Shown here: positions 1-64,000 of the stretch, one piece after another
How the letters are laid out: every line of letters starts with the position of its first letter
How positions within the stretch are numbered: position 1 is the stretch's first letter
NCBI GenBank assembly: GCA_907163375.1
Contig: CAJQUW010006842.1
Coordinates: forward strand, 67,001 to 131,000
Reading direction: 5' to 3'
Length of the DNA stretch: 64,000 nucleotides
Source: Prostheceraeus crozeri
Lineage: Eukaryota > Platyhelminthes > Polycladida > Euryleptidae
The notes under the pieces: model-generated
Database searches by the model: none
Told to the model about the DNA's origin: nothing
Seen by the model: only the letters and a program-made list of their open reading frames with translations
Made by a program: the position numbers and the translations under genes

Positions 1-84
1 TCAGAGAATTTCTGTATTCTGCAAATGTTGCCTCGAAATATTAAGTTCTGCTATTGTTTTCCTTTTTCAAATACTGTTTATGCA

Positions 85-245
85 TACAGGCTACTACTTG
101 CTGTCAGTAGTATGTTAATCATCGCACCAAAATATTATTCATAGTGGTGTAAATATTGCTTCGTTGCTGCTACATGAGAGGAGAGATCTGAATTTAAAAG
201 AAACTGAAGACATTTTAAAGTTTCCTGTTGTTTGCAATTTGGCGT
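85..245. repeat. Diverged third copy of the 1.3-kb low-copy repeat
   Basis: This stretch aligns by eye with the 3' part of the repeats at 37792-39136 and 45645-46934. Shared landmarks in order are a pyrimidine-rich tract ending in CAG, ACTGTCAGTAG, TTAATCATC, TATTCATAGT, GTAAATATTGCTT and CGTTTGCAAT-like. Similarity is clearly lower than between the two other copies, so it is an older member. The rest of the unit would lie upstream of the window. Confidence 0.5.
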
Positions 246-1030
246 GATCAGACACAAGGAATGAGCTATGTAAGCTTCGGTCTCAAAAAAATTCATTTTT
301 TGTCTGTTTTATCTCTAGGATCCCGCTAGAAGATTGCACTTGGTGGGTTTGAATTCGATTATCACCTAAAAACTTCTCCAATGAAACTGTTCGCAGTCTC
401 TGCACACACTTAGTCCACGTTGTCGAGAAATGTCAATTTTCAAAAAGTTCATCGAGCTTTTTTCGAGAAAATTCAAATTTTAGATTTTATGAGTACTATG
501 AAAAAGGGCATTTTTAATTTTTTTCATAAAAAAGTCTTCAAAGAAGCACATTTGAGAAATATCAATCTTGCAAATTTTCATCGAGCTATACCCAAGAAAA
601 TTCAAATTTTAGAATTTCCCTTACACGAGAAATTCTATTAATTATCGAATTTCTAACCAAGAATATTTTCTAAGCATCTTATTTCTCTGGTTGGAGATGA
701 TTGTAATTGTCATTGACTTCTTGATAATTCTAGCTACTGGTTTGATTATTTTATGATTTTTTAAAGCAAGTTAAAAATGCATTGTATATGCATATGGCGA
801 GGCACGGACTCACAGATGATTGGATTGATTTCTCTACTGTTCAGTTTCTTTTATGCCTTATATTGTGTGCATACAACAATTCAGTAATGAAACATTATCT
901 TCTTTGCGCGTAAAGATCTAAAGTTACAACATCCGGTACATTTCTTAGTTCCTTGAACGTTATTCATCATCATTCTGGTCATCATCATCATTTCATTTCA
1001 TTCATCAATTGACGGAGAACTATTTGTGAA
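246..1030. other. Non-coding AT-rich stretch with a 128-bp imperfect tandem duplication at 425-620
   Basis: No gene is recognised. Two similar ~65-bp stretches begin near 425 and 553 (GAGAAATRTCAATYTTSCAAA, then TCATCGAGCT, then GAAAATTCAAATTTTAGA), giving a period of 128 bp. The short open frame over them is simply the repeat read through. Nothing else stands out. Confidence 0.5.
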
Positions 1031-1174
1031 CAAACATAGAGATAGAATCGGCCACCAACTAAAATAAATGTGAAACTTTAGATGACATTTGATTTTTCAG
1101 GATGCTTCGGCAACATTTGGCGAGGTTTTGGCAACATTTACTTTAGTTGGTGACCAATTCTTTCTCTATGTTTG
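1031..1174. mobile_element. Small palindromic MITE, about 144 bp
   Basis: The first ~42 bp (CAAACATAGAGATAGAAT, GGCCACCAACTAAA) are found inverted in the last ~42 bp (TTTAGTTGGTGACC, ATTCTTTCTCTATGTTTG), so the whole unit folds into a hairpin with a ~60-bp loop. It has no coding capacity. The superfamily cannot be assigned because no clear target duplication is seen. Confidence 0.65.
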
Positions 1175-1762
1175 CTGACAGATGCTTTGCTGTCAATTGT
1201 AATACGTGGACCATGATATTTCTATGTTCACTAAATATGAACGTCGGGTCGGGTTTCATGAATTGTGAATCCTGAACGGGACCACAAGCCAACCCGAATA
1301 ATTCGATAGAATATAAATGATGACAAAACCTCAAAAATATAAGAAATAATTCGAAGAGATATTCAATAATAGTGTTATTCACTGATACACAGTGTTCAGG
1401 CAATCCCTTATAAACAACCGAGACCTTCTCCATGATCACCTACCTTTTTGTTTCTAATCGCATCCAAAGACTTATACTGCCACATATTATAGAAACACAC
1501 AGACTGAATTCATTCTTATTCTAAAGTGCCATGTTGTACGATTCTTCTCTGGCTTCGTCCGAACAATCACGACCTACTCACCTTGTTACTTTTTGACTTT
1601 ATCTTCTTGAACTACTTGATATTCATGTTATATTACTATTATGCCACATGTGTATGTGTGTGCATCTCCGCAATTCCCATTGTAGGTGCCAGAATTGTGC
1701 TTTGTTTCCAAGTATGCACGAGTTCATTCATTCATCTTTAATGTCCACTGTCAGACAATACT
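1175..1762. other. No gene seen
   Basis: AT-rich sequence with only short chance frames on both strands. It lies downstream of the TSP1 gene fragment on the minus strand, so it could hold that gene's further exons or 3' UTR, but I see no exon I can support. Confidence 0.4.
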
Positions 1763-1938
1763 TTATAGATTATAACTTGTACTCTTGCCTTGTGACTGTC
1801 CGGGTCTCTTTTTAAATGTGTTCATCATCGATTTCATGTCCAAAATTGTATAATCCTGTCCGTTTGTAGCATTATAACCACTGATGATGGATACCTCGGT
1901 ATTTGGAACCGGTATGACAATAACTGATTTCACACCAC
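1763..1938 (-). CDS. Probable exon following the TSP1 exon (ADAMTS-like spacer or linker)
   Basis: On the minus strand a pyrimidine-containing acceptor (...TGATTGTATTTAG) opens an exon at 1938. The upstream TSP1 exon ends after one base of a codon (phase 1), and joining it here restores one open frame, which supports real splicing across a 57-bp intron. The encoded segment contains VIVIPVPNTEVSIISG and then an aliphatic stretch with YTILDM. This loosely resembles the start of the cysteine-free spacer that follows TSP1 in ADAMTS and papilin proteins; that likeness is inference. The frame runs to a stop at 1763. The true 3' boundary is uncertain: a GC-type donor (AAG/GCAAGA) lies shortly before the stop. 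Confidence 0.45.
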
Positions 1939-1995
1939 CTAAATACAATCAGTTAATTACGTGCTAATGGAAATACTTAGCAGAACATCTCTTAC

Positions 1996-2151
1996 TTGGA
2001 CAGTCCTCGAGCTTGCATGATTTCATTTCCATGGAACCACCAAGACATTTAGAGTAATAAGAAGATTTTATGCATTTTCGCTTTCTGATCCGATTACCGT
2101 AATCACACGAAGTGCTGCATTTTGACCAATTCGACCATTCAGACCATTCTC
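1996..2151 (-). CDS. Thrombospondin type-1 (TSP1) domain exon of a secreted or matrix protein
   Basis: The exon encodes one TSP1 repeat of about 52 residues. It has the tryptophan ladder WSEWSNWSKC, the CSTSCDYGNRIRKRKC core with its basic R-x-R layer, and three later cysteines ending in SCKLEDC, so all six expected cysteines are present. It is bounded by a good acceptor (TCTTTCTCTTCAG, exon starts at 2151) and a donor (GTAAGA just after 1996). Its length of 156 bp is a multiple of three and both splice phases are 1, the usual signature of shuffled extracellular modules. TSP1 repeats bind glycosaminoglycans and matrix partners outside the cell. The downstream exon at 1763-1938 joins in frame. 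The gene is likely ADAMTS-like, papilin-like or another TSP1 protein. No metalloprotease exon is visible, so the class is open. Confidence 0.8.
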
Positions 2152-2357
2152 CTGAAGAGAAAGACGAGGAAGCATGGAAATGTTCCAGATATAGAGTGAT
2201 TGAATTCTGAAAAATGTTGGTACGAGTATGTGTCAAGACAAAAACTCGTGGTAAAACAATTTTGGAAATGTACCTTAGACTGTATATAACTGCATGTATC
2301 AAAGAGTGGATGTATGGCCATCTGTTCGCATTTTTCTTAAAAATGAAATGTGCTTGC

Positions 2358-2533
2358 AGTGTCCCAGTTAGACTGGACATAGAATAGAAAGATGTCCTCA
2401 GACTTGAACAATGTAGGTACAAATTTTCCTTGTCAGCTGTAGACACTGCGTTTCGCGCTACAAGGGCTGGTTGCTCTGAAATCGTTGAAGTCTGAAGACA
2501 TCTTTCTATTCTCTGCACAGGTGAACTGACACT
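2358..2533. mobile_element. Foldback MITE (~176 bp) carrying a hammerhead-like core
   Basis: Terminal inverted repeats of about 50 bp start AGTGTC and share AGAATAGAAAGATGTC and CAGACTT. The loop region read on the minus strand at 2475-2442 has GCCCTTGTAGCGC, then GAAAC, then GCAGTGTC, matching the GAAA...GTC half of a hammerhead ribozyme. The CUGANGA half is degenerate. The element at 44154-44545 belongs to the same family. It sits directly next to the candidate signal-peptide exon of the TSP1 gene. Confidence 0.55.
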
Positions 2534-2623
2534 CTGCAATTCTATTATCATCAGCCGAAGGGTAAGCCAGGATAATAGCAGGACGCAGAGCAGTCTTCTG
2601 TGCAAGTCCTTCAGCTTGTTCAT
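2534..2623 (-). CDS. Candidate signal-peptide exon of the TSP1 gene
   Basis: From an ATG at 2623 the minus strand reads a short basic start (MNKLKDLHRR) followed by a strongly hydrophobic run (LLCVLLLSWLTLRL), which has the form of a secretory signal peptide. The reading ends exactly where the foldback MITE at 2358-2533 begins, so the original exon end may have been altered or supplied by that insertion. Linkage to the TSP1 exon downstream is inferred from strand, order and the need of a TSP1 protein for secretion. No donor site is convincing, so this remains a weak call. Confidence 0.3.
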
Positions 2624-2699
2624 CCATATACATATACAGTAGATGACACCCGTAATTCCGAGACGTAGTGGCGAGCCCCTGTAGCACTGATACCTGACA

Positions 2700-4690
2700 A
2701 ATTTTAAATATAGGCCTAATGTATGCTTAAATTTCTTATGTATGTGGACATCTCTCCATGTAAGCGAGGATTTCAGGACTTTTGTTATTTTATGTTCAAG
2801 CTTCCCCAAACAATTCCTGATTATGGAGCAGCAAAATATAATATCTGTGACCTTGTTTTCGAAGGAAGTTTCATCTCTTCTTTAACGGAGATTCTTAGTG
2901 AAAAAAATGTTTTGAAGTTTTTTGTAACGAAGTTAATAGAATGTCATTTTCAATAACAAATAAAACGTTCATGAATATTTGTAGTGTTTCTTTGACTCTG
3001 CATATGAAACTTCCATTCGAAATATGCATTAATTTGCATTTATTCCTATATGTTCATGGTGAGCGTCATCAATGACGTCTGGATATCTATAATTTAAGCT
3101 TTCATAGTTACTGAAAAGTCCATAGTATCATGGACATCAGCATGAGATGCTGATATATACTTGCGTCAAATGATGAGCCTTAAATAATGAGAAAAATGAA
3201 AAAATCAAACTAACAATCCCGCATAAGTGTGTGAAAGTCTATTCAAATTTCTTTTATATTTCACAGTGTAATAATCTGCATTGATTATTGCTTCCGTAAT
3301 AAATTTAAGTTTATGCACTCTTCAACTTAATTTTGGTTTATGCACTTTATGCACTCTTTGGAAAATATGAACTTCATAAAGTCTATGGTTTCGAAAGAGT
3401 GCAATAAATCGTCTTTATTGCATCATTTCATTGAAATACATTAGCACACAGAAAGTTTTTCATCCTCTAAAACGGTGAATTCTACATTTTAATCTCAGAA
3501 AATACCGTTGATATCTACAATTCCATAACAAATAGAGGTAGAAATTTGGCAGCTGTAAAATTCTGATGGTCATAGATTCCGAGAATCATGTGAAGGACAA
3601 AGTTACTCGTGCAACTCGTGCAAAGATCTTGGTTACATTATTCTCGATCAACAAACTATGCCAATCCCGCATAGGTATGTGAAAGTCTATTCAAATTTCT
3701 TTTCTGAAACTTTAATTTAAAATGCTCTTCAATCGGGCATCAAAGTGTCCTTTGTGAAAATAATGTCAGATCTTATCAACTGTCGATTTAAGCACGAAAA
3801 TGGTTATAATGAGCTCATTTTTAATTGTCCTTAGCTGCCAACGAATTTCCCAATTGTTATTTGAAATTCAGTGAATTTTTTCATGTTGTCATACTTCAAA
3901 TGTTCAATTTGCATTGAACCCTCGCCCACTGAAGTACTTTTCCTAACGCGCCCCATTCTCCCTCCCCCTACTGATCTCCCAAACTAGGCATTAGAAGAGG
4001 CTTCAGAAAAACCGCATCACTTTTATTTCTAAGGTCCTCCCTCGACTGAGGTGAAGGTCAAATGTATAAAAACGCCAAATTTTTAACAAATTTCCTTTAT
4101 TCACTGTTTGAAATGGAAAATGACAACAAAAACTGATGAACCATGAACAAATCGAATGATCTGGTCAAGTTGGTAAATAAAATGATAATTATTAGTCGTT
4201 ATAAAGATTATATCATTGTATTAGATGAGGTCAAAGGTCAAATAATTCAAACCTTCAGTTAAGTCAGTATTTAGTTTCTGTAGGTGAAGAAACAGCCAAA
4301 TCGGTGAACTTCTATCGAGACACTGAGGCCAAATGCAACATGACTCCGAAAATTTTCAATAATTGCTGATCAGATGCAGAACTAGAATGTACAATGAAAA
4401 TTATATTTGAAGTTTAAATTTCAAATTTCCAACATTCATACATAATAAGCAGATCATTTCAAATTCAAAGATTTTGCATTTGTGAATATCTCCATATTAA
4501 TAGGAAGAATCCTTTATGTAATCTCAACTTATTTCATCAAGAATTGATAAAGAAATAAATATAAATAAACGTTTATTTATCAATACTGAAAATCATGCAT
4601 TTCTAGATGAAGTCAAACACAAAGTTAAATACATCAAATAAGTAACTTTCTTGATAGCTGTCTGTTGTAAAGTACGGAACATCGAGGAAT
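2700..4690. other. No gene seen; contains a 45-bp direct repeat pair
   Basis: No coding segment is recognised. A ~45-bp sequence (AATCCCGCATARGTRTGTGA, then AAGTCTATTCAAATTTCTTT) occurs near 3214 and again near 3664, 450 bp apart, with few differences. The remainder is AT-rich unique-looking sequence. Confidence 0.45.
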
Positions 4691-4711
4691 GAAAGAGGAT
4701 GACCGACGCGA

Positions 4712-5310
4712 TGTCACACAGGCCTGTAGTTGAACGTGACCACTTCTTGACAGTACAGACGGAAAATTGGAATGAATGCACTTTTCGGGATTTCGAAGTT
4801 GGTTGAAGATGGTTCCCTCTTATGTTGTCTGCCTTCAAGCGAGGGAAACAAAGTGCAAGTGCAAGTTACAGAACAGATTATTCTGTGGCAACCTTTGTTG
4901 ATTTTCTCGAGCTTGGAGGAATTCCCTCTGTTCATTGCCAGAAGTAGAGGTGAGTTATTTTCGAGAATTGAAAGTATATGTGCCTTATAAACTTGGATCA
5001 CTTCTTTTTCAGCTACAACCGGCATACGTCGTAATTTCTTCAAAAGATAGATTTTTTGACTGGCGGACTTGCATATCTGAGTAACGTGCTGATCCCATTT
5101 CAGAGTACTTTGGAAGATAACTCCGAGGAATTTCATGGATTCTACGTGCGGAATGTCAAAGTAATTCACTGATTCCGAATCGTTGCTTGCCTTTTATCGA
5201 AATATCATAATTTTTGTCTTTTTGTGATTAAACAAGAAACATTTTTCTTCGCTCCACTTTGAAATGTTTTTAATTTCATTTTTGATCGCTTTTTATAAAA
5301 AAAAATGATT
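4712..5310 (-). pseudogene. 3' fragment of a non-LTR retrotransposon reverse transcriptase
   Basis: Read on the minus strand, the segment begins with the part just after the RT catalytic core (WSEEKCFLFNHKKTKIM), has an in-frame stop, and continues with ESMKFLGVIFQSTLKWDQHV, QKIYLLKKLRR and the typical carboxy-terminal region of Jockey/CR1-type RTs (the KFLGV..D..L.W..H pattern). The palm motifs are missing, so this is a 5'-truncated, decayed insertion, the usual outcome of target-primed reverse transcription. It is similar in layout to, but clearly different in sequence from, the LINE at 51.7-55.3 kb. A run of AATAAA-like sequence around 4550-4575 may mark its 3' tail. Confidence 0.75.
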
Positions 5311-6899
5311 CATTGAGATAGATTCGTTGAGTTATGATTCGTTGATGCCGCAATATACAGTAGAAGTACCGAAATCAGCCAAAATATTCCAAACATTCAA
5401 ATTGTAAAATAGCTCTCACGCCAAAGTCATAATGCCAAATTAATAATCCTTCTATCAAAACTTGCATAATACGTAGAAAATGAGCTATTATAATTCTGGT
5501 GGCCATAGCTTGATTGGCTTAAAGATATTCAAAGAATTCACTAGAGGGGCAGTGGGGCGAGAGTTAACACTTAATTTTGTCAGATTGGTCATTCATTCAT
5601 CTCTTCCCGATATACATCTTCCTCAACACATCATATCTGCTTTACAAAACATTGGAGTGATTGCTCTTTGAGGATAATCCTCCACATTTCATGCGTATAT
5701 TTAAGCTATGTTACATGCACAATTCAATCTCTTTTTGCTGATAAGTTCACTACATTCAAACAATTTGGCATCGGGAATTGCCGAAATTCGATAAAATTAT
5801 CATTTCTGAATTTTGAAATGTTTTCTTTTAAATTCGAAGATGATCGTTTTAGATCAAATGAATGTCAACGTTTAAAGGTTCACACCATATCATTTACAGT
5901 CCGTCTGAGAATATCATATGACTCGGAGCATAATGTGAAATTCACTCTCGCCATTCAAGAAATTTGTTCAAAAGCAAAATTGACATTCTGCACGATTTTA
6001 CCAGACACTGAGGCTGCGACTGTGTCGTGAAACGTCTGTCTCTTGTAAATACTTTTGACATTAAACTTTTACAGATAAACCACAGGAAGTGCTCTTTATT
6101 TCTTGACTTCAACCTATGTTCAAAAGCAGCATTATTGAGCAGATTCATAAAAATTAGAAGTTCCTCTATGCAATGTAAATCATAAAGTCCTATTTAACTC
6201 TAGTACGTCCAACATTCTATCTACCTAAAACGTCCATTTTGTCAAAAAAGACGAAATAATTAAAAAACAATTGAAAACTCATTTTAAGAGATGCATACAT
6301 ATATTCTGTTTATTCACATTTAATTCTTGATAACTTGAGTCCATGCTGAATACTTTTTGTTTATTCATAACTGTATTAAACACCAAGCAAATAATAGAGT
6401 TTGACACTGAAATAAGCTTTGCCAGTGTAATGATGCTAGAGGGCACTACAAATGCGATGTAGTTCTTTATTCATTGTCTTGCATGCATGTCAGTCATTTC
6501 ATGTGTCGGAAAACAAGGCAATTTCAGTCGATGACATTCACATAATCATCGTATTATTCCATTTTTCTCACAAATAGCAGGAAATGTCTCACATTTTTAT
6601 CTTTAAAGTATAGCAGTAATAAAAACTGTAGGCTTAACAGCTTTTCTATGATGGTTTGCTTCGAGCAATGCAAATCTGGAGACGGCAGCTATATTCTTGT
6701 TTGGCATTTCAGTGTCATTTCTTCGACATTAATACAACATAAAGCACGTGCAAAGCACAAGTTGAATAGTTCAGATGCGAAAGTGATAGGTTGCAAGTCA
6801 ATTCACGCTTACTTTTACAAGCCACACTAAGCAGAAGAGTACTTGAATTACCGAACTTATATTCACAGAAGTACTAAAATGCTTGTTGAGTACTAATAT
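5311..6899. other. No gene seen
   Basis: AT-rich sequence. Two adjacent open stretches around 5480-6030 on the plus strand have no recognisable domain, signal peptide or splice sites, and I do not call them genes. Confidence 0.4.
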
Positions 6900-7068
6900 G
6901 ATGAAGCATCAATGTCAATAAATTCAGTGAGTCAGCATGCAGCTGGTGATGACGGCGTGCAATTCGCTTGACTATTTCCAGCTGAGGCACGAGTGTGCAT
7001 TGTTGACGAGCAGTGACTGTGGGAACAAGTGACGCCTATCAAACGATCAATATAGTTGTTCATAGTCA
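6900..7068. repeat. Dispersed repeat R1, inverted partner of 60465-60652
   Basis: Read on the minus strand, this segment matches the plus strand at 60465-60652. Shared blocks in order include CATGAACAACTAT-like, TGCTCGTCAACAATG, GTCATYAACACC-like, and then GCTGACTCACTGAAT and ATTGACATTGAT. It lies within the 300 bp downstream of the lectin gene stop codon, so it may form part of that gene's 3' UTR. Confidence 0.6.
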
Positions 7069-7146
7069 GATACGTAGAATAATTCCTCCGATGACAGTTT
7101 TAATGAATCATGAGTGAAAGATGACAATTTTTTATGCATTTCAGAG

Positions 7147-7938
7147 TTAGACATTTCTTGTTTCACAGAGTGGGTGTCTGGGCGTACCACACTCGATGTC
7201 ATCCCATCCATAATCATCATAAGAGCTGCTAACCGTGTAGCGTGATTTGCGCATGTAAACGAGACATTCAAGTGTTGGATTGACTGGCTCATCATATCTA
7301 TAGCCAACAAAAGGACATTTTGTTATCTCATCCTGCAGTTTGCAATGATTATTCGGTGAATCTTTCATTCCCAGATAGAACATTGCTACTTGATACCGGT
7401 TGCGATAAATGCTTGGAGGTGAAGATACCTTGATATATTTTTCTGGCAAGGTGGCAACGATTGTATTTATTATAAAATCATTTTCATTCTTGCTTTCTGG
7501 AGAGATCAAGTACATGCCATGCTTTCCACAAGTTTCTCTATTCTGTTCGTATGTTCCAGTTTGTGTTGTAATCATGAGAAAAAGCTTCCGCTGAAATCTC
7601 CATTTCAAAATGCCTGTCAGATTCATTCTTCGAACCATTAAACTTTGACGATGCGCGGGTGATGTAGCGATGCATGCTCGTGAAAACAGCATACAGCGTG
7701 AGGTCTGGGGGTCAAATGTCATTGACAGACATGTATCCTGCAGAGATTGACAAGAGGTGGCGCAGTCCAATTTCGAATCGGCTGTCGTAGAGCTAATAAC
7801 AGCAGCCGAGCATTTGACTGACTTTCCAAGCCTGAAATATACAGGATCTACATTGGAGAAATAACTTTGAGAAGTTAGTTGACATGCTGCTATTGCAAGA
7901 GTGGCGATGAGTACCAACAGTGTTCTATGAGGCATCAT
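7147..7938 (-). CDS. Secreted PAN/apple-like plus C-type lectin-like protein
   Basis: An uninterrupted 263-residue frame. Residues 1-20 (MMPHRTLLVLIATLAIAACQ) form a clear signal peptide. Residues ~42-95 are a cysteine-rich PAN/apple-like module with about six cysteines (CATSCQSLQDTCLSMTF, then CMLF). Residues ~125-263 form a C-type lectin-like domain: the first cysteine in RETCGKHGMYLISPES, the hydrophobic core FYLGM in place of the usual WIGL, an extra cysteine pair (HCKLQDEITKC), EPV where Ca-dependent sugar binders have EPN or QPD, and the closing GWDDIEC...HPLCE in place of WND...ICE. The altered EPN and WND sites suggest weak or no canonical calcium/sugar binding, so it may act as a protein- or glycan-recognition molecule in immunity, adhesion or mucus. 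No intron is needed. Two adjacent Met codons open the frame and either may be used. The 3' flank contains repeat R1. Confidence 0.85.
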   Translation of the reverse strand: MMPHRTLLVLIATLAIAACQLTSQSYFSNVDPVYFRLGKSVKCSAAVISSTTADSKLDCATSCQSLQDTCLSMTFDPQTSRCMLFSRACIATSPAHRQSLMVRRMNLTGILKWRFQRKLFLMITTQTGTYEQNRETCGKHGMYLISPESKNENDFIINTIVATLPEKYIKVSSPPSIYRNRYQVAMFYLGMKDSPNNHCKLQDEITKCPFVGYRYDEPVNPTLECLVYMRKSRYTVSSSYDDYGWDDIECGTPRHPLCETRNV

Positions 7939-8480
7939 TATTCAACTACAAGCACTGAGACCGATTGGACCTGTTCTCCTCTATTACAGAAATAAAATGC
8001 CATGTAATCTGGTTACAATCAATGCGTGAAAGACAAATAACTTTGCACGAATCGCAAGTTAGTGCGCTTCAGTTAAACACGTAAGTTAAGTGCAACAAAT
8101 ATGCACAGCATAGGCTGCATGGTTAGGAATCAGTGTTTCCCGCTGGCAAATCAACGTTGAGATTGAAATGCCAAATTGAACTGAAATTACAACGTGGCAG
8201 ACTATTTCCTCAACCTTCAACTTTGAAAATTTAAAGAAAGAAGCATCTGCATGTTCAACAAAATGGCATTAATTTATGTTCACAATTCTAATTAAGAATT
8301 TGATTTGTCAAGACTAGAAATCTGGCAATGAATAAATCTATCAAATTTCCTTATCAATGAGTAACGCCTGTGTGAAACATCTCAATCTCGGATGCGGCAT
8401 TAAGTGATTGCAGAATGCAATCCGCCCTCCACGTGCCTGCGTCAAAGCAGTGCCTTCCTGGCTAATTCACGCTCTCAACA
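7939..8480. other. 5' flank of the lectin gene; no further gene seen
   Basis: This should contain the promoter of the minus-strand lectin gene. A T-rich TTTTATTT lies about 60 bp upstream of its start, but no convincing TATA box or other element can be named. Confidence 0.3.
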
Positions 8481-8490
8481 GATTGTGCGG

Positions 8491-8552
8491 TGGCCTCGTG
8501 GTTAGAGGGTATGCTTGCTCGTCCTCTAGCTCCAACTTCGCTGGTTCGAACC
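8491..8552 (+). ncRNA. tRNA-like Pol III promoter (SINE head)
   Basis: A box-A match (TGGCCTCGTGGT, 8491-8502) and a near-perfect box B (GGTTCGAACC, 8543-8552) are spaced as in tRNA genes. The D stem is mostly pairable, but the anticodon stem and acceptor stem do not pair. This therefore looks like a tRNA-derived SINE promoter and not a working tRNA. It is followed within four bases by a hammerhead-like motif. Confidence 0.65.
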
Positions 8553-8555
8553 TAC

Positions 8556-8597
8556 CCACGACTGATGAGGATCAACTGGCTGAAAAATGTCTCGTGG
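8556..8597 (+). ncRNA. Hammerhead-ribozyme-like motif directly after the tRNA-like promoter
   Basis: Stem I is six perfect pairs, CCACGA (8556-8561) with TCGTGG (8592-8597). The conserved core CTGATGA is exact at 8562-8568, GAAA is present at 8582-8585, and the cleavage triplet GTC is at 8589-8591. Stem III would be minimal (an A-U pair closing a tiny loop), as in type I hammerheads of retroelements. Stem II (8569-8581) is poor: a G.U, one G-C, an A/G mismatch and a U.G pair. The catalytic bases are intact but activity may be reduced. Schistosome Sm-alpha elements combine the same Pol III boxes and hammerhead (established knowledge). That this element works in a similar way is inference. Confidence 0.55.
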
Positions 8598-8639
8598 TGC
8601 CTACATCCATTGATGTTTGTTAAAGTCATCATTTGGAAG

Positions 8640-10600
8640 GTTACCTGCGAAATGTTCGAATGATAGGCCTACCCTATTGGTGGGATCAAGGCTTAACCAT
8701 CACACTTCAGCTGTCACAGAAATTATAATCATTGACTGAATATTTCATCAAAAGTGTCGGCATTTGAACATAGAAATATATATAGATAGTGATAAACATC
8801 AAATAAAAATTGCAGAAATAAAAAAAATCCTCCCTTGCAACCTAGGGTGGTGACAAGTGTTTTGAAAAATATTAATTTCTCACATTGGACTTATTATAAT
8901 TTCTTTTTTTCAGGGGAATGATCATCGCAAGCAGATAACCAGGAAAAGAACATGCTGCTTCACGAGCTGACAGAAACAATAGAATAAATCTTCGAGCAAA
9001 AGATGAATTGAAAAGGAAGTATTGCACAAAATATAAAAATTATGGAATTCATAATATTATTATAATATTAAATTGATTAATAAATTAATTAAATTATAAT
9101 TATATGATCCATAATTTCTAAAATTATGTAAGTAATTATATAATTTAAAAAATTATATAAAATATATAAAATCGAAGCTTCATTCCGTTATTGGCTTAGG
9201 AGTTCCGTACCATGTCATCATTTGAAATCTGTCATGCTGTTGCACTGTTTGCATTCGTGGTCAATACATAGACTGTACATGTGAAGAGGCAGATTTTCGT
9301 CAAAAGTGGAAATAATGAAAAAAAAATCCTCTCAGAAAAAAAGACGTGATTTTCTTAAAAGCAGACGACTAAAATTATGTGAATATTTATTTGTTGAAAG
9401 TTCATTCATTTTCGAGAGTGATGAGAAAAAACAAAAGATAAGTGGGGAAATGAGTACAAGAGAGGTGCTACCATAGTCTATAGTTCATACTTCAGCATGG
9501 TAGATGATCGTATAAATTATCAAGAACTATCTGATACTGAAACATTTGTTCAAAGGAAACATTTGCGCAAAGGACAGTGAATCAAAAAACACGTGTGGTA
9601 ATCAAAACCGCATTAGTCCTACATCTTACACCGACTTGCAGATAATCGCAAGAATCCTACGCTTTTCTTGCGCTCTTACAGAAAATGGAAATCCTCCGCA
9701 GGATCTTGCAGCACTATTGCAAGATATCTTACCGGCAAGATATCTTGAAAATATTGCTGATCCTCTTCCATCAATGCATCATGTTTCCTGAGATATAGCA
9801 CAGAAAACCGAAATACTACTGCCAACTATCAATATCAAGACAAAGCTACTCGACAGCATATTTCACACTTTGCGGGGCTTCTATAAATTCAAAAAGATTG
9901 ATGAATCGTGAATAGCATGAAGCTGAAGCACCAAATTCAGCCAATCAATGCAATTTAGAACCGCTGATTACATCACTGCCATCGGTCATACCTCAGTGTG
10001 AATAATGTTTAATAATGAGACAAGAGTGCTCAGACGTAGGCTGTGTAACACTATTTATAAGTGGCCCAACACTATGGATTCAAATCCGGAGATCTTGGAG
10101 ACCATCGATGAGGAAACAGACGACTGCATGACTACTCGATAACAGAAAGTTTCACTCAAGAAACGTCTTGCTCAGTTCATAACATGGCCTTAGGCTGCGT
10201 TTACACGTGTAACTTTATTGCTGACACTTTTCGATCCATGATGAGTCAGAAAAGAATGGAGGAACAATGGAAGCAAAGAGATGCCTTCAATTATCGTGCT
10301 TCGTGAGTCACCAGACAATAAAAGGGCTGCCACTCTTATCAAAAATAATAACCGGAAAGTTAACTCGGAATGGGCCCCTAAAATACTTAGCAGTAGGCCA
10401 CCTCCAGAAGAGAAACTTGCAATCATTCAATATCACACAATCCGGAAAATTTCGATAGCCTTCAGACAGAAATTGTGTCTGTTCTAGTAAAGATGTTTCT
10501 GAATTCTCTAATCCTTTCTAATCGGCCGATTATTTGTGGACGTTTGAAGACTTTTGTTGATTTTCATTCAGATTTGGTGAGTGATCGAAAGACAAGATTT
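8640..10600. other. No gene seen; contains a very AT-rich run at ~9040-9175
   Basis: Around 9040-9175 the sequence is almost entirely A and T with many short palindromes (AATTATATAATTTA-type). A local inverted repeat built on GCAAGATATCTTACC lies near 9718-9750. No coding segment was recognised. Confidence 0.45.
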
Positions 10601-10611
10601 CAAATATATAA

Positions 10612-10888
10612 AGTATACCAGATTATTACATGGTTGTAGAATCGTATTTCAGAATCCCTTCTATATCTGATAAAATTTGTTCCCAGGGAAAATCTTGGTA
10701 GAGAGGGATTCTATCGCGGATATCTATGGTCCTAATAATCTGGCATACTTTATAACGGATAGAGGATGGCTATACGATTCTCTGACATAGCTCATGAAAT
10801 TATTTGATATATCCCTCGGGATTCATCAAATAATTTTCCTCTCTATATCCCAGAGAATCGCATATCCATCCTCTATCCATTACTGTAC
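10612..10888. repeat. Two adjacent hairpin-forming inverted repeats
   Basis: First hairpin: AGTATACCAGATTATTA (~10612) is inverted at TAATAATCTGGCATACT (~10735-10752). Second hairpin: GGATAGAGGATGGCTAT with CGATTCTCTG (~10757-10787) is inverted at CAGAGAATCG with CATATCCATCCTCTATCC (~10850-10880). The second also contains a nested inverted pair AAATTATTTGAT/ATCAAATAATTT around CCCTCGGG. These are probably stacked MITEs or one MITE inside another. No coding capacity. Confidence 0.6.
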
Positions 10889-10899
10889 TAGGATAAATT

Positions 10900-11620
10900 T
10901 AACTCTACAAGCACATTGTGTATTGAACTACTAATCTAAATTCAAATGACTTCTTTTTATCATTCCAATGATTGAAAACAACTGAATTCTCCCATTCTCT
11001 GATTTGAAATAGCCATTTGAATATATGCGCAAATTATGATTGAATAATCAATTATTATATATAGCATTATCAAGATTCACTCAAATGTCTTCTTGATCAG
11101 AACAAAGGCATATGAGCATTTAAAAGCAAATGTAAATAGCCAACGACTGAATGCAATTTTTGATGTATATGTGCAAGTGAACATGCATAATTTCATATTT
11201 GTAGATGCTACGTATTCATAATTCGAAACATGCAAACGCGTGCCTGTTTTTCAAACTGTAAATATGACTCGCACCAGTCAAGGAAATTTCCATGTTATCA
11301 ATAAATTATCTCGGCGATAAAATGCCTGGAAAATTCTGTCATATCTCGGAGAAATAATGATTTTAGCGTTCACCATGATAGACATGATTGCAAACCGCGC
11401 CAATGATACTCGATTGCGCATCAACGGCAAGGAAAATAATCATAAGAGCGAGCGACAGGTTGAGTTTTCAAAAATCCAGGCCAGGATTCGGTTTCCACTC
11501 TGGAAGAAGCGCTGATCTCAACTTTTCATGCTTTTCAAATTCTAAGTAGTCCTTGGCCATGTCACTATCTTGTCTCTGGTTAACTGCGACGTACAACCAT
11601 TCGCTTTGCAGCTGACCAGC
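10900..11620. other. No gene seen
   Basis: AT-rich, apparently single-copy sequence without recognisable exons. Confidence 0.35.
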
Positions 11621-11624
11621 TGAT

Positions 11625-11690
11625 GTTATAGCCTTGTGATGCAGCACTCACTTGTGCAAGTAGAATATCTGGGTTCGAATCCCAGCGTGG
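11625..11690 (+). ncRNA. tRNA-like T-arm with weak box A (possible SINE relic)
   Basis: A perfect T-arm, CTGGG-TTCGAAT-CCCAG (11669-11685), forms a strong box B. About 40 bp upstream a weak box-A-like TAGCCTTGTGATG occurs. The flanking seven-base acceptor arms do not pair, so this is not a functional tRNA gene. It is best read as a decayed tRNA-derived SINE or pseudo-tRNA. Confidence 0.4.
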
Positions 11691-12179
11691 AATATCGGCT
11701 TTCATTTTGTATTAATTTCCGTAAATAACTGATGAAATTATCATCTATCAAAGTGGAGTCCTATAGTATAGCAGTCACTTTAGACACTTTCGACATAATA
11801 ACAAGGGTGGTTTCTGCCATTTCATGCTATCATTGGTCGGAAAATGGATCGGTTGATCAGCGTCTCTATTATTTTAAGGGTTCTGATTATCGATGTGATT
11901 TTGATTGGAATGAAAGCTTACGTAATCACATGAAATAAACTTCTTGCTGTATATTTCGGTCAGCAATACTACTTCTACGAGTACAAGTAGCCTGCTACTC
12001 GTAGAATCTAATCAAAAGCCTTTGATGAGAATTAACTCTATGTAGGGATAGACTAGCATCGCAAAGTATTTTTGCATGGAACATTCACGACCTGGTCCAT
12101 CTTTTATTTGGTGAACTTTACTATTACTAAGTTTTCTTTAACTAAATATGCACTTTTAGTACATGGAAAACATCGATTC

Positions 12180-12287
12180 TAGACGAATTTAAAAGGAATA
12201 ATCGGCCCGATTAATCGGCTACCTTCCACCGATTAATCAGTAATCGGCCGATTATCAAAATCAGTAATCGGACCACCCCTAGAACAA
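12180..12287. mobile_element. hAT-like terminus built from AATCGGCCGATTA words
   Basis: The block repeats the self-complementary word AATCGG/CCGATTA at least five times and ends in GGACCACCCCTA, which resembles an inverted hAT end. A related AATCGGCCGATTA occurs near 10520, but no full left terminus or target duplication could be identified, so boundaries are open. Confidence 0.35.
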
Positions 12288-12646
12288 ATCAGGCCCTGAG
12301 TTGGTAATGAAAAATCAACTTTATTTTTGCTAATTGAATTAGATCTGCTTATTTTCATAACATAAAGTAATAAGACATTCTTATAATATTCATGTGGTCA
12401 ACTGGGTTGAATCGGATAATTTTTGCCGAATTTATTAAATTGTTCCATAATTGACATGGCGTAAATTAATGCACCGTATGAATTTATGATGGTTGCTTTT
12501 AGCTTCATTGCATGCTAAAAAATTTTACCGACTTACTGATCCAGTTGATTGTGTTATAATTTTTGTGCTACCTATCAACCACTAAATGAATGGGATCTAA
12601 GTCAACAATGAGCCGCGTCGTAAATGAGGTTTGGTGGACTATGTAC

Positions 12647-13385
12647 CAGGGATGCGGAGTCGGAGTCCTATCATTTTTGCTGGAGTCGGAGTCGGACTCC
12701 GGCCTATAACTAGACCCGAAATATAATGCAAACAAATTATTTATTCTCGTGCATATGGCTGTCACTGTTTTGATGTCAACTTTCTCCGTCAAACAACAGT
12801 ACAGAGACAGCAGTGCATGCAAAGCTTGTAATAGTTGAGGGAATGAACCGTGATAGTGAAAAATGATTGTCTTTTCACTCGGCGATTTAATAGAGAATGC
12901 AAGCCCTCCTAGCCTCGATCACACCTACGCACCAAAGGTCACATCAGAGACGAAGATGAAATACTAGTTTGCTTGAGAACATTACTTCTTATCCTCACGT
13001 GATGGCTCCTCCAAAGTGCACATTAAAATCGAAAGTGTACTCATATTTTTTGGTGAAGGATGGGGATTTTCTTGCCTGGTAGAGACTGGAGAAAAACCGT
13101 GTGAAGCACACATCAACAAGATGGGAGGAGCCGAGTCGTATGCATTCAGCTTAAAGCGATATTTGATAAACTCTCATCGAAAATTATTGATAATTGATGC
13201 AACAGTAATTACTAAAAATAGGCTCAGGTAAGCCTATAATTAGTTATTATTATTATATATTATTATATAATTATAATTATCTATGATGTAAGTTGTTAGT
13301 CTATTTAAAAATCTAGGCTTTATATACTTGCCACCCGGAGTCGGAGTCGGAGTCCCTACCAAAATGATAGGACTCCGCATCCCTG
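12647..13385. mobile_element. hAT deletion derivative with GGAGTC-word termini
   Basis: The left end CAGGGATGCGGAGTCGGAGT and the right end ...GGACTCCGCATCCCTG form terminal inverted repeats, both with CCTATCATTTT next to them on the inner side. The flanks are CTATGTAC on the left and CCATGTAC on the right, an 8-bp target duplication with one difference, as expected for hAT transposons. At 739 bp it is too short to be autonomous. It keeps a relic of a transposase start at 13002. Extra tandem GGAGTC words inside both ends are notable. Confidence 0.85.
13002..13155 (+). pseudogene. Relic of a hAT transposase amino terminus (BED-finger-like)
   Basis: From the ATG at 13002 the frame reads MAPPKCTLKSKVYSYF, then KDGDFLAW, an in-frame TAG, then RLEKNRVKHTSTRWEEPSR. 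The SKVYSYF...DG...AW(C) pattern is like the start of BED zinc fingers found at the amino end of hAT transposases. The stop falls where the first zinc-binding cysteine would be expected. It lies inside a bounded hAT element, which supports the reading, but the fragment is too short to be certain. Confidence 0.45.
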
Positions 13386-14199
13386 CCATGTACATCAATG
13401 ATTTGTCTCCAAAAAATTGTCCTCCTACTGGCTGAAATATAGAACCGTGTTCATGGGACATCAACTGTATTAGATGTGGTGACTATTCACTAGGTGTTGC
13501 GCAAATTTGACGATTTAAGTTGACTAAACCTACTATCATTACCAACAACTTACCAGACGCCAATTCACGCTAAGGTTGGAATGATTCTTTCATTGCAAAA
13601 TTTATAAAATCATGCGTCTTTCTGTCTGTTGTTCACTGTCTCATTGAGTCACTGTCTGTCGCTGCCTGCTTCACTCTTTAATAACAGCAGTCAGACAACG
13701 ATTCGGAATGACGTCATGAGAGTGTAAACGTCGAGTTATTTGTGTGGGAGCATCTCGTTCAATTCTCATGACGGTGAATTTGCTACACCGTTTTTTTGTG
13801 CACAGAGACTTTACAGGTAGCTAAAATAAGAACATGCTGTGTTGTTTTAGGACTCATACAATGGTCACGTGCTTCTACCACACTGAGTTGACCTTCACGG
13901 TGAGGTGAAACGTAACAAATCCATCATAAGCAAAAACATTACAAAAATAGCAATCAAGGATTCCTTTCCTCTGATTCCAGGAAATATTTGGATCCGATGC
14001 ATCCTCAATATGTAGATAAGCAATATCTAAGCACCAATGCAATTTCTCCACTGTTTCATGTATAAAACCATACCATTTAGAAATGACATGTTCATCAGCA
14101 AAATTTGGCAAGAAAGATGAAACGTTTGACGAATTTCATGTGGAAATCAGGTGGAAAATTGAGTTGTTACCAAAAATTTTAGCCACAGCATCTTTTTGG
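13386..14199. other. No recognised gene; one open minus-strand stretch at 13875-14111
   Basis: The 13875-14111 minus-strand frame encodes 78 residues with a protein-like composition (tryptophans, cysteines, FAYDGFVTFHLTVKV). A possible donor (CC/GTGAAGG) lies near its end. I do not recognise a domain, so it could be a host exon or chance. The rest of the stretch shows nothing. Confidence 0.2.
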
Positions 14200-15400
14200 A
14201 ATTTGGTAAACATGAATTTCTGAAAATCATCGGGGAGAAAAAAGATGTCGGACATGTCGCCAAAAAATTACATTTAAGCAATGAGTTGATTGCACACTTG
14301 ACACATTTTAGCACTTTGGATTAGCCCTTTTCGAGAAAACTGCCAATATTCAAAATGGCAGACAAAAATCCGAAAATGCATTCTGGTGCTAGATCAAAAA
14401 AAAATTCCAAGTATTTTCTCAGCAGTTTCCTACGTAATTTTAATCACTATTTTCAAAAATCATTGTCAAAAAATCATTGTCAAAAAATTGCAGGAATTCA
14501 AAATGGCGGACAGAAACCGAAACTGCATTCGTGGACTGGATTTTAAACATTCCCATTTATTTCGCAAATAGTTTCTTATGTAATCAGACCCGCTCTTTTC
14601 AAATATAATTGCTATAAAATCATGCGTCTAGCCCTCTTCAAGAAGATAGCGGAAATTCAAAATGGCGGACATGAAACCGAAACTACATTATGGGGCTAGA
14701 TTAAAAAAAGTTTCAATTATTTCGTCACCAGCTTTCTATGTGGTTTCACCCGATCTTTTCATTTGTCGCTATTGGAATATCATGCGGCTAACACTTTTCG
14801 AGAGCTAAGAAAAATTCAAAATGGCGGACTTAAAACCGAAACTGAAGTTTGGGACTCGATCAACATTTATAATCCATTAATAACAAGTCTTGCAGGTCTG
14901 ATCGATCTGACGCAGAACACCGATTCACATGTTTTGGTTTGTACACCGGCTAGCATGACACTTTCAAGAAATTTTAAAAGATTATCAGGACTTCGAAGAC
15001 TTAAGTTGTTGATAAATGATTCATATTGCACCATAAAGCCGAGGCCCAGACTGCAGTTTCGATTTTCCTGTCCGCCATTTTGAATGTTATCTTATTTCTC
15101 GAAAAGTGCTAGCTGCAGAATATTCCAACAGTGATAACTGAAAAGAGCGGGTGGAATCACATAGAAAGCTGTTGACGAAATATTTGAGACTTTTTTAATA
15201 GCCCCAGAATGCAGTTTCAGTTTCATGTCCGCCATTTTGAATTCTTGCAATTTTCTCGAAAAGGGCCAATCGTATGATTTTCAAACCATGATTCTCGAAA
15301 ATTTTGTACAAAACTACATGAGAAACCGTCGAGAAATGGGAGATTTTCAAAATGAGACCGCCTCTCCTGGCAAACCATGGTGTAGTTTCAACAACTGTTT
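14200..15400. mobile_element. Palindromic foldback array of ~155-bp units centred on AAAATGGCGGAC
   Basis: Four direct units have the landmark ATTCAAAATGGC at 14348, 14496, 14655 and 14814 (spacings 148, 159, 159). They are followed, after a ~250-bp centre, by two inverted units whose landmark ends at 15085 and 15242 (spacing 157). Each unit also carries ACTTTTCGAGA (or CCCTTTTCGAGA) upstream and CCGAAACTGCATT (or similar) downstream. The whole therefore folds as a long hairpin with tandemly repeated arms, the structure of foldback-type transposons. The outer ends are not sharply defined and no coding capacity is seen. Confidence 0.75.
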
Positions 15401-15419
15401 TCCATTGAATCATCAATAA

Positions 15420-16258
15420 TTTAAGAAATAAAGCATTGAGTCGTTAACTGCTTTTGCATCAACAACTTTGAAACTATCACTGAGAGAATCCGCCACATTA
15501 CATAAAGAAAATATTTTTTAACCGATGTCGCACAGCATAAATTGACGACTAAAAACTATAGCATTATCCCAATATGAGGAAACTGAGTTCTATTTTGTGC
15601 TCAAATATTACACTTTACAGACGCCATGCAACTTAATATCCCTTTTCATATGAAATGATGCCAATACCACGAAAGGAGAATATTCAAGAGATGAAAGCAA
15701 CATTTGATACAATCCATTACTGGAAACACTAAAGTGTCTTGAGTTTTAGCCGTCATCAGTGCAGTATGCCTGTAAAGAATCAATAACTCATATGCAGACA
15801 AGTCATCATCCTAATTACAGACATCAGCAATTAATGAAATACATGTAGTACAAACCTCCTTTCCTAGAGCTCGTTTCCAAAATTTGAAATTTACAAAGAC
15901 CAATGCAAATAGCTCATTCATGTTTACGCTTCATGAACACACAAAGGTGAGCTGCCGGATTTCCAAGCACATCCACCTACCGATTTTAACATTTGCTGAT
16001 TTTTACAATAGGGCATACTGGTGACGGCTAAAAAGCCAAAAACGCTTGCAGTCTAGCCTGAAAAAACTTCATCAGTGCTTGTAGCTCCGGCAATGATTCA
16101 AATCAAACCTTGCTCTCATTTCTTGTATATCAAACATATGTAATAAAAAGCAATGGCATGTCTAGAACAACTTTTGGCTATTAGACACGATTATGATACC
16201 TATTTTATTAAAGTTGAGCCGCCATGGCATACGCAAACGCAACATCAACACGAAAATA
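15420..16258. other. Non-coding; possible MITE with ends near 15740 and 16040
   Basis: TTTTAGCCGTCATCAGTGCA near 15740 recurs inverted near 16015-16040 as GGCATACTGGTGACGGCTAA, suggesting an inverted-repeat element of ~300 bp. No coding segment was seen. The short frame near 16153 is an artefact running into the Tc1 terminus. Confidence 0.35.
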
Positions 16259-16630
16259 CAGCCATGGCCAAAAGTCACCGGACACTGACATTTTTATGGA
16301 TATTAGTTGAAATATTCGGCGCATCGCTTCGATACTCTAGAATAATATGTTTGTATCACTGCGTCATCTACCAACAGTAGCAAAATTTAAATCAAATTTC
16401 ATTAACCCAACCTTTTTGAGCAAATTTACGTTTTGGCCATAAGTCACCGGACAACCAAAATGTGAACATTCATTATTTTAACTGGTCCATATTTTCTGAT
16501 GTAGGAACTCAATAGCTCCGTTGTTTGCTGTTTCCTATTCTTCAAGCACATCATTTTCAATAACTGAAAAAGAAAAAATTCAAATTTCAAATTTGAAAGG
16601 GAACGGCGGCTTGGCCAAAAGTCACCGGAC
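16259..16630 (+). repeat. Left terminal inverted repeat of the Tc1 element
   Basis: It starts CAGCCATGGCCAAAAGTC and ends CACCGGAC. The three internal GTCACCGGAC sites lie about 170-180 bp apart. Its inverted partner is 18443-18814. Confidence 0.92.
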
Positions 16631-16989
16631 ATCACATTTTCATCTTTTTTGCGGAGTTTCCAGGTTTTTACAATGTTGATGTGCCTTCCAGCTGCACGTA
16701 TGAGATGTTGGCTTTCTATGGTCTATTTTGCATCCCACCTTGAACTTTGCTTTGTCTGTCAAACCGCAGTACAGCACTCTACACCACTTCAGGGATTCGC
16801 TTTCTATGAACTAAGTTATTGCAATTTTCAGGTTTGCTTGAGAGACGCCTGACATGCAATCATATTTCTATGTTACCTCTCGACTTCCGATTCAAAATTC
16901 AAATTCAAGGTTCATGTCACAAATCTGAATCATTTCATTCTCAAAAGTTGACTGAACTGTGCAAGTGAAGTGATCGTCTAACGAAAGTG

Positions 16990-18035
16990 ATGCCGATGCG
17001 AAAGCAAGTCTCACCGAAGAAGAGATCTGAGATTGTGACTCTCTTGAAAGAAGGCTACGCCATTCGCAAAATCTCTGTCAAAGTGGGTGTCCCAAAATCA
17101 ACAGTTTCCGACATAAGAAGTCGTTGGCTTGCTAATCCCTCAGGTCATGGTTCTCCTACAAAGAAACGAACGGGTCACCCTCGACGTTCATCTGAAAGAC
17201 TGGACAGAGTGATTATTCGGCGCTGTGAACAAAATCGATTTTTGTCTTCGAAGCAAATCAAGGCGACCCTCGGAGACTTCGGAGCTTCAATGAGTGAGCA
17301 AACCATCAGAAGGCGACTACAACACGCAGGCTTCAGCTCTAGACGACCAGCAAAGAAACCTTTCGTGAATGCCTTTCAAAGGCGTCGAAGAGTTTTGTTT
17401 GCCCAAAAGTATGTTGAGAAAGGCCCGGAGTACTGGCAAAGAGTGATATTCTCGGATGAATCGTCCTTTGATCTACACGGTAATCGAAGGTCGCTCAGAG
17501 TCAGACGAAGAATCGGAGAACGCTACCTACCAAAGTGCACAATGGCGACGACTAAGCATCCTGTCAGTGTGATGGTGTGGGGATGCTTCTCCAACAAAGG
17601 CGTTGGCAGGCTGAGAATATTTGAAAATGGTGAGAGGGTAAACCAGAAAGTTTATCTTGACGTTCTCCAGAATGAGCTGCTTCGTACTCGACAAGAGTAT
17701 TATCCCGAAGGAGGAGCAATTTTTCAAGATGACAATGCCCCATGTCATCGGGCGAAAACTATTAAAGAATGGCTCGCAAGGAACGAGGTGGAGCACATCC
17801 AAGATTGGCCTGGTCAAAGTCCAGATGTCAATCCCATTGAAAATCTTTGGGCTGTTGTTGGACTGGACGTGTAATCTACGAGAGGGCCCCAAAATCCAGA
17901 TCAGAAATCATTTCTGCCATCATTCAAGCTTGGCATCATGTCATCACCCCCGCATCTTGCACACAACTGGTTGACAGCATGCAACGACGACTGAGATCAG
18001 TGATTCAGGCGAAGGGATTTCCTACCAGGTACTGA
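16990..18035 (+). pseudogene. Tc1-like transposase, nearly intact, one frameshift near the carboxy end
   Basis: The product would be ~345 residues, the normal Tc1 length. Residues ~10-50 are a first helix-turn-helix (RSEIVTLLKEGYAIRKISVK), then a GHPRR hook, then a second HTH (~70-125, with SSKQIKATLGDFGASMSEQT). The catalytic domain follows: first Asp in FSDESSFDLHG, second in FQDDNAPCHRA, and Glu in NPIENLW. Between the last Asp and Glu there are 35 residues by my count, so DD35E and not the classic DD34E of Tc1. Just after ENLWAVV the frame shifts by one base (around 17850-17875) and the tail IYERAPKSRSEIISAI...GFPTRY continues in another frame to 18035. The shift removes the carboxy end from an otherwise open gene. 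The ATG at 16990 is preferred over the upstream GTG. Confidence 0.92.
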
Positions 18036-18442
18036 AATTCGTGATGGATTGTTTATTTTCGAATCCTGATGTAGAAACCTAATAGAAATGTTTTTCCATA
18101 AAACGATATTTTGATTTGTGTAGATCAAAGTAAATGGGTGTAGATCGGGATTTCTCAAAGACAAAACAAAACAGTCTAAACAAAACAGTCAAATAACAGT
18201 CTACTTAGATTTGATTAACTTTAAAATAAATTTATTTCCCAATCAATTTCATTTGAATAAGTTCGGGTCTAGTTAATTTAAAGTCATATTTGAATATTAT
18301 CACTTTATGAAAATCTAACATAACAACGATGTTTTTCATAGATATTATTTAGCATGTGAAAAGATTCCATTAGATTAAACACAATAACCTATCACAGAAA
18401 TGGTCTAAAGAACATGTTTTTCACTAAGCTGATAAAGAAAGT

Positions 18443-18814
18443 GTCCGGTGACTTTTGGCCAAGCCGCCGTTCCCTTTCAAATTTGAAATTTGAATTTTTT
18501 CTTTTTCGGTTATTGAAAATGATGTGCTTGAAGAATAGGAAACAGCAAACAACGGAGCTATTGAGTTCCTACATCAGAAAATATGGACCAGTTAAAATAA
18601 TGAATGTTCACATTTTGGTTGTCCGGTGACTTATGGCCAAAACGTAAATTTGCTCAAAAAGGTTGGGTTAATGAAATTTGATTTAAATTTTGCTACTGTT
18701 GGTAGATGACGCAGTGATACAAACATATTATTCTAGAGTATCGAAGCGATGCGCCGAATATTTCAACTAATATCCATAAAAATGTCAGTGTCCGGTGACT
18801 TTTGGCCATGGCTG
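18443..18814 (-). repeat. Right terminal inverted repeat of the Tc1 element
   Basis: Inverted copy of 16259-16630, equal in length, with the same three GTCCGGTGACTTWTGGCC sites. It ends ...GGCCATGGCTG followed by the TA target. Confidence 0.92.
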
Positions 18815-18816
18815 TA

Positions 18817-20426
18817 TATCCTTGTCACTTCTGCAGTTGCTTGCGAGATTTCAATTTTCGGTGGTGTCTTCACCGAATTTTGTTTAGCCGCTTTTGTGAA
18901 AAGTGATCGTACAAAGTATTCTTCAGTCACTCCCTTGTACTACCGAAACTTCTCGGTAGATTTCTGCTTCATGTTTCTTGAAGGACGCGTTTTGGAAAGC
19001 ATCAAAGCAATCACAACCACAGAATTAAATATTTTGTTTATCTGCTTCGGTTTGCTAGAAGTGTTTTCATTAATACGAAACTGACGGCACATAGAGGAAC
19101 CTACATGTATATGTGCAGAAGGAATTCCTAATACCTTTCAGAGATAGGAAAAAAGTCGTGCGTCGCTTGCGGATTAATGTGAGTTGCAGCATAGTGCTTC
19201 GATTGCCAAAATTCCTTCAGATTCGAAAAATTCAGATCATTGCCCACAAGTTTTTTTCCATAATGTTGGCCCTTCCGATCATTATTAAAGAAAGTAGCAG
19301 GCGCACGAAAATTAGTTCACTTGATGATTTCACATTCTCTCCTCGGCATTGCTCACTGTATAGTGCATACATTGATTCGAAGCCAGGCGTCGATGTGTGT
19401 TTTGGTGTGTGCGAAGTGATATCACAGCACGCACGCATGCATCTCTCACTGGCTCTGGTGTCCCCTGCTGACAGCTTATTGTTTGCCATTTCCAATAGCA
19501 AGCGATACACGAATCATCCATTCGAGAAGGAGCAATTTGTCAATTCTTAGTCCATGAGCCGAGTCTAAAATTGGTAATGTAAATGGTGGCAAAAATATTT
19601 TTATCCTGAACACTCGAAAACTGAATGTACTTCAACATCGCCCATGATAACCCATTTGAAATGGTAGCCATAGACCAGCAGTTGCAAATGTTTGTCGCGG
19701 ATATTTTCGCCTACGATTTCTTGGAATTTGACATATTTTTGACGCTCATAAATATAATATGAACTTTGATAAATATTCAATAATGTTAAAATTATTTATT
19801 AACATTTATATTTATTCACAAATAATCAAATCACTTTTTTTAAGAGAGGAGACATAATTTAGGAAATTTGAGACTCGTGATCGCTGATTGTTCCGAGCCA
19901 GGCATTCTTCTTTGCATCTAGTCTTGCCAAATACCAATGTCTGGTTGTGAAAGGAAACTGACGTTTAAAAATCATTGATGTGTCCTTAGGCGTTGGAAGC
20001 TATGATTGGATTTTGGAGGTTGAGTACAATATGTATAGTTGTTTGAAGTCAAAATGCAATAAAATACTGAATTAATATTTAGTGTTAATGCATTCAGTAT
20101 TGAGTTTTGATCAATACCTCCTTGATTTAACTTGACCCAGGTATGTGATCAACTGAAGAATATGATAGTCATGGTTCCAATAGGCTTGCATCTTCTGTAT
20201 ATTTCGCATGTACAAAATACATAATATGAATAGAAGAATCTTCTAAAATTCCCCAGAAGGTGAAACTTTAAGTAGTATCGTTTTTAATTTAAATACTAAA
20301 TATTTTATCGGATTTCCGAACAGCTGATTTCTAAAAACCACGTGGTTTGCTCCTTTTTCCTCGATTAATCGAGATATATCAATTACAATCTATCTAGAAA
20401 TTCTATCTAATTGATTTTTTTTCAGT
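18817..20426. other. No gene seen; ends with a splice-acceptor-like tract
   Basis: No recognised coding segment. Just before the first ATG of the next gene, the run TTGATTTTTTTTCAG at ~20411-20425 is a strong acceptor, suggesting that a 5' non-coding exon of the nuclease-family gene once lay upstream. Confidence 0.4.
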
Positions 20427-23400
20427 ATGTCAAGTTCGTCTGATACAGATTTTCAGTTCAAACGTCCAAAACTATCTTGTGCTATACACTGTTCAGATGA
20501 TAGAGGTAGCTTAGTCGCACCTGCTAGTATTGAGTCATGGAGAACCATTCTAAGAGCCGCAGAAATAAGGAACCACACGCCAATACTTGAACTAGCAAGT
20601 GAATGTCCAGACGATAGCTTTCCTCTCATTTTGTATCATAGGAAATGTCGCAGTATATTCACCATGAAGAAAACTCTCGATGGCATTTTAGCTAAAGGTG
20701 AGTCAGAATCAATTGAAGCTTACACTGATGATTCTGAAACATAACGAGTCTTCCAAGTACATCTTTAAGTGAAACAATCAGAAGATCTTGTAGAGGAGAT
20801 CCACAGTGACAAGTATGCAAAGGGTTCCAAAAGTAGAGAGGGTTTAACCAAGTGTAGAGAGCTAAGAGCAGATGATTCAGTGAGGCGTGCAGCTACAGCG
20901 AGAGAAGATTCAAGAGTGTTAGCTATTGTAAGCCGTGAACTTGTTGCTGCCGAAGCACACTATCACAGATCATGTTACCGAATTTATACAAAGTGCTTGC
21001 AAACAAGGCATAGTCAAAATAATGCAACGGTGGCAGAAATAGATTCAACATATTATGAAGCAGAGGAAGCCGCTTTTGAAAAAGTTTTCAAGTCCATTCG
21101 TGAGACTCTTATTGTTTATCCCACTGTCATACCATTTACAGATCAGACGAATATATTGATATCAGAAATGAGGAACTTAGGTCAAGAGGAAATGAGGCAA
21201 TCAACTAAGAAACAGCTGCGAAACAGAATTGAAACAGAGTTTGTCGAAGTATTGCGCATTGTGGCTAAGGAAAATGGACGATTTTGGTATATCCTGATAG
21301 CTTATCCAGAGATAGCTTAGCTAAGCAATGGTTCGAGATTATTGAGGAATTGCACAAACACAAAGCACAGAACACAGAATCCAGTATTTCCAAATGTGCA
21401 CGAGAGATCAGAGATGATGTTCGTAACTTCAATGTTGAGCAAATATGGCCTCCACAAGTATCAGATCTAGAATCAATGGAACATGGGCCCCACTCATTAT
21501 TGAAGTTTTTGAAAATACTCCTCACAGGTTGCACTGATAGCGATTGCGAAGAATCTTTCAATTGTTCTAGAATTCAGCGACTGACTTCATCTTTTAGTCA
21601 AGATATAGTGTACGCTATAACTCACGGCAAAGTTAAGCCAGCCAAACACATCATTTTACCGTTTGCTGTGAAGTCATTGACAGGAAATATTGAGTTGATC
21701 AGCATGTTGAACAGACTTGGCCATGGTGTTTCTTATTCCACATTAGAGGAAATAGATACAGCACTTTGTCTTCAAAAGTTGGTGGTAGGAGATTCAGTTC
21801 CGCTACCGAAGTCGATTAAAAAGGGGGTGTTCACAACTTTAGCTTGGGACAACATTGATAGACTGGAGGAAACATTAAGCGGAGAAGGTACCTCACATCG
21901 GGTAAATGGAATAGCTGTTCAAGCAACAATGTCAGGAGATTTCGAAAACGAAAATTCCCTGCCACTTGTTCCGAAAACCAAAGCAAGGAATGTTGATGTG
22001 ATGAGTATGACGCTTCCAATTTATAACGCCGGTGGGCGAATGAATCCACCAAAGACAAAAACCAATGACCTAGACCTTTCATTAGTCTTTCAAGATTCTG
22101 TAATCATATCTGGTCGATGGCTAGTCAACTGAATAAAAATATTTGTAATTGGACAAGGTTCAATATTCTTACACGAAAGAATATTTCTGTTTTACCGGAT
22201 TCTATAGGTTATTTGCCTACTATAAATGCACCAACAACTCAAATGTCAACCGTGAACGAGATATTGAGGCAATCCATCAACATAATGAACTCCGTTCATA
22301 CGTTGAGTCATATGAGGACTCTTGAGTCATCCAATTTTTCAAATTTCTATAACAAAATCAATAATCAAGAAGAATGTTTAAAATGTTTGAAGCGATTCTC
22401 TGAGTTTCTTATTTTCCTTCGACAATCGAACGGTGAACTGTCAGCATTTTGGATGACGTATGTAGACATGGTTGAAAACCTACTGAGTCTCATCAGAGCA
22501 TCTAGAGAAGGCAACTGGTTACTTCACCTTAGTGCGATAAGATCAATTCTCCCATGGTGTTTCGCGTATGATAAAGTCAACTACTCTAGATACTTGTCTT
22601 ACTATTTCGCTTAAATGACTAACTTAGAGAGCGACCATCCAGACATTTACACGGACTTCATGCAAGGTGGGTTTTCTGTTCAATTAGGAAAACACAATCC
22701 ATTCGGACGAATTCCTGTTGACCAGGCTATAGAAGAAACCGTGAACAAAGACACACAAACGTCGGGTGGAACAATAGGTTTCAGCTAAAAACCTGGGGCG
22801 GTAGCCAGATATTATTTAACATCAGAGATGAGAAGTCAGTATTTACGGCAACTGCGAAATATGGTCGGAGTAAACTCCAGTAATCGTTTCACTCACCCAG
22901 ATCTGCAAGCATCGAGAATCGCAAAGGATAGGTCAAGTGTCAATACTTTAGTAGAGATTATGGAAAGCAGTTGGCTTAATCCCTTGCGATTGCTGGTTCC
23001 ATCTGATATTGTCAGTATCTCATCAGGCTTAGATGTTCCAAAAGAAATAGCTAGCGACCTTCTTAATGCTGGGAAAATTGGTGAAGAATCATATCAAAAA
23101 TTCAAGTGCGAGAGATTAGAAGACCTAACAACAACGAAGTTTCTTGATAGATTAAAACGAAGCAATCTGAAAACTTTTGCAAATATGAGTCAGTGTAACA
23201 AAATCACTCAAAGTAAGGGAAAAGAAATCATTTTAAAAGCCGACAGAAATATCTTTGGAAAACTTATCATCGCATCACAAAACAAAAACCTTGACCTTAG
23301 AGAAGTGCTTAAGCATCCGCTAGGACCCATGCCTTGGTCTTTATCAAATGCCGATGGTTCACTAAGAAAAACAAATAAGTCCTCTCTGGCACGTGATTTG

Positions 23401-24497
23401 GAAAAACTGATAGCTGCTGCGGAGAACGTGAAATTCGATGCCTGCATTGTTGATGGCATGTCAATAGTTCAAAAAATGATGGGTGATGGAAAGGTATTCG
23501 AAGACATTGCGCGTATTCTTTTTCATCAGGTGTTTCGAGAGGCAGGTGACAGCCTTCGAATTGATGTTGTATTCGACGTTTATCGCAATGTGTCAATTAA
23601 GACGGTCGAAAGATTCAGGCGTGGTTCGGACGGCAATAGATGGAAAAATATTGCACCAGGTCACAAAGTATTTCAGTGGAGACGAATGCTGCAAAATTCA
23701 GAAAGTAAGAAAGTGCAATTGGCATTTATTGTAAACCAATGGAGAGGTTCTGAATATCGATGCCTTCTAGAAAACAAGCAGCTTTTTGTTACTGATGAAG
23801 AAATATGCTACTGCATAACCGAAAATGAGTGTTACGACGTTGAAGAGCTTGCATCGAATCATGAAGAGGCAGATACTCGCATGTTTTTACATGCAAACCA
23901 TGCTGATTTGAATGGATTCAACCGTGTCCTTAAAGTAAGCGACGATACGGATGTATTAATTCTCGTCCTAGCACACTGCAGCCAGATTCGATGACACTTG
24001 TTCAAGAAAAGTGGCACTCAGAATAGAACGAAGTACGTTGATCTCACAGCTTTGGCAAGAAGTGTTGGAGATGAAGTATGTGAAGCTCTTGTAGGCCTTC
24101 ACTCACTGACAGGATGCGATACAACAAGTGTATTTGCTGGAAGGGGAAAAATGAGTGCCCTTAAACTTATTAGGCAAGAAGAACCACTCCAGAAGACATT
24201 CAAGACATTGGGCTCCTCTTGGCCTGTCACAGATGAACTGCAGAAGTCCATTGAGTCTTTTGTTTGCAAGCTCTACATGAGATCTTCCACCACGAACGAC
24301 ATAAATCTAATGCGGTATGTGATGTTCTGCTCAAAGAAAGGAGAAATTGAGTCAACCCAGTTACCTCCATGCAGAGACTGCTTGCTAAAACATCTGCGAC
24401 GATCAAATTATCAGGCAGGCATCTGGAGACGTGCTCTGGAGAACAGACCTTATGTGCCGGATCCAAGCAATCATGGATGGAAGTATGATGATGCCGG
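20427..24497 (+). pseudogene. Large multi-domain protein with cysteine/histidine motifs and a FEN1/PIN-like nuclease domain, decayed
   Basis: About 1350 codons that would form one protein. The reading is broken by in-frame stops (20744, 22614, 22788, 23994 and one near 20766) and frameshifts (about 21290 and 22125). The amino part has two similar motifs, LILYHRKCRSIFT and AHYHRSCYRIYTK, likely metal-binding. The carboxy part matches FEN1-type nucleases in order: ACIVDGMSIVQ (~23445, like the first FEN1 Asp), VVFDVYRNVSIK (~23565, like VFDGKPP), NHEEADTRMFLHA (~23855, like EAEAQ), SDDTDVLIL (~23938, like EDMDCL) and LTGCDTTSVFAGRGKMSALK (~24108, like LGCDY...IGPKRA). All acidic positions are kept. 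The correspondence is my reading. The gene type is widespread and repeated in invertebrate genomes and might be the protein of a DNA transposon such as Academ, for which XPG-like nucleases have been reported; I cannot confirm this. Its usual cysteine-rich tail is missing because Harbinger sequence begins after SNHGWKYDDAG. Confidence 0.7.
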
Positions 24498-24549
24498 TAG
24501 GTTATTACGAATAAATACGATCACTTTCATTTGTCATCTTTCTTTTATA

Positions 24550-25484
24550 GGCAGCGATTCCGCTTTACTAAGGCAACGTTTCATTATCTACTCGAACTAT
24601 TCGGAGAAGAATTAACAGCAAGTAGCAAGAGAAATAATCCCGTGTCGCCTGAAATGCAGTTGCTCCTGACTCTACGATTTTTTGCTGCGAACACATTCCA
24701 AATTATCGATGGCGACAGTTTCGGTGTACACCAATCTACAGCCTGTAGAATAGTACATCGAGTGTCCAATGTCATTGCTCTTGTTGCTCGTCGCTTTATT
24801 CGACTGCCAACTTTTCAAGAACGACAAGAAATGGCCGCTGAATTTTTTCGAAAACACAATTTTCCTGGAGTTGTCGGCGTTGTGGATGGTACTCATGTGA
24901 AAATAGACGCCCCTACAACATCCGTTTCGGAGCTCTATCGAAATAGAAAAGACTATTTTTCAATCAACGTACAAGTTGTGTGTGATAGTGATTTACGAAT
25001 AAGAAACATCGTTAGTCGCTGGTATGGCTCTGCTCACGACTCGCGTATTTTCAACGAATCATCTCTACGTGACTTTACTGAGGCCCTACCTCAAGGCTAC
25101 TGGGTTCTCGGTGACTCTGGTTATGGATGTTCAAGTGGACTGCTCACGCCGTTCCTTTGTCCCACAAGTGTTGGACAGGAGGCCTACAACAAAAGTCAAA
25201 AGAGAGCAAGATGTACTGTCGAACGATGTATTGGAGTGTGGAAACGCCGCTTTTCTTGTTTGAAGCATCTTCGGGTCAAAATTGAAAATTGTCCAAGAAT
25301 CATCGTCGCCACAGCAGTGTTGCACAATATTGCAATAATGTGCAACGAGAGAGAGTTTGATGACGAGAAATCAGAAATAGATGAACGCGAGGATTTAATG
25401 ACACCGATGGAATGTCCTGATGAGCGAAGAGGAAATGCAGTTCGGAATTCCGTTGTTGTGAATTACTTTAGCAGCTCCAGTTGA
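24550..25484 (+). CDS. PIF/Harbinger transposase, carboxy-terminal exon
   Basis: An open frame of ~310 residues covering the DDE nuclease. It starts with QRFRFTKATFHYLLELFGEE (the conserved Harbinger entry helix) and a helix-turn-helix around HQSTACRIVHRVSNVI. The three catalytic residues are the Asp in GVVDGTHVKI, the Asp in YGSAHDSRIFNESS, and the Glu in RARCTVERCIGVWKRRF, with LGDSGYG between. The frame seems to begin at a splice acceptor (CATCTTTCTTTTATAG, exon from 24550, phase 2), because no ATG lies upstream. The original amino-terminal exon is not present, and the preceding DNA belongs to the nuclease gene. The partner Myb-like gene is convergent at 25984-26787. Function: cut-and-paste transposition with 3-bp target duplications. 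No stop or frameshift is visible inside. Confidence 0.88.
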
Positions 25485-25983
25485 ATATATGTTGTATCTT
25501 CCGAAATGTAGTATTTTGTGAATCTGTCTATGCGTGAATAAATCATCATCTCCGTAAATCTATTTTGTTTATGTCTGTTAGTCTAAATTTTCCTCTGGGG
25601 AGTCATTTGTTGAGTCAATTGAGTTCTGCAAGATTTCTCAATTGCAATATTTTTCGAAATAATTTTTGTCGCATCTAAAACTATTCAATAATTGGAGAAC
25701 TACTATATCAGCAGCTTATTTCTGAATGACTGAATCTATGCTAGATATGGTGAATTTCAGGTTTTGTTTATCAGAATAAATTTAAAATCTTTCCATTTTC
25801 CAACCCACCTCTAGAATTTGTACAAGTTAAAACACACAATTGATGTCAACAAAATATATTGGGTTGAAAAAAGTCTACAAAGATGAATTACGTAACTGTA
25901 GATCACAGCATCAAAATTCGAGTTTCAAAAATGTATACATGTACATAACGTCAAACAAAGAAACCATCGACCACAAGACTACT

Positions 25984-26787
25984 TTAAGAAAATGTATTTC
26001 CTTTTCCTCTCCAATATTGCAGTTTCAAGTTCAGTATTTCCATTCGTGTGTGATGCTCAGTCTCCGCCAAAGACAATAATCGACTTTGGAATTCATTCAT
26101 CGGTTGTCGCTTTCGGCGTCGTGAATTATTTCGAGTGTTCATGGATCTGTGCATGTTTCCCGCGTTTATTTGTTCCGCTTCGACATGTTGAGACGTTATC
26201 GGACCAGGAGGATTATTTTCTACGTCTTCACTTGAGAGTGATGAAGCTGCCGAGTCCTCCAAATTAGTCGCATGAATACCAATACCTGTTTGAGACTTAT
26301 TCAAGCCGGAAGTTTGTGGCAGATCGGTTGCTGATGAATCTATTGTATATGTTGTCATATCTTGACCACTGTTTGCAGCGAGAATGAATGCGTCGGAATC
26401 GTAGATGTTAAGCAATTCACTGGGAGGATTTAAAGTCTCTTGAGGAATTGTCTGAGCCAATTTTTGTAGCTGTGGCCCCATCACTGATTTTCCCAAGCCT
26501 CCACCTGTCCTTCTTACTTCACGCCGAGTCTCACATAGTGCCCTCTTCAACTCCTTCTTCTTGCGTCTCCAATACTCCTTCAGCTGACAAACAGTTCGAA
26601 TACCCAGCCCCATGGCGTTGAACTCGGAGCATATTTCGTTCCAGCACTCCGTCTTGCGTCTCACCATCGGCCCGTTTGTCGATTTATCTTCCAGAACAGT
26701 GGCACGATCAAGGTCAATGATCTCAAATAAGGCGGCTGATTCTGCCGGAGTAAAGTTCTTAGCGCGCTGTTGCCTTCGACTAGTCAT
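25984..26787 (-). CDS. Harbinger-associated Myb/SANT-like DNA-binding protein
   Basis: An intact frame of 267 residues starting MTSRRQQRAKNFTPAESAAL. Residues ~10-95 form a Myb/SANT-like trihelix: FTPAESAALFEIIDL, then RRKTECWNEICSEFNAM, then RTVCQLKEYWRRKKKELK. A serine/asparagine-rich linker follows and then a basic plus helical tail (RRRKRQPMNEFQSRLLSLAE, MEILNLKLQYWRGK). PIF/Harbinger elements encode exactly such a second protein, which escorts the transposase to the nucleus and the element ends (established knowledge). It is convergent with the transposase, with about 500 bp between the stops. Its promoter faces the element's right terminus at 27.04 kb. Confidence 0.85.
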   Translation of the reverse strand: MTSRRQQRAKNFTPAESAALFEIIDLDRATVLEDKSTNGPMVRRKTECWNEICSEFNAMGLGIRTVCQLKEYWRRKKKELKRALCETRREVRRTGGGLGKSVMGPQLQKLAQTIPQETLNPPSELLNIYDSDAFILAANSGQDMTTYTIDSSATDLPQTSGLNKSQTGIGIHATNLEDSAASSLSSEDVENNPPGPITSQHVEAEQINAGNMHRSMNTRNNSRRRKRQPMNEFQSRLLSLAETEHHTRMEILNLKLQYWRGKGNTFS

Positions 26788-26899
26788 TGCTCATGTGGGA
26801 TTTTCAACTGTCCGCTGTAGCTGCGAGTGTCGACTAAACTATTGTTGAGCTGACGCAGAATGATCACGTAAGTACTATAAATAGAAAAACATCACAATT

Positions 26900-27043
26900 C
26901 TTGTTGGATAAATTAGCCGTCGATGGGTTACTAACCATCGATGACTAAACTTGGTGCATTTACCTTCGGGTTAAAAGAAAACCAACTGGTTAACAAACCA
27001 TAGGATATATCTTTGGTTAAGCTATTGTTGGTGCATATGGCCC
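26900..27043. repeat. Right terminus of the Harbinger element
   Basis: On the minus strand the end reads GGGCCATATGCACCAACAAT, AGCTTAACCAAAGATAT, and further in the words GGTTAACAAACC and CCATCGATGGTTAGTAACC, which form subterminal palindromes typical of Harbinger ends. No matching left terminus was found upstream, consistent with loss of the left half. The 3-bp target duplication therefore cannot be tested. Confidence 0.6.
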
Positions 27044-29042
27044 ATAGTGTTTAGCCAAATCTGTGAACAGTCTTGCTTTGTCATTGATGGGAAGCAAGAA
27101 CGAATGAGATTCATCAAGTGGAGAAAGTAATCTCTGTTATATTCAATCATGTGCAACTGATTAATTTATAAGCTTTTCAAATTCTTGACTTGATTTGACG
27201 GTCTGTGTAGGCCTATATCAGATTTTGTCCCGCATGACCATCCGGCAGGATTTGCACCTCTGTCGATCTTTGACCAGGTGCAGCATTTGCTTCGTTGGGA
27301 GTAGATTGTTGACTGATCGTAGCTGCAGCCACCACGTGATTCGAAAACGCGTTCCGTGAATCATCTCGTGCAGCAGCATTTTCGGCCAACAACTCTCTTC
27401 CATCCTCTCAAATTCACCATTTCTATATTTTGAATCCAATTTTTAGTTGCTGTATGTGTGTTTACCTTATAAACGAATACACTTTACAAGGTTTTCCCAT
27501 GTAGATTACTATTGGTGAAAATTACGAACTTACTGATAAGTAATTCACTGATAATGATCTAATTTTGCGTCAGTATCGAAGTGCAAATTACACCTAATAA
27601 ATGTACCTAATACATCTCGGTTGGTGTCAGGATCGAATACATAAATTGTTTTGCAGGTTGCTTGGTAGTTGATTGGATGGAGGACCCTTCTGCACCATTA
27701 GCAGTATTGGCATTGCCTTGCTCCTATTTCAGTACCAGAAATGAAATCCAAGAACAAGTTTCTATTTATGACTTTGACTATGATGACGATGAATAAATGT
27801 AAAGGATTAATACGATGTTCTGCCTCTTAAAAAACAAACCTTCATGAAGAGTTAAGGTCTTACTGATTCTCACTTTCTATTGCATAGGAAATTACGCAGT
27901 TGATGATAATAGCCTTTGGTGAAGCAGAACGTTACTCTGCACATTTCTTTTCGACAAATCGTGTATTAGATGTATCTAAGTGGGTCAAGCACATGACACT
28001 ACGTCTTCACTAGGATGCAGGTACCTTTGAAAACACTCACTTACTACTCAGAAGTAAGTAGAAATCAACTTCGCAAGAACTTCAAAACTAACTTCTCTTA
28101 TTACTACTAGTGTGAAAAACTCACTTTTTGGCAAAAATTACCATACAGTTAATCAACCGGAGCGACCGGTGCAATGTTGCTCTTACGGCTACTGTAGCAT
28201 CTAGGCGAGTAATATATTACCTCGAAATGTGCAAAACATATCACTTTGCAGTGAATTCTGCATGAGTCTTTTGGAGTCGCTAGGATGTAGGTTCACTTCG
28301 CTTAAAATTTCTCTAAATCTATCAAAAAATTGCCAGAGAAAAAAACAACAATCGAAGACTCATTGAAGATATATACTTCATGTTGTATTGAGTGATTCGG
28401 AGTATCCCAAATCTCAGAAACGGCAAAATGTGTGAAAGAACAATGTTCCTCCTCAGCCGGTGTAATAGCCGCGTGACCGAAAGTGTACTGACGCAGCCGG
28501 TGTCACTGCATAGCTAAAAAGTCAATAACAACAGTGATTAAAAAAATCAGTCCTATTTCCAAGATTGCGGATTGTTCGTCATCCACAAATTCATTTTACC
28601 ATGACATGATCATGCGACCTTGGAATTGAATTAGTTAGTTGATGACATCATTACTTCTAATGTTTATGACAAAAATTCCGGAGAACCCTTATAAGTAAAA
28701 ACACATCAAACTAACAAAAATTTATTTTTATTGAATGCAAATACAGCTAACATCACACGATGTTGATCTGATAACGACTAATGTATATATATCCAAGTTT
28801 AAGCTGGAAAGCAACATTGGTATCAGCTTTATTTTATAGCAGCTGGGATATTTAAAATTCCGCTATTAGTGTAACCATAATGATATCAGAGACATGAATA
28901 GAAAACATTGCGAAAATATTTAAACAATTCATTTCGTGAGCATGAAAATCTCATGACGCTTTGCCACTCTTGGTATTGCCAAAATTGAATAATTTCCTAT
29001 CTGGCTCATGGACTATCTGTGATGTGCCATTTCGATATTAAG
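27044..29042. other. No clear gene; possible piggyBac relic at 27218-27439 (minus)
   Basis: The 27218-27439 minus-strand frame ends with LLPTKQMLHLVKDRQRCKSC and VMRDKI, which loosely recalls the cysteine-rich carboxy end of piggyBac transposases (RC..C...R). No catalytic part is present, so this is tentative. A 39-codon frame from the ATG at ~27678 ends in an acidic YDFDYDDDE and is not recognised. The rest is AT-rich non-coding sequence. Confidence 0.25.
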
Positions 29043-29047
29043 GTTGC

Positions 29048-29187
29048 TGTGATGTTTATCTGTACTAAATATATATGTTATCATGGATTGTAAACATTTG
29101 AATATGTGTTTCAATAGAAAAGTGAACTTCGCACTGGACTCTTGACTTCTGTATATTTCAACATGTACCTTTTATAGAAGAGTCACA
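29048..29187 (+). repeat. 5' LTR of the Gypsy element
   Basis: Begins TGTGATGTTTATCTG and ends GAGTCACA (TG...CA). The TATATATG near 29070 could serve as a TATA region. Very short for a Ty3/Gypsy LTR. Confidence 0.93.
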
Positions 29188-29188
29188 G

Positions 29189-29206
29189 TGGCGTCACGAG
29201 CAGGAT
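29189..29206 (+). promoter_or_regulatory. Primer-binding site of the Gypsy element
   Basis: TGGCGTCACGAGCAGG follows the LTR after one base. The TGG start pairs with a tRNA CCA end. Which tRNA is used cannot be said by eye. Confidence 0.7.
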
Positions 29207-29305
29207 TATATTTTCTGGCTGCACAATTGATTTATATATAGGATATATATATACATAGAATTATTTGTTTATGAGAAAGGACATAACTTCAGCCGGTTTT
29301 CGAAA

Positions 29306-30090
29306 ATGTCAGTTTTAGGCAAACCTCCTAAGGATCTGTCAGTATCAGGTTCCCCAGAAGAGTTTCAGCGTAGGATAGACAATTTTAAGAACTACCTCAG
29401 TGTAGTAGAAATAAGTTGCAAGTTCGATTCTCCACAGAAACACGCGTTGCTTCTTAATTGCATCGGGGAAGATGCCGTTAGAGTAATCGCGGGGTTAACA
29501 TATGATGTTAGCACAGATCCATATGGAAAGCTTATAGATGCGTTGAACTCATATTTTGTTCCCAAGTGCAATCTTACTTACGAGAGGTATCGTTTTAGGA
29601 AGCTTGAGCAAGGTACCGGTCTCCGGTCACGTCGTTCGTGAATGAGTTGCATATTGTCGCGAAAAAATGCGATTTTGAAAACAAGACAATTGATACTGTA
29701 GTTAACCAAAATATAAGGGACCAGTTGATACTAGGAATCAATTCGGATGAACTTCGTCGGAGACTTTTGTCGATTAACAACCTGACATTGGACCAGGCAG
29801 TTACACATGCAATCACGTTTGAAAGTACCAGTGAGAAGATAGAGGAAATGAAATCTAGAGATAAGCCAACTGAGCATGCGCCGAGAAATTCTGGAATTCT
29901 TGCTGTCAGATCCCGCAGTAATTCACCACAGAATAGGTTGTCCAGTGACTTTAGGCGAAGTGTTAGATTTAGTTCGCCACGCCGAAGTGAACAAGACCAG
30001 AGAATCATCTGCAATTACTGCCGGCGACCCGGTCACATTAAGAGGAACTGCTTTAAGTTGTTGCGCATGCAGCAGCCAAAGAGAGATTCC
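29306..30090 (+). pseudogene. Gypsy Gag (capsid-like region and zinc knuckle), one frameshift
   Basis: The ATG at 29306 opens a capsid-like segment (PEEFQRRIDNFKNYLSV, then SPQKHALLLNCIGEDAVRV, then NLTYERYRFRKLEQ), the region seen in Gypsy Gag. Near 29600 one indel shifts the frame, and the protein continues as SFVNELHIVAKKCDF...IRDQLILGI in the next frame, through a serine/arginine-rich stretch to a single CCHC knuckle, CNYCRRPGHIKRNC, at about 30010-30050. The shift lies inside the capsid fold and not at a gag/pol boundary, so it is more likely damage than programmed frameshifting. Confidence 0.85.
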
Positions 30091-33000
30091 AGTCCAGGGA
30101 CTAGTCGTATTGCCTCTCTTTTTATTATTTCGGATTTGGATGACATTGAGAGAGGAGAGCTGAAGGAAGTTGGGTGCCAATTTTATGATATATCTGTTCG
30201 GGGAATAGTGGACACAGGTGCCACGATATCTTTATTGTCACTAGAGTTTGTAAATCAGGCAGGACTTCAGAAGGGAGTTCGAAAGGCTAGACATCAGGCT
30301 CTTCTGCCTGACGGCAGAATTTTGAAGTTAGATAAGGCCATTAGCGGCCCTCTGAAAATAGGCGGAAATTGTAATGAAATCTTGTTTTATGTTGTACCTT
30401 CGTCAGTAGGCCTACCTTGTGACTGTTTGATAGGAATGAATTTACTTGGAAGGTTCAGATCAATCCAGCTAAATGAAGAAGGACCTGATTTGATTCTGAC
30501 TTTGTTGCCAAAAACCTTGTCTGAATTTCCAGATGTTTTTGATAAGCCACTTGGCAGAGCTTGTTATACAAAAGAGCCGTCTCCAGTCATTGAGGTCAGT
30601 CCAGAATCGCTCCCACATCAGTGCAAAGTAAGGTCCATGAGCCCTCGGAACTATCAAATATGCAAGGAACAGGTGAAACAGCTATTGGAAGCCGGTATCA
30701 TCGAGGCATCTAGGTCCCCTTGGAGGCATGCTCCGGTTATTGTCCCTAAGCGCTCAGGTGGCTATCGAATGGCTATTGATTATAGGCCGGTGAATAGCCT
30801 GACTAAAGGTGATGCTTACCCGATTCCAAATGTACAGGAACTTTTGCAGCGTTTAGAAGGTTGTTGTGTGTTCTCTACAGTTCACACAGTTTCACTACAG
30901 TTTCACAGTTCTATTACCAACTGCCGCTACACCCATCAGATAAGGAGAAAACCGCATTTTATGCGGTCGGCAATTTATACCAGTTTCGGAGACTACCGTT
31001 TGGGCTCAAAAATGCCGTAAGTTACTGCACGCGTGTAATGCATGAACTCTTCCACGATATAACAGGTGTGTCAGTATATGTTGATGATATCCTCATTCAC
31101 GCCAAGAATAAAGCAGATCATGATAAGGCATTATCCGACGTTTTACGAAGAATTCAAGATAGCAATTTAAGCTTGAACATGCAGAAATGCTCTTTCCATA
31201 AAAGCAGTGTATCATACCTACATGTAGGCCATAAGATCAGTGACGGGAAAATTACCCCCGATCCAGAGAGGACGACAACCATAAGGCAGTTCCCAACGCC
31301 GAAAACTCCGAAAGAGTTACAGCGTTTCCTGGGAATGTGCAATTATTTCCGAAATTACGTCCGAGACTTTGCCTCAATTTCTAAAGATTTGCACGATTTG
31401 GCATCAGGAAAAGAAATCACATGGACAGATGCGACGTTACTAGCATTTAATAAGCTCAAAGATCAATTGTCTGATGGCGTTTTGATCCTCCCGAGGTCTG
31501 AAGAGGAATTAGTGTTGAGCACAGATGCATCAAATGATTGTGTAGGGGCTTGCCTCATGACCAAAGCTGGACAGCCAGTTTCATTCGCATCGAAGAAGCT
31601 CACCGAGACAGAGACACGTTGGAGTACTATCGATAAGGAGACGTTCGCGATTGTATGGGCCATGCAGAGGCTGAGATCTTTCTTAGTTGGGAAAAGATTC
31701 ACGGTGTTAACAGATCACCAACCCTTGAAATACCTTTTACAAGCAGATAGCGTCAGTTCCAAAGTTCATAGATGGAGAGTGTTGGTTTCTGAGTTTGACT
31801 ATGATGTTAAATACATTCCAGGGAAAGAAAATGTTGTAGCGGATGCGTTATCACGAGTTTATTCGATTGCCGAGGTAGATGAAGATGGAGAAGTTTCGGT
31901 TGAGGTTGATGTTATCAGAAGGGCCCAGAAAGATGACCCAGTATTCAAGATTCTTTTCAAAGCAATTGATAGAAATGACAGTCGCCAACCAAATGGAGTG
32001 TCCCAGCAGCTTTGGTGTTGTAAGAATGATTTATCAATCAAGAATGGAATTATTTACGTGAAAGACAAACTCCTAATTCCTCCCCGGAAACGAACTCAAC
32101 TCTTGACAGCACTGCATTATGGACACCAGGGGATAGAGAACATGATACAGAAGGCGACGAGCACATATTTTTGGCCAAACCTCCGGCAAGACGTGCGACA
32201 CTTTGTCCAACATTGTAGAATATGTTCAATGATTAAACCTAAGTTCGTGAACGCGCAGCTGAAGCCATACCTTTTAGATGCCCCTCTTCAAATGATTGCA
32301 ACAGATTACATTGGACCGCTTCCATCAGATGGAGGTTATCAATATATTTTGGTAATCATGGACGCTTTCTCTAGGTTTCCTGAGGCCTACCCAGTGAGGG
32401 ATATGTCTGCACGAACGCTTATTGATAAATTTCGGGATTTCTTTTCACGGTATGGGTTTCCTGACGCTATCCTGTCTGATAATGGCACACAATACAGAAG
32501 CAAGGAATTTTTGAACTATTTACGCAATTTCGGAGTTAAGAAATTATTTACGAATACTTACAGGCCTAGCTCAAACGGTTTGTGCGAAAGGTTTAACGGG
32601 ACGCTACAGAAGAAGCTTAAATGTTTGTTACTCGAACAAAGATTGGAAAGCAGTAGCTGGAGACATGTTTTGCCGACCGCCTTAATGGCAATAAGAAATG
32701 ACATACATGCAACAACAGGGTACACACCTAGCGAGCTTTTTTTAGCCTTTAGAGTCAAGGACCTCTCACTCCCACCCCTTAGCGACCGATACCTTCGGTC
32801 CTTCGGTTCTGCCGCGCAGAACATTGCTAAGCGTAGGCATAGAGCAGATGCACATAGACGTTATGAAAATAGGCAATTCCCTCCCGGCTCAGAAGTACTT
32901 GTCAAATCTCCAATAGTCAAGAAACTTGAGGCACCAGGAACTACGGCTGAAGTTGTTAGTCAAGTTGATAGACATACAGTCATGGTTAAGGAAGGGGGTA

Positions 33001-33326
33001 GGATTAAGAATGAGTCGACTGCTAGGTTATCACCTTTGCCCGTCAAGAATCGTATGATGTCCGAAACTAAAACGGAGGAGGCGGAAGAACGGATCATACT
33101 CGATAGTGAACGACTATCGCCGACCGTCGAAAGGAGATGGGATCGAGTGAACGAGGAAGGTGCAAGAAGTGAAGACCGACCACAGACAGGAAGGACTGGT
33201 GAAACGCGAAATCAGGAGAGAGGAAATCCAAGACCACAGAGGAGCCGCAGGGCGCCGTCGCGCTTCCGAGACTTTGAGATGACCTCGAGTGACATTAATG
33301 TCGACAGTGATAGTGAGTCTCATTAA
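30091..33326 (+). pseudogene. Gypsy Pol: protease, reverse transcriptase, RNase H, integrase; broken in RT
   Basis: Protease active site IVDTGATISLL at ~30205. RT entry WRHAPVIVPKRSGGYRMAID at ~30720. At RT motif A the expected FST-x-D reads FSTVH and the frame shifts (about 30880-30910) within a local duplication of CAGTTTCAC, so the first catalytic Asp is lost. RT then resumes in the second frame with QLPLHPSDKEKTAFY and the YVDDIL motif (~31078). RNase H: LVLSTDASNDCVGA, KETFAIVWA and TDHQPLKYLL. Integrase: an HHCC finger (HYGHQG...CRICSMIKP), core Asp in IATDYIGPLP, Asp in LSDNGTQY, and Glu in SSNGLCERFNG. The basic tail ends at 33326. From RNase H to the end the frame is open. Confidence 0.92.
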
Positions 33327-33440
33327 TCGAGTGACATCGCTGTGTATAGTGATGGTGTGATTCTCACTAAGTGATTGATTTATGAGTGTTCGCCTTTTCA
33401 GCCTCTTTGCTGTCTTCTCCATTAGTGATTGGACTCTTTT

Positions 33441-33457
33441 CGAAAGAAAGGGCGAGT
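33441..33457 (+). promoter_or_regulatory. Polypurine tract of the Gypsy element
   Basis: GAAAGAAAGGGCGAG, purine-rich except one base, directly before the 3' LTR. It would prime plus-strand synthesis. Confidence 0.7.
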
Positions 33458-33597
33458 TTTGATGTTTATCTGTACTAAATATATATGTTATCATGGATTG
33501 TAAACATTTGAATATGTGTTTCAATAGAAAAGTGAACTTCGCACTGGACTCTTGACTTCTGTATATTTCAACATGTACCTTTTATAGAAGAGTCACA
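33458..33597 (+). repeat. 3' LTR of the Gypsy element
   Basis: Identical to the 5' LTR apart from its second base by eye. Ends GAGTCACA followed by the target duplication GTTGC. Confidence 0.93.
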
Positions 33598-33817
33598 GTT
33601 GCATACAATTCTTCCTTTCTAGGAAACCGAAGCGCGCGCAGATGAATCTAATTTTGTGATCACAACTCTACTACAGCTTTTTCGTCAGGCTTTCCTACCA
33701 TAATGCTAATCAAGCAAATTTGAAATATATCATTACTTTTCACTGCACATTTTCGCGAACCAAACATCATTCGTTCAAATGTTCATTTATAAAGCCACAC
33801 AGAATAGGCCTACCAAC

Positions 33818-34330
33818 TATGAAAGCTCGATATCTATGACTTTCTGGCCATGAGGGCATAGAAGGTTGCAAGGATATACATTTTTAGATTCCTTTGAGCA
33901 GGCATAGACAATGCATGTTATTTCCCATGGCTGCACTTCTTTATATTTACCACACACAATCCAATCAAATTTTGATTTCTGGAGAAAGATAGAATGCATA
34001 TTATGAAGTTTCGATATCTATGATTAACTGGCAAGAAGGGCATAGCAGCATCTTGAGGTACACAGTTTCAAATACCTCTAAGCAGGCTTAGCTAATGTCT
34101 GCTGCTCCTTATGGCTGCACTTTTTTCCACTGCCCACACAATCCAATCAAATATTGATTTCGAGAGAAAATAGAATACTTCCTATGAAAATTCGATATCT
34201 GATTTTCTGGCACGAAGGGCATAGAAGATTTTAAAGATATACATTTTCAAACACCACTAGGCAAGCAGTATCGATGCATACCACTACTTTTGGCTGCACT
34301 TTTATACACTTCTACTTGTCTATTTATAGA
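33818..34330. repeat. Tandem repeat, period ~182 bp, about 2.7 copies
   Basis: Units begin TATGAAAGCTCGATATC (33818), TATGAAGTTTCGATATC (34002) and TATGAAAATTCGATATC (34183). Each contains GGGCATAG, GGCTGCACTT and, in the first two, CACACAATCCAATCAAAT. The copies are moderately diverged. This could be the edge of a small satellite or minisatellite. No coding capacity. Confidence 0.75.
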
Positions 34331-34703
34331 CGCAATGTCAAAGCTATCAGATTAGTCATCATTTCAGAGGCAACGCGCAAAGAGGCAATGCAGCCCTCGG
34401 ATGCAGAAATACACGCTAGAATGGTTAAAGGTTGTTATCAACCCGTAAACTGTCTGTGTGTGTGAGAGAGAGAGAAAATTAATAATGCAAAGATCCTTGT
34501 AGTTTATCAACTTTGCGCGTTTGGTTGAAACCCGTGGCTCATTTGTGCTCAACATCGAAGCGGCCGCCCATCGCTTCCTGAAGAGCTTGGTCAGCTGGTG
34601 GAGTCAGAGCTTTGAAATTAACAATCGATTTCAACAGCTGCTGGAAAGCTGCCGAATGATTTTGAAGAATCGTTATCTTCGATGCATAAGATGAAGAGAT
34701 TGT

Positions 34704-37480
34704 CAGGGTTGCCGTGGGGATTGATATTTGAATCCCCACCCCATACCCACAGAAAAACCTGTGGGTATCCCCACAGAATCCCCACGCCCCCACAGGATAA
34801 GCCTCTGATTAATATGTTGCTTCTGTTCGTATAGAATGCTTGATGTCCAATATCTCCATCTCAGTGGAGCTTCTCCACATCATTCAACGATCCGAAGGCC
34901 GTATTTGACTCCAGAGATGTGGAATGGGAGTCCTTGAAGAAAGTCACCAACTGCGTGTTGTAACTTTTATGACTTTTCTTTCCTATCTTCAGTATAGGCC
35001 TATTGCTCTTTAAAATTGTAGTAGTCAATTTTCTATCATCATTGAGCCTTGATTCTGACTTGCCATCTAGAAATTATTGTACCGAAAATTTAACTAGATG
35101 CTCGTTCAATGCACACGTATTTGACTCACAAATTTCATTTGGTTGCATTAGCAGATGAGTGTTCTTTATCTATCTCTACTGATTCGTAAGTTTTTGTCGT
35201 CTGCTGCCAGCTCACAATACACGTACAGTTTACATAGGTTCTTCTCATTCCGCTCTTAATTCTTTAATGATTCATGAGACATGACACCATTTTTTCCATA
35301 AAGCTGCCATAACGTAGTTTACCGTAAACGCAATTCTATCTCGAAATGTTTCTTTTTAATAGTATGACGACATAGTCTTTATTTTTCTTGCTTTTATAAC
35401 AAATCGGTTATTGATCAGCTTGTGCTTTTCAAACTTCATCTTTTACTCACTTTGGATTTTTGGTTCACTTAACCTAGTTATTGAACATGTCGATCCTACT
35501 TCATTTTGCCACTGGATTATTTTAAGGGTACAATTTTTGCATTACTGCTCCCTTACAGGAGACACATTTGTATAAAAATTCAACAACTATACATGTAGAC
35601 TAAAGGAAACATGGCCATATTAAAATGTTGGGATGAAATATTAATACGAGTATGTACTTAGCTCTGCACAACACTCGAGCATTGCATATTGCGCTATTTT
35701 GAAATTTCGATGTTTCTTATATTCGTCTTTTACCGTTCGCTGTTATAACAGTAGGCAACCAGTCTATATCAAATAAGATCAAACCTAAGCTTACATTACA
35801 TCATGCATACATGTTATGCGAAGCATTCTCATGAAATATACACACACTCATTTCAAAAGAACTATGCTTAAATTCCTCGCTGTAGACAATCGTGATTAAG
35901 TACATGTTTCACAAAGCAAGCAAGAATATTTATCAATATACGAGTATCTATTGACATTTTAATTGTTAGTTTAAGACCTGAAGGACCATAATGTCCCCAC
36001 AATATTTTTAGTCAGCTGCTTTTCGTGAAGACTCGATTTTTACTCCAAAGAATTTTAAGTGCATGTATTTGGCTGTTTTGATAGATTATATACGAGTTTC
36101 ACGTGTTGCATTTGTGAGAATATAGTCCCGGGCTATCCTGTACGTTGGTATTTGGAGTTCCTAATGTGAGGATTTTTCATTCGTTTGGTTGCTTATAGTG
36201 GTACCATTTTCAAATAATAGGAAGTTCATCAAGATACAAAGACAGGGTTGAACATAAATTAAAAATATTCACATGTTGCTACGAGTACACTGCCAGTACT
36301 TCAAAATGGTCAATCTATCACAAAAAGTCACCTGTCAAAAATTCTTATGTAGTTTTTCACTATATGTTTGCGGTCTACCAATGTGTATTGTAGCCATCAT
36401 TGATTACTTAGTGGATCATGCCATGTTCATATGTGTGAATATTCCCTTATATTCGTTAATTGATATAATTTAGCAATCATTGATAATTCTATCTCCATTA
36501 ATGCCGATAAAGAAGTAAAATATCAAAGCGAGTTTGGCCTCTATGCATCTCAAGTCTAGAATTGTTTCGCAGTAGAAATCGACTATATAGGCCTACACGT
36601 AGTGAAGGAAAAATCTTTGAATCAATCTAATCTACTATTATGAATAAAGACTTCGACGAAAATCGTCCTGATATACTCGACCACTCATGTCATCGAATTA
36701 TTGCACAATAATTGGGAGGATGTTGAGCCATTTGTGTATGATGATGAAATGCAGCACAATGAATCATTTATTGAGGTACACTTAAGTGTGCAGTTAAGGA
36801 TGTCTATCAGATGAAAATAAATGTTCTGACAAGTCGCGGACAAGTGAAAATCTTAGCTTTCATCATGACTATGACTGCAATGCGAGTAGATGGCTTACAG
36901 TTGAATGATTTGGTGTGAGAAATCTTTATCACACTGTTCATGTATCCGACGAAAATCATTCAACATTTTCATGTGTCTTGCTTTGTGGGCAGGACCCAAC
37001 AGGTCTTCTACCGGGTATATCATAATTAGTTTAAAATCTAGGTTAATAATTATTAATCGCATTGATCACGCAAGCTTAATTATATCACAAATAATTTTAT
37101 CAGCTATTGTTACTATTAGAACTAATATTTGTGAGTCTCCATTCGGCTCTGCAGGAAAGGAGACTTGCAGAATTCTTCCATTTCAGACGTCCTTGACACA
37201 CCTAGAACTATCATTATAAGTCATTCAAAATTATTGAACGTGTGTTACTAATGTGAAAATGATCAGCATTGCTATTTCATTCATTTTAAGTGGTGAGATG
37301 AGTAGGCTGCGTGATACTTTGTAATTCAACATCGAAGTTGATTGTGTGATATGATGTCAGTTCCGATTGTTTCTAGTGAATGTCAAAAATCTTCAGAATC
37401 CCCACAGAATCCCCATAGAAGCCCTATGGGAGCTGTGGGGATGGCCTCAATCCCCATACCCACTCCCCACGGCAACCCTG
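34704..37480. mobile_element. hAT transposon (2777 bp), non-autonomous, GTGGGGAT-word termini
   Basis: The left end CAGGGTTGCCGTGGGGATTG and the right end CCCCACGGCAACCCTG are inverted repeats. The flanking 8 bp are GAGATTGT on both sides (34696-34703 and 37481-37488), a perfect hAT-type target duplication. Inside both ends the words GTGGGGAT/ATCCCCAC and CCCATACCC recur many times in both orientations. The 2.6-kb interior shows no recognisable transposase, only AT-rich sequence with short chance frames. Confidence 0.92.
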
Positions 37481-37791
37481 GAGATTGTACAACCAAATAT
37501 CAGTTCGAATCAAATCAAGAATTCGCAGTCTCCTGATGATGGCGTTCTTGCTGCGCGCTTGGAGTTTACTTAATCGTTTCTTGAACAACATTTTGTGGTT
37601 AATTCTAACAGATGTTAAGTGAAATTGACTACGAGCTGATTACATGTTCATGAAAGCAGTCAAGATATTACGAACAATACCATCAATTTGTAAAACATAC
37701 ATAGACTTGCTCAATATGGACATAAGACATTTCATAACATCACTTCATTTTCATCCTGGCCATCCCCTGTACTTGTTCAATAACTGTTTCA

Positions 37792-39136
37792 TCTGTGCAA
37801 GAATCCAAAACGCCATGTCCTCATACAACCGAGACTTCAAACAGTGAAATGCGGGCAGCAATCGAAGAGGCTTGATGTGTCACGTTCTTGGAATAAAGTG
37901 CCCTCTAAAGTTAACCACCTCTGAAGTTTTGATGAAAAAACATGAAAATACGCAAACCACTGTTTCACAATGTTTAAAATCTTATGGATCTAACTTTCCT
38001 TAGTCTAGAATTAATGGCCCAGATTCTTCTAATCAAAGTTGTTTTTGCAGGACCTGTTTTAAAAATCAAAAAAATAGAGCAATCAAAGAAGCGCATAATG
38101 TCTACAAATCGTAGGCTGTAAGCATGAAATATCATACTTGTACAAGAAAAGTTCGGGCTTTCACAGCCATACAGGGATTATGATGGAAGATACGGTCGTA
38201 TCTGATGGTGCGCAGTGCACGAGGAGATCTTCGAATTTATGCCCGACGACAGATTGCTATAATTTCTATTCATGCCTGAACTATCATGGATGAAAAAACA
38301 CCTGAGACATGGACCATAGATGTCGATGAACAGTAATCGCATTGATAGATATGTAAAAGCGGAGGGCATGAATAGGAAATTGTGGCTCCATTGAAAATAC
38401 ATTGAAATTGGCGGGCATAAATTGGAAATTTCCGATTTATCCCCAGCAACCTTTGATAGAATGCATGAATACTATTTAAATGCCTATCTATGGTCCTTCG
38501 GTACATGAAATCAATGACTTGGACTTTCTACAAAGTGTAAAGCCTGATATCAGTGATATATCATACACCTAATGTACTAGTGCCTCTGATGCGAATACTC
38601 ATTTGAAATGTTATCTGTAATGCTTCATCTTTCTAACGCTTGTGTGTGCAGGTTACTTCTTACTGTCAGTAGCTCCTTAATCATCATATTGTAATGTTAT
38701 TCATAGTAACGTAAATATTGCTTGCTTTGTTGCCGTCGGCATGAGAATGAGAATTGAACTGAGTAAGTAGGAATTGTAAAGCAGTAAAAAACACCTTTAG
38801 TCGTTTGCAATCTGGATACATGGATGTAAGACAAAGTACCAACTAAACTTTGTTCCCAGATAATTGCCTCGTTGACATTTCTAAGCTGAAAGTTAAGGCT
38901 CCTAAACATTGATTCTCCTACAAGAGCACACATCGATATAAGGCCGATTTTCCTGTCTTTATTCATGCATCTATCTATGGCAATGTCATATAAAATTCAG
39001 CAGGTGAATAAGATAAATGGGGCATTTTAGGAATCTGAGACATCCTTTTCTTCTACTGAATTTAAGTAAAGGAAATATAAATAAACTCGTAGGATTATTT
39101 AATATCTTGAATGTTTTCGATGACTCTCGTCGGTTC
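37792..39136. repeat. Low-copy repeat, copy A (~1.34 kb)
   Basis: Starts TGTGCAAGAATCCAAAACGC and runs to GATGACTCTCGTCGGTTC. Copy B is at 45645-46934 in the same orientation, 7.85 kb downstream, with high similarity over the first ~800 bp and more indels later. Internal features include GGGCATGAATAGGAAATT followed ~55 bp later by GGGCATAAATTGGAAATT. No protein-coding signature was found, so it may be an unclassified transposon or part of a segmental duplication. Confidence 0.8.
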
Positions 39137-40833
39137 TCATAATATGAGTATGACGTCATGATACAATAGGCATTTGGCCTCAGGAAATTAACATAGATGT
39201 CGGGCAGCGAACTTTTTTTAGCATTTGAATCAAAGCCATGATGTCCCAAGCAGTGGCGGGAGCAATTAATCGATTCCGCACGATTAATTGTGCAACAGAA
39301 TCAATCGCGCGATTCTTGAATGACCAAGAATCGCACGATTTTTAAGCGATGTGACTTCTCAATGAACTTGCACGGGTGTTCGATCCGTATCCACACTGTA
39401 AACTGTAAGGCACGAAATTTCCCTTGAATTAGGCACGAAACTTAGGCATCAATTCTAACCAACACAAGGCACGAGCAGGCGCGAAGCCTTGGCGCCTAAG
39501 TTCGTGCCCATTGGTGCCTAATTTTTCTCTTCGCGAAATACAGCTTCTACATGCTCCTGGTATCAGTAGTAAAATCCCTACCCTTATTTATTACTATATC
39601 GCAAAATGCTCTTCCGTTAATTATTCTGAATTAAAAGAAAGGAAAACAGTTTCTATAATTCGATCATGCATATATTATATTTCAAATGAATAAGAAGGAA
39701 AATAATGGATTTCTAGTATGCACAAAGGGAATTACTTTTTGAGAATCCGAACAATTCAACATCGGTGCATATATAAAGTACCATCAGATTTCATAAGCAT
39801 TTAAAACTATAAAACATGCTTCTCGGAAAGTCTGAATAATTCATATAACACGATTCGAGTATATTTAGCAAAACTCCAGGACATATGCCGGCTATATAAA
39901 AATCAAAACGTTCAGAAATTTTGTTCGACACTTGCAAAGCGTGTCGTCTGAAGCAGAGCGAGTCAAAAAAGCATACAGTGAAAGGCATTCAGTAAGTTAA
40001 AAAGTTTTTTTGCAGCAAAATTCTTAACAAATCATAATGTCATGGAAAACTTAGTTACTGGAATTCTTGAAAACTGTCTTATTACGACGAAGTTTCAAAG
40101 TGACAATTGTCAAAATATTTTTCATAGAAATGTACAATAAAGCTTTGGAGCTCACAGTTTTTAATTGCATTTCAAATCATTTAAATCAACACGAAAAAGA
40201 GTTTGGGGATGCTTGGAGCACGACAAGGCCGTCAATTGTCTGCAGATTCCCTCATAATGATTGAGTATTTATATTGCTACCATAGGTGCATAAAAAACAA
40301 AGCTAAGGCGATTGACAACGAATGGATGAACAAACTTATTGTAACGTGCATCTTATACAGATAATAGAAATGTCACAAAGATAGTTTCGCAGCATGAAAA
40401 CATTGAACATGTTTGTTTTGAAGTCCAGTAGGGATGACGATCAAACATCATAATGGGGTAGTAAATTCCAATCGACAATGACTCTCTGGGAGAAAAAATG
40501 TTCACGAGAATGAACCCTTAAAAATTTTGAAAACTCTTCAAGTCACAACCGCAAGTCCGCAAGTTGAAGAAAGTACCGGAATCACAGAGAGTCACTTACT
40601 GTTAACCATGCAAGCAAATAGTTCATGACCACAAACCCGGTGCTTGCCTGTTCGATGTCAGCTTTTGACTAATGCTCTAATCAGTCATGTGATTTTTCTG
40701 ATGATTGCTGAAATTTCGGTTGCACTCCTCATTAGCCTCTAACACAAATTTTTTAAATTTAAATTGACCCAATGAAATTCCCGTACATCATCAATTTGCG
40801 TCGGTGTTCCCTTATTTAGATGATAACTATAAC
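39137..40833. other. Non-coding; hAT-like end at ~39254 and hairpin at ~39405-39530
   Basis: At ~39254 CAGTGGCGGGAGCAATTAAT opens a block with repeated CGATTAATTG/AATCGCGCGATT words, similar in style to the hAT ends in this window, but no partner end was found. At 39405-39530 a hairpin is built on ATTAGGCACGAAACTTAGGC and its inverted form GCCTAAGTTCGTGCC. The rest shows no gene. Confidence 0.4.
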
Positions 40834-43428
40834 CAGAGTTGGAAAAGTCGGAATTGGAATTGGAATTGACCTTGATAAACCTGAATTCCACTTTTTCGAT
40901 AGACTTGTGATAAATCTATTTGTACAAAAATTGAAATCACAGTATTCGGCCGTTGTGTTAACTGCACGCAGAGATAAGAGAGAGAGAGATAGATCGACAG
41001 AGCTAGTTTTATTCTATTGTTGAATAAAGGGTGCTAATTGTGACTTTGATGGGCCTACAGCCCCCGGACAATGTTAATTCAGCAATTAAGCAGACAATGA
41101 AAAGATAATCATCTTTGTTCAATCTGTTATTTAGTTATATATCATGTAAGATAATTAATCAAAATAAAACAATTGTTGAATTTAGTAATTGATTAGATAA
41201 GCACAAAAATTGGAGATTAACTTAATTGTTGTACACACGAAAAACAATCGGTTTGGAAAGAGGAAAATTAACCCTGCATTAAAGGGCAGCCTGTCAGTTC
41301 AAATCACAATATAGACAGTGTCAACAAATTATTCTAATAATTAATGATTCAATTAAAATGGCAATGACATGAAATATTATTCAACTTCCAATCACAACAA
41401 TTGACAATATTAATTTTCAAGACTATAGTTATACAAATACGATACTCAACGATAAAAGAAAAACTTTAAACTTGCAGTTCACTTCTTGATGTTGAATTCA
41501 CTTCAAATTGATCGAACTCACTTAGACCAAAATAATATCATAAATATCATGAATATCAGTGTCACTTACACCGTCAATCTTCAATCGCGCTCGCTGATGT
41601 GTTGCCGCATACGCTACTGTGTTGTTGTTCGCTGGTAGGCAGTTGTAGTTGTTACTTCTGTAGTCAAGTTACACCGCGAGAGCCCGGAGTTCTTCTAACA
41701 GCTACTGAAGATGTCTTATGTGTAGTTGTTGGTAGTTGTTGTTGTTTCAATTTCTCATCGTCTCTGATTTATGCAAATTTTTGACACTTGACGATAAATC
41801 CACTTTCTTTTGAAAATTGAAAGAGTTTCCTTTAATCTCTGCTCGTTAGCTTTCGACCCGACCACATTTCGTTCTTATCACGGAATATTTAATCTCCTTT
41901 TTTAACATGGACCATTAATCAGTTTTCATGATATCATTTTTATCGTCGTTTTTTCTTCCATCAACAATCACGTTATTCGCACATTGAATTTCTTTCTTCC
42001 GTCAGTTTATTAATAGATTTATTCGCATCTCTCTCTCTCTCTCATAGAAGTAGATAATAGTACACTAGAATGGAAGTTTGATATCTTGCCTATGTACAAT
42101 GATGGCACATCGGAAAATCTATGGTTTGTACATGTAGATCAGATTCGATCTAAAACATTGTATCATAGTCAAACTATTTGCCAAGTTGGTTGTGGAAGTT
42201 GTTGGCAGTAAATTAATGCAGGATTTTTATGAAGATAATATTAAGTGAGGTGGTGGCATTTTTTCATGTGGTAAGGCCTACTATTCCCTGGGTTGGTATA
42301 TTGTGTCGATTTGCAGCAGTCATTAACAACTATTTTTCAAAATTCGAATTAAAAATTGGTCCACAAAGTCATAATTGAAAGTGGGCGGTGCACTGGTTGT
42401 AACAATATCTCAAGAATTCAATAGAAAAAATTCTAATTATAGGATGATTTCTCCTTCATACGGTTAAGAAACCTAGCGCTTTTGTCGAATAAACACATTG
42501 AAAGCTTCTTCGCCGACAATAATTTTTCAGATAAGTGAATAATCGCTGGAACTTTTCAATTAATCATTAAATGACACATTTGATATAGTGTGATATTTTG
42601 GAAGCTGATATTCGAAAGCATGTAAAAATTTTGAAAATTGTTCAAATATAGTGAACAGGGGAGCCCTTTCAAGTAAAATGAATACTCTGAGATTTCTGGA
42701 CCTCTGATTTCAAGCTGGAGCAATGTATGTCCTGTAAATCGACATTGCAAGTTGCATATGTGACTCTCGATACTACTCTTGATAGATTATAGGAGCGATA
42801 TTTCGAAATGATGAACGTACAGAACGTTTTAAAGGATTTCTTTCTTTGTCATCCTGTCGCCGCATTATTTTGTAAATTCACTATTGCTTTTGTATATGAT
42901 CTTGAGACAAGGGGCAGCAATCCAGATCTCAATTTGGCTTGATAAATATAAATACAAATAAGAAAACATGGAAACCAGCTCGCGCAATTTGCGTTTTTCC
43001 CCAACTTAGTTCCCCCGGCGTGTGCCATAATTTTCATGCAATTTCCATTCTAGGACTTTCTATGGTACTGTTAATTTCTATGCTCTCTCTCTCTCTCTCT
43101 CAGCGTTTGATTCTTTGCTGACCGTCTCTTTTTCACAAGATGTTGAATATCTCGTTTACGAAACGAAAATGGCGTAGGCTGACCGGCTACATATATGCAT
43201 GTACATGTACACAAGAAATATGAACTATGAACATGAGAACGCACATAGGAACGACGCAGGGAACGGCACACAGGAATAACGAGGATAGGATACGGGCACA
43301 TGGGTTAGATTGAAGCGAGGAAACTTTAGATACATTAACATATACGCGTCATGCAATTATCGGAATTGAATCTCATTATGGAATTGGAATTGGAATTAAT
43401 AAATTTCAGTGGAATTTTTCCAGCTCTG
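40834..43428. mobile_element. hAT transposon (2595 bp), non-autonomous, GGAATT-word termini
   Basis: The left end CAGAGTTGGAAAAGTCGGAA with three GGAATT words and the right end TTTTTCCAGCTCTG with the same words next to it are inverted repeats. The 8-bp flanks are ACTATAAC (left) and ATTATAAC (right), one difference. The interior has no recognisable transposase. It contains (CT)n microsatellites near 42018 and 43081. Confidence 0.85.
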
Positions 43429-44153
43429 ATTATAACTATCTAATTAGAGGTCGGTTTTTAAAATGTACCCTCTAACTGCTTTTAAGTTGAATTCGAATGG
43501 TCACTTATTTGTGGAATAAAGCTTCATTAAATTAGTTTGACACTCATAGTGTTCTATGTAAAAATAACTAGATGTGATTTCTTGTATCGCTAAATAACAT
43601 TTAGGTCATTAAATTAGGAGGCCTTTATCAATTCACTTATGATTGATTAATGAACAGATATTATTTGTTGTTCTATGGAGAACCGCGATGTTGTCTTATG
43701 CATAGAGAGAATAATTCTATCATGTAATCTAGATGTGTAACTGTTATTGTGTCGCTAAACAAACACTACATACTTATTACGTTAGACCTGTATCAATTCA
43801 TTTTTGATAGACTATCCTATGTCTTTCATTATTTGTAAACTTTATCTTAACAGGTACATTACTGCAATCTACTATGCATTGAATAATAAATGTGGTTAAG
43901 TCATACGTTTGTCAGGCACGGCAACCAAGCACATCTTCATTGGTTTTGAATGCCGCGTCCGTGCTTGTGACTGTGCCCGTGCCTACAAAAAACCCGGGTA
44001 ATCGCCGTGCGCCTGCCCGTGTCGATCCCCGGGTACCCGGTCGATCCTTAATCAATGCCTGATTCACATTTAGCATGCACACTAAGAGGATGACCCGGTA
44101 GGAATTGCACTTGCAGATTTGCTAATTGCGGCACAAAGATTATAGAGTGCCAG
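43429..44153. other. No gene seen; GC-rich word-repeat block at ~43915-44045
   Basis: The block holds GGCACGG, GTGCCCGTGCC, ACCCGGGTAATCG and CCCCGGGTACCCGGTCGATC, inverted-word repeats similar in style to hAT ends. No target duplication or partner was found. The remainder is AT-rich. Confidence 0.35.
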
Positions 44154-44545
44154 TTCGCCTGGGCATGGAATAGAAAGGTGTCCTCATGACTTGAACTATT
44201 TAAGCAAAAAAATCCTTGGCAGCAGTAGACGCTGCGCTTTTCTCCTTAAAAGAGGGCTCGCGAGTTAAGCTCGAAATTGCCCAAAGTAGCTTAAAATATG
44301 TGGAATGGCTCAGTAAACTGAAGATCTGCACAACTGGCTGCTCTGTGTTCATCTATAATGGCTTTGCCGTGTGCTGATAATCATAGGGATTATGGAGCTC
44401 CAATTCTAGATATTTTAAGCTAGTCTGAGCCATTCCGAACCGTACTGACGAGCCCTTGCAAGGGAAAACTTTGTGTCCAAGGCTGTCACAGAATTCTTGT
44501 GCTTAAAATTCTTCAAGTCTGAGTACATCTCACTATTACATTTGC
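44154..44545. mobile_element. Foldback element with hammerhead-like cores in both arms
   Basis: The left arm starts GAGTGCCAGTTCGCCTGG and contains GGAATAGAAAGGTGTC, as in the MITE at 2358-2533. The two arms (about 44154-44335 and 44365-44545) are inverted copies, with AGCTTAAAATAT and GGAATGGCTCAG on one side and CTGAGCCATTCC and ATATTTTAAGCT on the other. The right arm, plus strand, has CTGACGA (44445-44451), the palindromic stem CCCTTGCAAGGG, AAAAC where GAAAC is expected, and GTGTC (to 44477). The left arm, minus strand (44268-44222), has CTCGCGA, a pairable stem, GAAA and GCAGCGTC. Both point outwards. Neither copy has every catalytic base, so these are relics at best. Confidence 0.5.
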
Positions 44546-44585
44546 TAATGTTTTGCAAACTTCATAAGTCTAACAGTTTTATCTA

Positions 44586-45606
44586 CAGTGGACTTCGCTT
44601 AATACGATATTGAATGAACCACTAAAAAATATCGTAATAAGCGATATATCGTATTAAATTTCTTAAATTTCTTAAAATTCATGTGATGACGTCAGAGTAT
44701 TTTCCTCTCTCTTGGCGCGGGGAAGCCGGCGCGTATGCTACGCGCGTAGAAGTATAAACCGCCCTTTAGCGAGCGAGCGGTAGTGACCCTTCTTCCGTAT
44801 TTCCCTAATTTCAAGTTTCCCATCCCGGCCACTACTATAAAGGAATCCATGATCAGTGACGTTGTATTTGGAGGTAAGTATTGAATGGAGACATTACGCA
44901 ACTCTGGGCAACCGTAATGACAAGTAGCGTTGTCGACGAATAACAGCACTTTCCGATTTTCTTTGGCCATGCGATCATCAAAATTCTTCACAATTTCGTG
45001 AAAGATTCGTTGCGTCATCCAAGCCTTTGAATTGTGAAAATATGGCAATGGTGGAGACTTACGCTTGAAACATCCTGGATTTTTGAAGCGACCGTTGGTG
45101 AATAAGTTCTTATCCGAGCCGTCAGCGTTGGTGAGGACTAGCAATGTTATTCGCGCTTTCATTTCCTTAAAACCTTTTACTCTGTCAAGGCGTCGAACAC
45201 AGTGTGCCAGAGGGTAAAGCCTTATAGAATAACGCTGTCTCATCGGCATTATAAACGTCTTTTGGCGAGAAACCATTAAGAATTCCCGGGAGCGTTGTTG
45301 CAATATATTGTTCGGCAGCTGGAGAATCAGCGCTGGCCACCTCACCTGAGATCACTCTATGATGAATATTGTGCCGCTTACTCACTTACTCACATATGTA
45401 TCGTAATATGCAGTGTAAATATAATGGAAAATTACCGGACGGGGATTTTTGTGATATCGCAATAAGCGATATATCGTAATAAGCGATATCGTATTAAGCG
45501 ATGTTGAAGTAGTGTATTCTAATACGATTCAAAAAGGGACCGCGGAAAATTATTGTAATACGCGATTTATCGTATTAAGCGATATCGTATTAAACGAAGT
45601 CCACTG
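44586..45606 (-). mobile_element. Tigger/pogo-type transposon, internally deleted
   Basis: The TA-flanked ends (TA at 44584-44585 and 45607-45608) carry the inverted repeats CAGTGGACTTCGCTTAATAC and GTATTAAACGAAGTCCACTG. Inside both ends ATCGTATTAAGCGATAT words recur. At 1021 bp it keeps only the middle of the transposase gene on the minus strand. Confidence 0.9.
44865..45385 (-). pseudogene. Tigger-like DDE transposase fragment
   Basis: Two overlapping minus-strand frames give the central transposase. The first (from 45385) has KRHNIHHRVISGEVASADS, YNADETALFYKALP with the first catalytic Asp. After a frameshift near 45200 the second has ARITLLVLTNADGSDK, LPYFHNSKAWM, LLFVDNATCH with the second Asp, and YLPPNTTSLI. 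The reading then leaves transposase homology just before the expected QP(L/M)D with the third Asp. The amino-terminal CENP-B-type DNA-binding domain and the carboxy end are deleted, so it cannot be active. Confidence 0.85.
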
Positions 45607-45644
45607 TAATTGATGTATAATTATGTTTATTTCCGGCAAATACT

Positions 45645-46934
45645 GTGCAAGAATCCAAAACGCCATGTCCGCGTACAACCGAGACTTCAAACAGTGAAAT
45701 GCGGGCAGCAATCGAAGAGGCTTGATGTGTCACGTTCTTGGAATAAAGTGCCTTCTAAAGTTAATCACCTCTGAAGTTTGATGAAAAAACATGAAAATAC
45801 GCAAACCACTGTTTCACAATGTTTAAAATCTTATGGATCTAACTTTCCTTAGTCTAGAATTAATGGCCAGATTCTTCTAATCAAAGTTGTTTTTGCAGGA
45901 CCTGTTTTAAAAATTAAAAAAATAGAGCAATCAAAGAAGCGCATAATGTCTACAAATCGTAGGCTGTAAGCATGAAATATCATACTTGTACAAGAAAAGT
46001 TCGGGCTTTCACAGCCATACAGGGATTATGATGGAAGATATCTGATGGTGCGCAGTGCACGAGGAGATCTTCGAATTTATGCCCGACGACAGATTGCTAT
46101 AATTTCTATTCATGCCTGAACTATCATGGATGAAAAAACACCTGAGACATGGACCATGGATGTCGATGAACAGTAATCGCATTGATGGATATGTAAAAGC
46201 GGAGGGCATGAATAGGAAATTGTGGCTCCATTGAAAATACATTGAAATTGGCGGGCATAAATTGGAAATTTCCGATTTATCCCCAGCAACCTTTATAGAA
46301 TGCATGATTACTATTTAAATGCCTATCTATGGTCCTTCGGGACATGAAATCAATGACTTGGACTTTCTACAAAGTTTAAAGCCTGATATCAGTGATATAT
46401 CATACACATAATGTACTAGTGCCTCTGATGCGAATACTCATTTGAAATGTTATCTGTGATGCTTCATCTTTCTAACGCTTGTGTGTGCAGGTTACTTCTT
46501 ACTGTCTGTAGCTCCTTAATCATCATATTGTAATGTTATTCATAGCAACGTAACTATTGTTTGCTTTGTTGCCGTCGGCATGAGAATGAGAGCTGAACTG
46601 AGTAAAGGAATTGTAGAACAGGAAATGACACCTTTAGTCGTTTGCAATCTGGATATACGAAATAAAATTTGTTCCCAGGCAGAAAATTGTCTCGTCAACA
46701 TTTCTAAGGTCAAAGTGAACTTTCTCAGACTTTCTCTCCTAAAAGGCAGAATCCGACTTTCCTGTCTTTATTCATGCATCTATCTATGGCATACAAAATG
46801 CAATAGGTGTATAAGATAAATGGGGCATTTTAGGAATCTGAAGCAGCCTTTTCTTACTGACTTTAAGTGAAGAAAATAAAAATAAACTCGTAGTATTATT
46901 TAATAGCTTGAACGTTTTCGATGACTCTCGTCGG
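45645..46934. repeat. Low-copy repeat, copy B (~1.29 kb)
   Basis: Direct-orientation partner of 37792-39136. It starts right after the Tigger element and spacer, with TGTGCAAGAATCCAAAACGC, and its similarity to copy A ends at GATGACTCTCGTCGGTTC, exactly where a CAGAGTTGC hAT-like end begins. That insertion probably displaced the remainder of copy B. Confidence 0.8.
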
Positions 46935-47699
46935 TTCCAGAGTTGCAAACTCTCACGCATTGGGTGTGAATCTCACGCATTCAGACCTCTTCTCACGCTC
47001 TCAGACTGGAGGCAAAATTTCTCACGCATTCGCATTTATAATGTAATTCTTAATGATGTTTCCTGATAGAACCGTACAACTGCGCAAAATCTATGCAGAT
47101 AAGCAAAATAACATGCTATTTATGTGAAAGTCTGGTCATGTGTAATCATCACTATAAAACGTCTATACCGTATACCATAGATTACCATGCACCATGTCCA
47201 TGTAGAACACTGTCTGTGTATTCTGATGATCGATTGAGTTAATAAACTTCAACCATGGATGTCTGGTAGTAAGTATAATGCTTCAGCGACACGGAAAGAT
47301 GGATGTCATCGATAAAAATTCGAAAAGACTTATCTATAGACCTTCTATAACATGCCGTAGCACGTGAACAGAAATCTACCATAGCACGGATAGATCCTAC
47401 GAGATGATGCTGATATTGCACTTCATTTGACGCATTACATCAATTTTGAAGCATAATTCCCACAGCTTCATTCTCAATTTGATTATCCGTAGTTGGCATT
47501 ATTGTCCGCTGAATTACATTGAAATTGCATGGGTTTGAAGATTGTATTATTGTCCGGAAGAAGCACTCTACTGTATGTCAAATCTCCATCCAAATATGCA
47601 ATCGTCAGCATTGCAATGTTTTTTAAGTATTTCAGTCTTTCTACGCACAGAAATTAATTAGGTGAAAATTAACAAAAATTAATCATGGCACCTTCAATA
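46935..47699. other. hAT-like terminus with CTCACGCATT words, then no gene seen
   Basis: CAGAGTTGCAAACTCTCACG (46936) opens a block with CTCACGCATT or CTCACGC repeated five times up to 47035, in the style of hAT termini. The other end was not found. The rest to 47699 is non-coding by eye. Confidence 0.4.
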
Positions 47700-47764
47700 C
47701 TTGAAAAATCAATTATTTCAATAATATAATTATTAATGAGCAAAATAAAAGACTATTCATTAGA

Positions 47765-49560
47765 AATAACGATTCGAATATAAAATGGCAAAACCTGACA
47801 AGTAAAGAAAAAGGTCTCAAGGCACTTATCAAAAGAGAGAAGAAAGAAGACATTGTCATCTATCAAACTGACAGAAGTGGGCGATTCTCAGTCGACACAA
47901 AAAGTAATTACAAAGAAATGAGGAAACAACACATTGCAAATGACAGTGACATTATAGAATGTGAAATCACAAAAATTGAACAGCAAATGAACGCACATGC
48001 AGTATTTTGGGCAAGAATGCTACAGGCTGGATATTTTACCAACGATCACTTGAGAATCAGAAATAACATGATCAACAATGGTAGCAATATGCCTCCACTA
48101 TACACGTTGAGAAAAGATCACAAAGAATGCTTGGATACATCAATAGGTCCTGCAGGTAGACCAGTTTGCGGATCGGTTAACTCTCCGAACAATCAATTAT
48201 CTCACCTGTTGAGTATTATTGTATCATAAATCTGGATAAACGATAAAAAGACTGTTTGCCTCAACACAGAAGAGCTAATTGCCGACTTCAACAGAGTTAA
48301 TGATTTGAATTCAACACAAAATATCATAATAGGCTCAGCAGATGTTAAAGCATTATATTCCAGTCTGAACATTGAGTTTACTATTGAAAAAGTTTGTGGA
48401 CCGTTTGAAAAATCAGAAATCAAAATGGAAGGCATAGACTATCGTGAAATAGGATTATATCTTTCTTTGAATAAATCCAAAGAAGAACTTATTGAAATGG
48501 GGATATCAAATTTCTGTCCAACCAGAAAGACGAATGTCGGAAGACCACCAACCATTACAGGCAATGGAATGGAAGAACAGATAAATAAAAGATACGCGAT
48601 GTGGAAACATCCTTGCATGGTTCCAGAAAATGAACACTCAAAAAAAAAAATATTAACAGGAGCCATCAAAATCGGTTTGCAAACAGTAATGAAAAATCAC
48701 ATATACAAGTTTGATGACCATATCAAATTACAAAAAGATGGTGGACCAATCGGACTTGAATTGACTGGAGTAATCGCACAAATCTTCATGATGTGGTGGG
48801 ATGAAAAACTAATCGAGGAACTAGATCAAAGCAATATACACTGTATGCTAATGAAAAGATATGTTGATGATATAACGTTGATATTGTCCTACGAGAATGA
48901 GGTAATGAGTCAACAGCAAGATGATATTGAAGAAATAGAAAATGACAAAAATATTATGAAAATGGTACAAGAAATTGGAAATGAAATTCATCAATCCATT
49001 CAATTAGAAACTGATTTCCCTTCCAAACACTCGATGAGAACAGTAAAGTAAAGAATATATTACATGAAATTTACATGAAAAGTATAGCTTCAAAAATGGT
49101 TATTCACGCAAGAACGTCGCCATCATGGAGTACAAAAAGGACTATTCTCACACAACAAATGCTGAGAATTTTGCTCAACTGTAGTCAACACTTACCATAG
49201 AATCAAACAGTCAAGCATTTAACAGAAATGAGTAAGAGAATGCAATATTCTGGTTATGTTCAAAAATTTAGAACGCAAATCACAGAGTCAGCATTAAATG
49301 CTTACAACAAAATAAAAGAAAATGACAGAAACAAAATCAGACCAATGTATAGACCAAGAGAATGGCAACAAGCTGAGAGAAGAAGAGTGAAACAAACGAA
49401 AAAGAGAACTTGGTGCAAGAAAGATAATTATTACGAAAGTGTGTTATTCATTCAATTAACCCCAAATTCGACACTGAAGAAAGAGTTATAAAGCGAAATA
49501 AAAAAACTGGATTCAAAATCAAAGTTATAGCAACAACAAAAGATACCTTAAAATCAAAAC
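47765..49560 (+). pseudogene. Penelope-like element: reverse transcriptase part
   Basis: The frame reads through EKGLKALIKREKKEDIVIYQ, TDRSGRFSVDT, PPLYTLRKDHKECLD and GRPVCGSVNSPNNQLSHLLS. After an in-frame stop (48229) it continues with the RT palm: Asp in GSADVKALYSSLNIEFTIE (motif A), GGPIGLELTGVIAQIFMMWW (motif B) and MKRYVDDITLIL (motif C). A frameshifted tail (49228-49491) holds the thumb-like region with RMQYSGYVQKFR, RPMYRPREWQQAE and KDNYYESVLFIQLTPN. Order and motifs fit a Penelope-like retroelement whose GIY-YIG nuclease lies carboxy-terminal. That part is found at 50563-51001, separated by an insertion. With at least one stop and one or more frameshifts, the element is dead. Confidence 0.8.
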
Positions 49561-49562
49561 TA

Positions 49563-50562
49563 CACTGTTAATCGCTCAATACCAATCACATACGAAGGAT
49601 GCATACCAAAATATTTTTTGGTATATTTCTGTATATATTTGTATGCTTTTCGTATGATATTTCAAGTGTGGTATGATTTACATACTAAAGCCATACCAGC
49701 ACAATGTTAAAAGAAAGCATCAATCACGTCCAAAGTATGTTGATTTAATGCCCTTTTGTCAATAAAGATCACACCAATGTTACTACTGTTTTGTAAGATA
49801 ATGACATTCAAGAGTCATACTTTCAGTACTGAATTCGATATTAATACATGTAATTCAGATGCATTTCAAAAATAATCAATAAATATTCAACCATCAACAA
49901 GTATGCATTATATAATTTTGAAATTAAGCATTTTATCAATCCGAAATAAAAATACATTATAATTCATGAACGCAAAAATAGTTATGTTTGAGATATATAA
50001 GTCAACATGATTGCACGAAAAATATCGTTTGAATGAATTGATGTTAATCAATTTGGTTCATAATGTAGAGCTAACTAAGCGTCCTGTTAAAGTTGCTAGA
50101 CAAGTGGCAACGACGACAAACACGTGGAGCATAAAATTCATAAAAAATCTAATCCAATGAAATATCACACTATCAAAAAGAAATATTCACGACTGGTATT
50201 ACTGAAAACGTTATTTGACAATGTCATGTAATATACATATATACGAGTATATATTTGCTATGTGACTTAAAGCTCAACATATCAGAGGCATACAAAAGGC
50301 ATACGAATGAGGATGAATTTGCATCGGATCTCGTACATAAAACATACCAACAACTCGTATTTCAGTGTAAAACAGCCAATCACAGATAGATTAGTTCGTA
50401 TCGCTACATGCCAATCACATACGAAAGTAAGTGAGATTTCGTATGAAAAACATACCAGATCTCTGTAAACATACGAGAATCTCGTATCACATTTTAGTTT
50501 CAAATTGTATGTGATTTTAGTATATGTGTGTATGCAAATTTCGCATCCAGCGATTTACAGTG
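49563..50562. mobile_element. TA-flanked 1000-bp MITE inserted inside the Penelope element
   Basis: The ends CACTGTTAATCGCT and AGCGATTTACAGTG are inverted repeats flanked by TA on both sides (49561-49562 and 50563-50564). The insertion separates ...ATTKDTLKSKL from VQRSNPFEKKKC of the Penelope protein, a place where related proteins are continuous. The interior is rich in CATACGA/TCGTATG words and has no coding capacity. TA target duplication suggests a Tc1/mariner-type MITE. Confidence 0.75.
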
Positions 50563-52875
50563 TACAAAGATCAAATCCGTTTGAGAAAAAGAAGTGCACA
50601 GACGAATGCGTAGTATGCAAAAGTAATGGCAAAGGAAAATGTGATGAACAGGGAATAACTTACGAAATTGAATGTGAAGGATGCAAAGGGGTCTATATCG
50701 GAGAAACAGCAAGAAATGCGAAAATCAAAAGAAAAGAATATATAAAGCAAACGAGGGAAAAGAAGGATACATCAGGTTATGGAGACATTGCAAAGAACAT
50801 CATGACAACATAAAACAAGAATTTTCAATGAATATAATAAGTGTACATCATAATAACACAATGGAACGTCAAATAACGGAATCAGTCAATATCAAAAGCA
50901 GTATACAACAGAAAAGGATCGTCATTAACAACAAAACAGAGTGGAACCAACCTTACATGCCAACAGTGGCTATACAGAAGAACGAGAGAGATATAGAATA
51001 AATTATTGTGAACTATGAGACTATTGAATACTGAACTATGCTATATGTGGATATTTTCTGGATATCGATAATGACAATGATAGTTAATAATTTTTGTAAA
51101 TGTTTGCTTAGGATTTCTTTCTATTTCAATAGATAAGGCCAGACCGGCGAAATATATTTCGATACATTTTATTAATTAATTTTTGTGCGCAGAAAGACTA
51201 GAATACTGAAAAACAATATTATTTTATTAATTTCAAAAATAATGATATCAAAGTCTTTCAGCACAACATCTATTGAAATTACTAAAAATATCCACTTCTA
51301 TCGGACATAAATGCAAAATTCCTCGGACACTAACGTGTCTTCGGAATCCATGCATTTATGTCCTCTAAAAGTGGATACTATTCCTATATTAGCATAGCAA
51401 ACTTATATTACATTTGGTTCACTGAAATTGCATTATCAATCTAATAAGATATCCATATTCCGTTTAAAATCATTGCATAATGCAGTAAGGAAATGTTCAC
51501 AATCTTCACTGCTCTTGTAGGCCTACTGTGGAAATCACTGGAAAATTGCTTGATCGGAAATGAGACTGCTCCCAGATCTTCAAGGCTTCAGAAAGTTTCA
51601 GAAGCTTCACGACTAAAGTGTATCTTCTTTTTCCAATTATTTTTTGTGATCAACTATTTGTCTATTCAAAAAGATGAACTTTCTTGCTTGTACACTTATG
51701 ATCAAATAAGAGCTTCATGAATGAATGGATGAATAGTCATATATTTCATCAGTGATAATCAAAAATACATCAAAAGTGGAGCATACATTACAAGTGAAAT
51801 AAGAAAAGAAGTCATAAAGTCACAAAACGGTTTGAAATGCGTGCGGCCATAACAGGAAAGTAGTTTTTAAGTCTTACTGTTTTACATAACGGGATTGACA
51901 GTCTACCATTTCTAAAATACATTAGTGCATTTATGGGATGTTCAGGATTGTGTACTTCATTTATCAATTTCATATAAGCAGATTTACGTTTTTCAAAAAA
52001 CATGTTCTTAAATTCACAATTACATTCGGATTTACATATAACTCGCTTTGAACGTTTGAAAACACGCTTTACAGTTGACGTGATCTGTGCATTGATACTA
52101 CCGAAAAGGGTTATACAATATAGCAAAATGTTTTCAATCATAGCACTATATGCCATCCACAGATCGTCGTGGCTTAAAGAATTTCTCAAAACTTTTAAAA
52201 GGTACATACGTTGAGAACATTTTCTTTCAATAGCTTCAAAATGAGGAGTCCATGACAGCTTATTGCTCCAAACAACAACTAAGATGTTAATGACATCTAC
52301 GACTTGAAATGGAAGTCTATCCAGCATACAATCGACAGCTTTGTTCTTCTTGGTAAAAATCACTATTTTATTTTTCTTCTCATTTATACGCACTAAGTTT
52401 GAAGAAGACCATTGCTGTATGTATTCGACCTCATTCTTCACACTCAGTAAAGATTCTTCTAATTGATGGTCAGAAAAAAGAATAATTTCATAAATATCAT
52501 CAGCGTACTGAACAAATTTTGTGGACAACAATTTCGGCTTCAAATCATAGCAATAAAGAAGAAACAAAAATGGACCCAAAAGAGAACCTTGTAGAAACCC
52601 ACTTGTTACACAGGCTTTCTCACTTAGTGCATACTTTACACGAACTCTTTGAAAACGATCAGTTAAATATCTTGTCAACCATACAATAAAACCGGTGGGA
52701 AAGTTGAGCATTTTGAGTTTGTCAATCAATATGCTGTGAGATATTCTATCGAACGCCTTAGAAAAATCAAAATTGACTAACATGCATCCATCAAAGGCAT
52801 CACTTTCCAGGCACGATGTCACATGGTCATGAATAGAAATAAGTGCACACCTGCAGTCAGACAAAGGTTTGTAAC
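50251..52875. repeat. Duplicated block, copy 1
   Basis: This block is repeated at 61381-64000 (window end) in the same orientation with an offset of 11,130 bp, changing to 11,126 bp by the LINE. It contains the right 300 bp of the MITE, the GIY-YIG segment, the spacer and the LINE 3' half. Differences are sparse, a few per hundred bases by eye. Confidence 0.93.
50563..51001 (+). pseudogene. Penelope-like element: GIY-YIG endonuclease domain
   Basis: Starting right after the MITE, the frame reads NPFEKKKCTDECVVCKSNGK, a cysteine-rich knuckle, then GITYEIECEGCKGVYIGETA with the GIY-YIG core (here I-T-Y ... V-Y-I-G), then RNAKIKRKEYIK. Near 50750 the frame shifts and the rest (RLWRHCKEHHDNI, MERQITESVNIK, INNKTEWNQPYMP) continues in another frame to 51001. 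The same shift is present in the copy at 61682-62131, so it predates that duplication. Confidence 0.8.
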
Positions 52876-53436
52876 TAAACTGATGTGATGGGATCTTCGA
52901 GAGAATTGTCGATTTAATATATTTCAAAACATGCATTTCAAGTACTTTACTTGGCACACTTAAGACTGTGATTGGCCTCACATCATTTAAGTTAGCAGGA
53001 GACGACTTTGGAACAGGGGATACAGCACATGATTTGAGAATTCGAGGAACATAGCGTCGAATAGTATGACATAGAGGTTCGCAAATGTATGGCGCAGCTA
53101 ACTGGTAGGCCTTGAGTGGAATACCATCAGAACCACTTGATTTATTCACGGACAAGTTATCAAGCACAGAAAATATTTCGCAAGGTTCAGATAATGGACA
53201 CCAATCATGTGAATCAACTGTGTCACTGATAGATGAGTGGGGTTGAAGGTCTCTGCGAAAACGCTATTAATTTTGTTGGTAGCACTTTCAATACTGGGAA
53301 ACTGTGATAAAAGATGATCAAGGGCACTACCCGATGATTTCCCTCGAGCTTCAGACACAACAGTCCATATATTTCTTGGGGACGGACTTGATTTCTTCAC
53401 CCAGTTTACTTTGGCTCTCGTAATTTCCTCTTGCAC
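51812..53436 (-). pseudogene. LINE reverse transcriptase
   Basis: The linker (SATNKINSVFAETFN) is followed after a frameshift near 53150 by a 451-codon open RT: SSGSDGIPLKAYQLAAPYI (fingers), RPITVLSVPSKVLE, HQFSYKPLSDC, motif A FDFSKAFDRISHSIL, motif B GFLQGSLLGPFLFLLY, motif C KFVQYADDIYEII, then VVWSNKLSWTPHFE and the basic tail. All three catalytic Asp positions are present. The first 1.1 kb from the 3' end is repeated in the second copy at 62938-64000. The RT frame itself is open to its natural stop at 51812, but it is severed from the endonuclease. Confidence 0.88.
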
Positions 53437-53459
53437 CTTTTGCTTGAAAATATGGTAGC

Positions 53460-54397
53460 CTACTTATTGAAATCTTTCTCGCGATATGCTGCCCATCTGC
53501 GGTTGATCAATTCTTTCAAATAAGGATTCATCCAAGGCTTGTCCCTTTCTCTCATAAGAACAGAATGCCAAAGAATAGCGGCAAAATATGTGCCAAAAAT
53601 AGAAAAGAACAGTTCAATCTTGGTATCTAAATCATCTACGAAGTAGATTTGATGAAAAGAGGCTGAATTGAGTCTTTCAAGAAATCGGTGAATATGAGTA
53701 GCACTCCAATCAAACCATCGACGCTCCTGAACAATTTGGTTATTGTAGACGGTATAGGGATTGAGAAAAATTTGAGCATGTGACCCTTTACGTCGAGATG
53801 AAAGAGGTGCGCCGATATCAGTGAAATCATACATATCATTTAAAGATTTGCTAACAAGAAATTTGTCAATACAGGATTGACCTCGTGCTGGTAAATTCAC
53901 TTTATCATGCAAATCAAGACTTCTGAAAAGTAGGTCAGTGTCCAAGTCATTAAAATCACCACCTATGATCAAATGTACATCACAGAAACTGCTTGTGTAA
54001 CTATCTAGTGAATCTACTCGTATAAGGAAATCGAGTATTTCACATTTATGAAGAGAATTCAAATTCGGAGGATAATACAAAGCACATAATAAATAAAGTT
54101 GATTATCAAACTTAAAAGATGCAGCAATTGATTCGCATGAGATGGGAGGCAGACAATTTTGAACCTGACAGTGGCCTAGACTGGAATGAATCCAAACAAC
54201 AACTCCACCTCCTAAATGATTTTTCTGTCACATCTGAATATGGTATATCCCTTGATTTGAAACATCGAGCAGTCATGCGTGTCATTTAAACAAGATTCGG
54301 TAATTATCATAATGTCGGGATTCAAGGCAACACAAGTGACTCTCAAATCATCAAGTTTACCAACTGCAGCTATAGAACGAGCATTAGTCATATACAC
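53460..54397 (-). pseudogene. LINE AP-like endonuclease
   Basis: The amino part (54397-54212) has TNARSIAAVGKLDDL and DIMIITESCLND, with the catalytic Glu in TES. The carboxy part (54080-53460) has LIIGGDFNDLDTDL with the conserved GDFN, and SCIDKFLVS; the SDH motif reads KGSHAQIFL. Between them 54212-54080 is in other frames. Function in intact relatives: nicking of target DNA to prime reverse transcription. Confidence 0.8.
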
Positions 54398-54418
54398 CTT
54401 TGGAACAGCATTATTTTG

Positions 54419-55283
54419 TCAAAAGCCCCGATTTGTATTGGAAGCACGTGGAACCACTTTTTTATTCTTTATAATGACGTTCTCACCAAGACCACGACGA
54501 TAATTGAGTTCATTTCTTAATTTCTTATCTTCTTCCAATTCTCTAGGAGTCATATCAGGTTTCAGATAAACTTTCTTGAAGATTAGATTTCCGTCATTGT
54601 TCACTCTTGATAATTTAGGTGCAGACTTCATGACTGATATTTTTGCATCATAACTGGAGAAAATAACTTTTAAAGGCCGAGGTCTCGACCCTTTGGCACC
54701 TATGCGGAAGAAACGGCGGAATTGATAATCACTAGAAGCACCATTTTCACTCAAAGATGATGTCTAGATGCCTCTTATCGAAGTCCTTCTGCTCAGGTCC
54801 ATCTGTCTGGCATTCCGGAATACCAAAGAACAGTACATTACTTTTACGAAGCTCTCGGTCTTGTAGCTCATTTATGATGTCATCTTGCACATTGAATTGA
54901 ATGCTGTCAATTCTCGCGTTGATGGAGTCAATCTTAGCATTCAAATTCTCTTCGGCCTCAGCAATAAGCACCTTACTTTCCTTGAGAAGGTCACTCTTGA
55001 TTTAACTTACAGCATCTACAACAGCTGTTTTCACCTCACAAGGATCTAAAGTGCGGGACAAGTCAATGTTCTCAAGGGCTGTCATATCATATTTTAAAGC
55101 AGAACATAACTGTGGCTTTGTCATTTTGTTTAGTTGTGAGAAAGACATCTTCCTAACCTCATCAAAAGTAACCTTTTCAATGTTTGGAGAATTTGTTGCG
55201 CTTGATGATAACGATGCGTTACGTGGCGTGGCATGATCAACAATGAAATGCTGAGTTGAAAAAGATTTAATGCTGCGCAGCAA
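54419..55283 (-). pseudogene. LINE ORF1 protein, three broken pieces
   Basis: Piece 1 (55283-55002) is a serine-rich and helical start. Piece 2 (54971-54747) has a heptad-like coiled coil (LNAKIDSINARIDSIQ) followed by RKSNVLFFGIPE, the entry to the RRM-like domain of L1/CR1-type ORF1 proteins. Piece 3 (54754-54419) has the carboxy part (RPRPLKVIFSSYDAKISVM, then YLKPDMTPRELEEDKKL). In intact relatives ORF1p is an RNA-binding chaperone. Frame changes fall near 54990 and 54750. Confidence 0.7.
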
Positions 55284-55300
55284 AATTGACCCTCGTACAT

Positions 55301-57251
55301 CTCACTCTATAACCGAACCTTGACACCACCAGACTACCCACACAACAGCAAATCAGCTGTCACTTTGGATACCGATTCCGGGAATCACGAAATCCTGTGC
55401 AATGCGTGCACTGAAATTGTAAACGTGACCACAGCACTCGACTCGATAACTACAATTCAGAGTGTGAAGAGGATATTTCGTGACACCGAAGGATTACAAA
55501 TCTGATGTGAATAGTTAGCGGAGTGCGAATATGACGCGAAGCACGATGATCAGACAGAGACAAACTCGGGGGAAAACGGAGCACCACAACCAGAGATAAC
55601 GCAAAAACACTGAAATTCACTGAGAGAGCATATGACTGACCGACCGCCGCACAACGACGCATGTTGAAGTTTATCGAAATATATTTTTTGCTCCACACTT
55701 TCAACAAATTGACATCAACAATCCAGATATGCACAACACAATAATGACCGAAAAATGCATGTTGGTCTACTGACAACTAAATGTTTGTCGAAGATTTTAA
55801 ATGAAGGTGATATCAACACAGAAAAAGTAATCATTTCCCATTTGGGTGTAAAAGTATTTTGCATCACGGATGCGGTGTGCAAAAATAGAAATATAGGAAT
55901 TATCGCGTCTTCCATTTGCTGAAAAACTATTGAGCCTGCAACATGCAAAGCTCGATAGCTTTTCTTTAAGATCAGAATGTTCATTCCAAAACGCACTTCA
56001 TTTTTTCAATAGACTCAAAATGCTTCTACCGTTCCACAACATTGATTCCATCTCGTGCTTAGAAAACGAAATTATTGAGCACTAGCAGCTTCGGCAGAAA
56101 AACCGATTGAAGCATTAAAATGAAAGTAATAGTTTTAGGTATTTTAGGTAACAAAAGAAGACTGTTTAAAAATTTGTAGCTTTCCTGTTGAAAGATTTTG
56201 CACCAAAGAATTGGTTGTTTTGATTTAATTGCTTTGCCACTAGACCTAATGTCTTCATTAAAAGTGAATTGCATTGTTGTTGTGTTTTGTTCATATACGC
56301 ATGAAAAGTGCATCATCAAAGCAATCAAGAAATATATAATATATATAAATTTTATTATATATTATATATAAAAATATAATTAATTTCCCCTACGTGCCTT
56401 AGAAAATTTGCAATCTACAAATTATGGATACATTTGATTACCATTTTAATTGCCAATACACGCGTAATGCTGCTAACTGCAGTAAATCTCATGAATATTT
56501 CTAGGTTCCTCGGCTATCCGTTTTTACTATTAGTACCGTAGCATTTATCAAGAACAGTGACCTGTTTCTGAATAAACGGTTAATGAGCAATTCACGTTCC
56601 TTCTAATGTAGCTGATTAAGTGATTTCTTGCAATTTTCTGCTATTTAATCTTAGCTGCACGAGACTTGTGCTTGCTTAAAATGGCTGCAGATAATTGAAG
56701 GGGTCGAACGTATAAGGAGATAGACCACATTTTTTCAAAAACAGATATTTCACCCCATTTTGTGATAGATCTGGATGCTTCTTTTGACTGTGTTAAACGA
56801 TGATTGGAGGTTTTCTTATATGGTTTCCACAAAGTGCATAAGGGGATAAGCCACTGTATGTACTTGATGGTGCAAGGTCCGAAGCAGAAAATGGACAATC
56901 ATGTCGTTGTGCAATGGTCGGGTGCAAAAGCATTACTGATATCTTCCTTGTACCAGGTCACACACTCATTTATATGATCGAGACTTCAGGCACAAGGAAG
57001 AATCAAGCTGAAAAAGAGAACATGTTTATTGTACACTCTCCGGAATGAGCCGCAAGGATCTATTTCGTCAATATGTTTCAAGAACAGATGATGACACAAG
57101 ATTTCATTAAAATTTCCGATCATTCAATGAAGCTAGCAATGAAAACATGGGGATTTCAAAGCTCATGTTTTCCGATATGACGATAAAAATCAGAGAAAGG
57201 TGTTGTTGCCTGAGGTCTCCAAAGATGTTGCTTCAAATTCGCAATGTGGAC
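55301..57251. other. No gene seen
   Basis: AT-rich sequence. Around 56328-56390 it is a near-pure A/T run with ATATATAA palindromes. Short frames on both strands have no recognisable content. Confidence 0.4.
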
Positions 57252-57871
57252 TAAGAGCGACTGGAACCGGGCCGCTTTTTCCGGGCCTGGAAGAATTTTG
57301 TATCTTGGCCCGGGTGAGAAATTTCATCGTTTTACGCACCTTACCATCTTTACTGAAGATATCAATTACATTAGTTGAGTGCTATCGCCTTGAGAATCAT
57401 TCTAAAAATCTAAATGTTGATGCTTTGAATAATGAATAATGCTTATCATGATCGAATGCTTTAGGTCCTATGCACCACATGTAAGCAAATTGATAGCTGT
57501 TGAACATTAAGATGAACTTTCAAACATTGAACAGTGAATTTTCATTTGTTTTAAATAGACTTTCTCATATAACCTGCCAATAGTGCAGGTTTGTTATGGA
57601 ACTTTGACGAAATATAATATAATAATACAATATATAAATTATCAGAAGATAATTTGACGAAATGCACCATCTATTTTGAAATCTCTTTGTGTATTTCTGC
57701 CTTTAGAAAGTCATGCGCAAAGAAAAGTCAATGCAAGCTAAATAAATTAGAAATAAGCTGATTGACAAGTGACTTTGCTTCAAATATAACAAACGCTTCT
57801 ATAGCTAAACAGTGCTGTTCAGCAGAGAATTTGAAACGCGGACCCGGGCCGGTTCAACTCTGGTTTGAACC
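57252..57871. mobile_element. Possible hAT-like relic with CCGGGCC-word ends
   Basis: Near 57256 CTGGAACCGGGCCGC and CCGGGCCTGG occur, and near 57842-57870 CGGACCCGGGCCGGTTCAAC, which ends ...CTCTG. These are roughly inverted relative to each other and GC-rich against an AT-rich background. No target duplication could be matched, so this is tentative. Confidence 0.3.
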
Positions 57872-58011
57872 AAGGTCACCTTTCATACTAACAAGGCCAA
57901 CTTAAAATGTAAAATGATTGACATCCTATTGCAAAGAACATGCCAGAATTGTGTATGTCCTACCATGCTGTGAAGTTCACTTTAAAGCGTCAGTTTGAGA
58001 TCTAAAAGGTA

Positions 58012-60270
58012 CCGTAAAACGGGCAAATTCCAGCCACTTTTTTGGCTTCTTTTTGAATTTTCTGCTATATATTTCATATAGAGTACGAGTTATACCTTCA
58101 TGAACTGCAATTTTGGCTTTCTGAAGACAATCAAAATGAAAAATAGCTTGAACAATGAAATACGTGTATTTAAGAACAACTTAGATACGGGTACTTCGAA
58201 AAACGAAATATGGGTAACCTCAGCCACCAACAGAAATTTTAGCAAAACGAACTGTTAGTAACTAAAACAACAATTCAACACGCAATACAAAGTCAACAAC
58301 AGCTAATTGCAGTTAGAGCACACAAAAAATACATCACTCGTTTCATTATTACAGGCTCCGCAGGTCCATATTCTGCAAGACGTGCATTGGACCCAGTCTG
58401 GTCCATTATATCCGGCAAACGAAATTTTACACAATCCACATTCGTCATCCTCACTGCAAGTTGAGCTGTCTTCATACCGTCCGCATGTGTTGAATTCACA
58501 TTTGACGTTGAGGCGACACTGTGAGACGGGAGAATCGGTCGGCCAGCCGTCACCTTTGCCCCACGGGGTCTTCGTTGATTGGAAGTTTGACCGCGCATTT
58601 CTCGCAGCATCCTAATAAGGCTGGAATCCAGGTCACGTCTGATGGCTTCTTCGCCGTGGGTCTCGGACCTTATCAGGCGGCTCAGTGGAGCGTCTCGATT
58701 AATGGGGGAAAAGCCACACGCTCTGAATCCACTTATCAGATTCTGCTTGGAGGGACTCTCCACCATCTTCCACAACTGGAACAACATGACTCCGAACGAC
58801 TGCTTCGGAATAGGCCCAGTTGCCCTGGACTCCCGACGGAAGTTCTATAGGATGATCCTCCACTTGGCTTTCACAGTTCTGAACACAGCGACGTCAAGAG
58901 GTTGAAGAAGGTGGGTAGAGTTAGGTGGAAGAGCGATGAATTTGATGTTGTATGCAGCAGCCATTTCGATCAATTCAACAGAGAAATGCGCTGCTAAATT
59001 ATCACCGATCACGAACTTTTCTCCGTGAAGATCCCTAACTGCAGGGATTAGAGTGTCACGAAACCAGGCTGCGAAAGAGTAGTCTTTATCAAACCATCCA
59101 CTTTTCGAACAGTTGAACACAGTTCCACGTGGTGCACCTTGCGTCCAAATCTCGTAAACACTGCGATTTGTAGATGACGTAGGGCGGAAGAAGCTTTCCG
59201 TCAGCGGAACCGCAAAACATCAGGGAGATATTGGTCTTTGAATGTTCCTGAACGATTTCGATGCGACGTGTTCTCCGCTTTGCAATCACTTTTTGAGAAC
59301 CAGGATTATCTGACAGTGCGGTCTCGTCGTAGTTGAAGACATGAGAAGGAGAAGCTTCTGATAATCCACATTGCGACAGTTCATCGAAGAAAGCGTTCAC
59401 CGTTTCTGGTCGAAGTGATGACCTGCTGCGTTTGATATTGCATCCCTGACGAAGAACCAGATTGTGTCTGGTCATAAAAGAGTTCACCCAGTCACTTCCT
59501 GGTCGATTATTTGTGAATAGCTCAACTTCACGACCTTTGGATGCTAGATATCGACAGACGAGGTCTTGAAGAAGTTGTTTAGTCAGACCGAATCCCCACT
59601 TGGTAATAGTCTGAATTGTTCGAGCGATGACTTGTTCTTCAGTTTGCGAAAGTTCTGTGGGTCTGCCAGGTCCCGCAACTATCTCATTCTTCTATGATGC
59701 CTTGATATGACGCTGTAGTGTTTCGCGATTGACATGATAAGCATCGGCAGCTTTTCTTTGTGACATTCGGTTTTCACGAACAGCGCTGACAGCTAACTGC
59801 ATATCGTCATCCCTGTAGCTCTTGACGGTTTTCTTCGTGGCCATCACTAACAGCAATCACACATTCGAATGTCACAAGAAAGAAAATTCATTCAGAAAAT
59901 ACGGAATCAAATTCGTTGATCGTCGTGACAGAGATCATGCGCAGGTGCAGGTGAGGACGCAAATCGATAAGACACGCGACTGTGTGCGACATAGATATCT
60001 GATTCATCGCTTCATCGCTGGCAGCACAGTCGAATTAGCAACAATGGGTAATGTCAGCCACCAACGATATTTACGATTTTTTTTAATTTTACGAATTACA
60101 AGCTCCGAAAGCAACTGTAACTAATCCAATTGTTCTGAAATGTCAAAAATGAAATCAGCAAAGAGTGTGAGCATCAGTTTTTAGGTAACTGTGAATGAAA
60201 AGAGTTTTTTGCACTTTTTTGATAAGTGGCTGACATTACCCCTGGTGGCTGACATTTGCCAGTTTTACGG
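58012..60270 (-). mobile_element. pogo-like DNA transposon (2259 bp), full length
   Basis: Flanked by TA (58010-58011 and 60271-60272). The inverted ends CCGTAAAACGGGCAAATTCC and GCCAGTTTTACGG continue into GCCAC/GTGGC. Inside, the words TCAGCCACCAAC and GGTAAYSTCAGCCACC recur near both ends (58211-58232 and 60048-60070), and GTGGCTGACATT occurs twice at the right end, probably subterminal binding sites. The transposase fills the minus strand. Confidence 0.9.
58293..59844 (-). pseudogene. pogo-like DDE transposase, complete domain order, broken frame
   Basis: The ATG at 59844 opens a psq/CENP-B-type HTH (MATKKTVKSYRDDDMQLAVS, RMSQRKAADAYHVNRETLQ), an in-frame TAG (59694), then a second HTH (SQTEEQVIARTIQTITKW) and the DNA-binding region to NSFMTRHNLVLRQG. 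Catalytic residues: Asp in FNYDETALSDNPGS, Asp in KFVIGDNLAAHF after a frameshift near 59120, and Asp in THLLQPLDVAVF, giving DD35D by my count. After a TAG near 58845 the same frame continues (SGFRACGFSPIN) to 58293. Two nonsense changes and one indel separate it from an intact gene. The family is a pogo relative with the Tigger-like LPPNSTHLLQPLD signature. Target is TA. Confidence 0.88.
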
Positions 60271-60272
60271 TA

Positions 60273-60464
60273 CCTTATTTGAACCTCCTGAGACGTTGCA
60301 CTGCTTAATATTAACAGGATATCGACAAAATGTCACAAATTGGTGTTTGCAGGATCGCTTCTTGTTTCATTGTACCCACTATGACATGCAGAAACGCAGC
60401 AAAGCCGTCATTTCTCACCACTCACTACATTAGACGGAAGCGACCCGAGTGAGTATTTTGCTGC
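60273..60464. other. No gene seen
   Basis: The sequence between the pogo element and repeat R1 has an open stretch that reads out of the pogo terminus, without recognisable content. Confidence 0.35.
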
Positions 60465-60652
60465 AGGAACTATGAACAACTATGTTGACCGAATGAACCG
60501 TTGACCGTCAGTTGTTCTCACAGTCATTGCTCGTCAACAATGTACACTCTGTCTCACCTAGGAAGAGACAAATAGTCTATTAGTATATCGAAGTGCACGG
60601 CGTCATTAACACCTGTATGCTGACTCACTGAATATATTGACATTGATCTTTG
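60465..60652. repeat. Dispersed repeat R1, second copy (inverted relative to 6900-7068)
   Basis: Contains ATGAACAACTATGTTGACC, TGCTCGTCAACAATGTACAC, CGGCGTCATTAACACC and GCTGACTCACTGAATATATT, each with a counterpart on the minus strand at 6900-7068. It stops just before the Penelope RT fragment. Confidence 0.6.
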
Positions 60653-60662
60653 TGTATGTTCT

Positions 60663-60833
60663 TCCGATAAAGGTTATAGTATTGTGATCCTTAACACGAA
60701 TGATTATTGTAGTAAAATGAAAGCTATTCTTAGTGATGAATCTAAATTTAAAACACTTCCAGCTACGAATAATATCAGAAAACATTTAACTGTCATGGAT
60801 GAAGGACGACTATACATGTATTTGAACAAATAA
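60663..60833 (+). pseudogene. Short Penelope-like RT fragment
   Basis: The 56-codon frame reads SDKGYSIVILNTNDYCSKMK, then AILSDESKFKTL, and ends at a stop. This matches the DKG-x-xIV-x-(M/L)N...DY...M...L.D..KF block at the start of Penelope-like reverse transcriptases. It belongs to a different subfamily from the element at 47.8 kb. It is followed by an 85-bp palindrome and a hammerhead-like motif, the latter a known companion of Penelope elements. Confidence 0.7.
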
Positions 60834-60950
60834 TGTCAAACATAAGTCAAGTACTTACATCTTTTTCATTGGCACAAGGAATCATCAATCCTTGTGGATG
60901 ATGGTGACATCTTATAAATTGGTGCAGCTTCGAATTTATTATGTAAAGAT

Positions 60951-61035
60951 GTAGTAGCTGCGCACATAGATATATGACGACTAACGTCCTATAATAGGAC
61001 GTTAGTCGTCATATATCTATGTGCGCAGCTACTAC
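60951..61035. repeat. Perfect 85-bp palindrome
   Basis: Two 42-base arms (60951-60992 starting GTAGTAGCTGCGCACATAG, and 60994-61035) are exact reverse complements around a single A at 60993. No mismatch was found on base-by-base reading. It would form a near-loopless hairpin or a cruciform. Confidence 0.97.
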
Positions 61036-61195
61036 AAGGATTGATCGGGAGAACAAAGAGAAGATGTTCATATCTATGCTGCAGCCTAAGCTAAATAAAT
61101 CATGACTACATGAAGATGCTACTTCTATGTGCCAATTCCCCGATTGTAGTTTGCATTAAACTATGTATAATTTGAAAATATATCGATTTAGTTCA

Positions 61196-61235
61196 TTCCC
61201 ATGACTAGCCTCTAAGAGGTGAAACCGGTCGGGAA
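61196..61235 (+). ncRNA. Hammerhead-ribozyme relic of Penelope type
   Basis: Stem I is TTCCC (61196-61200) with GGGAA (61231-61235). The core reads ATGACTA (61201-61207) where CUGANGA is required. Stem II is CCTC-TAA-GAGG (61209-61219), preceded by a G.U pair. GAAA is at 61221-61224 and the cleavage triplet GTC at 61228-61230. Stem III is the self-complementary ACCGGT with no loop, like the very short stem III of Penelope and newt hammerheads that cleave as dimers (established knowledge). Two essential core bases (C3 and G8) are changed, so this copy should be inactive. Confidence 0.65.
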
Positions 61236-61281
61236 ATTAGATCTTGGTTTTTCCTGAGTTGTGTATTCATATTCGGAAACC

Positions 61282-61384
<103 letters not shown>

Positions 61385-61681
61385 TTGCTATGTGACTTAA
61401 AGTACAACATATCAGAGGCATATAAAAGGCATGCGAATGAGGATGAATTTGCATCGGGTCTCGTACATAAAACATGCCAACAACTCGTATTTCAGTGTAA
61501 AACAGCCAATCACAGATAGATTAGTTCGTATCGCTACATACCAATCACATACGAAAGTAAGTGAGATTTCGTATGAAAAACATGATAGATCTCTGTAAAC
61601 ATACGAGAATCTCGTATCACATGTTAGTTTCAAATTGTATGTGATTTTAGTATATGTGTGTATGTAAATTTCGTATCCAGC

Positions 61682-62131
61682 GATTTACAGTGTACAAAGA
61701 TCAAATCCGTTTGAGAAAAAGAAGTGCACAGACGAATGCGTAGTATGCAAAAGTAATGGCAAAGGAAAATGTGATGCACAGGGAATAACTTACGAAATTG
61801 AATGTGAAGGATGCAAAGGGGTCTATATCGGAGAAACAGTAAGAAATGCGAAAATCAAAAGAAAAGAATATATAAAGCAAACGAGGGAAAAGAAGGATAC
61901 ATCAGGTTATGGAGACATTGCAAAGAACATCATGACAACATAGAACAAGAATTTTCAATGAATATAATAAGTGTACATCATAATAACGCAATGGAACGTC
62001 AAATAACGGAATCAGTCAATATCAAAAGCAGTATACAACAGAAAAGGATCGTCATTAACAACAAAACAGAGTGGAACCAACCTTACATGCTAACAGTGGC
62101 TATACAGAAGAACGAGGGAGATATAGAATAA
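61682..62131 (+). pseudogene. Second copy of the Penelope GIY-YIG domain
   Basis: Matches 50552-51001 with few changes: the cysteine knuckle with KCDAQ in place of KCDEQ, GVYIGETVRN in place of GVYIGETARN, and LTVAIQKNEGD in place of PTVAIQKNERD. It shares the same frameshift. No RT part lies upstream of it, because the block boundary is inside the MITE. Confidence 0.8.
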
Positions 62132-62937
62132 ATTATTGTGAACTATGAGACTATTGAATACTGAACTATGCTATATGTGGATATTTTCTGGATATCGATA
62201 ATGACAATGATAGTAAATAATTTTTGTAAATGTTTGCTTAGGATTTCCTTCTATTTCATTTGATAAGGCCAGACCGGCGAAATATATTTCGATACATTTT
62301 ATTAATTAATTTTTTTGTGCGCAGAAAGACTAGAATACTGAAAAACAATATTATTTCATTAATTTCAAAAATAATTATATCAAAGTCTTTCTTTACAAGA
62401 TTTATTGAAATTACTAAAAATATCCACTTCTATCGGACATAAATGCAAAGTTCCTCGGACACTAACGTGTCTTCGGAATCCATGCATTTATGTCCTCTAA
62501 AAGTGGATACTATTCCTATATTAGCATAGCAAACTTATATTACATTTGGTTCACTGAAATTGCATTATCAATCTAATAAGATATCCATATTCCGTTTAAA
62601 ATCATTGCATAATGCAGTAAGGAAATGTTCACAATCTTAATTGCTCTTATACTGTGGAAATCACTGGATAATTGCTGGATCGGAAATGAGACTGCTCCCA
62701 GATTTTTAAGGCTTCAGAAAGTTTCAGAAGCTCCATGAATAAAGTGTATCTTCTTTTTCCAATTATTTTTTGTGATCAACTATTTGTCTATTCAAAAAGA
62801 TGAACTTTCTTGCTTGTACACTTATGATCAAATAAGATCTTCATGAATGAATGAATGAATAGTCATATATTTCATCAATGATAATCAAAAATACATCAAA
62901 AGTGGAGCATACATTACAAGTGAAATAAGAAAAGAAG

Positions 62938-64000
62938 TCATAAAGTCACAAAACGGTTTGAAATGCGTGCGGCCATAACAGGAAAGCAGTTTTTAAGTCT
63001 TACTGTTTTACATAACGGGATTGACAGTCTACCATTTCTAAAATACATCAGTGCATTTAGGGGATGTTCAGGATTGTGTACTTCATTTATCAATTTCATA
63101 TAAGCAGATTTACGTTTTTCAAAAAACATGTTCTTAAATTCACAATTACATTCGGATTTACATATAACTCGCTTTGAACGTTTGAAAACACGCTTTACAG
63201 TTGACGTGATCTGTGCATTGATACTACCGAAAAGGGTTATACAATATAGCAAAATGTTTTCAATCATAGCACTATATGCCATCCACAGATCGTCGTGGCT
63301 TAAAGAATTTCTCAAAACTTTTAAAAGGTACATACGTTGAGAACATTTTCTTTCAATAGCTTCAAAATGAGGAGTCCATGACAGCTTATTGCTCCAAACA
63401 ACAACTAAGATGTTAATGACATCTACGACTTGAAATGGAAGTCTATCCAGCATACAATCGACAGCTTTGTTCTTCTTGGTAAAAATCACTATTTCATTTT
63501 CTTCTCATTTATACGCACTAAGTTTGAAGAAGACCATTGCTGTATGTATTCGACCTCATTCTTCACACTCAGTAAAGATTCTTCTAATTGATGCTCAGAA
63601 AAAGGAATAATTTCGTAAATATCATCAGCGTACTGAACAAATTTTGTGGACAACAATTTCGGCTTCAAATCATAGCAATAAAGAAGAAACAAAAATGGAC
63701 CCAATAGAGAACTTTGTGGAGCCTCACTTGTTATACAGGCTTCCTCACTTAGTGCATACTTTACACGAACTCTTTGAAAACGATCAGTTAAATATCTTGT
63801 CAACCATACAATAAAACCGGTGGGAAAGTTGAGCATTTTGAGTTTGTCAATCAATATGCTGTGAGATATTCTATCGAACGCCTTAGAAAAATCAAAATTG
63901 ACTAACATGCATCCATCAAAGGCATCACTTTCCAGGCACGATGTCACATGGTCATGAATAGAAATAAGTGCACACCTGCAGTCAGACAAAGGTTTGTAAC
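62938..64000 (-). pseudogene. Second copy of the LINE reverse transcriptase (3' half), cut by the window end
   Basis: Same protein as 51812-52875. It has its own frameshift near 63489 (after INEKK), where the first copy is open, so the two copies have decayed independently since duplication. The motifs FDFSKAFDRISHSIL and KFVQYADDIYEII are kept. Motif B reads SEAPQSSLLGPFLF, with the usual QGS changed to QSS. Confidence 0.88.

What the first reader, a model, noticed from the sequence alone, without database searches (positions are those of the whole stretch)
8491..8597. tRNA-like Pol III promoter fused to a hammerhead-ribozyme-like motif
A box A / box B pair is followed within four bases by an exact CTGATGA core, GAAA, GTC and a perfect 6-bp stem I (CCACGA/TCGTGG). 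Schistosome Sm-alpha retroelements are known to combine these two parts. An independent animal SINE with its own ribozyme would be worth describing. Stem II is poor in this copy, so the family consensus matters more than the single copy.
Basis: partly seen in the sequence, partly recalled or inferred. Interest (0 to 1): 0.75.

Follow-up and report, generated by a model that had tools for sequence, protein, structure and literature searches.

The report
Ribozyme repeat carrying Penelope's insertion signature
The window holds a decayed copy of a tiny mobile element that carries a self-cutting hammerhead ribozyme, and the way its younger copies sit in the genome suggests they are copied in by Penelope-type reverse transcriptases, a link that had been suspected for such elements but lacked a footprint.

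Summary
In detail: box A/B-like matches, CTGATGA, GAAA, GTC and a 6-bp stem I lie at 8491-8597. In the window alone this is not beyond chance; the genome settles it. The copy is an old relic of a 303-bp tandem family with 1,807 exact hammerhead cores genome-wide. In the family stem II is restored (GGCC/GGCC), stem III is minimal, and Rfam scores it as Hammerhead_HH9, E=4e-7, below the gathering score. No compensatory changes were seen; copies are too alike. A Pol III promoter stays unproven: 127 of 2000 shuffles match as well. New here: many arrays are head-to-head, with outer 3' ends at two fixed sites, A (nt 38) and B (nt 68) after the cleavage site. Among listed ends that abut TA repeats, 43 of 44 head-to-head pairs have one A and one B end. 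Two adjacent start sites with a ~30-bp 'tail' on one arm are the published Penelope-like element (PLE) hallmark; 2 of 4 PLE pairs examined here show that layout. Best reading: a metazoan retrozyme whose circular or multimeric RNA is copied by a PLE enzyme from two start sites.

The parts
8311..8349 (-). Short inverted (minus-strand) arm of the element, unit positions 21-59
   Evidence: Local alignment score 56, shuffles at most 42, 0 of 500 as high; same arm in the duplicate copy L026
8356..8670 (+). One full, decayed unit of the 303-bp family, circularly permuted (unit 68 to 303, then 1 to about 81); right edge uncertain
   Evidence: Alignment to the unit taken from L009; unit 68-303 at 92%, unit 1-81 at 72%
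8491..8501 (+). Box A-like motif (1 mismatch to TRGYNNARNNG, consensus recalled)
   Evidence: suggestive only
8543..8553 (+). Box B-like motif (1 mismatch to GGTTCRANNCC, consensus recalled)
   Evidence: suggestive only
8556..8561 (+). Hammerhead stem I, 5' strand CCACGA
   Evidence: 97.6% of cells paired in 28 distinct family rows
8562..8568 (+). Hammerhead core CTGATGA
8569..8581 (+). Stem II, decayed here (GGAT CAACT GGCT); family reads GGCC CAACA GGCC
8582..8591 (+). GAAA, minimal stem III and GTC; family reads GAAACATGTC, here C to A at 8586. Predicted cleavage after 8591
   Evidence: cleavage inferred
8592..8597 (+). Hammerhead stem I, 3' strand TCGTGG
8598..8670 (+). Region after the cleavage site; in the young family it holds the two 3' end sites A (unit 38) and B (unit 68), predicted to lie in hairpin loops
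   Evidence: this old copy does not show the A plus B layout (its duplicate L026 reads 59/56)
47708..51180 (+). Degenerate Penelope-like element (RT piece, GIY-YIG-like piece named by eye, hammerhead-like motif 51130-51153): a relative of the proposed helper, not part of the element
   Evidence: Translations; weak RVT_1 match E 7.6e-4 under the cut-off for one piece, no Pfam match for two others; 16,159 first-look candidates, 150 scored, for its C-terminal piece in the genome

Best explanation
The feature is an old copy of a metazoan retrozyme: a 303-nt non-coding repeat with a type I hammerhead ribozyme. Transcripts of tandem copies, perhaps started at the internal box A/B, are cut at each hammerhead into 303-nt units, which are probably circularised (inferred). 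A Penelope-like enzyme nicks both strands of an AT-rich target, often (TA)n, and starts reverse transcription at two sites of one RNA, in the loops of two predicted hairpins 38 and 68 nt after the cleavage site. Each start copies the RNA upstream, often for several units; the two cDNAs are joined 5' end to 5' end, leaving a head-to-head array with one A end and one B end. Shown: the family, the ribozyme architecture, head-to-head arrays, two preferred end sites, their one-each pairing, and private variants shared between arms in some loci. Inferred: cleavage, circularity, Pol III transcription and the identity of the enzyme.
For: Unit and array: period 303, 3.7 and 4.0 copies in L009 and L012; 132 full units, 116 of exactly 303 bp (one unit counted twice because L022 and L067 overlap); 1,807 exact cores. 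Orientation: among the 100 listed exact cores, 13 close neighbouring opposite pairs are head-to-head and 2 tail-to-tail (my hand count). Ends: of 31 head-to-head pairs in fetched loci, 21 have one A and one B end, 5 B and another position, 4 run off the fetched stretch, 1 B and B, 0 A and A. Genome-wide exact junctions to TA repeats: 335 at A, 289 at B, 1 at one control position with a similar TA overlap. Among 100 listed A and 91 of the listed B ends (contigs up to C4016), 43 of 44 head-to-head neighbours within 10 kb are A plus B (23 one way, 20 the other), 1 is B plus B, 0 A plus A; besides these, 2 tail-to-tail and 1 same-strand neighbours, the other ends having no listed partner. One template: unit position 128 is the same in all units of 20 of 25 loci, shuffle mean 7.0, maximum 14 in 10,000 shuffles; both arms agree in 13 of 14. 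Private variants are fixed on both arms in L015, L018, L023, L074, 4 of 36 loci. Target repeats read by eye, not scored systematically: L005 13 bp, L021 and L072 at least 9 bp. PLE hallmark: PMC11167929 (text parts 1-2 of 4 read) reports RT start at two adjacent internal sites, the 'tail' signature called unique to PLEs, AT-rich cleavage on both strands; PMC3846280 (passages) reports head-to-head inverted copies with an optional 31-bp tail on one and 8-10 bp TSDs. In this genome PLE L079 has head-to-head arms at 98.6% identity, a 13-bp direct repeat flush with one arm and 49 extra bp on the other; L086 has arms ending 39 bp apart.
Against: No sequence similarity between the retrozyme unit and the four PLE loci compared (L079-L082), so no particular PLE is named. 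The two-hairpin fold of the end region is not beyond shuffles (z -0.88, 36 of 200 as good). Five of 31 pairs have an end at another position, and the old copies L026 and window do not show A plus B. Two of the four PLE head-to-head loci examined, L083 and L084, showed no clean tail and TSD. Within homogeneous arrays a long multimeric transcript would give much the same variant coherence as a circle. No RNA data; no covariation.
Confidence: 0.78

Rival explanations
1. A tRNA-derived SINE moved by a LINE, in which L1-style twin priming made the inversions and unequal exchange made the tandems.
For: Box A/B-like motifs; a LINE-type reverse transcriptase frame lies in the window. Twin priming also inverts the 5' part (recalled).
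Against: Both outer ends sit at two fixed sites 30 nt apart, one of each (43 of 44), whereas L1 inversions have one fixed end and one variable internal end (recalled). In the ends printed I saw no poly(A) tail. Arms share private variants in 4 loci.
Confidence: 0.1
2. A satellite DNA spread by recombination or extrachromosomal circles, with the ribozyme as a passenger.
For: Tandem 303-bp units with high homogeneity.
Against: Hundreds of dispersed junctions with fixed ends at TA repeats, duplicated targets in three loci, A plus B pairing, varied inner ends.
Confidence: 0.06
3. Head-to-head arms arise by fold-back or self-priming of one cDNA, as proposed for Penelope elements, and not by two starts on one RNA.
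For: PMC3846280 (passages) favours self-priming because of palindromes at inverted junctions; PLE L083 has arms identical over 788 bp.
Against: Copying an arm from itself predicts A plus A or B plus B; A plus B is the rule. Inner ends of the two arms differ in most of the 12 junctions printed (positions).
Confidence: 0.08
4. The box A/B-like motifs are chance or fossil matches, and the element is transcribed by read-through, as proposed for other animal retrozymes. This concerns the promoter only and is compatible with the best explanation.
For: 127 of 2000 shuffles match the boxes as well; no tRNA hit in Rfam; lack of TTTT is seen in 1007 of 2000 shuffles; PMC7761336 section 7 says retrozymes seem to harbour no promoters.
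Against: Boxes have tRNA-like order and a 41-nt gap, and are exact in 128 and 129 of 132 units, though the whole unit is conserved; Sm-alpha elements combine tRNA-like sequence with hammerheads (PMC2770079, passages).
Confidence: 0.45

Closest known systems
Metazoan non-LTR retrozymes (Acropora, Mytilus, Ambystoma; PMC7229834 abstract, discussion and passages; PMC7761336 sections 6-7)
   Same: Type I hammerhead in a short non-coding repeat (303 nt against ~170-400 nt), tandem copies, no LTR seen, PLEs in the same genome
   Different: Head-to-head arrays with two preferred 3' ends; the word 'inverted' has 0 occurrences in the main text of PMC7229834. Box A/B-like motifs; PMC7761336 says retrozymes seem to harbour no promoters. 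Unit G+C 50.2% against below 50%. Stem III is minimal, whereas PMC7761336 says most invertebrate ones tested form a stable helix III
Sm-alpha / Sj-alpha elements of schistosomes (PMC2770079, PMC8490949, passages)
   Same: SINE-like repeat with tRNA-like sequence and type I hammerhead; thousands of copies
   Different: Sequence not compared (none at hand). Sm-alpha is linked to tRNA-Gln-TTG in PMC2770079; here no tRNA match was found. Head-to-head A/B arrays are not mentioned in the passages I saw
Penelope-like elements, Penelope/Poseidon type (PMC11167929 parts 1-2 of 4; PMC3846280 passages)
   Same: Two adjacent 3' ends, tail on one of two head-to-head arms, AT-rich targets, short TSDs, hammerhead upstream of the start sites
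   Different: No protein; 303-nt unit; no sequence similarity to the PLEs compared
Rfam Hammerhead_HH9 (RF02275)
   Same: Core, stems I and II and the stem I internal loop align over model positions 1-77
   Different: 33.5 bits against a gathering score of 52; stem III shorter

Membership tests
Type I hammerhead ribozyme | Core CUGANGA, GAAA, NUH at the cleavage site | tested here: met
   163 of 195 units identical from CCCACGA to TCGTGG; Rfam HH9 alignment
Type I hammerhead ribozyme | Stems I, II, III with stem I open | tested here: met
   94.2% of cells paired against at most 41.1% when slid; stem III only 2 bp and absent from the monomer MFE
Type I hammerhead ribozyme | Covarying stems | tested here: not met
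   0 of 16 pairs with changes on both sides in 28 rows; copies too similar to be informative
Type I hammerhead ribozyme | Rfam gathering score | tested here: not met
   33.5 against 52 bits; none in the window or in L009-L028
Type I hammerhead ribozyme | Self-cleavage after GUC | not testable with these tools
   needs RNA
Metazoan retrozyme | Short tandem repeats bearing type I hammerheads, no coding frame | tested here: met
   longest M-to-stop frame 49 aa
Metazoan retrozyme | G+C below 50% | tested here: inconclusive
   50.2% for the L009 unit
Metazoan retrozyme | Expressed as linear and circular RNA | not testable with these tools
   no RNA data
tRNA-derived SINE | Box A and box B beyond chance | tested here: inconclusive
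   127 of 2000 shuffles as good or better
tRNA-derived SINE | Detectable tRNA homology | tested here: not met
   no tRNA in the window by ARAGORN; no tRNA family at E up to 10 in L009:1100-1300
Mobilised by a Penelope-like element | Two adjacent 3' ends with a tail on one of two head-to-head copies | tested here: met
   43 of 44 pairs of TA-abutting ends; 21 of 31 pairs in fetched loci
Mobilised by a Penelope-like element | AT-rich target and short TSD | tested here: met
   335 and 289 junctions to TA repeats; TSDs read by eye in L005 (13 bp), L021 and L072 (9 bp or more); many loci lie in TA tracts where a TSD cannot be read, and TSDs were not scored systematically
Mobilised by a Penelope-like element | 3' region shared with an autonomous PLE of the genome | tested here: not met
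   best E-value 0.75 or worse against L079-L082; other PLE families not examined
Sm-alpha | Sequence homology | not tested
   no Sm-alpha sequence at hand; PMC108972 not held

The most novel reading that the evidence does not exclude
A Pol III-driven, self-cleaving RNA circle is the template of a Penelope-type reverse transcriptase that starts at both hairpin loops of the same circle at once, one start per target strand, and rolls round it to write head-to-head tandem arrays. Animal retrozymes would then be the SINEs of Penelope-like elements.
Probability: 0.5. Interest if true: 0.85.

Novelty: new variant of a known kind. Interest (0 to 1): 0.7.

Why it matters
[quoted passage not shown] The two-site, one-each end pattern found here is a genomic footprint that can be looked for in any animal retrozyme (coral, mussel, axolotl), so the question becomes testable from existing assemblies. 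The A plus B pairing also says something about PLE-type integration: it disfavours fold-back copying and favours two starts on one RNA.

Tried and rejected
Rfam at gathering scores on the window and on 20 loci found nothing. A second hammerhead-like hit at window 44445 was set aside: by eye no matching stem I. The weak match at 46678 does not look like a copy. Covariation as proof of the ribozyme failed for lack of divergence (one search used a stem II drawn one column off and was repeated). Absence of TTTT as evidence for Pol III was dropped: 1007 of 2000 shuffles lack it too. A drawn double-hammerhead dimer (-33.4 kcal/mol) is less stable than the computed dimer fold (-41.4), so ViennaRNA gives no support for it. 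Kinship between the retrozyme and PLE ends was sought and not found. Novelty searches; in the listings I saw no report of two-site ends in retrozymes, but the library lacks many journals and no supplements could be read. For PMC10886601, PMC6155905, PMC8490949, PMC2770079 and PMC3846280 I saw passages only.

Host: a COX1 gene reads with AGA=Ser, TGA=Trp, ATA at Ile positions and AAA at one Asn position that are conserved as I recall them, which suggests the echinoderm/flatworm mitochondrial code; the species is not known to me.

Full report
Check of the observation. In the window alone they are unremarkable: the core pattern occurs 3 times against 2.0 expected, Rfam finds nothing at gathering scores, ARAGORN finds no tRNA, and the stretch folds only somewhat better than shuffles (24 of 200 as good).

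The family. The window's own genome (2.05 Gb, unnamed, 14,165 contigs) holds many relatives. The younger ones are tandem repeats of 303 bp. I analysed 41 fetched loci; L060 repeats L005 and was dropped, and L022 and L067 overlap by 601 bp and belong to one array. They gave 132 full units, 116 of exactly 303 bp, and 195 ribozyme-bearing units, 163 of them identical across the ribozyme (one full unit is counted twice). The exact 30-nt core occurs 1,807 times in the genome, the reversed control 0 times. The window copy belongs to an older subfamily, about 92% identical over unit 68-303 and 72% after the ribozyme, inside a longer duplicated stretch: 95.9% identical to L002 over 1,919 bp.

The ribozyme. 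The family reads CCACGA-CTGATGA-GGCC-CAACA-GGCC-GAAA-CATGTC-TCGTGG. Stem II is restored; stem III is A-U and C-G closed by two bases within the palindrome ACATGT; beyond stem I an internal loop leads to a second helix AACC/GGTT that uses the box B bases. Rfam Hammerhead_HH9 matches end to end at E 4.1e-7, below its gathering score. The 58-nt stretch folds better than all 200 shuffles, the 303-nt unit better than all 100. Of 16 pairs, none shows a change on both sides, so the evidence is architecture and conservation, not covariation. PMC7761336 section 6 says that most type I hammerheads have a weak helix III which in many cases prevents cleavage as monomers; it adds that most invertebrate ones tested form a stable helix III while amphibian ones need dimers. 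The minimal stem III here is nearer to the second group. Activity was not testable.

The promoter. Box A and box B have one mismatch each to consensus (recalled); 127 of 2000 shuffled units do as well or better. TTTT occurs in 1 of 132 units, but half of the shuffles lack it too. I call the promoter plausible, not shown.

The arrays. Arrays are often two arms pointing away from each other: among 100 listed exact cores I counted 13 head-to-head and 2 tail-to-tail close neighbours. Inner ends vary; outer 3' ends fall mostly at two places counted from the base after the cleavage site: A near 38 (TTTGATAAAT|) and B near 68 (TTGTCTAAA|). Of 31 head-to-head pairs in fetched loci, 21 are A plus B, 5 B plus another position, 4 run off the fetched stretch, 1 is B plus B (L026, old), none A plus A. 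L067's run-off arm continues in L022, which ends at A. Those loci were picked by similarity to a query, so I also used exact end patterns listed in contig order: junctions of A or B to TA repeats occur 335 and 289 times, and once at one control position. On contigs up to C4016, with 100 A and 91 B ends, head-to-head neighbours within 10 kb are A plus B in 43 of 44 cases and B plus B in 1; there are also 2 tail-to-tail and 1 same-strand neighbours, and the remaining ends have no listed partner. If ends were drawn independently, about half of the pairs would be mixed. This test covers only ends that abut TA repeats.

One template. Variants private to a locus are fixed in all units of both arms in L015, L018, L023 and L074, 4 of 36 loci; most other private variants are singletons. 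Position 128 agrees within 20 of 25 loci (shuffle mean 7.0, maximum 14) and across both arms in 13 of 14. So both arms were probably copied from one RNA, or from RNAs of one homogeneous source. Units run on across the cleavage site, so the template was a circle or an uncut multimer.

The enzyme. PMC11167929 (text parts 1 and 2 of 4) shows that a PLE starts reverse transcription at two adjacent internal sites, that this explains the 'tail' of genomic copies, and that it cuts both strands of AT-rich DNA. PMC3846280 (passages) describes head-to-head inverted copies with an optional 31-bp tail on one and short TSDs. The arrays match this: 30 nt between A and B, one of each per pair, (TA)n targets, TSDs of 13 bp in L005 and at least 9 bp in L021 and L072 (read by eye). 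PLEs are abundant here (16,159 first-look candidates for one C-terminal piece, 150 scored). Of four PLE head-to-head loci examined, L079 has a 13-bp direct repeat and a 49-bp tail on one arm only, L086 has arms whose 3' ends lie 39 bp apart, and L083 and L084 were not clean. The retrozyme shares no sequence with L079-L082. Sites A and B lie in predicted hairpin loops, but that fold is not beyond shuffles.

Why two starts. Fold-back copying of one cDNA would give two equal ends. A plus B in 43 of 44 pairs argues for two different starts on one RNA, one per target strand. This is my inference.

Place among known things. It is a metazoan retrozyme by structure (PMC7229834), close in plan to Sm-alpha (PMC2770079, passages). 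New is the PLE-type footprint. PMC7761336 section 7 states that no motif pointed to a helper; PMC7229834 (discussion) names PLEs as a strong candidate. Searches listed no paper that I could see reporting this footprint in retrozymes.

Noticed in passing
genome-wide; window 51130-51153; L079, L080, L082, L083, L086: PLE 3' regions here carry a hammerhead-like motif (511 copies of BTGANNAGGCCNNNNCGGYGAAAT) in which core positions 3 and 8, C and G in normal hammerheads, read T-A in 67 and G-C in 21 of the 100 listed copies; 92 of 100 can pair, G-T included. The pattern excluded A at position 3. This looks like covariation of the C3-G8 core pair; activity unknown, and the window's own copy departs from the pattern at position 4.
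   Followed up: partly
window 44445-44487 (+): A second hammerhead-like string (CTGACGA, CCCTTGCAAGGG hairpin, AAAA) without a convincing stem I.
   Followed up: no
window 51815-53263 and 62941-63998 (-); 50577-50810 and about 61716-62128 (+): A LINE-type reverse transcriptase and the PLE tail end recur about 11.1 kb apart, as a recent duplication; a third PLE copy lies at C5688:42044.
   Followed up: no
window 16969-17871, 24501-25481, 29231-33323, 58296-59691: Transposon load: Tc1-type and Harbinger-type (DDE_Tnp_4) transposases, a Gypsy-type frame set and a transposase-like frame judged from translations only (Pfam gave nothing for 59092-59691).
   Followed up: no
G000 C6227:15936-17282 (L085): COX1 reads with AGA=Ser, TGA=Trp, ATA at Ile positions and AAA at an Asn position conserved as I recall, which suggests an echinoderm or flatworm host.
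   Followed up: partly
C816:12285-15375: The one B plus B pair among 44 head-to-head pairs; perhaps two insertions, not examined.
   Followed up: no
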